Source: Micromonospora sp. CPCC 205371 (GTDB taxonomy: Bacteria > Actinomycetota > Actinomycetes > Mycobacteriales > Micromonosporaceae). From it: a stretch of 53,783 bases of DNA. A program made the translations under genes and the position numbers. Positions within the stretch are counted from its first letter, which is position 1; each line of letters starts with the position of its first letter. Where the stretch lies: NCBI RefSeq assembly GCF_026130045.1, contig NZ_JAIBNX010000019.1, positions 1-53,783 of the forward strand. The letters run 5' to 3'. Under the pieces are notes generated by a model that saw only the letters and a program-made list of their open reading frames with translations, did not search any database and was not told the origin of the DNA. Positions 1 through 53,783 of the stretch are shown one piece after another.

Positions 1-1
1 C

Positions 2-778
2 TTCTCCCACCAGGACCCCGGCTTCATCGACCACGTCGCCAACAAGAAAGCCGAAGTCGTACGCGTCTACCTACCACCGGACGCCAACACCCTGCTGTCC
101 ACCATGGACCATTGCCTGCGCAGCCGCCACTACATCAACGTCGTCGTGGCCGGCAAGCAACCCGCGCCTTCGTGGTTGACGATGGACGAGGCCGTGCTGC
201 ACTGCCGCCGCGGCCTGGGCATCTGGAACTGGGCCAGCACCGACGACGGCACCGAACCCGACGTCGTTCTCGCCTGCGCCGGCGACGTGCCCACCCTCGA
301 AACGCTCGCCGCCGCCGACCTACTCCGCCAGCACCTACCCGACCTCAAGGTGCGAGTCGTCAACGTCGTCGACCTGATGCGCCTGCAACCCGACAGCGAA
401 CACCCGCACGGGCTGCCTGACACCCAATTCGACACCATCTTCACCACCGACAAGCCGATCATCTTCGCCTACCACGGCTACCCGTGGCTCATCCACCGAC
501 TCACCTACCGGCGCGCCAACCACCGCAACCTGCACGTGCGCGGATACAAGGAAGAAGGCACCACCACCACACCCTTCGACATGGTCATGCTCAACGACCT
601 CGACCGGTACCACCTCGTCATCGACGTCATCGACCGCGTGCCGGGCCTGGGAGCGCGGGCGGCACACCTGCGCCAAGCCATGGTCGACGCCCGCCAGCAG
701 TGCCGCGACCACACCCGCCGGTACGGCGAAGACTCTCCGCAGGTGAGCGAGTGGCGCTGGGTCCGCGAGGAGGCCTGA
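2..778 (+). CDS. xfp: Phosphoketolase, C-terminal part (5' end outside window)
   Basis: The frame is open from the first bases of the window and gives about 258 residues, starting [16 protein letters not shown]. This is the C-terminal domain of xylulose-5-phosphate/fructose-6-phosphate phosphoketolase, which uses thiamine diphosphate and phosphate to cleave these sugars to acetyl phosphate plus a triose or tetrose phosphate. Family hallmarks seen are [11 protein letters not shown] near the start, [11 protein letters not shown], the [16 protein letters not shown] stretch and the [19 protein letters not shown] segment close to the end. The full protein is normally about 800 residues, so about two thirds lie upstream of the window. 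The cytosolic product would feed acetyl phosphate and acetyl-CoA. It converges on the LysR gene, 45 bp away, so no shared promoter is implied. Confidence 0.93.
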
Positions 779-823
779 CGGGTGCCGCGGCCGACACAGC
801 CAGCGCACCGGAATTGACCCGAG

Positions 824-1717
824 TCACATCTGTTTGGCCAGCTCGTTGGCGGTTTCGACGGCAATCTCGATGGCGCGGGCGGCGAGCGGCGATTGGGTGC
901 GTCCGGCCGGCCAGTACAGGTACCACGTGGAGGCGGGCGATGGTCGCAGGTGGTGGATGCTGAGCCGGTCGTCGGACCAGGCATCTGATCCGTGGAGGGC
1001 GAGCCATGGCAGCACCGCCGAGCCTATGCCCGCCCGCACCATGGAGACGATGGTTTCGTGGCCGGCGGTTCGGAACACGATCCGTGGCCGCGCGCCGCTG
1101 CTGGCGAGCACCCGCTCCAACCATCTTTGGTGATGGTTGGGAGGCCAGGCGACCATCGGTGCGTTGTCGAGCAGCTTCACCTGTACTGGACCATCGGGGA
1201 ACGCGTCGGCGCCGGCCACCAGGAGGTACGGCTCGTGGAGCAGCTCGACGTACTCGAGCTCGCCCTCGATCTGGCCGTAGTGGAACAACAGGTCAAGATC
1301 TCCGATCTGCGGATTCTCCGGCCCCACCTCGGAGAGCCTGATGTCGCAGCCGGGGTGCTCGTCGAGTAGCCGGCGTACGACGGTCGGCAGGATCAGCTTG
1401 GACACGCCCTGGAAGGTGCCGATGTCTATCCGGCCGCTACCCGCCCTGAAGCGATCGACGGCGTCGGCCAGCGCCTCCGCCTTCGTGAGCAGATCGCGCC
1501 CGTGGGCCAGGACCACCTCGCCAAGGGGCGTGATCCGTACCGGCCTGGGACCTCCGGGCCGGTCGAAGACGGCGCCACCGACGGCCTTCTCCAGCGCGGC
1601 GATCTGCTGGCTCACCGAGGATTGGGTGTAGCCGAGCCGACCCGCCGCTCGCCCGAACGTTCCCTCCTCGGCGATAGCGGCCATCGTCTTCAGGTGGCGC
1701 AGCTCGACGTCAGCCAT
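824..1717 (-). CDS. LysR-family transcriptional regulator
   Basis: A 297-residue protein with a typical LysR layout. The N-terminal winged helix-turn-helix (about residues 3-60) contains LRHLKTMAAIAEEGTFGRAA and GYTQSSVSQQIAALE, and an effector-binding domain follows from about residue 85. I chose the ATG at 1717 (MADVELRHL) because it puts the HTH at the usual distance from the N-terminus; an in-frame ATG at 1729 would add four residues. No divergent partner exists: the neighbour upstream runs the same way and ends at 1781, so the target may be its own promoter or a distant gene. A strong inverted repeat lies just upstream. The effector cannot be told from the sequence. Confidence 0.9.
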   Translation of the reverse strand: MADVELRHLKTMAAIAEEGTFGRAAGRLGYTQSSVSQQIAALEKAVGGAVFDRPGGPRPVRITPLGEVVLAHGRDLLTKAEALADAVDRFRAGSGRIDIGTFQGVSKLILPTVVRRLLDEHPGCDIRLSEVGPENPQIGDLDLLFHYGQIEGELEYVELLHEPYLLVAGADAFPDGPVQVKLLDNAPMVAWPPNHHQRWLERVLASSGARPRIVFRTAGHETIVSMVRAGIGSAVLPWLALHGSDAWSDDRLSIHHLRPSPASTWYLYWPAGRTQSPLAARAIEIAVETANELAKQM

Positions 1718-1736
1718 GCGCCACATCATAGTAAGT

Positions 1737-1765
1737 AGCGATCATCTCGGCAGGAGATAATCGCT
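1737..1765. promoter_or_regulatory. Candidate LysR autoregulatory operator (12-bp inverted repeat)
   Basis: The arms AGCGATCATCTC (1737-1748) and GAGATAATCGCT (1754-1765) pair with a single mismatch around a 5-base centre GGCAG. The inner part is ATC-N9-GAT, which contains the T-N11-A spacing of LysR boxes. It sits 20-48 bp upstream of the LysR start. A possible -10, TACTAT on the minus strand (plus 1728-1733), lies between the repeat and the start, so the repeat would cover the -35 region. Autoregulation is inferred. Confidence 0.55.
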
Positions 1766-1780
1766 CTTCCCGATCTTCGC

Positions 1781-3197
1781 CTAGACGCCGGGCGTGGCTT
1801 GCATGCCGTTCGGGTTGAGGTTTGCCTCCAGCCGGATGCCACCGATGGTGGTTGCCCGCTCGGTGCCGGCGTTTCCCTCCGCCCACTTCGCGGCCTGCTC
1901 CCGCAGGCGCCCTTGGGGCGACAACACCGTGTCGGCCAGCGCCGCGAAGAAGCTCTTGCAGGCCTTGCTCTCAAGGCCGGCGTGGCAGGTCCCGTCGACC
2001 ATCTTGACCTTGTCGGTCGCGTCGCTGCTCGGCCAGGCTGAAGACGGTCGAGCCCAGCACGTAGTTGAAGATGATGTCCTTGCCGTAGAACGTATCGGAC
2101 GGCGGGGTCGTGCCCTTGAACTTACCGGCCCGTACGCCGGCGGCCACCACGTCGCGAATGCGGGACGCCCTCTCTGGACTGCCGATGGTTTCGGTGTACC
2201 GGGCGAAGCCCTCGATCGCCCAGGTGGGAGGCCTCGTCCACCCACCGTCGGTCAGCTGGGCGCGAGCAGTGACCGCGTGAGTCAGCTCGTGCCGGATCGT
2301 GTTGGCCGGCTGGCTGTCGTGGGCTTCGATCGCCGCGAGGTTGACCACGATCCGGGAAGCCGCGAACTGGTTCTGGTAGAAACCGCCGCCCTTCCTCACG
2401 CCATACAGCGGGATCTGGTATCCGAGGTTGTCCGGATTGAAGTTGCCGGCGGAGCCGAGGTTGAACCACCTCCTCATGTTGGCGGGGGCTCTGGTGAAGA
2501 ACAGGACATGGCCCGGAAAGCTGGTCCGGCCGCCCCAGAGCTTCTCCACCTCGCGCAGCTCCCGCTCGGCGAGCGAGGCGTACCGGTCGAGGTCCGTGGC
2601 GGTGCGGTCGCCGGCCAGCCACACCTTGCCGCTCACCTTGACCACGCGCAGCTCGTCGGTGTGCCATGGCGCGTCGGCCAGCGGACCGACGAGGCGGAGC
2701 TTCTGGCGGTCCTCGTCGGTCGTCGCCGCCACGATGTCGCCGACCACGAGCCGGTCGCCCTGCTTACGGAGCTTGTACTGGAAGGTCTCGGCGGGCGCGA
2801 CGTCGCCGGGACCGGCGTCCGCGGTGAGCTTGGCGGTGCGGATCACCGGGCCGAAGACGAACGTCTTGCCGACAGGCTGCTCCGTGATGCCGCTGAGCAC
2901 ATACCGGAAATCGGCGAAGTCGAACTGTCTCAGGTTGGCGAACAGGAGCTTCTCGCGCCGGATCAGCTCCTCGTTGGACCGGTCCAGGTCGGCCAGGTAG
3001 CCCTCCTCGTCCTTCTCCGTCAGGGCCTTGGCACGCCGTTCGAGGATCTTCCGCAAGCTGTTGTAGTTGGAGTAGTCAGACTTGTACTCTTCGCTTTCGA
3101 TGACGGGCCGGTCGGGCCCGCCGCATCCGGCGATCAGCAATCCGCCGGCCAGCAAGACGGACCGCCGCGACCATCGCACGCCACCCTCGGCGCACAT
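1781..3197 (-). pseudogene. Lipoprotein with HExxH metallopeptidase domain, broken by a frameshift
   Basis: The gene starts at an ATG at 3197. The N-terminus has a twin-arginine-like WSRRSVLLAGG stretch followed by the lipobox LIAGC, so the product should be a lipid-anchored exported protein. A central domain of about 200 residues is followed by HELTHAV, a zinc HExxH motif, with a downstream WAIEGFARYTE segment typical of peptidase MA-like (gluzincin) metallopeptidases; the E of EGFARY could be the third ligand. Near 2030 the frame that ends GSTVFSLAEQ runs into unrelated sequence, while the expected continuation (ATDKVKMVDGTCHAG to the stop at 1781) is in another frame. The region CGACGCGACCGAC is repetitive, so a 1- or 4-base insertion would explain it. 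It could be a real pseudogene or a sequence error. A GTG 15 bp inside is an alternative start. Confidence 0.75.
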
Positions 3198-3357
3198 CGA
3201 CACGCTCGGTTTTGGCACGTCTGCGAAACCCCCAGGAAAAGACGAAAGCAGGGCAGCGGAAGGCGCCCCGCTGTTGACCGCCAACAAAATACGCACGGAC
3301 GGCGGGACGACACATCCAACGAGGGAGATAGTCGAGTACCGCGAAAGTTGTAGCCGT

Positions 3358-4563
3358 CTACGCCGTCGGTTGCTCGTCCAGCGGTGAATGGATCGGAACG
3401 GCGAGGACGACCTCGAATCCCCGGTGCGGAAGCGGACCCGCGGTGAGCCTGCCGCCATAGAGCTTGGCGCGTTCACGCATGCCGTTGATGCCCTGGCCGG
3501 TCCCCGGAGAACCCTCCGCTGTGGACGTATGGTGGCCGTCGTCGCGGATGCGTACGGAAAGCCGATTGTCGTCAAACGTGAGTGTGACCGTCACCGCGCT
3601 GGCGTTGGCGTGTTTGAGGACGTTGGTGAGCGCCTCCTGGATCACCCGGTAGACGCACGTGTCCAATCCGGGCGGCAACGGCTGGCGTTCACCGCTCACG
3701 TTGACGGTGACCAGCACGCCGGCCATGCTCACACGTTCCACGAGGTCGTCGAGGCGGGCCAGGCCCGGCGCCGGAGCGTGCGGGCCCGTGTCCCGCCCAC
3801 GCATACTGTCTTGCGCCGGCCGAAGCATGGACAGCATCCGGCGCATCTCCTCCAGTGCCTCGCCGCTGGCGTCCATGACCGTGGCGATCGAACCGCGGGC
3901 CGTCTCCTGATCGCTGTCCAGCGTGTGCTGCACCAACCCGGCGTGGACGGAGATCACTGACATGTGGTGAGCGACGACGTCGTGCAGCTCCCGCGCGATG
4001 CGGATCTGCTCGTCGACGACCGCGCGCCGCGATCGCTCCTCCTGCTCGAACGCCAACCGGTCGGCGAGCCGCACGAGTTCCTTGTTACGGGCCGCCAGGA
4101 GCTGCGCGTGATAGCCGAACCGCGCGACGACGGTGTTCCACACGAGACTCTGCACGAGCGCCAACCCGAGTGAACCCGGCGTGGCGTAGAGCCACACCAG
4201 CGATCCCAGGGCCGCGACGGAAGCCGTGACCCGCGGCGGCCGCAGCGCGGCGACGGTGTATAGGCCGAGCAGCGCTCCCGGGCTGTTCACCACCGACCAG
4301 TAGCCGAGGTGGATGAAGCCAGCCCAGATACCGCAGTAGAACAGCGCCACCGCAACCGGCGCCCGCTGCCGGGCCACCAGGGAGAGGCTGGCGACGCAGG
4401 TCAGCCCGATCCCCAACGCGTCGAACGCGCGCACCTCTTCCGGGGCGACGCCGTACAGCCCGAGCAGCAGGCTGACCGTCCCGCTGGCCGCGGCGTGGCC
4501 CCCATCGACCAGCAGCGGATACCGCTGGCCCAGCCGCCGCAACGCCGCCACCGCGCCCGGCAT
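3358..4563 (-). CDS. NarL-type sensor histidine kinase
   Basis: A 401-residue membrane sensor kinase. About five or six hydrophobic segments in the first 155 residues form the sensor. A short linker leads to a HisKA_3 dimerisation domain with the phospho-acceptor His near residue 194 in RIARELHDVVAHHMS. The ATPase domain shows an N-box (QEALTNVLKHA), a G1 box (RDDG) and a G2 box (GTGQGINGMRERA). I chose the ATG at 4563 (MPGAVAALRRLG) because the longer frame would run back through the divergent response regulator's promoter. The partner regulator begins at 4638 on the other strand, 74 bp away, so the pair is divergent rather than in one operon. The signal sensed is unknown. Confidence 0.9.
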   Translation of the reverse strand: MPGAVAALRRLGQRYPLLVDGGHAAASGTVSLLLGLYGVAPEEVRAFDALGIGLTCVASLSLVARQRAPVAVALFYCGIWAGFIHLGYWSVVNSPGALLGLYTVAALRPPRVTASVAALGSLVWLYATPGSLGLALVQSLVWNTVVARFGYHAQLLAARNKELVRLADRLAFEQEERSRRAVVDEQIRIARELHDVVAHHMSVISVHAGLVQHTLDSDQETARGSIATVMDASGEALEEMRRMLSMLRPAQDSMRGRDTGPHAPAPGLARLDDLVERVSMAGVLVTVNVSGERQPLPPGLDTCVYRVIQEALTNVLKHANASAVTVTLTFDDNRLSVRIRDDGHHTSTAEGSPGTGQGINGMRERAKLYGGRLTAGPLPHRGFEVVLAVPIHSPLDEQPTA

Positions 4564-4623
4564 CAACCGGCACCCGGCGTCGTGCGATGCGGGCGGAGTG
4601 TTCGCGAGCGCATGGCGGCACCG

Positions 4624-4629
4624 TATCCT
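4624..4629 (+). promoter_or_regulatory. -10 element of a leaderless-type promoter
   Basis: TATCCT lies 8 bases before the ATG at 4638 and 5 bases before an in-frame GTG at 4635. No convincing Shine-Dalgarno sequence fits between, so transcription probably starts at or next to the response regulator's start codon. The -35 is not clear. Confidence 0.5.
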
Positions 4630-4637
4630 ACGGGGTG

Positions 4638-5399
4638 ATGAAACACGCTCCGGCGGACGCCCACAAACCATCGTCATCGACGAGTCCGACCCGAACCCCG
4701 CCCGACCAGGACATCCGCGTGCTCGTCGCCGATGACCAGGACCTTATCCGAGCTGGCCTGGTGTCCCTGTTACGCAACGCGTCCGGCATCGAGGTCGTCG
4801 GCGAGGCGGCTGGCGGCGAGGAAGCGGTGGCGCTCTGCGCGTCGACAGGCCCGGACGTCGTCCTGATGGACATCCTCATGCCCGGCACAGACGGCATCGC
4901 GGCCACGAAGAGGATTCTCACCGCGGGCGGCGACACGCCGCCACGCGTGCTGGTCCTGACCACCTTCGACCTGGACGAGTACGTCTACAACGCGTTGCGG
5001 GCCGGTGCCAGCGGATTCCTGCTCAAGGACACGCCGCCCCAGCGGCTGCTAACGGCGATCTTCACTGTGGCCGGCGGTGACATGCTATTCGCGCCGAGCG
5101 TGGTCCGGCGCCTCGTCGAGGTGTATGCCGAACACGTCGCTCCCCAGGCCGGCATTCCAGCCGAACTGGGCAAGCTCACCAACCGTGAGCTGGAGGTGGT
5201 GAGGGCCGTCGGCCTCGGAATGTCCAACAAGGAGGCCGCCGCCCAGCTGATGATCGCTGAGGGCACGTTCAAGACCCACCTCAACCGCGCGATGACCAAG
5301 CTCGGGCTGAACAGCCGCGCGCAGGTCGTGGTGATGGCGTACGAGTTCGGCATCGTCGTCCCCCAAGGCCTACACCCCGGCTCCGGCGGCAAGCCCTGA
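4638..5399 (+). CDS. NarL/LuxR-family response regulator
   Basis: A 253-residue two-domain regulator. The receiver domain (about 26-142) has the acidic pair in VLVADDQ, the phospho-acceptor Asp78 in DVVLMDILMPG, the conserved Thr in VLTTFD and Lys in FLLKD. The C-terminal LuxR-type HTH (about 180-240) contains LTNRELEVVRAVGLGMSNKE and the recognition helix in EGTFKTHLNRAMTKL. The N-terminal 25 residues are Ser/Pro/Thr-rich and precede the fold, so the exact start is uncertain; an upstream ATG at 4587 would overlap the promoter. It is divergent from the histidine kinase that should phosphorylate it. Confidence 0.92.
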   Translation: MKHAPADAHKPSSSTSPTRTPPDQDIRVLVADDQDLIRAGLVSLLRNASGIEVVGEAAGGEEAVALCASTGPDVVLMDILMPGTDGIAATKRILTAGGDTPPRVLVLTTFDLDEYVYNALRAGASGFLLKDTPPQRLLTAIFTVAGGDMLFAPSVVRRLVEVYAEHVAPQAGIPAELGKLTNRELEVVRAVGLGMSNKEAAAQLMIAEGTFKTHLNRAMTKLGLNSRAQVVVMAYEFGIVVPQGLHPGSGGKP

Positions 5400-5465
5400 G
5401 GTCTTCACCTGATGCGCGGCGTCACCGGGCCGGCCACCAACAGCGCGGCCAGCGCCGGGAGCAGC

Positions 5466-8400
5466 CTAGCTATCGGGGTGACTCGGCTTGTCATGGTCCT
5501 TTTCCTTGACAGCGTTCCGGTGGATCTCGCCGTAGATCTCAAACGCGATCCAGAACGCGACCAGAACAAACACGAGCGAGCCGGCTATCAACAATGCGGT
5601 ACAGGCCACCGCACACGTGGCTACGCCCGTGGCAGCCAACGCGCTAAGTTTGAGTGACTCCGCAAGCATCCAGAAGAACGCGCCGAACATGCCACCCACG
5701 ACCAGCGGCGCGAGCAGCTCTTCCGGTACGCTAATACACGCTATCTTGTACTTTTTGCACGTTTCCCACAGACCCTTCAAGAACTGGTTCACGACGTCGT
5801 CGTTAGCGTGGCCACAAGGCTTCGCCACCGGGTAGGGACCGTTGGGATTGGGTCCGTAGTTGCAGTTCAGGGTCCGCGGCAGGTCGGGTTTGGTGCCCCG
5901 GAGGTCGTTCTGGCGATCGCCGATGTTGTCCTTGACGGCGCACCAGCCCTCGCACTTGCGGATCGGGCCGATCGGGGGCGGGCGGTAGCCGCCACCACCA
6001 CCGCCGCTGTAGCCACCGCCACCCGCGTAGCCTCCCCCGCCGCTTCCGCCGCCACCACTCGGCGGCCTGGCGGGCTCGAAGCCCCGCTTGGAGTTGTCGT
6101 CGTCGCACTGTTGCGGGATGGAGGCCAGCACCCACCGGCCGCCACCGCCACCGCCGGTACCGCCGCAGGGGTAGAGGCCGGTGGGGTCGCTCTTGGTGAT
6201 CGGTGTGTAGTTCGCGTAGCTGTACCCGTGCATCTGCTGCGGGTCGTCCAGGACGAGCGGGTCGACGGAGACGAAGCGCCCGATGGCGGGGTCGTACTCG
6301 CGTGCGCCGAGATGGGTCAGCCCGGTGGACGCGTCCTTCGTGCCGCCGACGAACGTCTTCTCGTCGGGCCACGCTCCCGCTGGCGTGCCACGCGCGGCGC
6401 CGAACGGCGTGAACCGCCGCTGCGTCAGCGCCTGGGTGGCGGGGTCGATGGCCAGCTGTGCGGTGTCCTGGTGGTCTTTGGCGAGGAACCGAACGCCCTT
6501 GACCGTCCGCAGCGCGACGTTCTCGCCGTTGTGTTCGTAGTAGCGGGTGCCGTTGGCGGCGCCCGACCCGGTGGGCTGGTGCAACTCCATGCCGGGCAGG
6601 TAGAGCGTGGTGCCGGACGGGTCGCGGCGCAGCAGCCGGGCGCCGCCGGCGTCGTAGACGAAGGAGGTGGTCTTGGCCCCCTCCACGACGCTGGTCAGGT
6701 CACCCTCGGCGTCCCAGTTCAACGTCTGGGTGACACCGCCGACGGCGCGCGTGATCATGTTCCCGGTGGCGTCGTATCCGTACGTGCTGGTGTGGGCACC
6801 GGCGCCGCCCGTCTCGGATACACCGGTCAGCCGGTGTCCCTGGTTGGCGTACGCGCGGATGGTGTCCGCGCCGCCGCCGACGCCGTGCAAGGTTTCGGTG
6901 GCACGGTTTCCGGCCCCGTCGTAGGTGTAGCTGTGCCAGTACGGTGCCGGTCCGGCGACGACCGATGTGGACGGTGTGGCCGCGCACGCCGCCACGCCCT
7001 GCGTCCATGCCTCGCGCAGCCGTCGCACGTGGTCGTATATGAAGCACTGGGTGTCGGTGCCGGTCCGGGACACGTCCGAGATGGACGTGATGTTGCCGGC
7101 CGGGTCGTACGCGTAGGTGGCGTTGCGGTCCACGCCCGCGATGCCCTCGCGGTCGGTGCGCGAGGTGGCGAGCCGGTTGGTGCCGTACTCGAAGGTGAAC
7201 GTCTGCCACGCCTTCTTGCCCCCGGTGGTCAGCTCGTACTGCAACGGCTTACCGGTGGCCGAGTACACGGTCGCGTCGACGTAGGTGCCCAGGTTGCTGG
7301 TCAGCCGGGTCGGGCGGGCGATGCCGTCGTACGTCTGCACGACGGTCTCCGCCGGCAGGCCACCCGCTGCGGGATACCCCGTGGACTGCACGGTGCCGTC
7401 CAGGTTGTACGCGGTGGAGAAGCCGTACGCCCCGCTCAAGGCGCCGTACCCGTCCGGGATCGTGACGGTGATGCGGGTGGGCCGGTTGCGGAAGTCGTAC
7501 GCGTCCACCTTGGTGGTGAACGCCTTGCCGTCCTGGTACCTCGTGGCGGACGTGAGCTGTCCCTTGCGGAGGGTGTCGAACAGCCAGGACGCGCGGAGCG
7601 GGCCGGTGGCCGAGCCTTCATGGGTCTCGGTCTTGCGGCCGAGCGCGTCGTACGTGTGGAACACCTTCTGCCCGCGCGCGTCGGTGGTGGAGGCGAGCCG
7701 GTCGAGATCGTCGTACGTGGACACCGTCGTGCCCTTGTGCGGGTCGGTCGCGCGTACCTGCCGGCCGCGCAGGTCGTACGTGTACGACCACGCCTGCCCG
7801 GCGGTGTCGATGGTGGCCAGCTTCCCGTCCGGGTGGTACGTGTACCGCGTGCTTTCGTAGTCACCGGTCGGCGAAGCGCCCTTGTACTGGCGCAGTTCGG
7901 TCTTGCGGCCACGCGCGTCGGTGACGGTGCGGGTCGGCGTGCCACCGGCCGGCGGGTCCACGGCCACCCAGGCGCCGCCGTAGCTGGTGACCGTGCGCCA
8001 CTTCTCCTGCGAGTCGTTGTTGCCAGCCAGGAAGCGCTCGACGGTGACCCGGTTCATGCCGTCGTACTGATAGGCGGTCTGCGACTCCACGGCGCCCGGC
8101 ACCGCCACACCGAAGAGGGCGGTCGCGGGTGCGCCGGCGGCGGGGTACGTGTCGTAGGTGCGGGCCACGTTGCCACGGCTGTCGTAGAACGTGTCAGTGA
8201 TCAGCCGGCCGCCGTCCGGCCCGGGAGCCTGGGTCTGCCGGCTGCGCAGGAAGCCGTCGAGCAGCTCGACGCTGGTGCGCTGGGTGTCGCCCTTCGCGAT
8301 GGTCTTCGTCGTGACGGCGACGATCTGCCCCTCGGCGACCTGGTAGGTGAACTCGGCGTCGGCCACGTCGGCACCGGCGCGCCCGGGCTGCCACACCTTC

Positions 8401-11342
8401 GCCAGCCGGCCCAGGCCGTCGTAGGCCATCGTCGTGGTCTGCTCGCCGGCGTCGGTCTCCTCGACCGGCGCGCCCCACGCCGGGTCCAGCTTCTTGCTCG
8501 TGACGTGACCCGCCACGGTGGTCGACACCCACGTGGTCAACCCGTCCGTCTCCACGTAGGACATGGTCGTGACGGTGTCCGCCGCGTCGGTCTCGGTCGT
8601 GACCCGGCCGTACGCGTCGTAGGTGGTGCGGGTGGAGGGCACGTAGGTGGCGGTGGTGCCGTCGTGGGTGGCGATCCGCTCCACCCGCGTGGCGTTGCCC
8701 CTCGTGGGGGCGGCGCCGAAGCCACCGCCGTCGTAGAAGGTGCGGGTGTCCGAGACGACGTCGGTGGCCCGGTCTGGTGTCGCCCCGCACCGCGCCGAGA
8801 CGGTCTCCGCCCGCGACGGCAGGCTGCGGATCCATGCGGTGGTGTTGGCCGCGTACGTGGTGCGCGTGCACAGGTCGTCGGTGCTCACCGCGACGTCACC
8901 CTGGTCGTCGACCTGGGTGGCGAGGCCGGTCACCGGGTCGTGCGCGGTGTCGGTGCGGGTCTGCCGCCATCCGCCGCCATCCATCGCCGTCCAGGTGCGG
9001 GTGGTCGCGGTCCCGGTCAGCGTCGCCGTCGTGGTCCCCCACGGACGGGTACGGGAAGCGGTCTGGTGCCGCCACGGTGTGTTCACCGTCTTGCGGTGCA
9101 CCGACCCGTTCACTCCGGTGTAGACGGTGTGCTTCAGCTGGAAGCCGGCCAGCGCCTCGTGGTCCACCACCGGCGGGCTTCCCTCACCGTCGGAGACCGT
9201 GACGTTCTTCGTGCCCCCGGAGGTGTTCAGCCGGTCGCCGTCCATGCCGCGCAGGTAGAGGTACTCGTCCCGGGTCACCGGCGCGTTGATGCCGCCGGTG
9301 GTGACCTTCACGTGCCCGTAGCCGCGCCACTGCGACCAGGACTTCTCCTTGGTCTTGGTCAGGCCGTCGTCGTCGTCGAAGTGCCAGGCCGCCCCGCCCA
9401 GGTACTCGTAGTTGGTCACCATGTCCGGCGCCCGCGCGGTGCGATCGGAGCGGATCACCTGCGTGACCACGTACTTGTGGAACCAGTCCCGGATCGGCTT
9501 GTCCTGGCCCGCCGGCTGCCACCAGATCGGGAAGCACCGGCGGGTGTTCGTCTCCGGCGTGGGCAGGCCGCCGGGCGAGCAGTCCGCCTCGGAATACTTG
9601 ACGTCGATCTGCCCGCCGGTCTCGTCGAAGACGGCGCCCAGCCGGTACTTGACGAACGGCGAGATGTCGTCGCCGGAGCGGTCGACGCGGTTCTTGGCCT
9701 GCACGTGGTTGAACGTCACCTTCGGCAGCCCCACGTGTTCGATCGACTGCAACAGCAGCGCGCGGTCGATGTCGGCGTCGCCCCAGTGGTGTGCCAGCTT
9801 CCAGGCGTCCACCTGCCGCCACGCCGAGCCGGACCGGATCTGGGTGGTGACGCCGGTGAGGCGCTTGCGCGTCCAGAACGTCGGCGAGATCTTCCCGGCC
9901 TTGGCGCAATCGGCGGTGCAGTGCTGGTCCCATGGCACGTCCGGCCAGCGGTCCGGGTTTGCGCCGATCTTCCCTTCGGCGCAGTCGAAGGTGTCCGTGG
10001 TCAGGCACCGCTCGGCCGTGCTGAACACCACCCGCGCCGGCGGCGTCGCGAACAGGTCGGTCGAGCGCAACCCGTATTCGATGCGGTTCAGGTAGCCGCC
10101 GCGGTCGTACGCCGTGTCGGCGGAGAGGGTCACGTTCCGGCCGTACTTGTTGCCCTCGACCGTGTAGTAGTAGCTGACTGCGTTGCCGTTCGTCTCCACG
10201 ACGTAGTCGAGGTTCCACCGGTACGCCTGCTGGCACGACGACTGTGCGAAGCCGGCCGCGTCGTGGCACGGTTCGCCCTCGTTGTTGCCGAACACCGGCA
10301 CCGTCCAGGTCGAGTTCGTCACCGGCTTGCCGTCCGCCCAGCCGGGTAGCCGGTGCTTGCCGAAAAAGTACTGCGTGCCATCGGTGGTGGTGGCCTTCCA
10401 GTACTCGCCGTCGTTGTCGCCGGTGCCGGCCGCGCCGGTCAGCTTTTCGAAGCGGGTGCCGTCGTCGTTCTTCAGCCGCCAGGTACCGTCACCGCCCTTG
10501 ACGAGCTCGCCGCCCTTGCCGTTCCAGGTGACGGTGGCGTTGTCGTACGCCCAGCACTGGTCTCCGGGAGCAACGCCGTTGGACTCCGGCGCCCCGTCGT
10601 CCGCGCAGCCCTTGTAGCTGCGCTCGACGTACCCGGGCCACAGGTCGAACCCGTCACCCACCCACGACGGCTGGTTGTTGGTGTTGGACGTGCGCCCGTC
10701 CACCGACGCGGATGAGTAGCTGATGCCCAAGTCAGGCTCCAGGCCACCGGGGACCGGCGGCACTCGCAGCGGGTACGACCAGGTGAAGTCGCCGGAGTTG
10801 CCGCACGCGTTCCAGGTCGCCGACGCCGACAGCGACGTGGCCCGGTAGTCACCCTGGTCTCCCGCCGCGCCGGCGACCGCGACAAGAGCGGTCGTGCCGG
10901 CCGGCACCTCGACGGTAAGCGTCCGCGACGAGACGTCGTTGGTGGTCGGCACCGGGGCCCCGTCGGACGCGCGCACCAGCCGCAGCCGGGAGCCGTACGA
11001 GCCGCCGTAGGCGCCGGCGATGGCCGAGTAGTCGACCCGTGCGGTCGCCGGGCGGACACTGTCCACTGTGAAAGCGAGGCGGCCGGCCCGGTCCTGCACC
11101 CGTACGCGGGCGCCCCGGTCGGCGCTTACCTTGGCGGCCGCCCAGTCCGGCGCCGGCAGCATCCCACCGGCCGCCGGGTCCGGGGTACGCGGCCGTACCG
11201 GCACCGCCGCGCCCCGTACCGGTTTCTCGGTGTCCACCGTCGCCGGGCGCCCGGTGTCCTGCGCCCGGGCCGGCACCGTGGGTGCCACGAGCAGGCTCGC
11301 CGCCGCCACGACCGCCGCCATCACATACTTGCCAGCACGCAT
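5466..11342 (-). CDS. Secreted RHS/YD-repeat protein with glycine-rich linker and hydrophobic C-terminal module
   Basis: A 1,958-residue protein with a signal peptide (MRAGKYVMAAVVAAASLLVA, cleavage near PARAQ). The first half has the beta-rich region that precedes RHS repeats in actinomycete exported proteins (SYSSASVDGRTSN, WVGDGFDLWPGYVERSY). From about residue 880 there are YD repeats (YDAYGRVTTETDAADT, YDLRGRQVRATDP, YDALGRKTETHEG, YDPAGNITSISD), and then the RHS core (HLGAREYDPAIGRFVSVDP, ending DPTGLYP near 1722). RHS proteins form a shell around a variable C-terminal module. Here that module is a Gly-rich linker (about 1762-1786) followed by a stretch with four Cys and then about 70 strongly hydrophobic residues (about 1873-1941). 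No nuclease or deaminase motif is seen, and no immunity-like gene follows. The ATG at 11342 is preferred over the adjacent GTG at 11345 because GGGAG lies seven bases upstream, overlapping the end of the LamG gene. Confidence 0.9.
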   Translation of the reverse strand: MRAGKYVMAAVVAAASLLVAPTVPARAQDTGRPATVDTEKPVRGAAVPVRPRTPDPAAGGMLPAPDWAAAKVSADRGARVRVQDRAGRLAFTVDSVRPATARVDYSAIAGAYGGSYGSRLRLVRASDGAPVPTTNDVSSRTLTVEVPAGTTALVAVAGAAGDQGDYRATSLSASATWNACGNSGDFTWSYPLRVPPVPGGLEPDLGISYSSASVDGRTSNTNNQPSWVGDGFDLWPGYVERSYKGCADDGAPESNGVAPGDQCWAYDNATVTWNGKGGELVKGGDGTWRLKNDDGTRFEKLTGAAGTGDNDGEYWKATTTDGTQYFFGKHRLPGWADGKPVTNSTWTVPVFGNNEGEPCHDAAGFAQSSCQQAYRWNLDYVVETNGNAVSYYYTVEGNKYGRNVTLSADTAYDRGGYLNRIEYGLRSTDLFATPPARVVFSTAERCLTTDTFDCAEGKIGANPDRWPDVPWDQHCTADCAKAGKISPTFWTRKRLTGVTTQIRSGSAWRQVDAWKLAHHWGDADIDRALLLQSIEHVGLPKVTFNHVQAKNRVDRSGDDISPFVKYRLGAVFDETGGQIDVKYSEADCSPGGLPTPETNTRRCFPIWWQPAGQDKPIRDWFHKYVVTQVIRSDRTARAPDMVTNYEYLGGAAWHFDDDDGLTKTKEKSWSQWRGYGHVKVTTGGINAPVTRDEYLYLRGMDGDRLNTSGGTKNVTVSDGEGSPPVVDHEALAGFQLKHTVYTGVNGSVHRKTVNTPWRHQTASRTRPWGTTTATLTGTATTRTWTAMDGGGWRQTRTDTAHDPVTGLATQVDDQGDVAVSTDDLCTRTTYAANTTAWIRSLPSRAETVSARCGATPDRATDVVSDTRTFYDGGGFGAAPTRGNATRVERIATHDGTTATYVPSTRTTYDAYGRVTTETDAADTVTTMSYVETDGLTTWVSTTVAGHVTSKKLDPAWGAPVEETDAGEQTTTMAYDGLGRLAKVWQPGRAGADVADAEFTYQVAEGQIVAVTTKTIAKGDTQRTSVELLDGFLRSRQTQAPGPDGGRLITDTFYDSRGNVARTYDTYPAAGAPATALFGVAVPGAVESQTAYQYDGMNRVTVERFLAGNNDSQEKWRTVTSYGGAWVAVDPPAGGTPTRTVTDARGRKTELRQYKGASPTGDYESTRYTYHPDGKLATIDTAGQAWSYTYDLRGRQVRATDPHKGTTVSTYDDLDRLASTTDARGQKVFHTYDALGRKTETHEGSATGPLRASWLFDTLRKGQLTSATRYQDGKAFTTKVDAYDFRNRPTRITVTIPDGYGALSGAYGFSTAYNLDGTVQSTGYPAAGGLPAETVVQTYDGIARPTRLTSNLGTYVDATVYSATGKPLQYELTTGGKKAWQTFTFEYGTNRLATSRTDREGIAGVDRNATYAYDPAGNITSISDVSRTGTDTQCFIYDHVRRLREAWTQGVAACAATPSTSVVAGPAPYWHSYTYDGAGNRATETLHGVGGGADTIRAYANQGHRLTGVSETGGAGAHTSTYGYDATGNMITRAVGGVTQTLNWDAEGDLTSVVEGAKTTSFVYDAGGARLLRRDPSGTTLYLPGMELHQPTGSGAANGTRYYEHNGENVALRTVKGVRFLAKDHQDTAQLAIDPATQALTQRRFTPFGAARGTPAGAWPDEKTFVGGTKDASTGLTHLGAREYDPAIGRFVSVDPLVLDDPQQMHGYSYANYTPITKSDPTGLYPCGGTGGGGGGRWVLASIPQQCDDDNSKRGFEPARPPSGGGGSGGGGYAGGGGYSGGGGGGYRPPPIGPIRKCEGWCAVKDNIGDRQNDLRGTKPDLPRTLNCNYGPNPNGPYPVAKPCGHANDDVVNQFLKGLWETCKKYKIACISVPEELLAPLVVGGMFGAFFWMLAESLKLSALAATGVATCAVACTALLIAGSLVFVLVAFWIAFEIYGEIHRNAVKEKDHDKPSHPDS

Positions 11343-11353
11343 CACGACGCTCC

Positions 11354-14300
11354 CTAGAACGGTGAGTCCGACGGCAACTCGGTGTAGCCGGCGAGGACCT
11401 GGACCTGGTCCTCACTGAGCGCGCCGGAGAACGCCCACACGTCGTCGATGACACCCGGCCAGTACTCGCCCCACGCACCACCGCTCTTCGACCGGCCGAC
11501 CTGCAGCCCCTTGGTGGCGTTGAAGCCGGTCACGTGCCAGCGGCTGGACACGCGCTCCTCGACCTCCTCCAGCGCGCCGTTGACGTACAGGTGCAGCGCG
11601 TCGGCGAACGAGTCGTACGCGATCGCGACGTGGTCCCACTCCATCTGCCACTGGTACGCCGAATGCTCGACCGCCTGTGTCGCGGCGCCGGCCGTGTCCG
11701 CGGTGGGAATCTCGACCTGCCAGCCGCCGTCGCCGCCCGCGACGGCCGGGTCGTACCGCACCGTGAATCCACTGTTGACCGCGCCCTCCTGGGAGAACAG
11801 CGCCGCCTTGCCGGTGGGCGTGGCGGCGGCTCGGGCCCAGCCGGCGATGGTGAAGCTGCGGTGGGTGGTGAGCACCGGGCCGGCGGTGGCGGCGTAGTCG
11901 CCGGCGCCGTCGAGCACCAGCCCGCCCTGCGGGCTGCCCAGCCAGCCAGCGGCCGCGTCGATGCGAGCGCTGCCCGCGAGCGTGAGCGGTCTGCCCTTGC
12001 CGGAGCCGTCGGCGCCGCTGGTGTTCATCGTCCAGCGGCCGGCGAGCACCGGATGCTGCTGGAACAGGTCGGCGGCCTCGTCGGCCGTGACCAGCCGGTC
12101 GAATACCCGCACGTCGTCGATGTCACCCGGGAAGAAGTCACCCTTGACGCCGTTGTGCTTGGCCCGGCCGATGCCCAGCGGGCCGTTGGCCCTCCACGCC
12201 GTGGTGAACGAGAGCTCCTGCTGGAGCACGCCGTTGACGTACAGCCGGGACTTGTCGGTCACCGAATCGTAGACGCCGAGCAGGTGGGTCCACTCCCCCA
12301 CGTCGGGCGGGGCCGTGGAGAGCACCCGGATACCGCCTTCGAGGGCGTCCTTGTGCCACTGGCTGAACGCCCACCGGTCGTCCTCTTTGGAATACTGCAG
12401 ATAGAAGCCGCTCACGACCGCGCCGTCCTGGTTCACGACGGTGGCGAAGCCGTTCTTGTTCGCCAGCCGGGCCCACGCCGAGACCGCGAAGGTCTTGCTT
12501 GTGTCGATCACCGGCCCGGCCGTCTCCGCGTACCCGGTGCTGCCATTGCCGCGCAGGGCGGTGCCGGCCTGACCATCGACGCCGAGCGTCACACCACCCT
12601 GGACGGTGGCCGCGAGGCCGCCAGTGGATGTCACTACCGTCGAGCCGGCCGGCTCGTCGAGCGTCCAATGTGCCTTCGGCGCGCTGCCGGTGTTGACCCG
12701 GAACATGTACGTTGCCGGCGCGCTCACGTTGCCGGCCGCGTCGAGCGCCTTCACGTACAGGAAATTCACGCCCGCCCGGGTGGGCGCCACTTGGACGCTG
12801 ACCGGACCGCCCGGCGACGCGGGCCGGTGCTCGCCGGCCTGGGTCGGGGACGCGTTCACACCCACCCAGTAGCGGTTGACATCCTTGTGCGTGGTGCTGA
12901 GCGTGAACACGCCGTACCGGCCCACGCCGTCGATCCACGGATCGTCGGGGTTCTCCGGATCAGACGGCGGATACGCGGTCGACGTGATGGTAGGCGCCGT
13001 TGGCGCCGTCGGGTCGTACCCGAAGTTGCAGCTCGTGGCGCTCCCGTTCCAGCTCCATGGGCTCCACTGGAAGCCGTCCCAGGCCCGCACCTCCCAGCGG
13101 AGCTCCGTCTTGCCCGCGATGGCGGCCGGTGCGGTCACCTGGAACGTCGATCCGGTCGTCTTCGGCCCGATCAGCGCGGACGTCCATTTTCCGCCGTCCC
13201 AGCTGACGGAGAACTGGGCGTGCACCTTTTTCGCCGAGCCGGAGTCCGCGTCGTGCAGGATCGCATAGAGCGTCGGAATCCGGTTGACCACCGGAGCCTT
13301 CGTCCAGTCGACACACGGCCCGCCGGGGCTCATCGAAAGGTCCTTCATCCGAGGCTGCGGCGGCCGGGTGTTGTAGTGGATACGCAGATCGGCGTTCTCA
13401 CCGAAACGCTTCCACCAGTCCATTGTCTCCTCGGAATACGCGCGAAGCCCAAAGGTGATGCTCTTGTCCTTGCGCTGCGCCGCGGCGTGCACCACGTCAC
13501 GCAACGCGTCGCTGCTGAACTCCACCGGCGTCCTGGAGCAGTACGCCACATCCCTCGACGCCACCTGCCGGTTCCAGTTGTCCTTCGTGCTGTTCCATGT
13601 GGACGACGAGCCGAACGCACTCGCGTGCCAGAGCTGCACTACTCGTCCGTCGCCACATTTGTGCGCGTGATGTTCGTACGCGACGAACTCGGTGGAGATG
13701 ATGTGCCGGCCGGCGACCGCGCCGATCGGCATCCGGAAGAACAGCCGCTTCACCTGGTCCTTGACGCAGGCGCCGTCGAACTGCACATCACACAGGCCGA
13801 CGCCCTCGGTGCCGTCCCAGTTGTAGTAGGTCGTGGTCGGGTAGCCGCTGGACACCATCAACCGCGCCGACTCGCCGACCGTCTTCCACTGTGGATCAAT
13901 AGACACCGGGAACCGGTCGGCCGATGACGCGAGCAGCCTCGGGTCCGGGGTCAGCGTCAGCTCACCGGAACGCACCTCCACGCCCAGCCGCGCCACGGAA
14001 GCGCCCTCGCCCGGCACCTCGACGTTCACCGATCGCGCCGCCGCCCCCGCCGTGTCCCACATGACCGGCGGCGCCGCCTCGAACACCGGGCCGCCGGTAC
14101 GCCCATCGGTGGCGCGCAGCGCCCCAGCCGGATCGGCGGTCACCGTCAAGCCCGGCGCGCTCATCCCGAACCGCACGCGGGACAGCGCCGGGTTACGCGC
14201 CGCCTGGGGCGTCTTCACCACCAGTACATGGGCGAAACCGTCCACATCGGCCCGCACCCGCAGGTCGACCCCCGGCAACACATCGACGTACGTGGCGGCG

Positions 14301-14794
14301 TCACCGTCCAACACCGGCACTGGCAGCCGACCCGGCCACGAGAACGCCAGTTCCCGACCGGCCCGCGTCATCCGCACGAACGGGCCGTCGCCACCACCGG
14401 AGAACCGCAGGTCTACTGTGGACGCTGTCGGGGCCACGCCGCCATCCGGCATCCGAGTCAGCCTCGTGTCGACCGGTACCCACCGGCCGTCCACACGAGC
14501 GCGTACCGGCGCCGAATGCTGCACCATCTCGAATCCGCCGGACGGCAGCGCGTACACTTCGCGGCTCTCGTTCCGCAACGCGGTGACCTCAACCCGCTCG
14601 CCCGACGAGCGGGCGGCGGCGGACGCCGCGGCCTCTGTCGGCGCCTCCGTAGAGGCCCCCTGCGGTCCCGGTGGGCCGGCACTGGCCGGCTCCTGCACCG
14701 TGGGCCCCGTTACCCCGGCCACCAGCGCCGCACTTAGGAACGCAGCCGGGATGACGCTCAACCCTCGACGACGACACAACGACAGACGCACCAT
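11354..14794 (-). CDS. Secreted LamG-type multidomain protein, partner of the RHS protein
   Basis: A 1,146-residue exported protein. The ATG at 14794 has a strong RBS (GGAGG) and a signal peptide with an arginine-rich n-region (CRRRGLSVIPAAFLSAALVAG). An N-terminal beta region is followed by a DNRLRE-like jelly roll (about 325-500: RLFFRMPIGAVAG, ITFGLRAYSEETMDWWKR), a fibronectin-like section, and two LamG/concanavalin-like domains (about 720-885 and 930-1115). Each LamG domain has the pattern AWARLANKNG or GWARAAATPTGK, then YVNGVLQ or YVNGALEEV, and finally DIDDVRVFDR or VIDDVWAFSG. These domains usually bind sugars or proteins at the cell surface. It ends 11 bases before the RHS start, so the two are clearly one operon. 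LamG plus RHS pairs recur in actinomycetes, but their joint role is not established. Confidence 0.88.
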   Translation of the reverse strand: MVRLSLCRRRGLSVIPAAFLSAALVAGVTGPTVQEPASAGPPGPQGASTEAPTEAAASAAARSSGERVEVTALRNESREVYALPSGGFEMVQHSAPVRARVDGRWVPVDTRLTRMPDGGVAPTASTVDLRFSGGGDGPFVRMTRAGRELAFSWPGRLPVPVLDGDAATYVDVLPGVDLRVRADVDGFAHVLVVKTPQAARNPALSRVRFGMSAPGLTVTADPAGALRATDGRTGGPVFEAAPPVMWDTAGAAARSVNVEVPGEGASVARLGVEVRSGELTLTPDPRLLASSADRFPVSIDPQWKTVGESARLMVSSGYPTTTYYNWDGTEGVGLCDVQFDGACVKDQVKRLFFRMPIGAVAGRHIISTEFVAYEHHAHKCGDGRVVQLWHASAFGSSSTWNSTKDNWNRQVASRDVAYCSRTPVEFSSDALRDVVHAAAQRKDKSITFGLRAYSEETMDWWKRFGENADLRIHYNTRPPQPRMKDLSMSPGGPCVDWTKAPVVNRIPTLYAILHDADSGSAKKVHAQFSVSWDGGKWTSALIGPKTTGSTFQVTAPAAIAGKTELRWEVRAWDGFQWSPWSWNGSATSCNFGYDPTAPTAPTITSTAYPPSDPENPDDPWIDGVGRYGVFTLSTTHKDVNRYWVGVNASPTQAGEHRPASPGGPVSVQVAPTRAGVNFLYVKALDAAGNVSAPATYMFRVNTGSAPKAHWTLDEPAGSTVVTSTGGLAATVQGGVTLGVDGQAGTALRGNGSTGYAETAGPVIDTSKTFAVSAWARLANKNGFATVVNQDGAVVSGFYLQYSKEDDRWAFSQWHKDALEGGIRVLSTAPPDVGEWTHLLGVYDSVTDKSRLYVNGVLQQELSFTTAWRANGPLGIGRAKHNGVKGDFFPGDIDDVRVFDRLVTADEAADLFQQHPVLAGRWTMNTSGADGSGKGRPLTLAGSARIDAAAGWLGSPQGGLVLDGAGDYAATAGPVLTTHRSFTIAGWARAAATPTGKAALFSQEGAVNSGFTVRYDPAVAGGDGGWQVEIPTADTAGAATQAVEHSAYQWQMEWDHVAIAYDSFADALHLYVNGALEEVEERVSSRWHVTGFNATKGLQVGRSKSGGAWGEYWPGVIDDVWAFSGALSEDQVQVLAGYTELPSDSPF

Positions 14795-14953
14795 CGGCCC
14801 GCCTCCACCCGTAGTCCTTGTCAGCTCATCGAGAGCCGCCAACAAACTAAGGCGCGGCCAGCACCGTCGTCGTCTAGCAGCGGTTGGACATCGCCTACAG
14901 CAGACGCGTACACGACATACAACCAGCGCGGTAGTACGTCCAGGGCGACGCGG

Positions 14954-15370
14954 TCAGGGTGCCAGGCGTTTGCGCTGGGTGAGTCGCCAGTGGTTGCCGA
15001 AGGGATCACGAAAGGCCGCGTCGATCCCGTAGAACCGTTCCTCAGGCTCTTCGATGAACTCCACGCCCTTCGCCTTCAGCTCCCGGTAGGTCGCCCGGCA
15101 GTCGTCAGTGGCGAACGCGCCGGGGCCCAGGTACCCGGTCGCCACCAGCGACTGGATCTGCCGGGCCACCTCACCGTTGACAACCGGCGGCCCGGGCAAC
15201 ACGAGCATCAGCGGCACCTCGGGCTGCGCCGGTGCGTGCACCACCAGCCAGTGAAAGCCGTCCTGGACCATGTCGACGTCGACCTCGAAGCCGAGGGTGC
15301 CGACGTAGAAGTCGCGGGCCTGGTCCATGTCCAGGACGTTGACACATACCAGTGCGAAACCTGTGATCAC
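14954..15370 (-). CDS. VOC (glyoxalase/bleomycin-resistance fold) family protein
   Basis: A 138-residue protein starting with GTG behind a very good RBS (GAGGAGG). It has the two beta-alpha-beta-beta-beta halves of a VOC fold: VCVNVLDMDQARDFYVGTLGF at the N-terminus, and YRELKAKGVEFIEEPEERFYG ending in DPFGNHWRLTQ. Metal ligands would come from His at about 41 (FHWLVVH region) and residues near the C-terminus, but the reaction cannot be assigned. It follows the hydrolase and AraC genes on the same strand with gaps of 37 and 77 bases, so the three may be co-transcribed. The hydrolase carries the clearest catalytic role of the three. Confidence 0.87.
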   Translation of the reverse strand: MITGFALVCVNVLDMDQARDFYVGTLGFEVDVDMVQDGFHWLVVHAPAQPEVPLMLVLPGPPVVNGEVARQIQSLVATGYLGPGAFATDDCRATYRELKAKGVEFIEEPEERFYGIDAAFRDPFGNHWRLTQRKRLAP

Positions 15371-15407
15371 CGCGTCCTCCTCGGTAGCAGCCTACGACCG
15401 GCCGGCC

Positions 15408-16184
15408 TCATCGACCGGCGAAGGCGGCCACGACGGGCGCGATGCTCTCGCCCGCGACGTTATGGTCCTGACCTGGCAGTACGTCGTGTCGGGCGCCCGG
15501 GATCGCCGCCGCGGTCTGAGCCGCCGCTTGCCGGAGGAACTCGGGGCTTTCCGAGCCGGCCAGCACCAGCGTGGGAGTCGCGATGGCGGCGTACCGGCTC
15601 GCCGGCACGACGGAGTCGCCGAGGATGGCGGCGTCGTACGCGAGCGTTGGGGCCAGCGCGAGGCCGACCTGCCAGTACGGCGACTGCCGCATGCCCGCGA
15701 TCATCTGCTCCGGTATGCCCACCTGCCGCATGAAGTGCGCGAGCGCCCCGCCCCGATCGCCGGCCGCGAGCAGCTCGGTGAGGCGGTCGGTGTACTCCTT
15801 CGCCCGCTGTGGGCCGTCCGGGTCGACGCTGAATGGTGGCTCCCACATGATCAACCGGTCGATCCGCAGCCCACTCGCGGCCGCCTGGGCGGCCAGCGCC
15901 GCACCGGACGACAGTCCCAGCACGGTCGCGGAGCCGCCCGCCGCGTCCAGCAGCGCCGCGATGTCCTCGATCTCCCGCGCGACGGCGTATGGCTGGGTGT
16001 CGCCGCTGTCGCCGCGTCCCCGCCGGTCGTAGTTGAGCACCGTGAAGTACCCCGCGAGCGCCTGCGCCACCGGGGCGCCGATGCCCCGGTCGCACGCCGC
16101 TCCCGCCACCATGATCAGCGGTGGGCCGCCGCCTAGCTGGTCGAACGCGATCGCCGTACCGTCCTTGGACTGGATCTTCTCCAT
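15408..16184 (-). CDS. Alpha/beta-fold hydrolase
   Basis: A 258-residue cytosolic alpha/beta hydrolase without a signal peptide. The ATG at 16184 has a GAGGGGG RBS and gives the usual N-terminus MEKIQSKDGTAIAFDQLGGG. The fold is shown by PPLIMVAGA (oxyanion strand), NYDRRGRGDSGDTQPYAV, and the nucleophile elbow GLSSGA (Ser). The acid would lie in the TLVLAGSESPEFL strand and the His in PGQDHNVA near the C-terminus. It resembles haloperoxidase/esterase-like hydrolases; the substrate is unknown. It lies between the AraC regulator upstream and the VOC gene downstream on the same strand. Confidence 0.88.
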   Translation of the reverse strand: MEKIQSKDGTAIAFDQLGGGPPLIMVAGAACDRGIGAPVAQALAGYFTVLNYDRRGRGDSGDTQPYAVAREIEDIAALLDAAGGSATVLGLSSGAALAAQAAASGLRIDRLIMWEPPFSVDPDGPQRAKEYTDRLTELLAAGDRGGALAHFMRQVGIPEQMIAGMRQSPYWQVGLALAPTLAYDAAILGDSVVPASRYAAIATPTLVLAGSESPEFLRQAAAQTAAAIPGARHDVLPGQDHNVAGESIAPVVAAFAGR

Positions 16185-16261
16185 CGGAATCCCCCTCGCT
16201 CGTGACCATGACCTTATGGACGCCACGAGGGGACCCGCTTCTCGAAACCGACCCTTTCTGG

Positions 16262-16666
16262 TCAGGTGCCCGGCCTGGTCCACATCCGCACGTAGCAGCC
16301 GGGCAGCCGGGCCAGGGCGGCGTGGTCGTCGCGGCGCCGGTACGCGGACGGGCTCTCGCCGACGACACGCCGGAACTGGGTGCTGAACGACCCCAGACTC
16401 GTGAAGCCGACCGCCAGGCAAACGTCGGTGACCGACAGCTCACCGGCCCGAAGCAGCGCCTTCGCTCGCTCCATGCGCCGGCTCATCAGGTACTGGTGCG
16501 GCGTCTCACCGAACGCGGCCTTGAAGCTGCGGCTGAAGTAGGACGGCGACACGGACGCGCTGCGCGCCAGCGCGGCAACGTCGAGCTGCTCGGCGTACGC
16601 GCGGTCGATCAGGTCGCGCACCCGCAGCAAATGCCTGGCAAGCGGTATCGCCGGACGGCTCACCAC
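16262..16666 (-). CDS. Small AraC-family transcriptional regulator
   Basis: A 134-residue protein consisting essentially of the AraC/XylS DNA-binding domain with its two helix-turn-helix motifs: LDVAALARSASVSPSYFSRS followed by FKAAFGETPHQYL, and LSVTDVCLAVGFTSLGSFST followed by FRRVVGESPSAYRRR. No separate ligand-binding domain is present, so it belongs to the short MarA/SoxS-like class. The start is GTG. It lies upstream of, and on the same strand as, the hydrolase and VOC genes, and is likely their local regulator. Confidence 0.88.
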   Translation of the reverse strand: MVSRPAIPLARHLLRVRDLIDRAYAEQLDVAALARSASVSPSYFSRSFKAAFGETPHQYLMSRRMERAKALLRAGELSVTDVCLAVGFTSLGSFSTQFRRVVGESPSAYRRRDDHAALARLPGCYVRMWTRPGT

Positions 16667-16863
16667 CCCATCCTCGCCTGTTCCGGGCGTCTTGCCGACC
16701 GGAGCCCGGAAGTGGGTCTTGCGTTCGTCGATGTCTCGGCTTTATCGTTTCAATCAACATCGATGCGCCGCAGCTTCCGGCGCTGCCGTCCCCGGACGAG
16801 TGGGCACCGTCCGACCTCCACCAGCGGCGCGCTTGCGCGTTCCCACTCTTTGGAGAGATCAAC

Positions 16864-18306
16864 GTGCGCTTGTATCGATACCAGTTGCGTTTCTGGCGCG
16901 GGCGGGCGCTGCTGGCAGCCGGGGGCGTCTCGGTGCTGGTCGCCGGCGCCGGCATCGTGCTGGCCGGCGTCGCCTCCGCCGCCGCGACCCGCTATGAGGC
17001 TGAAAGCGCACCGGCCACGTGTGACGGTGTGATCGAGTCGAACCACGCCGGCTACTCCGGCAGCGGCTTCTGCAACGCCAACAACGCGGTCGGCGCGGCG
17101 GCGCAGTTCACGGTGACCGCGTCCGTGGCCGGGGCGGCGACCCTCGGCGTACGTTTCGCCAACGGCACCACGACCGCACGACCTGCGGACGTCCTCGTCA
17201 ACGGCTCACGCGTGACGGGGGCGTCGTTCGCCGGCACGGGCGCGTGGACGACGTGGACGACGCTGGCGCTGACCGTGCCCGTGAACGCCGGCGGCAACAC
17301 GATCCGGCTCAGCCCCATCACCGCGAACGGCCTGCCAAACGTCGACGCCGTCGACTTTGAGGTGACGGGCGGCTCGGTGGGCGGAGACGGCCGGCCGAGC
17401 GATGCGAACATCCAGTACTACGGCCGCTGGAACAAGTCGGACTCCTCGTACTACGCCATGGGCTGGGCCGGCGGCTACCTCGACGCCCGCTTCACGGGCA
17501 ACTCCATCGGGGTACGCCAGCGGAACACCATCGACCTGTACTACTCGATCGACGGCGCGCCGATACAGTGGCGCCGCAACGTGTCCGGGAACGTCACCCT
17601 CGCTAGTGGACTGTCGGGCGGCACGCACACCATCCGGATCGGCTACCGCGAGCGCGCCGGCTCGTACACCGGCGACCCGGTCTTCGGCGGCCTCATCCTC
17701 GCCAGCGGAGCACAGACCGCGGCGATCGGCAGGCCGTCCAACCTCGTCGAGTTCATCGGCGACTCCATCACCGTGGGCCAGCCCAACGCCAACCGTCCCT
17801 TCACCGCGTACCCGTGGCTCACGGCCGAGGGCCTCGGCGCCGCACACACCCAGGTCGCCCAGGGCGGCGCGTGCCTGGTCAGCCAGGACTGCTACGGGAT
17901 GATGGACTGGTTCCGCCGCTCGTCGGCGTCGGCGACCTACGACGACTGGAACTTCTCGACCTACCAGGCGACCGCGGTCGTGATCAACCTTGGCACGAAC
18001 GATATCGGCCATGGCGTGTCGACCACGCAGTTCCAGCAGGGCTACATCACCATGCTGCAACGGGTCCGCCAGGCGTATCCCAACGCCGAGATCTTCGCCA
18101 TGGGTGTTTTCCGCAACCGCTACGTGACCGAGACCCGCAACGCCGTCGCGGCGCGCAACGCGGCCGGCGACAGCAGGGTCCGCTTCGTCGACACGGCGGG
18201 CTGGGTCGATCCGGCCACGGACACGAGCGACAACGTCCACCCCACCGAAGCCGGCCATGTGAAGATCGCGCAGCGGCTGCGGCCGATCATCGACCAGTAC
18301 ATCTGA
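16864..18306 (+). CDS. Secreted CBM35-CE2-like SGNH esterase
   Basis: A 480-residue exported enzyme. GTG start with RBS GGAGAG; signal peptide with hydrophobic core LLAAGGVSVLVAGAGIVLAG. Residues about 42-168 form a CBM35-like module (RYEAESAPATCDG, NHAGYSGSGFC, VRFANGTTTARP, NTIRLSPITANGLPNVDAVD), which binds plant polysaccharide. After a short Gly linker comes a beta-sandwich (about 180-285) and then an SGNH domain with FIGDSITVG (catalytic Ser), the NLGTND block and the DNVHPTEAGH catalytic Asp/His block. A jelly roll before an SGNH domain is the layout of carbohydrate esterase family 2, deacetylases of xylan and other glycans; family assignment is by pattern only. It stands alone on its strand between the AraC regulator and the MOSC gene. 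Confidence 0.85.
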   Translation: MRLYRYQLRFWRGRALLAAGGVSVLVAGAGIVLAGVASAAATRYEAESAPATCDGVIESNHAGYSGSGFCNANNAVGAAAQFTVTASVAGAATLGVRFANGTTTARPADVLVNGSRVTGASFAGTGAWTTWTTLALTVPVNAGGNTIRLSPITANGLPNVDAVDFEVTGGSVGGDGRPSDANIQYYGRWNKSDSSYYAMGWAGGYLDARFTGNSIGVRQRNTIDLYYSIDGAPIQWRRNVSGNVTLASGLSGGTHTIRIGYRERAGSYTGDPVFGGLILASGAQTAAIGRPSNLVEFIGDSITVGQPNANRPFTAYPWLTAEGLGAAHTQVAQGGACLVSQDCYGMMDWFRRSSASATYDDWNFSTYQATAVVINLGTNDIGHGVSTTQFQQGYITMLQRVRQAYPNAEIFAMGVFRNRYVTETRNAVAARNAAGDSRVRFVDTAGWVDPATDTSDNVHPTEAGHVKIAQRLRPIIDQYI

Positions 18307-18315
18307 ATGGCGGGT

Positions 18316-18321
18316 TAGGCT
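18316..18321 (+). promoter_or_regulatory. -10 element, leaderless promoter of the MOSC gene
   Basis: TAGGCT sits exactly six bases before the GTG at 18328 and no Shine-Dalgarno lies between. This spacing puts the transcription start at the start codon, the common leaderless arrangement in actinobacteria. Confidence 0.6.
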
Positions 18322-18327
18322 GCCGGC

Positions 18328-18984
18328 GTGAGCAGGATCGTGTCGGTCAACCTGGCGGTGCCCCAGCCCAACCCGGCCAAGGGCGTTGGTGTCACGGGCA
18401 TCAACAAGCGGCCGGTTGACCACCTGGTCACGGTGCGCGCGCCAGGGCCCAAGTCGACCGGGCTGCACAGCGGTCTGGTCGGCGACCAGATCTTCGACAT
18501 CGAGCACCACGGCGGCGACGACCAGGCCGTCTACGCCTACGCGCGGGAGGACTACGACTGGTGGCAGGCGCGGCTGAGTCGCCGGCTGGCAAACGGACTC
18601 TTCGGCGAGAACCTCACGACCGAGGGGGTCGACGTCAACGGCGCGGTCATCGGCGAGCGGTGGCGCATCGGTCCACGGTTGGTCCTGCAGCCGACATTCG
18701 GCCGCGTCCCGCGCGTGACGTTTCAGCGCAAGATGGGCGAGCCGCGCTGGGTGAAGACCTTCACCCGGGCGAACCGTCCGGGCGCGTACTTGCGCGTACT
18801 GGAGCCGGGCGAGGTGTGGGCCGGCGATCCGGTGACCGTGCAAGACCGCCCGGCGCACGGGGTGACGATCGCGCAGGCCTTTCGGGCGTACATGACCGAG
18901 CCGGAACTGCTGCCTGAGTTGGTCGAGATCGATGGGCTGCCCGGCGACCTGCGCGAGACCCTCGCGGAGCGGCTTCCGTTGTAG
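18328..18984 (+). CDS. MOSC-domain protein, YiiM-like, with the conserved cysteine replaced
   Basis: A 218-residue protein with the MOSC fold: an N-terminal strand set (SVNLAVPQPN), the signature EHHGGDDQAVYAYAREDYDWW, GLFGENLTTEG, VIGERWRIG, and a C-terminal part like the YiiM C-terminal helix domain. MOSC proteins bind molybdenum cofactor or sulfur through a conserved Cys; YiiM homologues reduce N-hydroxylated bases. In this family the block usually reads P-R-x-P-C-x-x-F; here it is RVPRVTF, with Arg129 (codon CGC at 18712) where Cys is expected. One base change (TGC to CGC) would explain this. Either the protein is inactive as an enzyme, has a changed role, or the base is wrong. No sulfurtransferase neighbour is present. 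Confidence 0.85.
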   Translation: MSRIVSVNLAVPQPNPAKGVGVTGINKRPVDHLVTVRAPGPKSTGLHSGLVGDQIFDIEHHGGDDQAVYAYAREDYDWWQARLSRRLANGLFGENLTTEGVDVNGAVIGERWRIGPRLVLQPTFGRVPRVTFQRKMGEPRWVKTFTRANRPGAYLRVLEPGEVWAGDPVTVQDRPAHGVTIAQAFRAYMTEPELLPELVEIDGLPGDLRETLAERLPL

Positions 18985-19088
18985 TACAGGGACAGCCGGG
19001 TCACGTGGTAGCGGGCCTCGGCCGGTAGGGCGGAGGGTGTGGTTGGCACTCTGCGCCGAGCGCAGCTGCCGGAGCGCGAACACGACCG

Positions 19089-19691
19089 TCACGACGACCG
19101 CGACGTCGCCGTAGGGACCACACAGACAGCCAAGGCCATCTCGGCGACGAAGTGTGGCGCGTCGGTCGGATCGAGCCGGCCGGCCGCGACGTCACCTGCC
19201 GCGCCGTGCAGGATGTGATGGAGGACGTTGGCCAGCAGGTCGGCGGGAATGTCAGCCCGGAAGACACCTTCGGCCTGACCGCGACGGATCAGGTCATGGA
19301 CCCGCTGCTCGGGTTTGGCGTGCAGCTCTTGCACGCGGCCGGGCGGCAACGCCGCTTGCGCCGCTTGTAGGACCGAGGCCGCTTGGGCGATCAGCAGCCA
19401 GCCAGACTCCATGAGCGCCCGCAACCCATCGTGGGGATCGCCGGAGAGGTCGACCTCCTCCAGCACCTCGTCTCCCTCTGCCAACAGTCGCGTCAATGCC
19501 GCTTCGACCAGGGCCTCCCGGGACGGGAAGTGCCCGTACAGCGTCACCCTGCCGACCCCAGCCTCCTGAGCGATGTCGTTCATGCTCGCCTCCGGGTCCC
19601 GCCCGAGGCAGGTGACAGCCGCGCGGACGATCTTCTCGGCGTTCTGCCGCGCGTCCGCCCTGCGCGCCGACCTGGCAGTGGCGTGAGCCAT
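19089..19691 (-). CDS. TetR-family repressor, divergent from an efflux gene
   Basis: A 200-residue protein with a TetR_N helix-turn-helix (about 14-60: IVRAAVTCLGRDPEASMNDI then GVGRVTLYGHFPSREALVEA) and an all-helical ligand domain. I chose the ATG at 19691 (MAHATARSARR), which has GGGAG upstream and excludes seven extra residues of the longer frame. It is divergent from the MFS gene, 93 bp away, with two 15-bp inverted repeats between. Such repressors typically bind the pump's substrate and release the promoter. Confidence 0.9.
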   Translation of the reverse strand: MAHATARSARRADARQNAEKIVRAAVTCLGRDPEASMNDIAQEAGVGRVTLYGHFPSREALVEAALTRLLAEGDEVLEEVDLSGDPHDGLRALMESGWLLIAQAASVLQAAQAALPPGRVQELHAKPEQRVHDLIRRGQAEGVFRADIPADLLANVLHHILHGAAGDVAAGRLDPTDAPHFVAEMALAVCVVPTATSRSS

Positions 19692-19715
19692 ATAACTCCC
19701 TAAGTCAAACAACGG

Positions 19716-19730
19716 CTGTACGGGTTACAG
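19716..19730. promoter_or_regulatory. Candidate TetR operator 1
   Basis: CTGTA-CGGGT-TACAG is a perfect 5-bp-arm inverted repeat 25 bp upstream of the TetR start codon, in the divergent tetR/MFS region. Confidence 0.5.
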
Positions 19731-19746
19731 TACCGGAACATAACTT

Positions 19747-19761
19747 GTACACGTCCTGTAC
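19747..19761. promoter_or_regulatory. Candidate TetR operator 2
   Basis: GTACA-CGTCC-TGTAC is a second perfect 15-bp inverted repeat, sharing the GTAC/TGTA core with operator 1, starting 31 bp downstream. It lies 24 bp before the MFS start codon, where binding would block transcription of the pump gene. Confidence 0.5.
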
Positions 19762-19784
19762 GGCTTAGTTCGGAGGCGAGCACC

Positions 19785-21164
19785 GTGTCCGAGTCCATTA
19801 CCGCAAACCCGTCGACCCGCAACCCTGACCCGCGACGCTGGCGAATCCTCGGGCTGGTCGGCGTCGCGCAACTCATGCTCATCCTCGACGTCACCGTCGT
19901 CGCGATCGCACTGCCCCACATCCGCGCGGATCTCGACCTTCAGCGGGAGACTCTTACCTGGGTGGTCAGCGGCTACACCCTCGCGTTCGGCGGGCTGCTG
20001 CTGCTCGGTGGGCGCGCCGCCGACCTGTTCGGTGCCCGCCGGCTCGTCCTGACCGGCCTGCTGCTGTTCTCGGTCGCGTCGTTGACCGCGGGACTGGCCA
20101 CCTCGGGACCCATGCTGCTCACCGGTCGGGTGGCCCAAGGCATGGCCGCCGCCATGCTGTCCCCAGCGGCGCTGTCGCTGATCGTCACCATCTTCGACGG
20201 CGACGAACGCAACCGCGCGCTCGGCATCTGGTCCGCACTCGGTGGAAGCGGCGCCGCGCTCGGCGTGCTGCTCGGCGGAGTCCTCACCGCCGGACCGGGC
20301 TGGGCATGGATCTTCTACATCAACGTCCCGGTCGGCCTCGTGCTGCTGGCCGTCCTGCGCTCCTATCTGCCGGCACAGCCGGCGCCCGCGAGTGGAGCCC
20401 GCCTCGACGTTCCCGGCGCGGCCCTGGTGACCACCGCGACCGCGGCCCTGATCTACGCGCTGATCAGGGCCGGAGACCACGGCTGGACCACCCGGACCAC
20501 CGCCGCGCTGCTCGCGGTATCGGCAGCCCTGTACGCCGCGTTCGTGACGCGTCAGCGCATGGCAGCAAGCCCGCTGATGGACCTACGGCTGCTGACCCGC
20601 AGACCCGTGGCGACCGGCACTCTGTTGATCCTCGTCGCCACCGCGCTCATGATCATGATGTTCTTCCTCGGCACGTTCGCCCTACAGGAGCATCACGGCT
20701 ACGGCGCGATGATGACCGGGCTGCTCTTCCTGCCCATCGCGCTGTCCACCATGCTCGGCGCCAACGCGGCCGGACGCATCATCGGCCGCACCGGGCCCCG
20801 CACCCTGGCAGTGATCGGCCTTATCGTTGCCGCCGCCGGTATGGCCATACCCGCGATCTGGGCCGGCGCCGCCCCCCCGGTGGGCGGGCCGGCGGTTGCG
20901 GCGGGCGGCACCCGGGGGGCGGTCGGGGGGGCCTCGGCGACCGCGCTGGGGCAGGTGGCGGCGCAGGAAGCCGGCCTCGCCTCGGGAATCGTCAGCACAT
21001 TCCACGAGTTTGGCGCCTCACTGGGCGCGGCCGTCGCGTCGAGCATCGCCGCTGTCAGTATCGCCGGCACCGGCACCGAGGGCTTCTCGCGTGGCTTCAC
21101 CACCGGCGCGATCGTCGCCGTCGTGGCTGCCGTCGCGGCGCTCGCCATCAGATCCGGCCGTTAG
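19785..21164 (+). CDS. DHA2-type MFS drug efflux transporter
   Basis: A 459-residue polytopic membrane protein of the EmrB/QacA (14-helix) type. Motifs seen are LDVTVVAIALPHIRADL in helix 1, WVVSGYTLAFGGLLLLGGR with the ADLFGARR loop 2-3 motif, GRVAQGMAAAML, and the motif C-like GGSGAALGVLLGGVLT in helix 5. It should export drugs by proton antiport. The GTG start at 19785 has GGAGG upstream. Residues about 363-386 are odd: a Gly/Pro/Arg-rich run replaces what should be a hydrophobic helix, encoded by nearly pure G/C with runs of 7 C, 6 G and 7 G, before conservation resumes at ASATALGQVAAQEAGLASG. This may be a sequence error. The acetyltransferase gene follows after 10 bases. Confidence 0.88.
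   Translation: MSESITANPSTRNPDPRRWRILGLVGVAQLMLILDVTVVAIALPHIRADLDLQRETLTWVVSGYTLAFGGLLLLGGRAADLFGARRLVLTGLLLFSVASLTAGLATSGPMLLTGRVAQGMAAAMLSPAALSLIVTIFDGDERNRALGIWSALGGSGAALGVLLGGVLTAGPGWAWIFYINVPVGLVLLAVLRSYLPAQPAPASGARLDVPGAALVTTATAALIYALIRAGDHGWTTRTTAALLAVSAALYAAFVTRQRMAASPLMDLRLLTRRPVATGTLLILVATALMIMMFFLGTFALQEHHGYGAMMTGLLFLPIALSTMLGANAAGRIIGRTGPRTLAVIGLIVAAAGMAIPAIWAGAAPPVGGPAVAAGGTRGAVGGASATALGQVAAQEAGLASGIVSTFHEFGASLGAAVASSIAAVSIAGTGTEGFSRGFTTGAIVAVVAAVAALAIRSGR
20869..20943. other. Anomalous G/C-monotonous stretch inside the MFS gene
   Basis: Within an otherwise well-conserved transporter these 75 bases are almost only G and C, with homopolymers C7 (20872-20878), G6 and G7, and encode Gly, Pro, Arg and Ala where a membrane helix is expected. 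The frame is kept on both sides. It looks like a base-calling or assembly problem, or a true local divergence. Confidence 0.5.
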
Positions 21165-21174
21165 GAGTCGAGGC

Positions 21175-22506
21175 ATGGCAACCGAAACCGACCGCTATGT
21201 GGTCCGGGCCGGCCGGGCCTCCGACGCCACCGAGCTCGCCCGCCTACAGGCATCGGTCCAGCTTCAGGCGGTGACCGGCGGGCAACCGCACCTCGGCATC
21301 GCCGCCTGGGTTGAAGACCTGCTGGACGGTCACCCCTCGGTCGTCCCCGACGACTTCCTGGTCGCCGAGGACACGGCCACCGGCCGCGCGGTCGCCAGCC
21401 TCGTGGAGCTGCGGCAGCATTGGAGCCTAGCCGGGGTCCGACTGCCGGTAGCCCAGATCGAACTGGTCGGCACGGCGCCGGACCACCGCGGAAACCGGCT
21501 TACCGAACGGCTGTTCGCCTCACTACACCGGCGGCACGCAGCCAACGGCACGCCGATCCAGATCATCGAGGGAATCCCGTACTTCTACCGGCGGCTCGGC
21601 TACGACTATGCCCTGGCGAACGACGGCGCTCCGACGGTGCCCGCCACCGCGCTACCCACCACCGAGCAGGACCGGCCGGACGGCTCCTCCACCGGCCTGA
21701 CGGTGCGCCCAGCCACCGTCGCCGACGTGGACCACCTCGCCGACATCGACCGGCGGCTCGCCAACGGCAAGGCCCTGACCTGCCCCAGGGATGCGGTGGT
21801 GTGGCGGTACGAGATCGCCGGGCGCCGCGACGCGGACCTCGCCCGGCGCGCCGTCGCCGTCCTGGTGCACGGCGCCGACGTGCGGGGCTATCTGGTTCAC
21901 AGTGCCCGGCTCTCCGCCGCTGGTGAGCTGATGGTGTTCGCGGCAGCCTGCAAGGAATCGGCCGACTGGCTACGGGCTGCCGCTGCCATGCACGCACACC
22001 TGCGCCACGTCGGCCGACGGTACGAGGCAGCGGCGGGACGACCGTTCACCGCGGTCCGCCACCTCCTCGACCCGGACCACCCACTGGCCCGACTCGGCCC
22101 GCCCGGCATACCGCAGCGGCCCAGAGGTTGGTACGCCCGCACCGGCGACCCGGCCGGCCTGCTCGCCCGGCTACAACCGCTGCTGCGGGCTCGCTGGCAC
22201 GCGGCAGACCTGCGATGGCACGAGCCAACGCTCACCATCGACACGTACGGCCACGCCGCGCGTCTAGAGTTCACCGACGGTGAACTGACGGCCGTGACCG
22301 CCACCCGCGGCGGCAGCCCGGCCACCGCCCCGCAGACCCACGCGGCCATCCCACCCGGCGCTCTGCTCCAGCTCGTCCTCGGTCACCGCACCCTGCCCGA
22401 AGTACTGGACATCTGGCCGGACTGCCTCGTGCGGGACCGCCTCACCGAACACTTCCTGGCCACGGCGTTCCCCCAGGTGCCGGTCCGGGCCTGGCCCCGC
22501 AACTGA
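21175..22506 (+). CDS. Eis-like GNAT-family N-acetyltransferase
   Basis: A 443-residue protein with the Eis architecture: an N-terminal GNAT domain (about 1-150) carrying the acetyl-CoA loop in VGTAPDHRGNRLTERLF, a second GNAT-like domain starting LTVRPATVADVDHLADIDRR, and a C-terminal sterol-carrier-like part (LRWHEPTLTIDTYGHAARLEFTDGEL when read in two pieces). Eis enzymes acetylate amines of aminoglycosides and other substrates; the substrate here is unknown. The ATG at 21175 has RBS AGGAG overlapping the end of the MFS gene, so the two are co-translated. Pump plus acetyltransferase behind a TetR repressor suggests a resistance or self-protection unit. Confidence 0.85.
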   Translation: MATETDRYVVRAGRASDATELARLQASVQLQAVTGGQPHLGIAAWVEDLLDGHPSVVPDDFLVAEDTATGRAVASLVELRQHWSLAGVRLPVAQIELVGTAPDHRGNRLTERLFASLHRRHAANGTPIQIIEGIPYFYRRLGYDYALANDGAPTVPATALPTTEQDRPDGSSTGLTVRPATVADVDHLADIDRRLANGKALTCPRDAVVWRYEIAGRRDADLARRAVAVLVHGADVRGYLVHSARLSAAGELMVFAAACKESADWLRAAAAMHAHLRHVGRRYEAAAGRPFTAVRHLLDPDHPLARLGPPGIPQRPRGWYARTGDPAGLLARLQPLLRARWHAADLRWHEPTLTIDTYGHAARLEFTDGELTAVTATRGGSPATAPQTHAAIPPGALLQLVLGHRTLPEVLDIWPDCLVRDRLTEHFLATAFPQVPVRAWPRN

Positions 22507-22575
22507 CCAGCGGGCGAGCCAGAGGTACCCCACCGTCGCACGTCCTTCGGGCCCACGGCGGCTCGGCACTGGTGA

Positions 22576-25254
22576 TCACCGGCTGAGGAGGTCGCGGATC
22601 TCGTCGTACGCGGCCGGCTTGCCAGTGCGCAGCGCGGCGATGTCGGCCGCCTCCTCGGCCGGGTCGTCCCAGAGGGCGTCGCGTGCGCCGCGGGCGGCGT
22701 CCAGCTCCGCGGCGAGTGCGGCCCGATCGTCGTCGCCCGCGTCGTCGAGCCGCCCGCGCAGCTCCTCGATGCGGTCGCGGAGAGCGCGGTCGCGGGCGAA
22801 CCGGTCCGCGAGATCCGGGTCGGCGGCATCGGGCAGCGCGTTGGCGAGGTGGTGGACCAACTCCCGGGACCGTGCCAGCTCGCTGAGCGCGAACGCCTGC
22901 AGCGCCGGCTCGAAGTCGCCGGTCGTGACGGTGGCGACGAGGTTCGGCTGCTCGGGCACCTCAGCCAGGATCTGCTGGACGGCGTACTCGTAGACCTGCG
23001 CCGCGGTGCCACCGACCGCGATGCGAGCAGCGGCGTCCAGCGCCGCGGCCCGGATGTGTTCCTGCGCGGCCACCGAGGCGAGCAGGTCGCGCTTGGCTCC
23101 CTCGATCGCGCCGTACTCGGCCAGTAGCGTGGCGCGCAGGTAGAGGGCCCGCTGCAGGGCGGCGGTGTGCCCCTGGCCGCGGGCGAGAGTCACCGCCTTG
23201 GTGTGGCTGCGATACGCCTTCACACCGCGGCCGGCGATCGCATGGTGGATGCCGACCATCAGGTACCACTCGGGACTCTTACGCGGCATCACCCGCACCG
23301 CGGCCCGGATCTGCGACCGGGTCGGCTCCTCCGACCCGGTCGTGGGGAGCAGCACGCGCGCGGCGGCGAGCCTACGGCTCTGCTCGCGCACGTACGACGA
23401 GGAACTGAACAGCCAGCGGAGGCCCGCCGTGCCCATACCGGCCACCCGGGCCTCGACGCGGATGGCCCGCCGGGTCCGGCGCGAGATCCGGATAGACGCG
23501 GCGGCGTCCAGGGCCGCCCGCGACGCCACGTCGTCGCCGTCCTCAGCCGCTTGGACCGCCCGCAGCAGGTGCAGGTCGCGCCGGCGATAGTCGTCCAGGG
23601 TCTCGTCGAGCCGCGCGGCCAGCGCCGCCGCCTCGGCGCGGCGGCCCAGCTGGTACAGCGCTCGCACCCGGATGACCTGGCAGCTCTGCTGGTGGCCAGG
23701 CAGGTCCGCCTGCTCCCAAAGCCCGGCCGCCTTTTCGATCTCGACCAACATCTGGTGGTAGAGCCCGCGCCGGTCCGCCGCCATGGCGTCGAACTCGGCG
23801 GCCAGGGCGCACAGGATCGCGTAGCGGCGCATCGTGACCGGGTGCGGGCTGCCGCCGAGCGCGGTCGCCTCGATCGCGCCGCGGGCCATCTCGAAGAGCC
23901 GGCGCCACCGGGCCGCCTGCTCGTCCGAGTCGGGCATCGGGGAGGGTCGGCGGCCCGCGCGGGCGAGCGTCCGGTACGCCTCGAGCGTGGGGCTGTACCG
24001 GTCGTCCAGGATGGTGCGGAACTCCTCCACCAGCAGGCACTTGGCCAACGTCAGGTCAGGCCGGGACGGCCGCCGCAGTACGGCGTCGTGCACCCAGACC
24101 CCGATGGTGTGAGCCGGCACGTCGTCGTTGTCCGCGAACAGCGGCCCCGCCATCGCCGCACCGGGGTTCACGTACAGGTCGGTTAGGGCCGGCCGGTACT
24201 CCGACGCCCACCCGCGCACGTATCCGGAAGTGTGGCTCAACGCGATCAGTACGGCGACCGTGGCCGCCGCCGGCCACACCACCGGGTCGGGCTGCCACAC
24301 CATCAGCAGGACCAGCACGCCGGTGTGCGCGAGGACGCGGTGGATGCGGGTCACCACCGACACAGCGCCGCCGACGGTCCGCTGCTGCAGCGGAAGCACC
24401 ACGGTGAGGAGCGCCAGGTCGGCCACCAGCAGCACCAGTGGCACGACAAGCTGCAGGTCGTGCTCACCGAGGGAACTCCAGTAGGAGACCAGGACCGCGC
24501 CGACAGGGCTGACGGCCAGCCCCCATGCCAGTGCCGCCGAGCCGAGCGCGCCACCCAGCACCATCAGCCTGGACATGCGCGGCAGGCCGCTGCTCAGCCC
24601 CAGGACCGCCCAGGTCCCGAGGGAGGCGGCGAGGCCGAGCAGGGCGAGGGCGCCTGACCAGGGCAGGTCCGTGTGCGTCGCGCCCCAGAACCCGGCCACG
24701 GCCGGACCGCCCGCCACCAGGTAGGTCAGCGCCACCACCGCGGACATCCATCGGCGCCGGCTCTTGAGAGGCACCACGACCCACCCGCCCGGAGTATCCA
24801 CAGTGGTCTCGACCCGATGGTCCCACGCCTCGTCGATGATCTTCCCGACCAGCGGGTCGGGAAGCCGGGCGCACAGTGGCCGCAGCTGGGCCGTCAGCAG
24901 AAGCGGTACCGCGAAGAGGCCGACCAGGCGCTCGTCGGGGATCACGAACGCGAAAACCATGCCGCACGCCAGTCCGAAAAACTGCCAATTCAGCAGGCCG
25001 AGTACGACTGCGGGCAGCAGCAGCGCGGTCAACCAGCCATCCGGCCAGGACGCGAGCATCCGCAGTGGACCGGACAGGACCAGCGCTGCCGCGACACCCC
25101 CGACCAGCGGCCCGAGGCCCGCGACAGCAACCATCAATCGGGTACGCGGCGGCTGGGCGCGCACCACGTAGAGCGAGTTGGCGAACAGGAACAGATACAG
25201 GAACAACAGCGTGAACAGCACAACCATGCTGACCACGTACCACCAGCCGGGCAC
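22576..25254 (-). CDS. Membrane protein with C-terminal TPR/pre-CHAT helical region
   Basis: An 892-residue protein. Residues 1-370 hold about ten hydrophobic segments (MVVLFTLLFLYLFLFANSLY, WLTALLLPAVVLGLL and others). The rest is soluble and helical with TPR-like units (QLGRRAEAAALAARLDETL, AYRSHTKAVTLARGQG, LYLRATLLAEYGAIEGAKR). The last 135 residues have the helical pattern that precedes CHAT protease domains (FALSELARSRELVHHL, then ALRDRIEELRGRLDDAG, ending KPAAYDEIRDLLSR), yet the frame stops there. The matching CHAT domain is the divergent gene starting 106 bp away. GTG start; the minus-strand TAGCGT at 25262-25267 lies seven bases before it, with no RBS, so the mRNA is probably leaderless. 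Expected role (inferred): a membrane scaffold or sensor controlling the CHAT protease. Confidence 0.75.
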   Translation of the reverse strand: MPGWWYVVSMVVLFTLLFLYLFLFANSLYVVRAQPPRTRLMVAVAGLGPLVGGVAAALVLSGPLRMLASWPDGWLTALLLPAVVLGLLNWQFFGLACGMVFAFVIPDERLVGLFAVPLLLTAQLRPLCARLPDPLVGKIIDEAWDHRVETTVDTPGGWVVVPLKSRRRWMSAVVALTYLVAGGPAVAGFWGATHTDLPWSGALALLGLAASLGTWAVLGLSSGLPRMSRLMVLGGALGSAALAWGLAVSPVGAVLVSYWSSLGEHDLQLVVPLVLLVADLALLTVVLPLQQRTVGGAVSVVTRIHRVLAHTGVLVLLMVWQPDPVVWPAAATVAVLIALSHTSGYVRGWASEYRPALTDLYVNPGAAMAGPLFADNDDVPAHTIGVWVHDAVLRRPSRPDLTLAKCLLVEEFRTILDDRYSPTLEAYRTLARAGRRPSPMPDSDEQAARWRRLFEMARGAIEATALGGSPHPVTMRRYAILCALAAEFDAMAADRRGLYHQMLVEIEKAAGLWEQADLPGHQQSCQVIRVRALYQLGRRAEAAALAARLDETLDDYRRRDLHLLRAVQAAEDGDDVASRAALDAAASIRISRRTRRAIRVEARVAGMGTAGLRWLFSSSSYVREQSRRLAAARVLLPTTGSEEPTRSQIRAAVRVMPRKSPEWYLMVGIHHAIAGRGVKAYRSHTKAVTLARGQGHTAALQRALYLRATLLAEYGAIEGAKRDLLASVAAQEHIRAAALDAAARIAVGGTAAQVYEYAVQQILAEVPEQPNLVATVTTGDFEPALQAFALSELARSRELVHHLANALPDAADPDLADRFARDRALRDRIEELRGRLDDAGDDDRAALAAELDAARGARDALWDDPAEEAADIAALRTGKPAAYDEIRDLLSR

Positions 25255-25261
25255 GCGATGA

Positions 25262-25267
25262 ACGCTA
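25262..25267 (-). promoter_or_regulatory. -10 element of the membrane/TPR gene (leaderless type)
   Basis: On the minus strand TAGCGT precedes the GTG start (25254) by seven bases, the same spacing as other leaderless promoters in this window. Confidence 0.45.
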
Positions 25268-25283
25268 TGGCCTGCGCGGCCAT
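25267..25283. promoter_or_regulatory. Palindrome at the membrane/TPR promoter
   Basis: ATGGCC-TGCGC-GGCCAT has perfect 6-bp arms and abuts the -10 of the minus-strand gene on its upstream side, a position suited to a repressor or activator. No regulator gene is linked. Confidence 0.4.
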
Positions 25284-25323
25284 CCAGCCGAGCCGCTGTC
25301 CGGAAGCCGACTGAGCGTCACAC

Positions 25324-25337
25324 CACCGTGCACGGTG
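25324..25337. promoter_or_regulatory. Perfect 14-bp palindrome at the CHAT promoter
   Basis: CACCGTGCACGGTG is fully self-complementary and lies 11 bases upstream of the CHAT -10, overlapping the expected -35 position, where no TTGACA-like sequence is visible. Confidence 0.45.
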
Positions 25338-25348
25338 TGCGGACTGGC

Positions 25349-25354
25349 TAAGAT
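25349..25354 (+). promoter_or_regulatory. -10 element of the CHAT operon (leaderless type)
   Basis: TAAGAT is followed after exactly six bases by the ATG at 25361; no Shine-Dalgarno is present. Confidence 0.55.
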
Positions 25355-25360
25355 CCTGGC

Positions 25361-26620
25361 ATGGCCGAGCCTCGCGTGGTCATGGTCCACTACCAGGTCA
25401 CCGAGGAGAATACGATCGCCTTCGTCGGGCGGGAGGATCTGGCCGCACCACACGTCCAGCGCATCCCGTTGCCCCAGGCCGCACTGCGAGACCTGGTCGG
25501 CTCCACATTCGGCACCATGCCGGTACGGGCCTTCCGCAGCCAGTCCCCGGCGTCCTGGGCCGATCCCCTCCGGCCCCTGGTCGACTTTCTCGAGGACTGG
25601 TCGGCGCCTGAGGACATCATCTGGTTCGTCCCCCACGACGTGCTGCACCACGTGCCGCTACACGCGTTGGAGGTCGACGGCGAGTGCCTCATCGAACGCA
25701 ACGCCGCCGCGTACACGCCGAGCGCGTCCGTCCTGAAGTACGCCCGCCGGATGCGCCGCCCGGGACGCACCCGGGCGCTGGTACTGGCCGATGCCCGCGC
25801 CGACCGGCCACTCGTGCACGGCCGCGAGCAGGCCGCCCGAGTGAACGAGATGTACGCCCCGGACGCCGAACTAGCCGTCGGCCCGGCGGCTAGTGTCGAC
25901 CGGCTGGCCCGGGGCGCGGCCGACGCACCCGCCGGCCTCGCGGTGCTGCACATCGCCTGCCACGGCGAGTTCAACCGGGCCGACGCGGAACACTCGGGGC
26001 TCTGGCTGGCGCCGACCGAGACGCACGACGGCCTGCTGCGCGCCGCCGACCTGGCCGCCATGGCGCTACCGACCAACCTGGTCATGCTCAGTGCCTGCGA
26101 AAGCGGGCTCACCGGCCGCCTGCCCGGCAACGAACTGCTCGGCTTGACCCGAGCACTGCTTTACGCCGGCGCGTCCTCCGCCGTGGTCACGCTCTGGTCG
26201 GTCGACGAGCTGTCCACCAGCGTGCTGACCGCCGCGTTCTATGGGCGGCTCGCCGCCGGGTACGGGGTAGCCGCGGCGCTGCGCGAGGCCCAGCGCGCGC
26301 TGCGCCGCACCACCCTCGCCGACCTGCTCGACTACTGCACCACCGGCCGCGCCGGACCAGACCACACCGGGACGCTGCTCGACCTGGACGTCGCGGCCAT
26401 CCACCTGGCGGCCGGCGACCCCGCCGCGGCGCTGGCCGGCTACCAGCGCGTAGCCGCCGCCCAACCCACCGGGTCGCCCTGGTACGCCGCCGCCGTCCGG
26501 GGAAGCGCCGCCGCCCGGCTGGCGGCTTCGGGCCCCCACCGCACACCCGACTACAGCGCCCGGCCATACCGGCACCCGTACTTCTGGGCGCCCTTCTACC
26601 TAATGGGTGACTGGCGATGA
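25361..26620 (+). CDS. Stand-alone CHAT (caspase-like) protease
   Basis: A 419-residue protein that is almost wholly a CHAT domain, the caspase-fold peptidase usually fused to TPRs (family known from HetF and from TPR-CHAT effectors). The N-terminus starts exactly at the domain edge (VVMVHYQVTEENTIAFVGRE). It continues with WFVPHDVLHHVPLHALEVDG, the catalytic His201 in HIACHGEF, Cys246 in LMLSACESG, RALLYAGASSAVVTLWSVDE, and the closing HPYFWAPFYLMGDWR. Between about residues 325 and 400 lies an insert with a TPR-like helix pair (AAIHLAAGDPAAALAGYQRV). Cytosolic, no signal peptide. The next gene overlaps by ATGA. Expected activity (inferred): a cysteine peptidase that cleaves partner proteins when triggered; its target is unknown. 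Confidence 0.9.
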   Translation: MAEPRVVMVHYQVTEENTIAFVGREDLAAPHVQRIPLPQAALRDLVGSTFGTMPVRAFRSQSPASWADPLRPLVDFLEDWSAPEDIIWFVPHDVLHHVPLHALEVDGECLIERNAAAYTPSASVLKYARRMRRPGRTRALVLADARADRPLVHGREQAARVNEMYAPDAELAVGPAASVDRLARGAADAPAGLAVLHIACHGEFNRADAEHSGLWLAPTETHDGLLRAADLAAMALPTNLVMLSACESGLTGRLPGNELLGLTRALLYAGASSAVVTLWSVDELSTSVLTAAFYGRLAAGYGVAAALREAQRALRRTTLADLLDYCTTGRAGPDHTGTLLDLDVAAIHLAAGDPAAALAGYQRVAAAQPTGSPWYAAAVRGSAAARLAASGPHRTPDYSARPYRHPYFWAPFYLMGDWR

Positions 26621-27120
26621 CCTCACTGCGCGAACACGCCGACCACTCCGGGCGGTACGTCGTGATCCACCGGCCCGGGCAGGGCGTGCTCGGCATGGGC
26701 ACCGCCGAGGAGCTGCGCGACGCCGTGGAGTCCGGCGCCCCGCCACCGCCCGCCGTGCTCGTCCCGGCCGACTGGACGTTCGCCCAGCTCGTCGAGTCGG
26801 ATGTGATCACCCTGCTGGACCTCACCACGGCCGGCGTGGTGCTGATGGACGGCGGCCGGCCCGCCGGGGTGGTACCGCTCGATCGCATCCGCCGGTACCT
26901 CATCGACGAGGGGTCCGCGGTCCGCACCAGAGTCCAGGGCGACGGCGATGCAGCCGCGGACGCCGTCTTGCCCGGCGACTACCAGACCGGCCGCGCCCGC
27001 GTCGCCTGCGCCGCCCCCGGCTGCGGATACGTCAACACGCTCGCCTTCTTCGACCGCAACCGGCCGCCCACATGCGCCAACACGGCCCTGCCCACGCACC
27101 CGCTCAGCATCAGGCGGTGA
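26617..27120 (+). CDS. Small protein with C-terminal zinc-ribbon-like motif, coupled to CHAT
   Basis: A 167-residue protein I do not recognise as a named family. Its ATG overlaps the CHAT stop (ATGA), implying coupled translation and similar amounts. The first about 110 residues are a compact alpha/beta region (YVVIHRPGQGVLGMGTAEEL, VVLMDGGRPAGVVPLDRIRR), whose second part looks like half of a CBS-like module. The C-terminus has cysteines in CAAPGCGYVN and PPTCANTALPTHPL, a C-x4-C...C...H pattern that could bind one zinc. As the middle gene of the CHAT operon it may be a regulator, a substrate or an adaptor of the protease; this is inference. Confidence 0.75.
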   Translation: MTSLREHADHSGRYVVIHRPGQGVLGMGTAEELRDAVESGAPPPPAVLVPADWTFAQLVESDVITLLDLTTAGVVLMDGGRPAGVVPLDRIRRYLIDEGSAVRTRVQGDGDAAADAVLPGDYQTGRARVACAAPGCGYVNTLAFFDRNRPPTCANTALPTHPLSIRR

Positions 27121-27127
27121 CCGGACG

Positions 27128-28138
27128 ATGTTGACCTCGATGCTCCAGGAGACCACCGCGGTACTGGACCGACGGTTCGCGGTCACCGCGTTCCTGCCCA
27201 GCACCCTCCTCGTGGGACTGCTCGGTGTGGTCGCCGCGGTCAGCTGGCTCGGCCGACGCGACGCCGCCGACGCTTGGAACGAGATGGACAACCTCAGCCG
27301 CGGGCTGCTTGCCGTGGGCGTGATCCTCGCCGGCATGCTGCTGGCCACACTCGCCGTACGCAACGCCACCGGACTGATCCGGCTCTACGAGGGCTACTGG
27401 AGTTCGGCGCCCGGCCGCCGCCTCGCCCGCCTCGGCAGCAACCACCACCGCCAACGCCTCGCCGCCCTCGCTGACAGCGCCGGCTCCGACCCGGCCGCGT
27501 ACCGCCGGATCCACCTCGGCTACCCGCTGCCCACGCAGCCGGAGCTAGTCATGCCCACCACCCTGGGCAACATCCTGCGCAACGCCGAACTGCATCCCCG
27601 CGACCGCTACGGTATCGACGCCGTACTCGTGTGGCCCCGCCTCTACGCGCTGCTGCCGGACCGTATGGCGAGTCTCGTCGCGGCCGCCCGGGCCGACCTC
27701 GACTCGCTGCTGGTCACCTCGGCGCTGGCATTGGCGTTCGCCGTCGCCGCCGGCGGCAACGTGCTGGCAGCCCACGGGCCGGCATGGCTGTTCGCCACGT
27801 GCACCGCCGCCGGGCTCGCCGTGTCCTGGGCCGGCTACCGCTCCGCCATCCGCGCCGCGGTCGTGTACGGCCAGCACGTGAAGGTGGCCTTCGACGTGTA
27901 CCGCAACGACCTGCTCCAGCAGATCGGTCTCCCGATCCCCGAAGACGGCGCGGCCGAGCTCCGGTGCTGGGAGCGGCTCGGACTGCTGTGGTACCGCAAC
28001 GTGCCCGGCGCCGCAGAGGAGTCACCCCTCCCGGCACCGCAACCAGCATCGACCCGCGGCCTTCCGCTGGGACGGACCGCCCTTTGCCTGGCCGCAGCCC
28101 TCACCGCCTGCGGCACGGCCTACCTCGCGATGACCTGA
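27128..28138 (+). CDS. Membrane protein of the CHAT operon, unknown function
   Basis: A 336-residue membrane protein, starting 7 bases after the previous stop. There are two hydrophobic helices near the N-terminus (FLPSTLLVGLLGVVAAVSWL, LLAVGVILAGMLLATLAV), a cytosolic-like section of about 110 residues, two more helices around residues 200-238 (LLVTSALALAFAVAAGGNVL, LFATCTAAGLAVSWAGY), and one at the C-terminus (TALCLAAALTACGTAYLA). No known domain is evident. Its place in the operon suggests a second membrane partner of the CHAT system, possibly the effector or anchoring subunit. It converges on the cupin gene 11 bases away, which marks the likely end of the unit. Confidence 0.78.
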   Translation: MLTSMLQETTAVLDRRFAVTAFLPSTLLVGLLGVVAAVSWLGRRDAADAWNEMDNLSRGLLAVGVILAGMLLATLAVRNATGLIRLYEGYWSSAPGRRLARLGSNHHRQRLAALADSAGSDPAAYRRIHLGYPLPTQPELVMPTTLGNILRNAELHPRDRYGIDAVLVWPRLYALLPDRMASLVAAARADLDSLLVTSALALAFAVAAGGNVLAAHGPAWLFATCTAAGLAVSWAGYRSAIRAAVVYGQHVKVAFDVYRNDLLQQIGLPIPEDGAAELRCWERLGLLWYRNVPGAAEESPLPAPQPASTRGLPLGRTALCLAAALTACGTAYLAMT

Positions 28139-28149
28139 AGGCAAGCCTT

Positions 28150-28659
28150 CTACCGGAGATGCTCCAGTCCGTAGCGGGCGACGACGTCCGGCAGCCAGGC
28201 CGGCTCCTCGAACTCCAGGCCGTACCGCTCGGCGAGGCCGACGCCCTGCTCCGCCTCGACCGGACCGGCCGCGATCATCTCGACGACCTCCCGGAAGAAG
28301 TGCTCGAAACCGGCCGGACTGATGATCTCGATCATGCGGGCCGGCACCTGGCCGGCGTTCCACATCGCGTGCAGCTCGCCGCGTGGCTTGGTGATGTACC
28401 CACCCGCGCCCAGCACCACTTCCCGGTCGCCGGAACGGAACCCGATCTCGCCTTCGGTGACGATGGAGTACTCGTCCTCGCGGGTGTGCCGGTGCGGCGC
28501 CACCAGCGCGCCGACCGGAAACGGGTGCTCCACGATGGACAGGGCCCCGCCCGTGTCGTCACCCCACAGCTTGAACTGCACGCCGATCGAGCCCAGCAAG
28601 CCGCTGCGGCCCTCGCCCGGGCGCACCACAGTCAGCGGTGGTGGTTCCTCACGTGTCAT
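28150..28659 (-). CDS. Cupin-domain protein
   Basis: A 169-residue single-domain cupin. Motif 1 is visible as APHRHTREDEYSIVTEGEIGF (read in two parts), with the two His and the Glu that bind metal, and motif 2 as KPRGELHAMWNAG with the last His. A C-terminal helical tail (FFREVVEMIAAG, YGLEFE) is typical of the cupin_2 proteins annotated near oxidoreductases or dioxygenases. The reaction is not inferable. It follows the TAP-type hydrolase with a 12-base gap on the same strand, so co-transcription is possible, though a TAGGAC sequence six bases before the ATG may give its own start. Confidence 0.87.
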   Translation of the reverse strand: MTREEPPPLTVVRPGEGRSGLLGSIGVQFKLWGDDTGGALSIVEHPFPVGALVAPHRHTREDEYSIVTEGEIGFRSGDREVVLGAGGYITKPRGELHAMWNAGQVPARMIEIISPAGFEHFFREVVEMIAAGPVEAEQGVGLAERYGLEFEEPAWLPDVVARYGLEHLR

Positions 28660-28671
28660 CCGATCGTCCTA

Positions 28672-30345
28672 TCATCGAAGGACGCTCCCCCGCCAGGGCC
28701 GTGTCAGGACGGGAGGTGTCACGCCGCGCGGTGCGACCCGGGAGATGGCCGGTGGGTCCGCGAACGGGACGACGTCCACGCCGCACACCGTGCGCCGGTG
28801 CGGTGCCCGACCGGTGAGCAGGTACCGGCTGACATGACCGTCCACACAGGAGGACGAGAGGAACAGTGTGGTGTGGCCCCAGCCCTCGACCGTGATCAGT
28901 GACGACCGCGGCAGCATCCGGGCAGTGCTCACCGCATCCTGGTAGCGGGTGGCCGGGTCGGCGCGATTACCGATCACCAGGACGGTGTTGGCGGTGCGCC
29001 GGTCGAACGGACCGGTGTACCGGTCGGTGTCCTTGCCCGGCCAGAACGCGCAGACGCTGGAGCTCCAGTTCCAGATCCGGCCAAAGTACGGGTACTTCCG
29101 GTCCGCTCGCCGGGCGGCCTGCCCCCAGGCGGAGACGTGGTCGGGATTGTCCGTGTCCGCGCAGGTGACCCCGGCGAAGCCCTCCAGGGCCTGCTCGTAC
29201 GGCTGCCGCCGCGGCCGGTCGAGCCGAGCCTGCAGGTCACGCAACGCCTTCGCGGCCGCCGCCGGCTGGGCCAGCGTATCCAGCTGCTGGAGCAGCTCGG
29301 CGAGGTCCGGCCAGGCGGCCGGGTCATACAGCGCGCCGAGCGTCGCGGCCACCAGATCGGTGTACCCGAACGGGATCGTGCCGCCTTCACCGTCGGGCAG
29401 GCTGACCGGCTTGGCCCGCAACCTCTTCGCCAGCCGGTCGTACCGCCGCTTCGGGTCGCCGGCGGAGAACGCGCAGTTGTCACCGCCCCGGTCGCACAGC
29501 CGCAGGAAGCCCAGCAACGTCTCGTAGGCGCCCTGCTCACTGACCAGCCGAGCGTCCACTGGCAGCCTTCGGGCCTCGTCGCCCCGACCGGTCGCGAACG
29601 ACACCGGATCGATCACACCGTCGATGATCACCGCACGAACGCGATCCGGGAACATGTTGGCGTACGTGGAACCGATGTAGGAGCCGTACGAGTACCCGAC
29701 GAAGGTCATCTTCTGATCGCCGACCGCGCGACGCAGAAGGTCCATGTCGCGGGCCACGTTCGCGGTCGACATGTGGTCGATGATCGGTCCGGCCCGGCGG
29801 GCGCAAGCGTCCGCGTACGTGCGGTTGCTGGCGATCCACTCCTGCTCCTGCGCGCGGGTGAACGGGAACGCGAACGGCGGCAGGACCGCCAGCGCCTCCT
29901 CCGTGGTGTCAAAACACTGCACCGGTGTACTTCGGGCGATGCCGCGCGGGTCGAAACCGATCAGGTCGAACCTGGCCCGCACCTCGGCGGTGTAGAGCTG
30001 CTTGCCGAAGACGTGAACGAAGTCCACACCGGAACCGCCAGGGCCGCCGGGGTTGAGAAACAGCGAGCCGATGCGGCGGGCCTTGTCGGTCGCCGGCAAC
30101 CGCGTCAACGCCAATGTGATCTGCGCCTCCCGCGGGTGGTCGTAATCCAGCGGCACTGTCGCGGTCGCGCACTCGAAACCAGGCGCGGCCGGCTCACACG
30201 CCCGCCACACCAGTGACGGGACAACCGGGCCGGGCGGCCCGGCCGTCGCGACCGCCGGTGCCGGCAGCAGCACGCCCGCGAGACCAACGACCAGCACCCA
30301 CCGGCACTGCCGCACGACCGGACGCAGGCAAGACGACAGTGTCAT
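28672..30345 (-). CDS. Secreted TAP-like alpha/beta hydrolase (peptidase S33 family)
   Basis: A 557-residue exported protein. The ATG at 30345 has a GGGGG RBS and starts a signal peptide (CRWVLVVGLAGVLLPAPAVA). The alpha/beta hydrolase core has LFLNPGGPGGSGVDF (oxyanion region), FDLIGFDPRGIARSTPVQC, and the nucleophile elbow GYSYGS; a large helical cap follows. The TAP-like C-terminal domain contributes NTVLVIGNRADPATRYQDA (acid) and VEGWGHTTLF (His). This is the pattern of Streptomyces tripeptidyl aminopeptidases, which trim tripeptides from extracellular proteins. A second paralogue lies at 31666-33135, with an Ag85-like esterase between. Confidence 0.9.
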   Translation of the reverse strand: MTLSSCLRPVVRQCRWVLVVGLAGVLLPAPAVATAGPPGPVVPSLVWRACEPAAPGFECATATVPLDYDHPREAQITLALTRLPATDKARRIGSLFLNPGGPGGSGVDFVHVFGKQLYTAEVRARFDLIGFDPRGIARSTPVQCFDTTEEALAVLPPFAFPFTRAQEQEWIASNRTYADACARRAGPIIDHMSTANVARDMDLLRRAVGDQKMTFVGYSYGSYIGSTYANMFPDRVRAVIIDGVIDPVSFATGRGDEARRLPVDARLVSEQGAYETLLGFLRLCDRGGDNCAFSAGDPKRRYDRLAKRLRAKPVSLPDGEGGTIPFGYTDLVAATLGALYDPAAWPDLAELLQQLDTLAQPAAAAKALRDLQARLDRPRRQPYEQALEGFAGVTCADTDNPDHVSAWGQAARRADRKYPYFGRIWNWSSSVCAFWPGKDTDRYTGPFDRRTANTVLVIGNRADPATRYQDAVSTARMLPRSSLITVEGWGHTTLFLSSSCVDGHVSRYLLTGRAPHRRTVCGVDVVPFADPPAISRVAPRGVTPPVLTRPWRGSVLR

Positions 30346-30494
30346 GGCGCACCCCCAGGACCGTCCGGCCCATGTTCGCCGGACCCGACCAATGTATGAC
30401 CTGCCGGGCCGGCTCGCGCCCCGAACACCATCGAGCCGCAATGGTCAGACACAACACCGCCGTGGCGCATGCGGTTGTCGCCACGCCTGCGCGC

Positions 30495-31463
30495 TCAGCG
30501 GCCGCCCGCCAGCGCGCGGAGCAGCAGCGGCAATGACCGGTGCAGCTCGCGCTCCCAGTAAGGCCATGAGTGGCTGCCCGGCCCGTAGAAGTCGGTGGTG
30601 AGCCGGACGCCGACGGCTCGCAGCCGGGTGGCCAGCACCTGGTTCATGTCGAGTAGGTACGCTTCGATCTCGTCGAAGGTGCCGGGCGGGTCGAACGGTC
30701 CGGCGGCGCCGTTCCCGCACGACAGGAAGACCGGCGTGGCCCTTAGTCGCTTGGCGAGGAAGTACGGGTCGTGTGCCTCCCAGATCCGGCGCTGCGCCAC
30801 GGGATCGCCCCACAAGTCCAGCGGGTCCTCACCGAACTCCGCTATCAGTCCCATGAGCCCCTGCGGGTCCGACAGCGGGTGCACGGTGCCGCTGTAACTG
30901 GCCGCTGCCCGGAACATGCCGGGGTGCCGCGCGGCATAGGTGAGCGCGCCGAATCCGCCCATGGACAGACCGGCGACGACTCGCCGATGCCCGGCCCCGT
31001 AATGGCGTTCCAGCAGCGTGCGTAGCTCGCGCAGATGGAATGTCTCCCACGCGGGTGGGCCGCCGGCGCCGCCGTTCCACCAGTTGCTGTAGAAGCCGAC
31101 CTCGCCGGCCTCCGGCATGACGACCAGCACGTGGCGCAGCTGAGGCAGCGTCTCCACGTCGGTCTCGCTGGTCCAACTGTCGTACGTGGCACAGCAGCCG
31201 TGAAGCAGATAGAACACGGGCCAGCGGTGCTTTGGGCGGCGCTGGTCCCAGCCTTCCGGCGTGAGCAGCCGCACCTTGGCGGTGCGGTCGAGGGCAGGCG
31301 ACGCGATGGTCAGGTCCACCAACCGTGGACCGACCCGCTGCTCGGCGACCACTCGTGCGCCGCCGGCAGACGCCCGCCCATCGGCGGGCGCGGCTCCCGG
31401 CAACGGCGCCTCCGACGCCGCGGTCGGCTTTCTTAATGAGCGGCGAAGACGGTTACCAGGCAT
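30495..31463 (-). CDS. Esterase D / Ag85-like alpha/beta hydrolase without a clear signal peptide
   Basis: A 322-residue hydrolase of the putative-esterase (PF00756-type) family. VFYLLHGCCATYDSWTSETD and VLVVMPEAGEVGFYSNWWNG are the family's N-terminal blocks; the nucleophile elbow is GLSMGGFGAL, the acid would be in the DEIEAYLLDM region and the His in GPGSHSWPYWERE. Relatives include mycolyltransferases, tributyrin esterases and feruloyl esterases, most of them exported. Here the N-terminus is a 40-residue Arg/Pro/Ala-rich stretch with no hydrophobic core, although the ATG has a good RBS (GGAGG). A perfect 17-bp palindrome lies 108 bp upstream. It sits between two TAP-type hydrolases on the same strand. 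Confidence 0.87.
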   Translation of the reverse strand: MPGNRLRRSLRKPTAASEAPLPGAAPADGRASAGGARVVAEQRVGPRLVDLTIASPALDRTAKVRLLTPEGWDQRRPKHRWPVFYLLHGCCATYDSWTSETDVETLPQLRHVLVVMPEAGEVGFYSNWWNGGAGGPPAWETFHLRELRTLLERHYGAGHRRVVAGLSMGGFGALTYAARHPGMFRAAASYSGTVHPLSDPQGLMGLIAEFGEDPLDLWGDPVAQRRIWEAHDPYFLAKRLRATPVFLSCGNGAAGPFDPPGTFDEIEAYLLDMNQVLATRLRAVGVRLTTDFYGPGSHSWPYWERELHRSLPLLLRALAGGR

Positions 31464-31570
31464 GACATGCCTCCAGACCTACGGCACCACGGCGATCGTA
31501 AGGCCGCCACCCGCATGATCGCCGGGAATCGGCCGTACGGCCCGTCACCGCACGGCGAGGGCCCACCCGA

Positions 31571-31587
31571 AAGTGGACCGTCCACTT
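31571..31587. promoter_or_regulatory. Perfect 17-bp palindrome upstream of the esterase gene
   Basis: AAGTGGAC-C-GTCCACTT has perfect 8-bp arms. It lies in the 202-bp gap between the second TAP-type gene and the esterase, 108 bp from the esterase start codon. No linked regulator is an obvious match. Confidence 0.5.
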
Positions 31588-31665
31588 CGGCCATCCCCCG
31601 CCCCGCCGGGGCAACGCTGGCTGGCAGCAGCGTCGCCCCAGAACGAGGGTCATGGGTACGCGGGA

Positions 31666-33135
31666 TCAGCCCTCACAGACCCGGTCAGGCGCCGATTGTG
31701 GCCTGATGAGGTACTGGTCCGACGCGGTGCGGGCGCACTCCGAGGTGTGGTACGAGGTGTGTCCGTCGCCGGTACGGGTGAGGATGTCGCTGCCCTTGAT
31801 CTGGGCGGCGAGGCCGTGCGCCCACTTGTAGGGGTCGGAGGAGTCGTACACGGAGTGCACGATGAGGGCGGGCACCCCGGTCACGTTCAGCAGCCGGGGC
31901 GGGTTGGCGGCCGGAACGGGCCAGCCGATGCAGCCATTGACCCACCAGGTGTAGGAGGCGCCCTGCAGGTGCGGCGCGAGCCGGCGGCCCATCTGGATGC
32001 GCTGGCGCATCTGTGCGTACGTGTGGATCTGGGGTACATACTCCATGCACCCGATGGCGAGGAAGCTCAGCTGGCTCAGGTCCACCCCGGCGGGTGCCAG
32101 CATGAAGGTGGCGGCGTCTCCGGCGACAGCGCGGGCGATTGCCCTGGACAGGCCGGCCCAGGAGGTGTCGGGCCCATAGATGGACGGTTCCTTGAGGGTC
32201 AGCAGCTCGACCGTCCTCATCCGGATGTCCTCGCCGGTGACCGGGCGCAACGCACCGTCGACCGGGATGGGGTGCTGGTCCGCGCCGGCGACCAGACGGT
32301 CGAAGACGGCGCCGACGTCCTGCCCGCGCAGCGCACAGGTCGGTGCGGTGTCGCACCAGCGGGCGAACCGGTTGAACGACTCCTCCACGCCAGCGATTTC
32401 GTCGGCGGCTTGCAGTACCTCGGGTTGGCTGTGCTCCAGCGCGGAGTCGAGCACCATTGCGCGGGTACGTCGCGGATAGAGTTCCGCGTAGTTGGCGGCG
32501 ACCTGGGTTCCGTAGGACAGGCCGAGCCAGCTCACCTTCTCCACGCCGAGGGCGATCCGCAGCGCCTCGTGGTCCCGGGCGACGCTCACAGTGTCGGTAT
32601 GTGCGACCAGTGATCCGGTCACCCGCAGGCAGCCGAGCCCGAGCTCGCGATTGTGCCGGCGCTGCGCTTCGAATTCCTGTTCCGACTTGGGGAAGAGCGT
32701 GGAGGTCGGGGTGAACGCCGGTACGCCGCACCGTACCGGCGCGCTGCCGCCGGTCGCGCGCGGGTCAAGGCCGACGATGTCGAACCGGGCGCGCAAGGTG
32801 GCCGAGAAGATCTGCTCGGCGGCCACGACGTACTGGGCCGCTCCGTCACCGGGCCCGCCTGGGTTGAAGAACAGTGTGCCGATGCGGCGGGCCGGATCGT
32901 CGGCCACGCGGCGCGCCACGGCCACGGTGATCTGTGCGCCACGGGGTTTGGACCAGTCCACCGGAACCTGCATGGTTCCGCATTGCTTGGTCGGGGCTTC
33001 CGGACAGGCGGTCCAGTCGACGCTGTACCGCGGCGGCGAGCCAGCGGCAGAGGCGGTGGGCATGAAGCCGGCGGTGACCGCGGCGACCAACAGGCCGCTG
33101 GCGAACAGGCGCGTGTGCGTGGGATGTCGTCGCAT
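31666..33135 (-). CDS. Secreted TAP-like alpha/beta hydrolase, second copy
   Basis: A 489-residue exported hydrolase, paralogous in layout to the one at 28672-30345 but shorter. The ATG at 33135 (MRRHPTHTRLFASG) starts a clear signal peptide ending near PTASAA; the longer open frame upstream has no signal and is rejected. Core motifs are LFFNPGGPGDGAAQY, FDIVGLDPRATGGSAPVRC, the nucleophile elbow GLSYGTQ, VPALIVHSVYDSSDPYKWA (acid) and GDGHTSYHTSEC (His). Probably an extracellular aminopeptidase or esterase. The divergent histidine kinase starts 146 bp away, so the promoters share this space. Confidence 0.9.
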   Translation of the reverse strand: MRRHPTHTRLFASGLLVAAVTAGFMPTASAAGSPPRYSVDWTACPEAPTKQCGTMQVPVDWSKPRGAQITVAVARRVADDPARRIGTLFFNPGGPGDGAAQYVVAAEQIFSATLRARFDIVGLDPRATGGSAPVRCGVPAFTPTSTLFPKSEQEFEAQRRHNRELGLGCLRVTGSLVAHTDTVSVARDHEALRIALGVEKVSWLGLSYGTQVAANYAELYPRRTRAMVLDSALEHSQPEVLQAADEIAGVEESFNRFARWCDTAPTCALRGQDVGAVFDRLVAGADQHPIPVDGALRPVTGEDIRMRTVELLTLKEPSIYGPDTSWAGLSRAIARAVAGDAATFMLAPAGVDLSQLSFLAIGCMEYVPQIHTYAQMRQRIQMGRRLAPHLQGASYTWWVNGCIGWPVPAANPPRLLNVTGVPALIVHSVYDSSDPYKWAHGLAAQIKGSDILTRTGDGHTSYHTSECARTASDQYLIRPQSAPDRVCEG

Positions 33136-33281
33136 GGATTCACCGTTGCAGCCGGGATCGAAGCCGGTAAGCCGGGTAACTCGCCGATGGACGGCCGGTT
33201 TACTGGTGTATCCGGGCCGATAGGACGACGCCACGCCCCCTGACGCGCCCGTACGGTGAACGAAAGGATTGGAGGAAGTCG

Positions 33282-35009
33282 ATGACTGCCTCCGTGTCCG
33301 CGCCACCCGGGGCGGTGCCGCTCGGTCTGGTGGCTCTGGGCGGGTTGACCGCCGGGGCGGTGTCCGTCGGCTTGGCCGCGACCAGTGATCACCTGACCAT
33401 GCCGGGCCTGCATGCGGCGCTGTTCAACTGGATCATGCTGTCGTACCTCCTCTGTGGACTGATCGCGTGGCGGCGGCGGCCGGACAGCCGCCTCGGCCGG
33501 CTGATGATCGCGGCCGGTATCGGCGCGTCGCTGTCCAACCTGGCCTGGGCGAACAACGCGGCCGTCGAGTCGGTCGGGCTCGCGTTCGACCTGTTGCCGG
33601 CGGTGCTTTTCCTGCATGTCTTCCTCGCCTTCCCGGACGGCCGGCTGTCCGGGCGATCTGCCCGGGCGCTGGTTGCGGCCGGGTATGTCACCACGGTCGG
33701 AGGTCAGCTCGCGGTCGCGCTGCTCGGCGGATTCGGACCGGAAAACGCCTTCGCGGTCGCCGACCGGCCAGACGCCGGCGCCCGGCTGCACGACGCTGTC
33801 CTGGCGACGACGGGCGCGCTCGCGCTGGCCGGGATCGCAGTGCTCGCCGCCCCCCGCCCGGGCGGGGGCCGGCCCCGGCGCCGGGCGGTCGCGTGGCTCG
33901 TGGACGCGTTCGCGCTCGGATTGCTGATGATCGCGGTGCTGTTGCTGATGGGCCTCGCCGGCGCGCCCGGGTTCGTCCACGTGCAGCGGCTCACCCTGTT
34001 CGTACTCGGCTTGGCCCCGATCGCGTTCCTGCTCGGTCTGCTCGACGCCCAGCTGGCCCGTACCGGTGTCGGTGCTCTGCTCGTGCGGTTGCGAAGCGAG
34101 CCGGTCGACCTACGCGCCGCGCTGGCCCGGACCCTGCGTGATCCGTCGCTCTCGCTGTTCTACTGGCTGCCGCAGTACGCCAGCTGGGCCGACGAGGCCG
34201 GCCAGCCGGCCCGGCTGCCGGACGACAGCGCCCGGGCGGCGACGATCATCGACCGCGACGGCGAGCCTTTCGCCGCGCTGGTGCACGACGCGTCGCTGAA
34301 CGACGAGCGTGAGCTGCTCGACGGGGTCACCGCCGCCGCCGCGATCGCGCTGGAGAACGGGTGGCTTCGGGCGGAACTGCACGCCAGGCTGGAGGAGGTA
34401 CGGGGTTCCCGGGCGCGGGTGCTGGCGGCGGGGCAGCAGGAGCGGCAGCGGCTGGAACGCGACCTGCACGACGGCGCACAGCAGCGGCTCATCGCGCTCT
34501 CCCTCGACCTTGGCCGGCTTGAGACGCGGCTCGGCGCGAACCAGGAGGCACGGAGCGCCGTGGCCCAAGCCAAGGGGGAGATCGCACAGTCATTGAACGA
34601 ACTGCGGGACGTTGCCCGCGGTCTGCACCCCGCGGTGCTGAGCGGGCACGGGCTGCCGGTGGCCCTGGAGTCGCTGGTCGCGCTGGCGCCGGTACCGGTC
34701 CAGCTCACCACGCGGCTCGACGGCCGGCTCGACGAGCAAATCGAGGTCGCCGCGTACTACGTGATCTGCGAGAGCCTGGCCAACGTCGGCAAGCACGCCC
34801 GGGCTTCATCGGCCACGGTGGACGTACGGCACGGCGACGGGCAACTGGTCGTCGAGGTCGTGGACGACGGCGTCGGCGGCGCGGACACCGAGCGTGGAAG
34901 CGGCCTGCGTGGACTGGCTGACCGGGTCGAGGCGCTCGGCGGCCAACTGCGGGTGTGGACCCCGCGCGGCGGCGGCACCCGGGTACGGGCGGAGATCCCA
35001 TGCGGGTAG
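33282..35009 (+). CDS. NarL-type sensor histidine kinase
   Basis: A 575-residue membrane sensor kinase with a strong RBS (GGAGG) before ATG 33282. The N-terminal half has about eight hydrophobic segments (VPLGLVALGGLTAGAVSVGL to LTLFVLGLAPIAFLLGLLD). A degenerate GAF-like segment follows (about 270-365: DPSLSLFYWLPQY, AATIIDRDGEPFAALVHDAS). The HisKA_3 domain carries His396 in RLERDLHDGAQQRLIAL, and the ATPase domain shows CESLANVGKHA, VVDDGVGGAD and GLRGLADRVEALGG. The gene overlaps the response regulator by 10 bases, so both come from one transcript. This arrangement with a regulator bearing LPPTHNDEG recurs in actinomycetes; the signal is unknown. Confidence 0.92.
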   Translation: MTASVSAPPGAVPLGLVALGGLTAGAVSVGLAATSDHLTMPGLHAALFNWIMLSYLLCGLIAWRRRPDSRLGRLMIAAGIGASLSNLAWANNAAVESVGLAFDLLPAVLFLHVFLAFPDGRLSGRSARALVAAGYVTTVGGQLAVALLGGFGPENAFAVADRPDAGARLHDAVLATTGALALAGIAVLAAPRPGGGRPRRRAVAWLVDAFALGLLMIAVLLLMGLAGAPGFVHVQRLTLFVLGLAPIAFLLGLLDAQLARTGVGALLVRLRSEPVDLRAALARTLRDPSLSLFYWLPQYASWADEAGQPARLPDDSARAATIIDRDGEPFAALVHDASLNDERELLDGVTAAAAIALENGWLRAELHARLEEVRGSRARVLAAGQQERQRLERDLHDGAQQRLIALSLDLGRLETRLGANQEARSAVAQAKGEIAQSLNELRDVARGLHPAVLSGHGLPVALESLVALAPVPVQLTTRLDGRLDEQIEVAAYYVICESLANVGKHARASSATVDVRHGDGQLVVEVVDDGVGGADTERGSGLRGLADRVEALGGQLRVWTPRGGGTRVRAEIPCG

Positions 35010-35644
35010 CCATCGCGGAGGACAGCGTCCTGCTGCGCGAAGGGCTGGCAAGCCTGCTAGCCGAGGCTGGGTACGAGGTGATCGCGCGGTGCGGCGACGC
35101 CGACCAGTTGCGCCGGGAGATGCTCGTCCAGGTACCCGACGTGTCCATCCTGGACATCAGGCTGCCGCCCACGCACAACGACGAGGGCCTGCGCGCGGCC
35201 ATCGACATCCGCGCCCGGTATCCAGGCGTCGGCGTGCTCGTGCTGTCGCAGTACCTGGAGATCGGGCTGGCCATGAAGCTGCTAGCCGATTCCGCGGACG
35301 GCGTCGGATACCTGCTCAAGGACCGGATCAGCGACGTGCCGGAGTTCCTCGCCGCGGTACGCCGGGTGGCGCTCGGCGGCTCTGCCGTCGACCCCGTCAT
35401 CGTCTCCACGCTGCTGGCCAAACGTCGCCGGAACGATCCACTCGACCAGCTCACGCCCCGCGAACGCGAGGTGCTGGAGCTGATGGCGTCCGGGCATTCC
35501 AACCAGGGCATCGCGGACCGGCTCGTGATCACGCTGCGCGCCGCCGAGAAGTACGTGTCCAGCATCTTCGGCAAGCTCGGCATCCCGTCCACCGGCAGCG
35601 AATCCCGGCGGGTCCTCGCCGTCCTGCTCTACCTGCGCTCCTAA
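35000..35644 (+). CDS. NarL/LuxR-family response regulator
   Basis: A 214-residue regulator. The receiver domain (1-120) has IAEDS at the N-terminus, the phospho-acceptor Asp52 in SILDIRLPPTHNDEGL, and VGYLLKDRISD. The LuxR HTH (about 148-205) shows LTPREREVLELMASGHSNQG and LRAAEKYVSSIFGKL. The ATG at 35000 lies inside the end of the kinase gene, giving a 10-base overlap and coupled translation. It ends by overlapping the convergent hydrolase gene by four bases. Confidence 0.93.
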   Translation: MRVAIAEDSVLLREGLASLLAEAGYEVIARCGDADQLRREMLVQVPDVSILDIRLPPTHNDEGLRAAIDIRARYPGVGVLVLSQYLEIGLAMKLLADSADGVGYLLKDRISDVPEFLAAVRRVALGGSAVDPVIVSTLLAKRRRNDPLDQLTPREREVLELMASGHSNQGIADRLVITLRAAEKYVSSIFGKLGIPSTGSESRRVLAVLLYLRS

Positions 35645-36783
35645 CCGCGGAAGGTGACCTCGGGAAAGCTCGCGGACGGGCGCTCGACGAGGTGTCCGCT
35701 TCGGCTGGACAGGTGCCGGTCGAAGAACGCGCGCACATATGCCCTGGTGACGTCGAGGGCGCGAGCTCCGTCGAGAGCGCCGAACATCTCGGGTGGGAAG
35801 CCGGCCGTGCCGCCCACCTGGTCCAGGAGGGGCCGGTAGTCGGTGAAGTCGAGGTGACCCATGCCGGTGATGCCCAGGTCTCGCCGCCAGCCGGTGAGAC
35901 CGGCCCAGAACTGGGCCCAGCTGTGGTCGTTTCCGCGGTGGTGGTAGTCGCCGCCGACCAGCATGAAGGGGCGGTGGAGTTGGTTGGACGCGGCGGGTTC
36001 GTAGATGCTGCCGTCCAGGTCGATTCCGGCCAGGAAGCGATGGTCGTCGCCCAGCACCTGGGCGGTGGTGGCGCCGCCGATGGAGTGGCCGAACATGGCG
36101 ACCCGGCCGAGGTCGACGACCGAGCCCAGGCGGTCCGCGAGTTGGCTCACCACGAACCGGGCATCCGCCGCCCTGGTGGCGATGTACTGGGCCTTCAGGG
36201 CGGGCCCGGCGTCCGCTGGGATGGAGCTGTGCACGAGTCGGCCGTCGGGAAACTCGACGACCAGGGTGTCGTACGGGTGGTCCAGCGTGATCACCACGTA
36301 GCCGTGGCTGGCCAGGTCGGTGACCACGGTGGTCGCCGACGAGCCAGTGAGGCCGAGACCAGGCGAGAAAACGACCACCGGGAAGCCGCGTGGCCATTGG
36401 CGTGGCGGCGCGTCCCGATAGGCGTCGAGCCGCATGTGCGCGATCAGTCCGGCCGGGAATCCGCCGTCCGCCTCGAAGACCGCGGCCGCCGCCGGGGTCA
36501 GGTACCGGGCCCTCGGGGCGCCGTGCACGGATCGGGCCGGATACCACGCCTGTGCCATCATCTCGCGTGGCTGCGGCGTCGTGGCGAACGGGTCGAGCCG
36601 GGCATGGTCGACCAGGTGGAGCGCTTTCATGCCCACGTCGAAACGCCCTGACGGTGGACGCAGGCGCAACGCGGTCGGGGTCGAACCGCTCGCGGCGCTG
36701 GCCGCCGGGCTGTCGATCGCCACGAGGGCGGATACCGCACCGGCGCCGAGGACTGATCTACGGGTCAGACGGTGAAACAACAT
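35641..36783 (-). CDS. Tat-exported alpha/beta hydrolase (PAF-acetylhydrolase-like)
   Basis: A 380-residue protein with a twin-arginine signal (LTRRSVLGAGAVSALVA, cleavage near AASAA). The mature part follows the platelet-activating-factor acetylhydrolase/PET-hydrolase-like plan: AWYPARSVHGAPRARYLTP, FPVVVFSPGLGLTGSSAT (oxyanion), GYVVITLDHPYDT, the nucleophile elbow GHSIGGATT, IDLDGSIYEPA (acid) and GMGHLDFTDY (His). Secreted carboxylester hydrolase of unknown substrate. It overlaps the response regulator convergently by four bases and is followed upstream by a 132-bp gap and the LacI gene on the same strand; I see no regulatory link. Confidence 0.87.
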   Translation of the reverse strand: MLFHRLTRRSVLGAGAVSALVAIDSPAASAASGSTPTALRLRPPSGRFDVGMKALHLVDHARLDPFATTPQPREMMAQAWYPARSVHGAPRARYLTPAAAAVFEADGGFPAGLIAHMRLDAYRDAPPRQWPRGFPVVVFSPGLGLTGSSATTVVTDLASHGYVVITLDHPYDTLVVEFPDGRLVHSSIPADAGPALKAQYIATRAADARFVVSQLADRLGSVVDLGRVAMFGHSIGGATTAQVLGDDHRFLAGIDLDGSIYEPAASNQLHRPFMLVGGDYHHRGNDHSWAQFWAGLTGWRRDLGITGMGHLDFTDYRPLLDQVGGTAGFPPEMFGALDGARALDVTRAYVRAFFDRHLSSRSGHLVERPSASFPEVTFRG

Positions 36784-36915
36784 CCCCTCAAGGTGGCACT
36801 GGCGCGCGGACCCGGACAGGCGGGAAACAGGCCGCTTGGGGGGCGGTTTTCTGGTGTGTTCCAGGCGACTCCCGAGTGGGAGGCGGAGGATCTGCTCTCT
36901 GACCTCCGGGACGGT

Positions 36916-37947
36916 TCACGCTCGCCGGGCGGTGGAAGCGCGGACAACGACCTCGACGGGTGGGTCGGCCGCCGGCGGAAGGTCTACCTCTGGCTTTTCG
37001 ATGGCCTGTACCAGCAGCTTGAGTCCCTCTCGCGCCGCGGCCTCGAAGGGTTGGCGCACCGTGGTCAGAGGTGGTGTCACGTAAGCGGCCACCGGCATGT
37101 CGTCGAAGCCGACCACACTGACGTCCTGGGGCACCCGCCGCCCGGCTTCCAGCAGCGCCCGGATCAGTCCGATCGCCATCTCGTCGCCAGCCGCGAACAC
37201 CGCCGTGACGTCGCCGTCGCGAGCCAGTTCGCGTCCAGCCGCGTATCCGGACGCGGCGGACCAGTCGCCATACATGACAGGCGGGGTGCTCCGGCCACGC
37301 GCCTCCAGCGCCATCCGCCATCCCTCCAGGCGCTCTCTGGCGGCGAACCAGCGCTGCGGACCGGCGATGTGATGGACGGCCTCGTGTCCCAGATCGAGCA
37401 GGTGGTCGGTTGCCGCGCGCGCGAGCGTCACAGAGCCGGTGCCCGCCGTCAGCGTCCGGGCCGCGGTGAACGCTGGCGGTGCACCGATGAAAAGAACCGG
37501 CACGTCGACGCCGACGGAGGCCGCGCCCTCGTCGATCGGTTCGGAGATGACGATCCCGTCCACGCCCTGCTCCAGCAGCGATTCCACGCCGCCGGCGATA
37601 CCGGCCGGGTCGGCGTCGAGCGTGCTGACCACACGCGTGGCGTAGCCGGCGTCTCGGACGGCTCGCTCGATGCTCACCAGCAGCGAAGCGGGCCCATACC
37701 CAGCCGTACCGAGCGTCACCACACCGATGGCGCGGGTGCGCCCCGAGGCGAGCGCGCGGGCCGCGTTGTTGCGGCGGTAGCCGAGCCTCCTCGCGGCGTC
37801 GAGAACCCGTCCGCGCACCGCGGGTGATACGTACGGTTCATCATTGAACACCCTGGATACGGTCTTCCTGGAGACCCCCGCCAGACGGGCGACATCGGCG
37901 CTGCGCGGCAGGGTGGAGCTCGCGCCCGACTCCCCTGGTCGCGTCAT
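36916..37947 (-). CDS. LacI-family repressor
   Basis: A 343-residue regulator. The ATG at 37947 has a GGGAGG RBS and puts the HTH at the usual place (SADVARLAGVSRKTVSRVFN, residues about 15-35, then the hinge helix ARALASGRTRAIGVVT). The periplasmic-binding-protein-like sugar domain follows, with GIVISEPIDEG, HHIAGPQRWFAARERLEGW, AVFAAGDEMAIGLIRALLEAG and VVGFDDMPVAAYVTPPLTTV. It is divergent from the GH93-like secreted glycanase gene with operator-like palindromes between, and so most likely represses that gene and itself until an oligosaccharide from the degraded polymer binds. Confidence 0.92.
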   Translation of the reverse strand: MTRPGESGASSTLPRSADVARLAGVSRKTVSRVFNDEPYVSPAVRGRVLDAARRLGYRRNNAARALASGRTRAIGVVTLGTAGYGPASLLVSIERAVRDAGYATRVVSTLDADPAGIAGGVESLLEQGVDGIVISEPIDEGAASVGVDVPVLFIGAPPAFTAARTLTAGTGSVTLARAATDHLLDLGHEAVHHIAGPQRWFAARERLEGWRMALEARGRSTPPVMYGDWSAASGYAAGRELARDGDVTAVFAAGDEMAIGLIRALLEAGRRVPQDVSVVGFDDMPVAAYVTPPLTTVRQPFEAAAREGLKLLVQAIEKPEVDLPPAADPPVEVVVRASTARRA

Positions 37948-37985
37948 CGTGCCTCCCGTCCATGTGGCTCTCTCCGTCAGTTTCC

Positions 37986-37999
37986 TGACCGCGCGGTCA
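37986..37999. promoter_or_regulatory. LacI-type operator O1 (perfect palindrome)
   Basis: TGACCGCGCGGTCA is a perfect 14-bp palindrome with the central CG typical of LacI sites. It lies immediately downstream of the lacI-type gene's -10 on the minus strand, so it would cover the transcription start. Confidence 0.7.
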
Positions 38000-38028
38000 T
38001 ATTTACTCCTCAAGACCACATAGGTCAA
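38000..38028 (-). promoter_or_regulatory. Promoter of the LacI-family gene
   Basis: On the minus strand TTGACC (plus 38023-38028), a 17-base spacer and TAAATA (plus 38000-38005) form a near-consensus sigma-70-type promoter. It reads toward the regulator gene with operator O1 right after the -10. Confidence 0.65.
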
Positions 38029-38065
38029 TACCACATTGCTCGACGTGCCTCTTGACCACAATCGT

Positions 38066-38095
38066 ATGACCGCGCGAACATGACCGCGTGGTCAT
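38066..38095. promoter_or_regulatory. LacI-type operator O2 plus extra half-site
   Basis: ATGACC-GCGT-GGTCAT (38080-38095) repeats the O1 arms with a slightly asymmetric centre. An extra half-site, ATGACCGCGCG, starts at 38066, so three copies of TGACCGCG lie in this region. A TTGACC at 38052-38057 may be the -35 of the glycanase gene, in which case the half-site and O2 fall on its spacer and start. Confidence 0.6.
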
Positions 38096-38177
38096 ACGGC
38101 CGAGTGCGCTGTCCTGATGCTGGACGACGGGGGCCGGCGGGACGGCGCACCATCCCACGCAGACCGAAAGGACCCCC

Positions 38178-40388
38178 GTGACAGCGAAGAGAATCGTCTC
38201 GATCGCGGTGACCACCGTGCTCGTGACCGGATTGTCGGCGTTGCCGGCAAGCCCGACGCAGGCGTACAGCCCAACACAAGGAACCATCTACCAACTGCCG
38301 GCGAACCAGCCCTGCCTGAAAGGCCGGGGAAACTGCGCGATCTACCCAAAGATCGCCGAGTTGCCGAACGGCCGTCTCATCGCGTCGTGGGAGCAGGCGA
38401 CGGTCCCGCCTTCCGGGAGCGCGGACGGTGAAACGCTGCCCATCTACAAGAGCGACGACAGCGGCACCACGTGGCAGAAGCTGACCGAACTGAGAGCGCC
38501 CGCGTACCTGTCCTCGAACCCGGCTTACGCGAAGTACACGAGCAACTGGGGCAACCCCTTCCCGTACGTCCTGCCCCAAGCGGTGGGCGACCTGCCGGCC
38601 GGCACGCTGCTCCTCGCGAGCATCGTCACGGGCGACGACCACTACTACCTCGAACACAAGGCCGCGGACCCGAACTGGGTGCCGAACAACGACGGCGACC
38701 GCCGCGACATGGCCCTCGCGCTGTTCTCGAGCGCCGACGCCGGTGCGACATGGAGCGTCGTCAACATCATCACGACCGGCGGCTGGCAGGGCGGCAGCGC
38801 CGGTGCGATCGGCGTCAACGTCGCGAACGCGAACACGTACCGTCAGATCGACCCCGTGTGGGAGCCGTACCTGATGGTGTACAACAACCAGCTCGTCGTG
38901 TACTACTCCGACGAGAACGACTACGTCGGTTACAACACGACCACCGGCGTGCCAACGCTCGCGCCCGACAACGACACCCGCGCCGACTCCGGGGCGCAGA
39001 TCCTCGCGCACCGGACGTGGAACGGCCGGACATCCTCCTCGTGGAGCACACCGGTCCTCGATGTCGCCGGCACCACCTTCACCTCGTCATCGGGTCAGAC
39101 GCAGATCGGTGGCGGCCGCCCGGGCATGACGACCGTCGTGCCGACCTCGGACGGCAGATGGCTGCTGACCTACGAGTACTGGGGCGGTGGCGACAACGTC
39201 CGTTACAAGATCTCCGACAACCCGCTGAACTTCTTCTCCGTCGGGGGCGCCGCCGGCACCGGGATCACCGCGCTGCCGCTCGCGCCGGGCTCGCGCGCTC
39301 TGGCGCGGGGCGGCAGCCCGGTGCTCATGCGCACCCCGGACGGCCGGATCTTGTACAACGCCTCCGGTAGCGGCAATGTCTGGATCAACTCGGGCAGCAG
39401 CACGGGCGCCTGGACCGAATTCCAGACGACGCTGCCGGGTGGCTACAGCCGCAACCTGACGTGGGTCTCCCGCACCGGACGCGTCATCGTCGCCGGCAAC
39501 GTCGGCACGTCGAACATCATCTGGGCGGACGTCGACTTCGGTCGCGGTGCCGGGCCGTACTACCGGATCGTCAACCGCTCGACCGGACAGGTGATCGGCA
39601 CCGGAAACCACATCAACGACGCGAACATCGGCAACGCTGACGCCCCGGACGTGCGACTAGAGGCATCCGGCTCGGCCTCCAACGCCGAGACACAAGCCTG
39701 GCGCACCCAGTACAAGTCGAACGGTGCGATGACGCTGCTGAACCGGTCCGGCGGCCGCATGGCGGGCATCTGGACAGGCACGGCGACGGCTGGACAGCGC
39801 ATCGGCCAATGGGTCGACAACACGACGCAGGGACACTGGAACCTCGTACCGACGACCAACGGCTACTACCGCCTGCAATCGGCGGCGAGCACGGGCCTCT
39901 ACCTCACCGGCGCATCGGCGGGCGCATCCCTCACCCTCCAGAACTCGACGGCGGACGGCTCCCAGGAGTGGCAGTTCACGCAGGTGTCCGGGGCCTCCGG
40001 GACGCACGCGATCGTAGGGTTGGCATCTGGTCGGTGTATCGATGTGCCCAACCACTCGACCACACCATCGACTCAAGTCACCCTCTGGGACTGCACCTCC
40101 GGTAACAACCAGCGGTGGACGCTGAACAGTGACGGGTCGGTCCAGGGCATCGGGTCCGGGCTGTGCCTTGACGTTCGCAACAACGGCACGACGAACGGCG
40201 CCATCGTGCAGACCTACACCTGCAACAGCGGCAGCAACCAGAAGTGGACCGTCGCCGTCGATGGCACCCTTCGCGGTGTCCAATCCGGACTGTGCCTCGA
40301 CGCTTCGAGCGCCGGTACGGCCAACGGCACACTCCTTCAGCTGTGGACCTGCAACGGCGGCAACAACCAGCGGTGGAACATCAGCTGA
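38178..40388 (+). CDS. Secreted GH93-like exo-glycanase (sialidase-fold propeller) with two CBM13/ricin modules
   Basis: A 736-residue exported protein, GTG start with AAAGGA, signal peptide IVSIAVTTVLVTGLSALPAS. Residues about 35-455 form a sialidase-like beta-propeller with two Asp boxes (SDDSGTTW, SADAGATWS) and blocks IYPKIAELPNGRLIASWEQ and DPVWEPYLMVYNNQLVVYYS. These fit family GH93 (exo-alpha-1,5-arabinanase) better than true sialidases, which have an Arg-rich RIP motif not seen here. A first ricin-like domain follows (about 455-605), then a canonical CBM13 trefoil (about 610-736) with three repeats ending NNQRW, SNQKW and NNQRW, each with a CLDV/CLDA-type block. It probably trims a plant side-chain polysaccharide such as arabinan. 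It is controlled by the divergent LacI protein and ends in a strong hairpin. Confidence 0.82.
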   Translation: MTAKRIVSIAVTTVLVTGLSALPASPTQAYSPTQGTIYQLPANQPCLKGRGNCAIYPKIAELPNGRLIASWEQATVPPSGSADGETLPIYKSDDSGTTWQKLTELRAPAYLSSNPAYAKYTSNWGNPFPYVLPQAVGDLPAGTLLLASIVTGDDHYYLEHKAADPNWVPNNDGDRRDMALALFSSADAGATWSVVNIITTGGWQGGSAGAIGVNVANANTYRQIDPVWEPYLMVYNNQLVVYYSDENDYVGYNTTTGVPTLAPDNDTRADSGAQILAHRTWNGRTSSSWSTPVLDVAGTTFTSSSGQTQIGGGRPGMTTVVPTSDGRWLLTYEYWGGGDNVRYKISDNPLNFFSVGGAAGTGITALPLAPGSRALARGGSPVLMRTPDGRILYNASGSGNVWINSGSSTGAWTEFQTTLPGGYSRNLTWVSRTGRVIVAGNVGTSNIIWADVDFGRGAGPYYRIVNRSTGQVIGTGNHINDANIGNADAPDVRLEASGSASNAETQAWRTQYKSNGAMTLLNRSGGRMAGIWTGTATAGQRIGQWVDNTTQGHWNLVPTTNGYYRLQSAASTGLYLTGASAGASLTLQNSTADGSQEWQFTQVSGASGTHAIVGLASGRCIDVPNHSTTPSTQVTLWDCTSGNNQRWTLNSDGSVQGIGSGLCLDVRNNGTTNGAIVQTYTCNSGSNQKWTVAVDGTLRGVQSGLCLDASSAGTANGTLLQLWTCNGGNNQRWNIS

Positions 40389-40410
40389 GATAACAGGCGC
40401 TGACGAGGCC

Positions 40411-40444
40411 GGCAGGGCCGGTGGGGAAACCCGCCGGCCCTGCC
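40411..40444 (+). terminator. Hairpin terminator after the glycanase gene
   Basis: GGCAGGGCCGG (40411-40421) pairs perfectly with CCGGCCCTGCC (40434-40444), extended inside by GGG/CCC around a GAAA-type loop. No T-run follows, as is common in high-GC actinomycetes. Confidence 0.75.
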
Positions 40445-40496
40445 GTGGTGCTCCGGCTTGCCGGCACGCTCAGCCGTCCGACCATGGTCGATGAAG

Positions 40497-40526
40497 TTGA
40501 CCACGCAACTGTATACTGAGTATCAT
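40497..40526 (+). promoter_or_regulatory. Promoter of the PadR-ABC operon (leaderless type)
   Basis: TTGACC (40497-40502), an 18-base spacer and TATCAT (40521-40526) place the transcription start at about 40533-40534, that is at the ATG. No ribosome-binding site is present. TATACT at 40512-40517 is another possible -10 but is too close to the -35. Confidence 0.6.
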
Positions 40527-40536
40527 ACCCGGTATG
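40513..40536. promoter_or_regulatory. Two abutting palindromes: PadR operator over promoter and start codon
   Basis: ATACT-G-AGTAT (40513-40523) and CATACC-C-GGTATG (40524-40536) are both perfect and directly adjacent. The second includes the start codon of the PadR gene, and together they cover the -10. PadR-family repressors typically bind AT-rich dyads at their own promoter. Confidence 0.7.
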
Positions 40537-41118
40537 AGCATCCGGCACGCCCTATTGGCCCTGCTCAGCGAGGGCCCGAAATACGGCCTCCAGCTGAGGC
40601 AGGAGTTCGAGTCCAGGACCGGGGAGGTATGGCCGCTCAACGTCGGGCAGGTCTACACCACCCTGCAGCGCCTGGAGCGCGACGGCCTCGTCGAGTCGGA
40701 GGGCTCCGGCGGCGGTGGGCCACAGAACGTATTCACGATCACGCCGACCGGCTCCGACGAGCTGAACGAGTGGTTGCGCACGCCACCGGACGTGGTTCCA
40801 CCACCACGCGACGAGCTCGTCATCAAGCTGCTCGTGGCGATGCGTGTGCCAGGTGTCGACCTACCCGAGCTTCTGCAGGTGCACCGGCGGCACCTTGTGC
40901 AGGCGATGCAGGAGTACACCCACCTGAAGGGTGAGATCGCCGAGGGTGAGGTGGAGCTGTCGCTCGTCGTGGATTCGGAGCTGTTCCGCTTGGAAGCGAT
41001 CGTCCGGTGGCTCGACACCGCGGACGCCCGGCTCAAGCGCCTGCCGGCCCGCACCGCGAGCCAGGACCCGACGTCCGCGCCGCGCGTCGGCCGCAAGATC
41101 GCGTGGGTACGGCGATGA
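40534..41118 (+). CDS. PadR-family repressor of an ABC transporter operon
   Basis: A 194-residue protein with the PadR winged helix (about 1-85: SIRHALLALLSEGPKYGLQL, VGQVYTTLQRLERDGLVES, FTITPTGSDELNEWL) and a C-terminal helical dimerisation domain (LLQVHRRHLVQAMQEYTHL, LFRLEAIVRWLDTADARL). The ATG has no RBS and sits inside a palindrome. The next gene starts within its stop codon (ATGA). It is expected to repress the whole padR-ATPase-permease operon until a substrate or antibiotic binds. Confidence 0.93.
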   Translation: MSIRHALLALLSEGPKYGLQLRQEFESRTGEVWPLNVGQVYTTLQRLERDGLVESEGSGGGGPQNVFTITPTGSDELNEWLRTPPDVVPPPRDELVIKLLVAMRVPGVDLPELLQVHRRHLVQAMQEYTHLKGEIAEGEVELSLVVDSELFRLEAIVRWLDTADARLKRLPARTASQDPTSAPRVGRKIAWVRR

Positions 41119-41840
41119 GTGCGGCCATCGAACTGCGCCAGGTCTCCAAGGTCTACGGATCGGGCCCCACCGAGGTGCACGCGCTGCGCGAGGTCGACCT
41201 GTCCGTTCAGGGCGGCGAGCTGGTGGCGGTGATGGGTCCGAGCGGCTCGGGCAAGAGCACGCTGCTCACGATCGCCGGAACGCTTGAGGAACCGACCAGC
41301 GGTGACGTCTTCATCGCCGGTCACGAGTTGGCGGGCCTGTCCCGCAACGACCGCGCACGGGTGCGGCGGCGATCGATCGGGTACGTCTTCCAGGACTACA
41401 ACCTCCTCGCCGGGCTGACCGCCGTCGAAAACGTGGCGCTTCCGCTGGAGCTGGACGGCGTGCGGATCAAGGCGGCCCGGGCAGCCGCGATGGAGGTGCT
41501 CGCCATGCTCGGCCTGGCCGAGCGGGCCACCCGCTACCCGGACGAGCTGTCCGGCGGCGAAAGCCAACGGGTGGCGATCGCGCGGGCCGTCGTCGGGGAG
41601 CGGCGGCTGCTGCTGGCCGACGAGCCCACCGGCGCGCTCGACTCGTTGAGCGGCGAGACGGTGATGCGCATGCTCCGCCTGGCCAGCCAAAATGGCGTGG
41701 CCGGCGTAGTGGTGACCCACGACGCCCAGATGGCTTCCTGGGCCGACCGCGTGGTGTTCCTGCGTGACGGCCGGGTCGTCGACCAGACGGCACCGAGCGC
41801 CGGCCCGGAATCCCTCCTGGCACCGGGAACGACCAAGTGA
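41115..41840 (+). CDS. ABC transporter ATP-binding protein (MacB/LolD type)
   Basis: A 241-residue ATPase with Walker A GPSGSGKST, Q-loop FQDYNLLAGLTAVENV, signature LSGGESQRVAIARA, Walker B LLLADEPTGALDS and H-loop VTHD. Type VII (MacB/LolD/FtsE-like) systems use such ATPases with FtsX-fold permeases for mechanotransmission or export rather than import. Its ATG overlaps the PadR stop, and its stop overlaps the permease GTG, so three proteins are translated in a coupled series. Confidence 0.95.
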   Translation: MSAAIELRQVSKVYGSGPTEVHALREVDLSVQGGELVAVMGPSGSGKSTLLTIAGTLEEPTSGDVFIAGHELAGLSRNDRARVRRRSIGYVFQDYNLLAGLTAVENVALPLELDGVRIKAARAAAMEVLAMLGLAERATRYPDELSGGESQRVAIARAVVGERRLLLADEPTGALDSLSGETVMRMLRLASQNGVAGVVVTHDAQMASWADRVVFLRDGRVVDQTAPSAGPESLLAPGTTK

Positions 41841-44284
41841 GCCGTAACGGCGGCCTGCCGGCCCGGCGCGCCGTGGTCCGGTGGGCGTGGCGGCTGTTCC
41901 GGCGCGAGTGGCGCCAGCAGGTCATGGTGCTGGCGCTCCTGGCGGTTGCCGTCACGGCGGCCGTCGCGGGCGTGTCGGCCGGCTACCACTCGACGCCGCC
42001 GGGCACCGCCAGGTTCGGCGCCGCCAGCCAGTGGTTCACGCTGTACGCCGACGAAGAGCGGCCGCTGGATACCCGGATCGCGCAGGCGCGCGCGTGGTTC
42101 GGCAAGATCGACGTGGTCGGGCACTGGCACCTGCCGGTCCCGGGTTCGGTGGAGACCGTCGAGCTGCGGGCGCAAGACCCAGGCGGTCCGTACAGCGGGC
42201 CGATGCTGCGGCGGCTGACGGGTCGCTACCCGGCCGCACCCGGCGAGGCGGCGGTCACCGACGAGGTCGCCGCGCGCCTGCGGGTCACCGTCGGCGGCGT
42301 ACTGGCGCTCGACGGCCGCACCTGGACCGTGGTCGGCCTGATCGAGAACCCCGGCGATCTTCGCGCGGAGTTCGTTCTGGTCGCGCCGGCACAGCCCGAA
42401 CCGCCGGAGTCGGTCACCGTGCTCACCGCAGCCGATCCGGCACGGTTCGCGGAGTACCGCGCGCTGCACGGCCAGCCGGTGTACGAGCTGCGTCCCTCGG
42501 GCGAGTGGATCGAGGCGGCCGCCGGTGTGTTCAGCGTCTTCGCCGTGAGCATGCTGCTGGTGTGCCTCATCGCGGCGGCCGGCTTCGCCGTCATCGCGCA
42601 CCGCCGGCTGCGCCAGCTCGGCCTGCTCGCCGCGGTCGGGGCGACTCCACGACACCTTCGGCTCGTGCTGCTGGCCAACGGCGCCACGGTCGGTGTCGCG
42701 GCGTCGGTCGCCGGCACGGTCGCGGGTGTCCTGATCTGGTTCGCCGTGACGCCACGGTTCGAGACGGCGGCGGGGCACCGCATCGACCGGCTGGACCTGC
42801 CGTGGTGGCAGATCACCGCCGCCGTACTGCTGGCTATCCTGACGGCCACCGCGGCGGCGTGGCGGCCGGCGCGCGCCGCGGCCCGGGTACCGATAACGCT
42901 TGCCCTGTCCTCGCGCCCGCCACGGCCCAAGCGGGTGCACCGGTCGGCGATGGCCGCGGCCCTGCTCCTCGTGCCGGGCATCGTGTCGCTGCAACTCGCG
43001 CAACGGCACAACGCGGCATCTCCCAACGAGCTGGAGATCGTCGAGGTGGCCCTGATCATCACTGGCACGCTGGCGATCGGGTTCGCCCTGCTGTTCGTCG
43101 GCCCGCTGGCGATCCGGGTGCTTGCCGCCATCGGCGCCAGGCTTCCGGTCGCACCCCGGCTGGCCCTGCGTGACCTCGCCCGCCACCAGGCACGGTCGAG
43201 CGCCGCACTGGCCGCCATCAGCGTCGCGCTCGCGATCCCGACCGCGACCGTGGTCGCGGCGAGAGCCCTCGAACAGACCGCCGCCGAGGGCAACCTTTCC
43301 AACCGCCAGCTCCTCATCTGGATGGACGCCCCCGGCCTGCGCGTTTCCGACCGCACACCGGCCCAGCTCGCCGCGATCGAGGCCCAGGTCCGGCGGTACA
43401 CGGCCACACTCGCCAACCCGACCGTCATCCCGCTACACATCGCGATAGATCCGGTCGAGGCACCGCAAGCGGATGCCGACGGCGGGCGGATCGGGCGGCC
43501 GCCGGTCGGTGCCGGCCGCCAGACCGGTTCGGGCTCGTTCACCGCTTCGGAGGCGGCCCCGCTGGTCGCCACGCCTGAGCTGTTGCGGTACTACGGCGTC
43601 GATCCCGCAAGCATCGGCGCGGCAACGGACGTGCTGACCACTCAGCCGGCCTCGGGCCTGTCGGCGCTTTCCGAGTCCCTCCCCCAGGCGACCACTGAGC
43701 GGCTGCCAGACCCGCGGTTCGAGTCGCTCCCGAAGTCGTTCCTCACCCCGGGGGCGCTGCAACGCAACACCTGGAGACCGGTGCAGACCGGCTGGCTGGT
43801 AGAGGCCACCCGGCCGTTGACCGATAAGCAGCTCGCCGGGGCGCGGGAACTCGCGCTCGACGCGGGGCTGGTCGTCGAGGACCGCAACAGGCGGGGTGGG
43901 CTCCTGGCACTGCGCGCGATCGCGACAGCGGGCGGGGCGGCCCTCGCGCTGGCGATCCTTGCCATGACCGTCGGGCTGATCCGGGCCGAGGCGGCGGGCG
44001 ACCTGCGCACGCTGACCGCGACAGGCGCGACTGGTCGCATCCGGCGCACGCTCACCTCGGCAACGGCCGGCGGGCTCGCGCTGCTGGGCGGGATTCTGGG
44101 CATCGGCGCCGCGTACACCGTCATCGTGGCGGGCTCATCCCGCAACCAGTTCGACGAGCTGGCGCGCGTGCCGGTCGTGGAGCTGCTCGTGATCGCCGTT
44201 GGCGTGCCGTTGGTCGCCGCGGCTCTTGGCTGGCTGCTCGCCGGGCGGGAGCCGCGATCCCTGGTTCGAGTACGGCTGGAGTGA
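41837..44284 (+). CDS. ABC transporter permease with FtsX domains
   Basis: An 815-residue permease. GTG start overlaps the ATPase stop. One helix near the N-terminus (MVLALLAVAVTAAVAGVSAG) is followed by an extracellular domain of about 190 residues (ITVGGVLALDGRTW-like strands), then three helices of the first FtsX domain (AGVFSVFAVSMLLVCLIAAA, LLAAVGATPRHLRLVLLANG loop), further helices, a second exposed region and the last three helices (second FtsX domain: LTATGATGRIRRTLTSATAG). Two FtsX domains in one chain mean it can work as a fused permease pair with the ATPase. Function (export of a peptide, lipid or drug) is inferred from class only. Confidence 0.92.
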   Translation: MSRNGGLPARRAVVRWAWRLFRREWRQQVMVLALLAVAVTAAVAGVSAGYHSTPPGTARFGAASQWFTLYADEERPLDTRIAQARAWFGKIDVVGHWHLPVPGSVETVELRAQDPGGPYSGPMLRRLTGRYPAAPGEAAVTDEVAARLRVTVGGVLALDGRTWTVVGLIENPGDLRAEFVLVAPAQPEPPESVTVLTAADPARFAEYRALHGQPVYELRPSGEWIEAAAGVFSVFAVSMLLVCLIAAAGFAVIAHRRLRQLGLLAAVGATPRHLRLVLLANGATVGVAASVAGTVAGVLIWFAVTPRFETAAGHRIDRLDLPWWQITAAVLLAILTATAAAWRPARAAARVPITLALSSRPPRPKRVHRSAMAAALLLVPGIVSLQLAQRHNAASPNELEIVEVALIITGTLAIGFALLFVGPLAIRVLAAIGARLPVAPRLALRDLARHQARSSAALAAISVALAIPTATVVAARALEQTAAEGNLSNRQLLIWMDAPGLRVSDRTPAQLAAIEAQVRRYTATLANPTVIPLHIAIDPVEAPQADADGGRIGRPPVGAGRQTGSGSFTASEAAPLVATPELLRYYGVDPASIGAATDVLTTQPASGLSALSESLPQATTERLPDPRFESLPKSFLTPGALQRNTWRPVQTGWLVEATRPLTDKQLAGARELALDAGLVVEDRNRRGGLLALRAIATAGGAALALAILAMTVGLIRAEAAGDLRTLTATGATGRIRRTLTSATAGGLALLGGILGIGAAYTVIVAGSSRNQFDELARVPVVELLVIAVGVPLVAAALGWLLAGREPRSLVRVRLE

Positions 44285-44345
44285 ACGTCGCAACGTCGTC
44301 ACGACCTGGGCCGGTAGGCAATCTCGCGTGCCGGGCCCTACCCTC

Positions 44346-44351
44346 TACGCT
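44346..44351 (+). promoter_or_regulatory. Possible -10 of the DUF151-FHA gene
   Basis: TACGCT lies 26 bases before the ATG at 44378; a GGGGGA Shine-Dalgarno lies between, so this gene would have a short leader. The -35 is not clear. Confidence 0.35.
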
Positions 44352-44377
44352 GTCGGAACGATGGGTTTGGGGGACGA

Positions 44378-45187
44378 ATGCCAGAGCTGGCCGTAGTCGA
44401 AGTGCGGGCGGGGTCGTGGCACGAGCCGGCGATGGTGCTGTTGAAGGACCCGGTCAGCGACCGGTACCTGCCGCTTACCGCCACCGCGCCAGCGGCGCGT
44501 CAGCGGTCCAAGACGGGGGTGACCGCCGGCCTGGTGCGTGACCTTCTGGACGCGCTGGGTGCACCGGCCCGGTATGTGGAGATCGGCGAGCCGGCGGCCG
44601 GCACAGAGCGTGTGGTCCTCGTCGTCGGAGACGGCGTACGGGTGCCCGCGGCACCGCTCGACGCGGTGTCGCTCGCACAAGAAATCGGGTTGCCGATCCG
44701 CTGCGCCGACGCCGTGCTCGCCGCGGAAGGTGTGGCGGCCGAAGCAGTGGACAGCCTCAACACCCGCCGCAGTCTGGCCGACCCGGCCCCGACCTCGGCG
44801 TACCGGCTGGTCGACCTCGACGAGACGACCCAGATGGAAGCGATCCACATGGGTGCGGCCGACGGCGGGGCGGCGCCGGCGGCGGCACCGTTGGCCGGCG
44901 CCGCGATCCTGCGAATCCGCCAGGGTCCTGGGGCCGGCGCGGTGTTCATGCTCGATGCGGACATGGTTACCTGCGGACGCGACGGCGGCAACGAGATCGT
45001 TCTCGACGGTGCGACCGTGTCCCGCAAGCACGCCGAATTCCACCGCCAAGGGGCCGGGTACACCGTGTCCGATCTCGACAGTCTCAACGGGACATACGTC
45101 AACGGAGAGCGGGTCACGACCGCCGCGCTGACGGCCGGCGACGAGATCCGCATCGGACGATACCGGCTAACCTTCGCGGACAGTTAA
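44378..45187 (+). CDS. DUF151 (bifunctional-nuclease)-like domain fused to a FHA domain
   Basis: A 269-residue protein. Residues about 2-125 match the plan of the bifunctional nuclease/DUF151 family: VVEVRAGSWHEPAMVLLKD, DRYLPL, LVRDLLDALGA, PLDAVSLAQEIGLPIRC, ADAVLAAEGV. The acidic positions expected in the family are only partly kept, so nuclease activity is doubtful. A linker (about 145-172) contains DETTQMEAIHM, close to the ETTS phospho-threonine site of GarA/OdhI. A complete FHA domain follows (about 185-265) with GRD, SRKHAEF and SLNGTYVNG. FHA domains bind phospho-threonine, so the linker could be a Ser/Thr-kinase target that binds its own FHA domain. RBS GGGGGA. It stands between the transporter operon and a gene remnant; no kinase is linked. 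Confidence 0.8.
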   Translation: MPELAVVEVRAGSWHEPAMVLLKDPVSDRYLPLTATAPAARQRSKTGVTAGLVRDLLDALGAPARYVEIGEPAAGTERVVLVVGDGVRVPAAPLDAVSLAQEIGLPIRCADAVLAAEGVAAEAVDSLNTRRSLADPAPTSAYRLVDLDETTQMEAIHMGAADGGAAPAAAPLAGAAILRIRQGPGAGAVFMLDADMVTCGRDGGNEIVLDGATVSRKHAEFHRQGAGYTVSDLDSLNGTYVNGERVTTAALTAGDEIRIGRYRLTFADS

Positions 45188-45377
45188 CCGCGGCCACCAG
45201 GCACATGGCGCTGGCACGGTGAGGATGGCCGTTTGCCACTGATCGTGGCTGGTTCCGGGAGATGTCGCGGAGGATGTCGAGAACGGCCTGGCGGCTCCGT
45301 CTCAGGAGCGGATGCGGCCACCGTGGCCGTGCGACACCGAGGAGACCCAGCATGACGATCCAGCGGATGGACAAAGC
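45188..45377. other. Non-coding stretch before the VOC remnant
   Basis: Together with the following remnant this is the longest stretch without an intact gene (about 315 bases). I see no convincing reading frame, RNA or terminator. Open frames here lack codon bias and starts with RBS. Confidence 0.4.
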
Positions 45378-45481
45378 GCCGAACTCGTCGGCGAGGCGGC
45401 GAAGTACGAGGACCTCTATCGGCTCTGCTACGTCCGCGGTCCCGAGGGCATCATCGTCGGACTCGCCGAACGGCTCGCTTG
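45378..45481 (+). pseudogene. Remnant of a VOC/glyoxalase-family gene (C-terminal end only)
   Basis: In the frame ending at TGA 45479-45481 the sequence reads AELVGEAAKYEDLYRLC followed by YVRGPEGIIVGLAERLA. This is the characteristic C-terminus of a class of actinobacterial VOC proteins (YRLCYVRGPEGI-type ending with the last metal ligand Glu). Upstream the frame continues (CDTEETQHDDPADGQS) without any recognisable VOC half and without a suitable start, so about 100 N-terminal residues are missing. It looks like a decayed or deleted gene, with no sign of a mobile element at the break. Confidence 0.6.
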
Positions 45482-45502
45482 ATCGCCGACGTGGTCCTTA
45501 GC

Positions 45503-45649
45503 TCAGCCGCCCATCCCGATGTTCATGCCGTCGAGGCTGCCGTCATCGTCCTTTCCGCAGCGCACGCACTGCCGGTATCGCCTGTTGTCAGCGGTGAATC
45601 GACGTATCCACTTGTGCCAGCCCAGCCGGCACGGCAGAGGCTTGCCCAT
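45503..45649 (-). CDS. Small zinc-ribbon-like protein (48 residues)
   Basis: A short frame with pattern CRLGWHKWIRRF, then RYRQCVRCGKDDD. Cys7 and His11 at the N-terminus and the C-x2-C pair in CVRCG could bind one zinc. Small proteins with this CxxGxHxW plus CxRCG pattern occur across actinobacteria without a known function. The ATG at 45649 has no strong RBS; a longer upstream frame exists but lacks protein-like sequence. Moderate confidence. Confidence 0.5.
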   Translation of the reverse strand: MGKPLPCRLGWHKWIRRFTADNRRYRQCVRCGKDDDGSLDGMNIGMGG

Positions 45650-45774
45650 AATCGGACGGTACGCCGGCACGAGCGCCGGGGAATCACCCCAACAGGTGCC
45701 ACCGGTCCTCGATCGGCATTTCCAAAGCCACGTCTTGCCAGGTGGTGAGAACGGAGCGGCGTGGGGCCCTGGCA

Positions 45775-46215
45775 TCACTGGCAGACACGCCACTCACCGT
45801 CCTCTTTGATCAGTGGGAACGTCTGAGTGAACGCCGCGCCGGTCTCCTGCGTCATCTGAGCCGTGACGGCCGCCTGCGTGCGACCGTTGAAGGTGGAGAC
45901 GGTGACCCCGCTGATCTCGTAGCCGGTCACCTTCAGTTGAGCGGACTGGATACGGGTGAACTCCTCCTGGGTGATCGAGTTCCGGGCCCGTTCGCACATC
46001 CGGCCGTACGCGCTCTCGTAACGGCCGGCAAGCACATCGTCGACGAACGCCGTCGTGGCCTCGCGCGCCGGTCCAGCCGAGTCGCGGTATCCGTTGTATG
46101 CCCAGAGCCCGATCACACCGCCGCACAGGCAGCATGCCGCCACCACGATGGCGATGACAATCAGGACGGTGCGGCCGGTCCGGGGCTTCAGGGGGTCGTC
46201 GTGCGCCATGGTCAT
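45775..46215 (-). CDS. Single-pass membrane protein, DUF4878-like
   Basis: A 146-residue protein. A short cytosolic N-terminus (DDPLKPRTGR) leads into one hydrophobic helix (VLIVIAIVVAACCLCGGVIG), then an extracellular domain of about 100 residues resembling the NTF2-like/DUF4878 lumenal fold: ATTAFVDDVLAGRYESAYGR, CERARNSITQEEF, QLKVTGYEISGV, FPLIKEDGEWRVC. Such proteins are common in actinomycetes, and their role is unknown. Two Cys (in MCERAR and at the C-terminal RVCQ) could form a disulfide. It may start at either of two close ATG codons (46215 or 46209). Confidence 0.78.
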   Translation of the reverse strand: MTMAHDDPLKPRTGRTVLIVIAIVVAACCLCGGVIGLWAYNGYRDSAGPAREATTAFVDDVLAGRYESAYGRMCERARNSITQEEFTRIQSAQLKVTGYEISGVTVSTFNGRTQAAVTAQMTQETGAAFTQTFPLIKEDGEWRVCQ

Positions 46216-46271
46216 GAGGGTAGGAAGGCCGCGCCATCTGTTTTGCGCAATGCGACGCTCCTGAGCCGCGG

Positions 46272-46676
46272 TCAGTCGCCGTGCGCGAAATCGCGCATCA
46301 TCTCAAGCATGGCCTCGTCTTCGTCGGCGCTGTCGCGAAGCAAGGTGAGTAGGTGCCGCTTGGCCTCCACGAGGGTCTGGAAGGCCCGCATGGTGGCCGG
46401 GTGCGCGATGGCCGCCATGTCATGCGGACCCATCGGCAGGTCTCGTTGGGCGTCCATGCGGTCGGCCGCGGCCCGCAGTTCATCGGCTGTCCGCCGGTGG
46501 GCGGCGGCCAGCTCGCCGTACACCGCGTGCTCGGCTGCCGAGTCTGGGTCAGTCAGGTCAAGCGCGGTCATGTGCCGCTCCAGCATGCCCGCCATGGCAT
46601 CGGCCACCTGGGCCAGCCCAGCGGGCAGTGCGGCGTTCTCCGCCAGGCCCTGACCGCAGGTCGACGGCTCAGACAT
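46272..46676 (-). CDS. Helical hypothetical protein
   Basis: A 134-residue, mostly alpha-helical cytosolic protein that I do not recognise. Alternating Ala/Leu and charged residues (HAVYGELAAAHRRTADELRA, FQTLVEAKRHLLTLLRDSAD) suggest a helical bundle. The codon use matches its neighbours. It is divergent from the ArsR gene (58 bp), so the ArsR operator at 46710-46725 might also affect it. Confidence 0.7.
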   Translation of the reverse strand: MSEPSTCGQGLAENAALPAGLAQVADAMAGMLERHMTALDLTDPDSAAEHAVYGELAAAHRRTADELRAAADRMDAQRDLPMGPHDMAAIAHPATMRAFQTLVEAKRHLLTLLRDSADEDEAMLEMMRDFAHGD

Positions 46677-46709
46677 ACCAACACCTTAGCCAAAGGCGTT
46701 GCCGGACGT

Positions 46710-46725
46710 GTAACCTGTTGGTTAC
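46710..46725. promoter_or_regulatory. Candidate ArsR operator overlapping the -10
   Basis: GTAACC-TGTT-GGTTAC has perfect 6-bp arms. Its last bases overlap TACGCT (46723-46728), the likely -10, which is followed after six bases by the GTG at 46735. Binding would therefore block this leaderless promoter directly. Confidence 0.6.
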
Positions 46726-46728
46726 GCT
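46723..46728 (+). promoter_or_regulatory. -10 element of the ArsR-SRPBCC operon (leaderless type)
   Basis: TACGCT, six bases before the GTG start, with no Shine-Dalgarno between. Confidence 0.5.
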
Positions 46729-46734
46729 TCCCGG

Positions 46735-47097
46735 GTGGACGAGGTAGCGGCCGCGATCGCCGACCCGGTGCGGCGGGAGATCCTGCTCATGCTGCGTGAG
46801 GAGCCGCTCTCGGCCGGGCAGATCGCCGACCGGTTCGCGATCAGCCGGCCAGCGGTCAGCCGTCACCTGCGGGTGTTGCGCGAGGCCGGCCTGGCACGCG
46901 ACACGCCCGACGGGCGCTGCCGCGTCTACACGCTGGTCACCGCGCCCCTCGACGAGTTGGCCGGGTGGCTGGAAAGGCTGACGCGCCCGTCGGGCTGGCA
47001 GCACCGCCTCGACGCGCTGGAGACCGAGGTCTACCGCGCCCGCCGCGAGCGGCACGCCGCCGCCCGGCGCCACTCAACCCAGAAGGAGACCGCATGA
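46735..47097 (+). CDS. ArsR-family winged-helix repressor
   Basis: A 120-residue protein with the ArsR fold: IADPVRREILLMLREEPLSAG, the recognition helix in FAISRPAVSRHLRVLREAGL, and the wing in RDTPDGRCRVYTLV. No metal-binding Cys cluster is present, so it belongs to the non-metal class paired with SRPBCC genes. GTG start. The next gene overlaps by ATGA. Confidence 0.9.
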   Translation: MDEVAAAIADPVRREILLMLREEPLSAGQIADRFAISRPAVSRHLRVLREAGLARDTPDGRCRVYTLVTAPLDELAGWLERLTRPSGWQHRLDALETEVYRARRERHAAARRHSTQKETA

Positions 47098-47573
47098 GCC
47101 TGACACCCACCGGCCGACTGTTCGGCAACGACCTCGTGCTGACCCGCACGTTCCGCGCGCCCGTGGTCGACGTCTGGGCGAGCCTCACCGATCCCGAGCG
47201 CACTGCACGCTGGTTCGGCCCTTGGCAAGGCGACGCGGCGCCGGGGCACACGATCAAGGTCCAGATGGCGTACGAAGAGGGCAAGCCCTGGATGGACATG
47301 ACGATCGACGCGTGCGAGCCACCGCACCGGCTGGCGCTCTCCGCCGTGGACGAGCGCGGCAGCTGGCTCGTGGACATGGTGCTGGCCGAGAGCGCGGGCG
47401 TGACCGAGCTGCGGTTCACGCAGCACCTGACCGACACGGAGGGCGTCGGCGACATCGGCCCCGGCTGGGAGTACTACCTGGACGCGCTGGTGGCCTCGCG
47501 CGACGGCCGACCAGCACCGGACTTCGACGACTACTACCCGGCGATGAAGGAGCACTTCGAAGCGCAACGATAG
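47094..47573 (+). CDS. SRPBCC/AHSA1-like protein
   Basis: A 159-residue START/AHSA1-fold protein: LVLTRTFRAPVVDVWASLTD, WFGPWQGDAAPG, VTELRFTQHL, and the C-terminal helix GPGWEYYLDALVASRDG. ArsR plus AHSA1-type pairs with overlapping start/stop codons are frequent in actinomycetes. These proteins bind hydrophobic ligands or assist other proteins; the ligand is unknown. The ATG overlaps the ArsR stop, implying coupled translation. Confidence 0.9.
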   Translation: MSLTPTGRLFGNDLVLTRTFRAPVVDVWASLTDPERTARWFGPWQGDAAPGHTIKVQMAYEEGKPWMDMTIDACEPPHRLALSAVDERGSWLVDMVLAESAGVTELRFTQHLTDTEGVGDIGPGWEYYLDALVASRDGRPAPDFDDYYPAMKEHFEAQR

Positions 47574-47669
47574 TGATACGCCGGCATCGATCACGGCTCC
47601 CGGGATAGCGGTATGGTGACGGTCCGCCACGCATCGACGACAAGCGCTCGCTGATGAGGAGGTCGCGAT

Positions 47670-48692
47670 ATGAGAACGACCAGCAGGCACCGAGCCGCCG
47701 CGCGGACGATCGCCGCGATCGCCGCCGTCTCCCTCGGTGCCGCCTGTTCCGACAATGGCGGCAGCACAGGCGACGGCACCGCCGGAAACTACCCGGACCA
47801 GAACATCACGTTCGTCGTGCCCTTCAGCGCGGGTGGCCCGACGGACACCGTCACACGCATGATCTCCGAGCCGATGGCCAAGGAGCTCGGCGCCAAGATC
47901 GTCGTCCAGAACGTCGAGGGCGCCGGTGGCACGATCGCCGCCGGCGACGTCGCCCGGGCCGAGCCCGACGGCTACACCGTGCTCATGCACCACATCGGCA
48001 TGTCCACGGCCCCAGCCCTGTACAAGAACCTGGGCTACAAGCCACTCGAGGACTTCGAGATGGTCGGGCTCGTCACCGAAGTGCCGATGACGATCGTGGC
48101 CCGTAAAGACTTCGCCCCCGCGACGCTCCAGGATCTCGTGACCCACGTGAAGGCGAACGCCGGCAAGGTCACCCTTGCCAACGCCGGCATCGGTGCCGCG
48201 TCCCACCTGTGTGGCCTGCTGTTCCAGGACGCCGCCGGTGTCAAACTCCAAGAGGTCCCGTACGAAGGCACCGGCCCCGCGCTGACCGACCTCGTCGGCG
48301 GCCAGGTCGACTTCATGTGCGACCAGACGACCAACACCAGCGGCCAGATCTCCGCGGGCAAGGTGAAGGCGTACGCGGTCACCACGCCGGAGCGGGTGAA
48401 GAGCCTGCCCGACCTGCCCACCACGGCCGAAGCCGGGCTCCCCCAGCTCCAGGTGAGCGTGTGGCACGGCCTCTACGTCCCAGCCGGCACGCCGCAGGAA
48501 GTCGTCCAGAAGCTGTCCGACGCGCTGAAGAAGGCTTTGGCCGACCAGGGCGTCATCGACCAGATGGCCAAGCTTGGCACCGCGCCGGTCCCGGCGGAAG
48601 ATGCGACGCCGGAGGCACACCGGGCACACCTCGACGAGCAGCTCAAAACCTGGGCGAAGGTCATAGCCGACGCCGGGGTCAAGGCATCCTGA
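47670..48692 (+). CDS. tctC: Tripartite tricarboxylate transporter, substrate-binding lipoprotein
   Basis: A 340-residue extracytoplasmic binding protein of the Bug/TctC family. RBS GAGGAGG before ATG 47670; lipobox VSLGAAC anchors it to the membrane. The family motifs ITFVVPFSAGGPTDTVTR and IVVQNVEGAGGTIAAGDVAR bind the carboxylate through the GGPxD loop; HIGMSTAPALYKNL, VPYEGTGPALTDLVGGQVDF and LPDLPTTAEAGLP follow. It hands a carboxylate to the TctAB membrane subunits. The gene order C-B-A is normal and all three genes are present. No TctDE two-component system is nearby. Confidence 0.93.
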   Translation: MRTTSRHRAAARTIAAIAAVSLGAACSDNGGSTGDGTAGNYPDQNITFVVPFSAGGPTDTVTRMISEPMAKELGAKIVVQNVEGAGGTIAAGDVARAEPDGYTVLMHHIGMSTAPALYKNLGYKPLEDFEMVGLVTEVPMTIVARKDFAPATLQDLVTHVKANAGKVTLANAGIGAASHLCGLLFQDAAGVKLQEVPYEGTGPALTDLVGGQVDFMCDQTTNTSGQISAGKVKAYAVTTPERVKSLPDLPTTAEAGLPQLQVSVWHGLYVPAGTPQEVVQKLSDALKKALADQGVIDQMAKLGTAPVPAEDATPEAHRAHLDEQLKTWAKVIADAGVKAS

Positions 48693-48693
48693 G

Positions 48694-49155
48694 GTGGAGC
48701 GTCGACGGTCCTTCCCGGACGTCCTCGCCGGGGGAATCTTCGTCCTGATCGGTGGCGCATTCGTGGTGAGGTCGCTCGGCTACGAGCTGGGCACCCCACT
48801 GCGGATGGGCCCCGGCTACTTCCCGCTGCTGGTCGGCGCGATCCTGGCCGCCCTCGGCCTGGCGATCGTCCTCAAGGGGCTCGTCGCCGGCGAAGTGCTC
48901 TCGTTCGGGGCGATCCCTTGGCGTGCGGTCACCGCCATCGTGCTCGCTGTCCTGTTCTTCGGATTCTTCGTCAGGCGCCTCGGATTCGTACCGACATCGG
49001 CGGTGACCGCCCTCCTGACCACACTGGCCAGCTCGCGGGTGCGGCCGCTCGTGGCCGCGGCCGTGACCGTCGGGCTGACCATCGCCAGCACGCTCATCTT
49101 CGTCGTCGGTCTCCAGCTGCGGATTCCACTGTGGGGTCCGTGGCTCCCGTTCTGA
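48694..49155 (+). CDS. tctB: Tripartite tricarboxylate transporter, small membrane subunit
   Basis: A 153-residue protein with four hydrophobic helices: FPDVLAGGIFVLIGGAFVV, FPLLVGAILAALGLAIVLKG, AVTAIVLAVLFFGFFV and VAAAVTVGLTIASTLIFVVG. The GPGYFPLLVG loop is the TctB signature. GTG start one base after the tctC stop. It partners TctA in the membrane. Confidence 0.9.
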   Translation: MERRRSFPDVLAGGIFVLIGGAFVVRSLGYELGTPLRMGPGYFPLLVGAILAALGLAIVLKGLVAGEVLSFGAIPWRAVTAIVLAVLFFGFFVRRLGFVPTSAVTALLTTLASSRVRPLVAAAVTVGLTIASTLIFVVGLQLRIPLWGPWLPF

Positions 49156-49175
49156 CGCCGCCACCGGAATGAGGC

Positions 49176-50699
49176 ATGGAACTTCTCGACAACCTCGCGC
49201 TGGGCTTCTCGACGGCCCTCCTGATCCAGAACGTCCTCTACTGCTTCGTGGGCGTCCTGCTCGGAACAGCGGTCGGCGTGCTGCCCGGCATCGGGCCGAC
49301 GGCGACGGTGGCGATGCTGCTGCCGATCACGTTCAGCTTCGAGCCCGTGACAGCGCTGATCATGCTGGCCGGCATCTATTACGGCGCGCAGTACGGCGGC
49401 TCGACCACTGCGATCCTGATCAACCTCCCGGGTGAGTCGTCGGCCGCGGTCACCGCTCTCGACGGCCACGCGATGGCCCGCCAGGGCCGAGCCGGCCCCG
49501 CCCTGGCCGCCGCCGCGATCGGGTCGTTCATCGCCGGAACGGTGGCCACCGTCGCCCTGGCCGTCGCAGCACCACCACTGGCCAGCGTCGCGCTGCGATT
49601 CGGCCCGGCGGACTATTTCTCGCTGGTGCTGTTCGGCCTGATCGTGTCGATCGCGTTGGCGCGCGGCTCGACGCTCAAGGCCCTGGCGATGATCGCGCTC
49701 GGCGTCGCGTTCGGCACGGTGGGCCAGGACATCTACACCGGCACGCCCCGGTTCGTGTTCGGCCAGCGCGAGCTGTACGGCGGCATCGACTTCGTGTCGG
49801 TCGCCGTCGGCATGTTCGGGGTGGCGGAAATTCTCAGAAACCTAGAGAACCAGCGCAACCTGGGGCACGAGCAGACCCGCGGCGCCGTCGTCAGCAAGGT
49901 GAAAAACCTCTGGCCGACCAGCGAGGACCGGCGCCGGATCGTCGGCCCGATCCTGCGCGGCACCGGTCTGGGCACCGCGCTCGGCGTACTGCCCGGCGGC
50001 GGCCACGTGCTGGCGTCGTTCACCTCGTACGCCGTCGAGAAGCGGGTCTCGAAGCGGCAGCGGGAGTTCGGCAACGGCGCGATCGAGGGCGTGGCCGGCC
50101 CCGAGTCGGCGAACAACGCCGCCGCGCAGACTTCGTTCATCCCGCTGCTCACCCTTGGACTGCCGGCTCACCCTGTGATGGCGCTGATGGTCGGCGCGTT
50201 CATCGTCCACGGCATAACCCCGGGACCAAACGTCATCACCGACGAACCGGCGCTGTTCTGGGGCCTGATCGCGTCGATGTGGATCGGCAACGCGCTGCTC
50301 CTGCTGCTGAACCTGCCACTGATCGGCATCTGGGTACGCATGCTGCGCATCCCCTACGAGGTGCTGTTCCCGATGATCATCCTGTTCGCGGCGATCGGCA
50401 CCTATTCCCTGGGGTTCAACGCGTACGACGTCTACGCGATCGTGTTCTTCGGAATCCTGGGCTACATCCTGATCAAATGCGGCTGCGAGCCAGCGCCGCT
50501 GCTGCTCGGCTTCGTCCTCGGCCCTCTGCTCGAAGAGAACCTGCGGCGGGCACTCATCATCTCCCGCGGCGACGCGTCGGTGTTCCTGACCCGGCCGATC
50601 TCAGCGGCGCTCCTCGCCCTGGCGGCGGCCGCGCTCGTCGTCGCCGTCCTGCCGGCGATCCGCAAGCGCCGCGAGGTCGTGTTCGCCGACGAGGAGTAG
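49176..50699 (+). CDS. tctA: Tripartite tricarboxylate transporter, large membrane subunit
   Basis: A 507-residue polytopic protein of TctA type. Signature blocks seen are [18 protein letters not shown] with [20 protein letters not shown], the [19 protein letters not shown] stretch, [36 protein letters not shown] and [21 protein letters not shown]. The paired G/P-rich re-entrant loops form the transport site. Twenty bases separate it from tctB; RBS is weak (GAGG). About twelve hydrophobic helices. A small stem-loop follows before the reductase gene. Confidence 0.95.
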
Positions 50700-50710
50700 G
50701 CCCACCTGCG

Positions 50711-50726
50711 GCCGCTGGGCAGCGGC
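50711..50726 (+). terminator. Small stem-loop after tctA
   Basis: GCCGCT-GGGC-AGCGGC has perfect 6-bp arms, 12 bases after the tctA stop; no T-run. It may end the tct transcript or be part of the reductase promoter. Confidence 0.35.
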
Positions 50727-50732
50727 ACCGAC

Positions 50733-50738
50733 TACGGT
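50733..50738 (+). promoter_or_regulatory. -10 element of the aldo/keto reductase gene (leaderless type)
   Basis: TACGGT followed after six bases by the GTG at 50745; no Shine-Dalgarno between. Confidence 0.5.
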
Positions 50739-50744
50739 GAGCTT

Positions 50745-51794
50745 GTGGAGTACAGGGCGCTGGGCCAGTCGGGCCTCCAGGTTTCGGTGTTGTCGATGGG
50801 CACGATGACCTTCGGCGGCAAGGGCGGTTTCGCCAACGTCGGCACGACCGGTGTCGACGAGGCGCGGAAGCAGGTCGACCGCTGCCTCGACGCCGGTATC
50901 AATCTCATCGACACCGCCGACGTGTACTCGGACGGCGCGTCCGAGGAGATCGTCGGCGAGGTGCTGCGTGGCCGCCGCGACGACCTGCTGCTCGCGACCA
51001 AGGTGCGCTTCCGGATGGGCCCAGGCCCCAACGACGCCGGCCTGTCCAGACACCACATCATCGCCGGTTGCGAGGCGAGCCTGCGGCGGCTCCAGACCGA
51101 CCACATCGACCTGTACCAGCTGCACGAGTGGGACGGGCTGACGCCGCTGGAAGAGACGTTCGAGGCGCTGGACCTGCTGGTCCGGGCGGGCAAGGTGCGG
51201 TACGTCGGAGTGTCCAACTTCGCCGGCTGGCAGCTGATGAAGGCCATCGGCACGGCCCAACTCGGCGGCCTGCCCCGGCCGGTCAGCCAGCAGATCTACT
51301 ACTCGTTGCAGGCGCGTGACTCCGAGTACGAGCTGATCCCGGCGGCCGTCGACCAGGGGCTCGGCGTGCTGGTGTGGAGCCCCCTCGCCGGCGGCCTGCT
51401 CTCGGGCAAATACCGCCGCGACCACGAGGCGCCCGCCGGCAGCCGCCAGCTCACCGACTGGGACGAGCCGCCCGTGTACGACCAGGACAAGCTCTACGAC
51501 ACTGTCGAGGTCCTGGTACAGGTCGGCGAGGCGCACGGCGTGTCGGCCGCGCAGGTGGCGCTGGCCTGGCTGCTCGGCCGTCCCGCGGTGAGCACGGTGG
51601 TGGTCGGAGCCCGGACCGGCGAGCAGCTCGCCGACAACCTCGCGGCCGCCGACCTCGGGCTCCCCGCCGACGGGCGGCGGGGGCTCGTCGAGGGCAGCGC
51701 GCCGCCCCTGCTGTGCCCCGACCGGCCCCAGGCCAAGACGGCCCGCGACCGCCTCTCCCCCGCAGACCTCACGCTGCTCGGCCCTCACCTGTAG
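50745..51794 (+). CDS. Aldo/keto reductase
   Basis: A 349-residue NADPH-dependent oxidoreductase with the complete catalytic tetrad by pattern: Asp in LIDTADVYSDGASEE, Tyr in the same block, Lys in LLATKVRF, His in YQLHEWDGLTPLEE. NADPH-binding residues follow in VVVGARTGEQLADNLAAADL. It belongs to the AKR12/AKR11-like bacterial subgroup (VRYVGVSNFAGWQLM, VWSPLAGGLLSGKY). The substrate is unknown. Close spacing to tctA (45 bases) might suggest joint transcription, but a leaderless promoter is present. Confidence 0.93.
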   Translation: MEYRALGQSGLQVSVLSMGTMTFGGKGGFANVGTTGVDEARKQVDRCLDAGINLIDTADVYSDGASEEIVGEVLRGRRDDLLLATKVRFRMGPGPNDAGLSRHHIIAGCEASLRRLQTDHIDLYQLHEWDGLTPLEETFEALDLLVRAGKVRYVGVSNFAGWQLMKAIGTAQLGGLPRPVSQQIYYSLQARDSEYELIPAAVDQGLGVLVWSPLAGGLLSGKYRRDHEAPAGSRQLTDWDEPPVYDQDKLYDTVEVLVQVGEAHGVSAAQVALAWLLGRPAVSTVVVGARTGEQLADNLAAADLGLPADGRRGLVEGSAPPLLCPDRPQAKTARDRLSPADLTLLGPHL

Positions 51795-51871
51795 GGCCCT
51801 GCCACGTGCGTTCGCCCTTGATCGGCGGGGATAGGGGCGGCGGCCGCGCGGAGGGCGGGCGCCGCCTGGCG

Positions 51872-52711
51872 TTAGTGCTTGTCGTCGCGGTCTATGCGGA
51901 GCTCGCGTTCTAGCTTGGCTACCAGGGCGCGGAGGTCGTCGAGGTGTTGGCTGATCATGATGCGGTCGAACTCGTCGGGGACGCCGTCGTGGTCATCGTC
52001 GGCGCCGATCCGCTCGGTCATCTCCAGGCGCCGGGCCTCCTCCATGGAGTTGACGATGACGGCGATCAGGATGTTCAGCAGCAGGTTCGCGGTGATCAGC
52101 ACGTAGCTGACGTAGTACACGAGAGTCCACGGGGAGACCGCCATGCCCTGCTCGATCAGGTCGGGCAGCGTCTCCAGGGACAGCAGCACGAACAGCGTCA
52201 GCACCGCCCGCCCGATAGTGCCGTATTCGTCCGGGTACCGGTCGCCGAAGATGAGCCACCCCGCCATCCCGTACACGTACAGCGTCACCATCGCCAGTGC
52301 GAGGAAGCCGCCCACCCCGGGCAGGCTGCGCAACAGCGCCGCCACGATCGTGCGCAGGCCGGGCGAGAAGCGTACGAGCCGCACGACCCGCGCGATCCGG
52401 ATGATGCGCAGCACGGGTGACTCGCCGTGCAAGCCGGGGAGGAAGGCGGCGGCGATCACCACGAAGTCGAACACGTTCCAGCCGTGCTTGAAGAAGTCCT
52501 GGGGACGGCGGCCGTGCGCCACGATGCGGATGGCGATCTCGGCGACGAACACGCCGCGGAAGGTCCACTCCAGACCGTGCAGCAGCGGTCGGGCGGTGCC
52601 GAGGTGCTCGTACGTCTCGATGCCCAGCACGATCGCGTTCGCGATGATGGCGAAGACGATGAACACCTCGAAGATCCGCGACTCGGTAATCCTCCGGCAT
52701 CGATCGACCAC
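51872..52711 (-). CDS. Voltage-gated-type single-domain cation channel with Ca-binding-like loop
   Basis: A 279-residue six-helix ion channel. S1 IFEVFIVFAIIANAIVLGI, S2 FRGVFVAEIAIRIVAHG, S3 WNVFDFVVIAAAFL, S4 with repeated Arg (RIIRIARVVRLVRFSPGLRT), S5 GFLALAMVTLYVYGMAG, pore loop TLFVLLSLETLPDL, S6 VLITANLLLNILIAVIVNSM. BacNav channels have TLESW in the filter; here SLETLPDL keeps the Glu but not the Trp/Ser, so ion selectivity is unclear. After S6 comes DDDHDGVPDEFD, a DxDxDG loop like an EF hand or TSP3 repeat, and then a C-terminal coiled coil (LDDLRALVAKLERELRI). The GTG has no RBS; the minus-strand TACGCT at 52718-52723 lies six bases before it. Confidence 0.88.
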   Translation of the reverse strand: MVDRCRRITESRIFEVFIVFAIIANAIVLGIETYEHLGTARPLLHGLEWTFRGVFVAEIAIRIVAHGRRPQDFFKHGWNVFDFVVIAAAFLPGLHGESPVLRIIRIARVVRLVRFSPGLRTIVAALLRSLPGVGGFLALAMVTLYVYGMAGWLIFGDRYPDEYGTIGRAVLTLFVLLSLETLPDLIEQGMAVSPWTLVYYVSYVLITANLLLNILIAVIVNSMEEARRLEMTERIGADDDHDGVPDEFDRIMISQHLDDLRALVAKLERELRIDRDDKH

Positions 52712-52717
52712 CGCGCC

Positions 52718-52723
52718 AGCGTA
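52718..52723 (-). promoter_or_regulatory. -10 element of the ion-channel gene (leaderless type)
   Basis: Minus-strand TACGCT, six bases before the GTG start of the channel gene. Confidence 0.45.
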
Positions 52724-52772
52724 CGGCCCGCCGCCCAGCGGGCGATCAAGAGAGCAACGCCGGCACCGGAGG

Positions 52773-52807
52773 GGCTACGGCCCGGTGAGGGGCGCCGGGC
52801 CGTAGCC
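52773..52807. promoter_or_regulatory. 13-bp inverted repeat covering the FAH promoter
   Basis: GGCTACGGCCCGG (52773-52785) and CCGGGCCGTAGCC (52795-52807) pair perfectly around nine bases. The right arm contains most of the -10 (TAGCCT at 52803-52808). As DNA it could be an operator dyad; as RNA it would be transcribed only from the channel side, where it is upstream of the start. Confidence 0.55.
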
Positions 52808-52808
52808 T
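52803..52808 (+). promoter_or_regulatory. -10 element of the FAH gene (leaderless type)
   Basis: TAGCCT, six bases before GTG 52815, without a Shine-Dalgarno. Confidence 0.55.
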
Positions 52809-52814
52809 GGGGGC

Positions 52815-53651
52815 GTGCTGATCCACGTCGAGCACCCCGTGCACGGCCGCCGCTGGGTGGTCCGCCGCAACGGCCAGTTGCTCGCCCTCGACCAGACCCT
52901 GGCCGGCCTGCTGGCCATGCCCCTGCCCGAGGCGCGGGCCGTGTACGAGGCGGCCGCCGCGCCCGCCGACGCCGCCGGCACGGTGCTCGCGCCCGTGGAC
53001 GTGCAGGAGGTGTGGGCCGCCGGCGTGACGTACCAGCGCAGCCGGGAGGGGCGACGCGAGGAGTCCGAGCCGGCCGGGCACGGCAAGCTGTACGACCACG
53101 TGTACGCCGCCGACCGCCCCGAGCTGTTCTTCAAGAGCACCGCCGCGCGGGTCGTCGCCGACGGCGAGCCGGTCGGCATCCGCGCCGACTCCGGCTGGGA
53201 CGTGCCCGAGGCCGAGCTGGGCCTCGTCGTCAACGCCGCGGGCGAGATCTTCGGCTACACCGTCGGCAACGACATGAGCAGCCGATCGATCGAGGGCGAG
53301 AACCCGCTGTACCTGCCGCAGGCCAAGATCTACAGCCGCGCGTGCGCACTGGGGCCGGCGATCGTGCCGGCGTGGCAGGTGCAGGGCCCGTTCGACGTGG
53401 CGGTGCGGGTCGAGCGTGACGGCGCCGACGCGTACACCGGCACCACCTCGACCGCGCAGCTGGCCCGCCAGCCCGAGGAGCTGGTCGACTGGCTGACCCG
53501 GTCGCTCGACTTCCCCGCCGGCGCCGGGCTGCTCACCGGCACCGGCGTCGTGCCCGACCGTGGCTTCACCCTCCCCCCCCGCGGCCTCGGCGGCATTGAC
53601 ATCGCCGGCGTCGGAACGCTGCACAACCCCGTGACCGTGGTCGGCCGTTAG
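52815..53651 (+). CDS. Fumarylacetoacetate hydrolase-family protein
   Basis: A 278-residue enzyme of the FAH superfamily, which act as hydratases, isomerases or C-C hydrolases on keto acids. Pattern seen: VWAAGVTYQRSREGRREES, PELFFKSTAARVVADGEPVG (metal and substrate region), WDVPEAELGLVVNAAGEIFG with the acidic metal ligand, GYTVGNDMSSRSIEGENPLY, and GLLTGTGVVPD. The motif DSGWDVPEAELGLV points to the branch found beside aldehyde dehydrogenases in sugar-acid catabolism (2-keto-3-deoxy-acid dehydratase/hydrolase type); the substrate is not proven. The segment after TGTGVVPDRGFTL, usually xPGDxVxIxIxGxGTL, reads PPRGLGGIDIAGVGTL, with an 8-C run at 53573-53580, so a sequence error is possible. 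The next gene follows after nine bases. Confidence 0.88.
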   Translation: MLIHVEHPVHGRRWVVRRNGQLLALDQTLAGLLAMPLPEARAVYEAAAAPADAAGTVLAPVDVQEVWAAGVTYQRSREGRREESEPAGHGKLYDHVYAADRPELFFKSTAARVVADGEPVGIRADSGWDVPEAELGLVVNAAGEIFGYTVGNDMSSRSIEGENPLYLPQAKIYSRACALGPAIVPAWQVQGPFDVAVRVERDGADAYTGTTSTAQLARQPEELVDWLTRSLDFPAGAGLLTGTGVVPDRGFTLPPRGLGGIDIAGVGTLHNPVTVVGR

Positions 53652-53660
53652 GAGCTTGCC

Positions 53661-53783
53661 GTGTCGCAAATCGTGAGTACCTCCCCGCAGGCGCCCCACG
53701 ACGTCGTCGTCCAGGCGCCCGACAGCGCCCGATCCCAGGTCGCCGCCGCCGGCGGACCCACCCCCGCCGCCGTGCCCGCCCTG
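53661..53783 (+). CDS. Aldehyde dehydrogenase, N-terminal part (cut by window end)
   Basis: From GTG 53661, with RBS AGGAG, 41 codons fit in the window: MSQIVSTSPQAPHDVVVQAP and so on. The N-terminus matches that of aldehyde dehydrogenases found directly after FAH genes in actinomycetes (semialdehyde dehydrogenase type). The last part (GGPTPAAVPAL) is nearly all Pro/Ala/Gly where relatives have a charged helix ending in QPAW, so the final bases may be unreliable. Family assignment rests on a short N-terminus plus context. Confidence 0.5.
   Translation, partial: MSQIVSTSPQAPHDVVVQAPDSARSQVAAAGGPTPAAVPAL

Follow-up and report, generated by a model that had tools for sequence, protein, structure and literature searches.

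We analysed a stretch of 53,783 nucleotides from Micromonospora sp. CPCC 205371 (the window), in which four genes form a divergent arrangement with 106 bp between the two 5′ ends. The arrangement had been described in a reading of the sequence alone; the open reading frames lie where that reading placed them, and a codon-model gene caller recovered the same four genes, one run setting the P0002 start at 25376. P0001 may start at GTG1 or at ATG10. The locus comprises the following genes and features.

22576..25254, minus strand: P0001, 892 aa, membrane protein ending in a pre-CHAT linker, the proposed membrane-anchored regulatory chain
22582..23340, minus strand: P0001 residues 639–891, the region preceding CHAT in fused relatives (profile match)
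24382..25254, minus strand: hydrophobic (membrane) region of P0001, residues 1–291 (Kyte-Doolittle scan)
25255..25360: 106-bp divergent intergenic region between the P0001 and P0002 starts
25324..25337: perfect 14-nt palindrome CACCGTGCACGGTG, a possible regulator site, within chance for the window
25349..25354, plus strand: TAAGAT, −12 to −7 of the P0002 ATG, placed like a leaderless −10 element
25361..26620, plus strand: P0002, 419 aa, standalone CHAT protease predicted from sequence
25961..25963, plus strand: codon of catalytic His201 of P0002, aligned with Csx29 H585
26096..26098, plus strand: codon of catalytic Cys246 of P0002, aligned with Csx29 C627
26617..27120, plus strand: P0003 (P3), 167 aa, half-CBS-like stretch and C-terminal CCCH zinc-ribbon-like motif
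27007..27099, plus strand: Cys131/Cys136/Cys153/His161 motif of P0003, recurring in relatives
27128..28138, plus strand: P0004 (P4), 336 aa, membrane protein with four hydrophobic segments

Both downstream partners are as first described: the zinc-ribbon-like P0003, with its recurrent Cys/His motif, is coupled to P0002 by an ATGA overlap, and a second membrane protein follows. A Kyte-Doolittle scan finds no hydrophobic segment in P0003 and four in P0004.

In the intergenic region, each gene had been credited with a leaderless −10 element and a palindrome. TAAGAT is suitably placed, and a count on the sequence puts TAGCGT upstream of the P0001 GTG (−13 to −8), but a sigma-70 promoter scan of the region found no promoter and did not pick up TAAGAT. 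The palindrome is present but does not exceed chance (7 perfect 14-nt palindromes in the window versus about 9 expected from base composition), and we dropped it as a special feature.

Comparison with a genome of the same genus (G004) matched the left flank across window positions 19108–22506, up to the GNAT stop, with different genes beyond; part of the right flank matched at another place, and no clean empty site was found in this comparison. Searches of 60 related genomes gave no match to P0001 or P0003.

The break between P0001 and P0002

P0002 matches the Pfam CHAT domain PF12770 with 186.2 bits (cut-off 24), and its His201 aligns with H585 of Csx29 from Craspase and its Cys246 with C627 (residue numbers from excerpts of PMC9729208). 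This dyad is invariant in 24/24 members of the CHAT subfamily. For the region preceding CHAT we built a profile of 324 positions from 14 fused near relatives. The last 253 residues of P0001 (639–891) match its positions 16–266 with E=1.6e-21, and P0002 residues 5–53 match positions 269–317, a complementary break in a single profile in which one protein stops at 266 and the other begins at 269. The last 150 residues of P0001 alone score 62.9 bits, a value reached by none of 1000 shuffles (best 10.4), and hhalign with the last 260 residues gave a probability of 98.0. P0001 went undetected by a second profile, built from 18 fused CHATs of a P4-linked clade further away (hhalign probability 3.0). 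Of 79 CHAT loci, most of them from other phyla, 62 are also matched by the profile from near relatives; the pre-CHAT region is therefore general to TPR-CHAT proteins.

P0001 has no match in Pfam, PADLOC, NCBIfam or PDB sequences, and Pfam finds no TPR in it; the TPR-like label is read from relatives. Its residues 1–291 contain 10 hydrophobic segments by a crude Kyte-Doolittle scan, or 8 by non-overlapping count, in keeping with the roughly ten membrane helices noticed in the sensory half. The end of the membrane chain P0001 corresponds to the point at which CHAT begins in fused TPR-CHAT relatives; P0002 is the CHAT domain that P0001 lacks, with an intact His/Cys dyad and predicted protease activity. 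Both sides of the break thus agree with the sequence-only reading, which had the minus-strand protein end in a pre-CHAT region and the plus-strand gene start where CHAT starts, with His201 and Cys246 in the right motifs.

We consider it highly probable that P0001 and P0002 are two chains of one protease. That they are unrelated genes, adjacent by accident, might be argued from the absence of a database family for P0001; this is exceedingly improbable, being contradicted by the complementary break, by the shuffles (0/1000) and by a pre-CHAT-like partner in 11/11 standalone-CHAT loci.

Gene set and chain architecture in related genomes

Our searches capped the candidates scored in each genome, so presence counts are lower bounds: a close CHAT occurs in at least 25 of 830 genomes from the four searched groups. 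Among the 25 CHAT matches, 24 were taken in, the one left out being G508, with an open frame of 1084 aa; of at least 51 P4 matches, 40 together with G000 and G008 were taken in and 9 weaker ones left out.

Related genomes, Streptomyces among them, contain the set again, and the split pair with P3 and P4 extends over several families within the same class. The proposed survey for a conserved neighbourhood found both P3 and P4 in 18/20 CHAT-selected loci, with neither detectable in L251 and L256. Across the tabulated loci, CHAT, P3 and P4 lie on one strand in 22/22 and follow the order CHAT, P3, P4 in 21/22. When loci were selected by P4, CHAT was present in 28/52 and absent from 24/52, the P3 profile was detected in just 6/52, and the 24 CHAT-less loci gave no pre-CHAT match. 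CHAT proteases at large do not come with P3 and P4, since neither was found in any of the 79 CHAT loci, most of which are from other phyla. Two neighbourhoods contain further genes: in G008, Trypco2 and Trypsin_2-CHAT-AAA-TPR genes lie directly upstream, and on a Nostoc plasmid a caspase-NACHT-WD40 gene follows a Zn-protein/P4 pair.

Neither P3 nor P4 reaches the cut-off of any family in Pfam, PADLOC or NCBIfam, and P4 has no gasdermin or other Pfam match. The CBS match of P0003 is weak (12 bits, and 18.8 bits in the G008 relative; both below the cut-off of 24). P4 proteins share a conserved central block, PTTLGN..E..YG.D..WPRL. Single-sequence AlphaFold2 gave unusable models (pLDDT 35.5 for P0003 and 44.8 for P0004). 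A SAF-like domain at the C-terminal end of the L118 P4 was a resemblance by eye to which nothing in Pfam corresponds, and we rejected it.

Eleven loci have a standalone CHAT, each with a separate gene nearby that carries a pre-CHAT-like tail. Such a partner was found in 9 of the 10 loci first scanned (the window, L179, L205, L214, L247, L249, L251, L252 and L253) and in the further locus L274; the L118 partner is weak, matching only with filters off (31.9 bits, shuffles 0/1000). In the L252 and L253 partners the main match ends near profile position 185, so that their linkers are shortened; L252 also shows a further, insignificant match at 252–270. Together with the profiles, the 11/11 standalone loci strongly support the initial description of a split TPR/pre-CHAT and CHAT module with two extra partners. 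Four of the 79 loci mostly from other phyla (L061, L084, L086, L088) have CHAT within 90 residues of the open-frame start; all sit close to the left edge of short contigs and are probably truncated, and none was counted as split.

The fused homologues that had been sought also exist (e.g. L250 and L255), and fused relatives retain P3 and P4. Split and fused forms alternate in the tree, where 24 rows require 5 fused/split changes, and the split arose or reversed more than once. The outgroup rows are fused; their 18 rows include L211 (460 aa), scored as fused despite not being a long fused gene, and the trees omit L243 (open frame 1005 aa), missed by the gene caller.

Origin of the divergent pair

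The separate half lies upstream of CHAT in 3 of the 11 split loci, downstream in 3, convergent in 4 and divergent in 1, the window. An inversion splitting an ancestral TPR-CHAT gene, the origin first proposed, is one of several candidate origins, given this sole divergent layout and the repeated changes on the trees. If the 5′ part of an ancestral single TM-TPR-CHAT gene was inverted in the window lineage, the two starts would point away from each other, and this is the observed geometry. The CHATs nearest to P0002 by tree path, L250 (46% identity) and L255, are both fused, with hydrophobic N-terminal parts and P3 and P4 following, and the fused outgroup rows point the same way. We nevertheless regard this origin as unlikely: the ten other split loci, in upstream, downstream or convergent layouts, indicate that split and rearrangement happen without such an inversion; a fused relative with conserved flanks was not found among the loci compared; and the divergent slot of L250 and L255 already holds a membrane-protein gene.

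The protein in that slot belongs to a related family (A type) and has no pre-CHAT tail, so P0001 may instead be a divergent A-type paralogue that gained or kept such a tail, with the fused gene losing its own TPR part and no inversion taking place. P0001 occupies the same divergent slot, the A-type profile matches its residues 53–587, including the extra N-terminal membrane segments, with 27.5 bits, and the fused loci L245, L246 and L248 each carry an extra, separate pre-CHAT gene. The profile of the split partners (B type) nevertheless fits better (48.3 bits over residues 183–740), a weak comparison because the two families are themselves related, and we hold the paralogue origin to be doubtful as well.

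Proposed mechanism and comparison with known systems

The explanation we favour, as probable, is a CHAT (caspase/separase-like) protease module made of two chains and accompanied by two conserved partners; it is supported by the 266/269 break, the 11 standalone loci with partners, the occurrence of P3 and P4 in 18/20 loci and the invariant dyad. Counting against it, the genes flanking the locus are ordinary ones and form no defence island, Pfam detects no TPR in P0001, the linkers of L252 and L253 are shortened, P4 occurs at CHAT-less loci, L251 and L256 lack detectable partners, P3 and P4 are absent from the 79 CHAT loci, and P0001 and P0003 had no match in the 60 related genomes. Gating of P0002 in trans by the P0001 linker is likewise fairly probable, on the precedent of Craspase, whose linker domain gates CHAT and moves to open the catalytic pocket (excerpts of PMC9729208). 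P0001 would dock on P0002 and gate CHAT in trans, as the TPR-CHAT linker does in cis, until triggered by an envelope or membrane event or by a cytosolic ligand that the TPR-like part captures. Freed P0002 would cut P3 or P4, with P4 the likeliest target, and cleavage would bring the P3/P4 pair, until then a quiet membrane complex, into a damaging or alarm state. In a conflict response (e.g. phage defence) the cell would then stop growing or die.

P3 and P4 form a candidate substrate or effector family because they reach no family cut-off in the scanned libraries and P4 also adjoins a caspase-NACHT gene; we put this role at slightly short of even. Defence or cell death as the purpose is about evenly balanced, and a conflict role is supported by the upstream genes in G008 and the caspase-NACHT-WD40 neighbour in Nostoc. 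Housekeeping or developmental membrane proteolysis (e.g. envelope stress or sporulation signalling) would fit the absence of defence genes among the ten flanking genes scanned (16864–35006), and membrane anchoring suits envelope sensing. Patchy presence (close CHAT in at least 25/830 genomes of four groups), one copy on a plasmid and the conflict-type neighbours in G008 and Nostoc argue against this alternative and make it improbable.

More tentatively, the two-chain module may represent an actinomycete class of membrane-bound, trans-gated, caspase-like proteases with the activating linker on a separate membrane sensor, and P3/P4-type proteins a portable death or alarm pair shared by unrelated caspase-fold proteases. 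On this joint reading the linker/CHAT contact would be strong enough to act in trans, because split and fused forms interconvert. The users of the portable pair would be CHAT in actinomycetes and caspase-NACHT-WD40 in Nostoc.

Bacterial gasdermin operons, in which a caspase-like protease adjoins a membrane-active partner, provide a working analogy; P4 differs in having several hydrophobic segments and no gasdermin match in Pfam. Fused TM-TPR-CHAT genes such as those of L250 and L255 share the partners and their order, in one polypeptide instead of the two of the window.

Among caspase-superfamily systems, the EACC1-caspase system is likewise prevalent in actinobacteria and combines a membrane-associated peptidase with a constant small partner, EACC1, a single-TM domain encoded 5′ of the caspase gene (Kaur et al. 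2020, excerpts of PMC7159879). The window differs in having CHAT and, downstream, a zinc-ribbon-like protein without hydrophobic segments and a four-segment membrane protein; Pfam and NCBIfam scans gave no EACC1 match, though these libraries may not include an EACC1 model. The same scans and caveat apply to CATRA domains (caspase and TPR-repeat-associated, as named in the part of PMC8195603 consulted), which matched none of the four proteins. Borvo shares CHAT-domain similarity, its BovA being listed as CHAT (excerpt of PMC10952713): PADLOC BovA scores 25.8 bits over P0002 residues 195–318, a partial match to profile positions 549–670 of 711 within CHAT. Unlike Borvo, the window has several genes and a membrane chain.

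No description of a split CHAT or of the CHAT/P3/P4 set appears in the titles or abstract openings of the open-licence literature among the matches listed. The cluster looks like a real, apparently undescribed form of a known protease kind, real because the same set recurs in related genomes, Streptomyces included. Its closest counterpart in domain order is Csx29/TPR-CHAT of type III-E CRISPR Craspase, with TPR, linker and CHAT in the same succession, an aligned His/Cys dyad and a CHAT domain that resembles eukaryotic separase (excerpts of PMC9729208). P0002 scores 63 bits against the NCBIfam Csx29 model NF041237, below the cut-off of 300, and no gRAMP/Cas7-11 neighbour lies among the ten flanking genes scanned (16864–35006). 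Csx29 is one chain bound to gRAMP, whereas in the window the break falls between linker and CHAT, which are encoded on opposite strands, a membrane region forms part of the sensor half and the neighbours are P3 and P4. This natural two-chain version separates gate from blade and so lends itself to gating tests in which the chains are mixed; the recurrent switches between fused and split forms provide natural controls.

The module and its complementary break

The contig carrying the window (G000:C101, in a genome of 9.36 Mb) holds four ORFs at 22576-28138, all of them intact:

22576-25254, minus strand: P0001, 892 aa, membrane protein with pre-CHAT-like tail
25361-26620, plus strand: P0002, 419 aa, CHAT protease
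26617-27120, plus strand: P0003 (P3), 167 aa, zinc-ribbon-like protein
27128-28138, plus strand: P0004 (P4), 336 aa, membrane protein

P0002 matches the Pfam CHAT family at 186.2 bits (cut-off 24), and the seven distinct solved-structure sequences that it matches are all CHAT or TPR-CHAT/Csx29. Position counts along the printed alignment with 7x8a_D place His201 at H585 and Cys246 at C627, the dyad named in PMC9729208, where activity is abolished by changing C627 to Ala or Ser; the CHAT assignment and dyad of the sequence-only reading are thus borne out. The roughly ten membrane helices that it placed in the sensory half correspond to 10 hydrophobic segments in residues 1-291 of P0001, for which Pfam, PADLOC, NCBIfam and PDB sequence searches returned no family match. 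P0003 carries the motif C-x4-C-x16-C-x7-H and a half-CBS match under cut-off. In P0004 four hydrophobic segments were seen, and Pfam and the other family libraries scanned gave no match. By eye, P0002 residues ~316-405 (26306-26575) form a helical TPR-like stretch before a C-terminal FWAPF..GDW, and in the L250 copy TPR_12 is matched at 19.7 bits, below cut-off. Six further CHAT matches above cut-off lie elsewhere in the genome.

The survey for fused homologues supplied 14 relatives of the same CHAT subfamily, from which we built a profile of the ~260 residues preceding CHAT (pre-CHAT) and the first 60 of CHAT. P0001 residues 639-891 align to profile positions 16-266 (E=1.6e-21) and P0002, from residue 5, to positions 269-317, so that the two proteins are complementary across a break in one profile. 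For the C-terminal 150 residues of P0001 the score is 62.9 bits, a value reached by 0 of 1000 shuffles (best 10.4), and hhalign gives a probability of 98.0 for the tail against the profile; the proposed pre-CHAT similarity at this C-terminal end therefore holds. Against it counts that P0001 went undetected by a profile of fused genes from a more remote clade.

Split loci and P3/P4 partners

Standalone CHATs of the P0002 subfamily occur at 11 loci: the window, L118, L179, L205, L214, L247, L249, L251, L252, L253 and L274 (a Streptomyces plasmid). All 11 have a separate gene with a pre-CHAT-like tail nearby, nine from the first profile search and the L274 partner from a later one. Default settings did not detect the L118 partner (TPR gene, 1261 aa), whose final 130 residues reach 31.9 bits once filters are off (0/1000 shuffles). 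The tails of the L252 and L253 partners appear shortened, since their main match ends near position 185. A crude scan found hydrophobic segments in 9 of the 11 partners and none in that of L118; in the L274 partner a membrane region was seen by eye only. The partner lies on the same strand upstream of CHAT at L205 (4-bp overlap), L251 and L252, on the same strand downstream at L118, L247 and L253, and convergent behind P4 at L179, L214, L249 and L274; among the split loci it is divergent only in the window. Across 79 CHAT loci from public genomes, mostly of other phyla, the pre-CHAT profile matched 62, and no clear standalone CHAT, P3 or P4 was found.

Close CHATs of the subfamily (E<=1e-90) are rare (9/295, 10/250, 5/250 and 1/35 genomes in four groups). 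In 60 genomes related to that of the window, the searches gave one near-full-length match to P0002, in G008, and no match at all to P0001 or P0003. The G008 P3 (46.5% identity to P0003 over query residues 45-86; E=0.009) was missed by the genome search and recovered by a second one, so P3 is fast-evolving and counts of absence are soft.

The neighbourhood proved to be conserved in relatives: in L242-L261, 20 loci selected for their CHAT score, P3 and P4 were each present in 18, and both went undetected at L251 and L256. Since a P4 match was found in 40 of the 394 genomes searched in the class, its presence within ~20 kb of CHAT in 18/20 is far above background. At all 22 loci with CHAT, P3 and P4 the three genes share a strand; 21 loci show the order CHAT, P3, P4, and L254 shows P3, P4, CHAT. 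When loci were chosen by P4 (n=52), the fetched region contained CHAT in 28 and none in 24, and six matched the P3 profile; at L144 and L147, small Zn-motif proteins resembling P3 mainly C-terminally adjoin P4. CHAT-less L191, L213 and L216 share 584-aa and 253-259-aa neighbours and perhaps represent a different P4-using system. A further gene order, a 132- or 141-aa protein and P4 followed by a large CHAT gene, occurs on plasmids of Rhodococcus opacus (L276:6354-11672) and Streptomyces goshikiensis (L277:6369-11525). On the Streptomyces sp. NBC_00158 plasmid (L274:9213-9729) a P3 gene without annotation, apparently frame-broken, separates CHAT from P4. CHAT matches of a distant P4-linked clade fall in several pieces at L187, L194, L198, L203 and L210; these are broken genes or sequence errors.

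Evolution of split and fused forms

A CHAT tree of 24 rows requires 5 changes between the split and fused states, at least 4 of which are imposed by well-supported branches; a single split clade is rejected (p-AU 0.034). Adding 18 outgroup rows again gives 5 changes, at least 4 forced, and places the window row in a group with the fused L255 and L250 and the split L205 at support 94/86, which falls short of the tree program's star; basal forks are open in this tree. Because the outgroup rows are fused, the fused form is probably ancestral, with more than one gain or reversal of the split. The window's lineage may have undergone an inversion. At both L250 and L255 a membrane gene of a type lacking pre-CHAT (A type) occupies the divergent slot; P0001 scores 27.5 bits against this type (residues 53-587) and 48.3 bits against the partners of split CHATs (B type; residues 183-740). 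A-type members (581-638 aa) at L250:5048-6964, L255:4969-6849, L252:12699-14444 and L205:14544-16349 adjoin a CHAT or pre-CHAT gene, divergently in three of four. Synteny with the same-genus G004 over 19108-22506 (84% DNA identity) ends exactly at the GNAT stop codon at 22506, adjoining the module.

Proposed function and known systems

In Craspase, according to PMC9729208, RNA in the TPR-linker cleft shifts the linker by up to ~20 A, with opening of the CHAT pocket. In the window the linker lies on the membrane chain P0001 and CHAT on P0002, and we therefore propose that P0001 may gate P0002 in trans; the output would be cleavage of P3 or P4. The interchange of fused and split forms, together with the presence at L245, L246 and L248 of a fused TPR-CHAT gene alongside a separate pre-CHAT gene of membrane type that lacks CHAT, suggests that linker and CHAT subunits could assemble in larger complexes.

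The module may serve in conflict, given the record of CHAT in Craspase and Borvo (a CHAT system in PMC10952713), the G008 neighbours and a Nostoc plasmid. In G008 (L118:3256-8583) the split CHAT operon is immediately preceded by a Trypco2 gene, of a kind described in PMC7159879, and a 1666-aa Trypsin_2-CHAT-AAA-TPR gene. On Nostoc sp. C052 plasmid pC052_A (L275:6449-12557), a 1557-aa gene with Peptidase_C14 (caspase), NA-iREase1, NACHT and WD40 domains directly follows the genes of a Zn-motif protein (126 aa) and a P4 homologue; since the pair there precedes a caspase-NACHT-WD40 gene, it is not tied to CHAT. P4 genes without CHAT speak against a conflict role, as do the window's ordinary neighbours (GDSL lipase, MOSC, TetR, MFS, GNAT, cupin, TAP-like hydrolases, esterase and histidine kinase).

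Three known systems were considered and rejected: P0002 differs from Csx29 (NCBIfam 63 bits, cut-off 300), matches Borvo only partially, and is set apart from EACC1-caspase by that system's description in PMC7159879. Searches of the open-licence literature yielded, among the papers listed, no description of a split CHAT or of a CHAT, P3 and P4 gene set. Judged by its family matches, the module's protease belongs to the CHAT family, and the split CHAT with P3 and P4 is an apparently undescribed arrangement within the known CHAT proteases.
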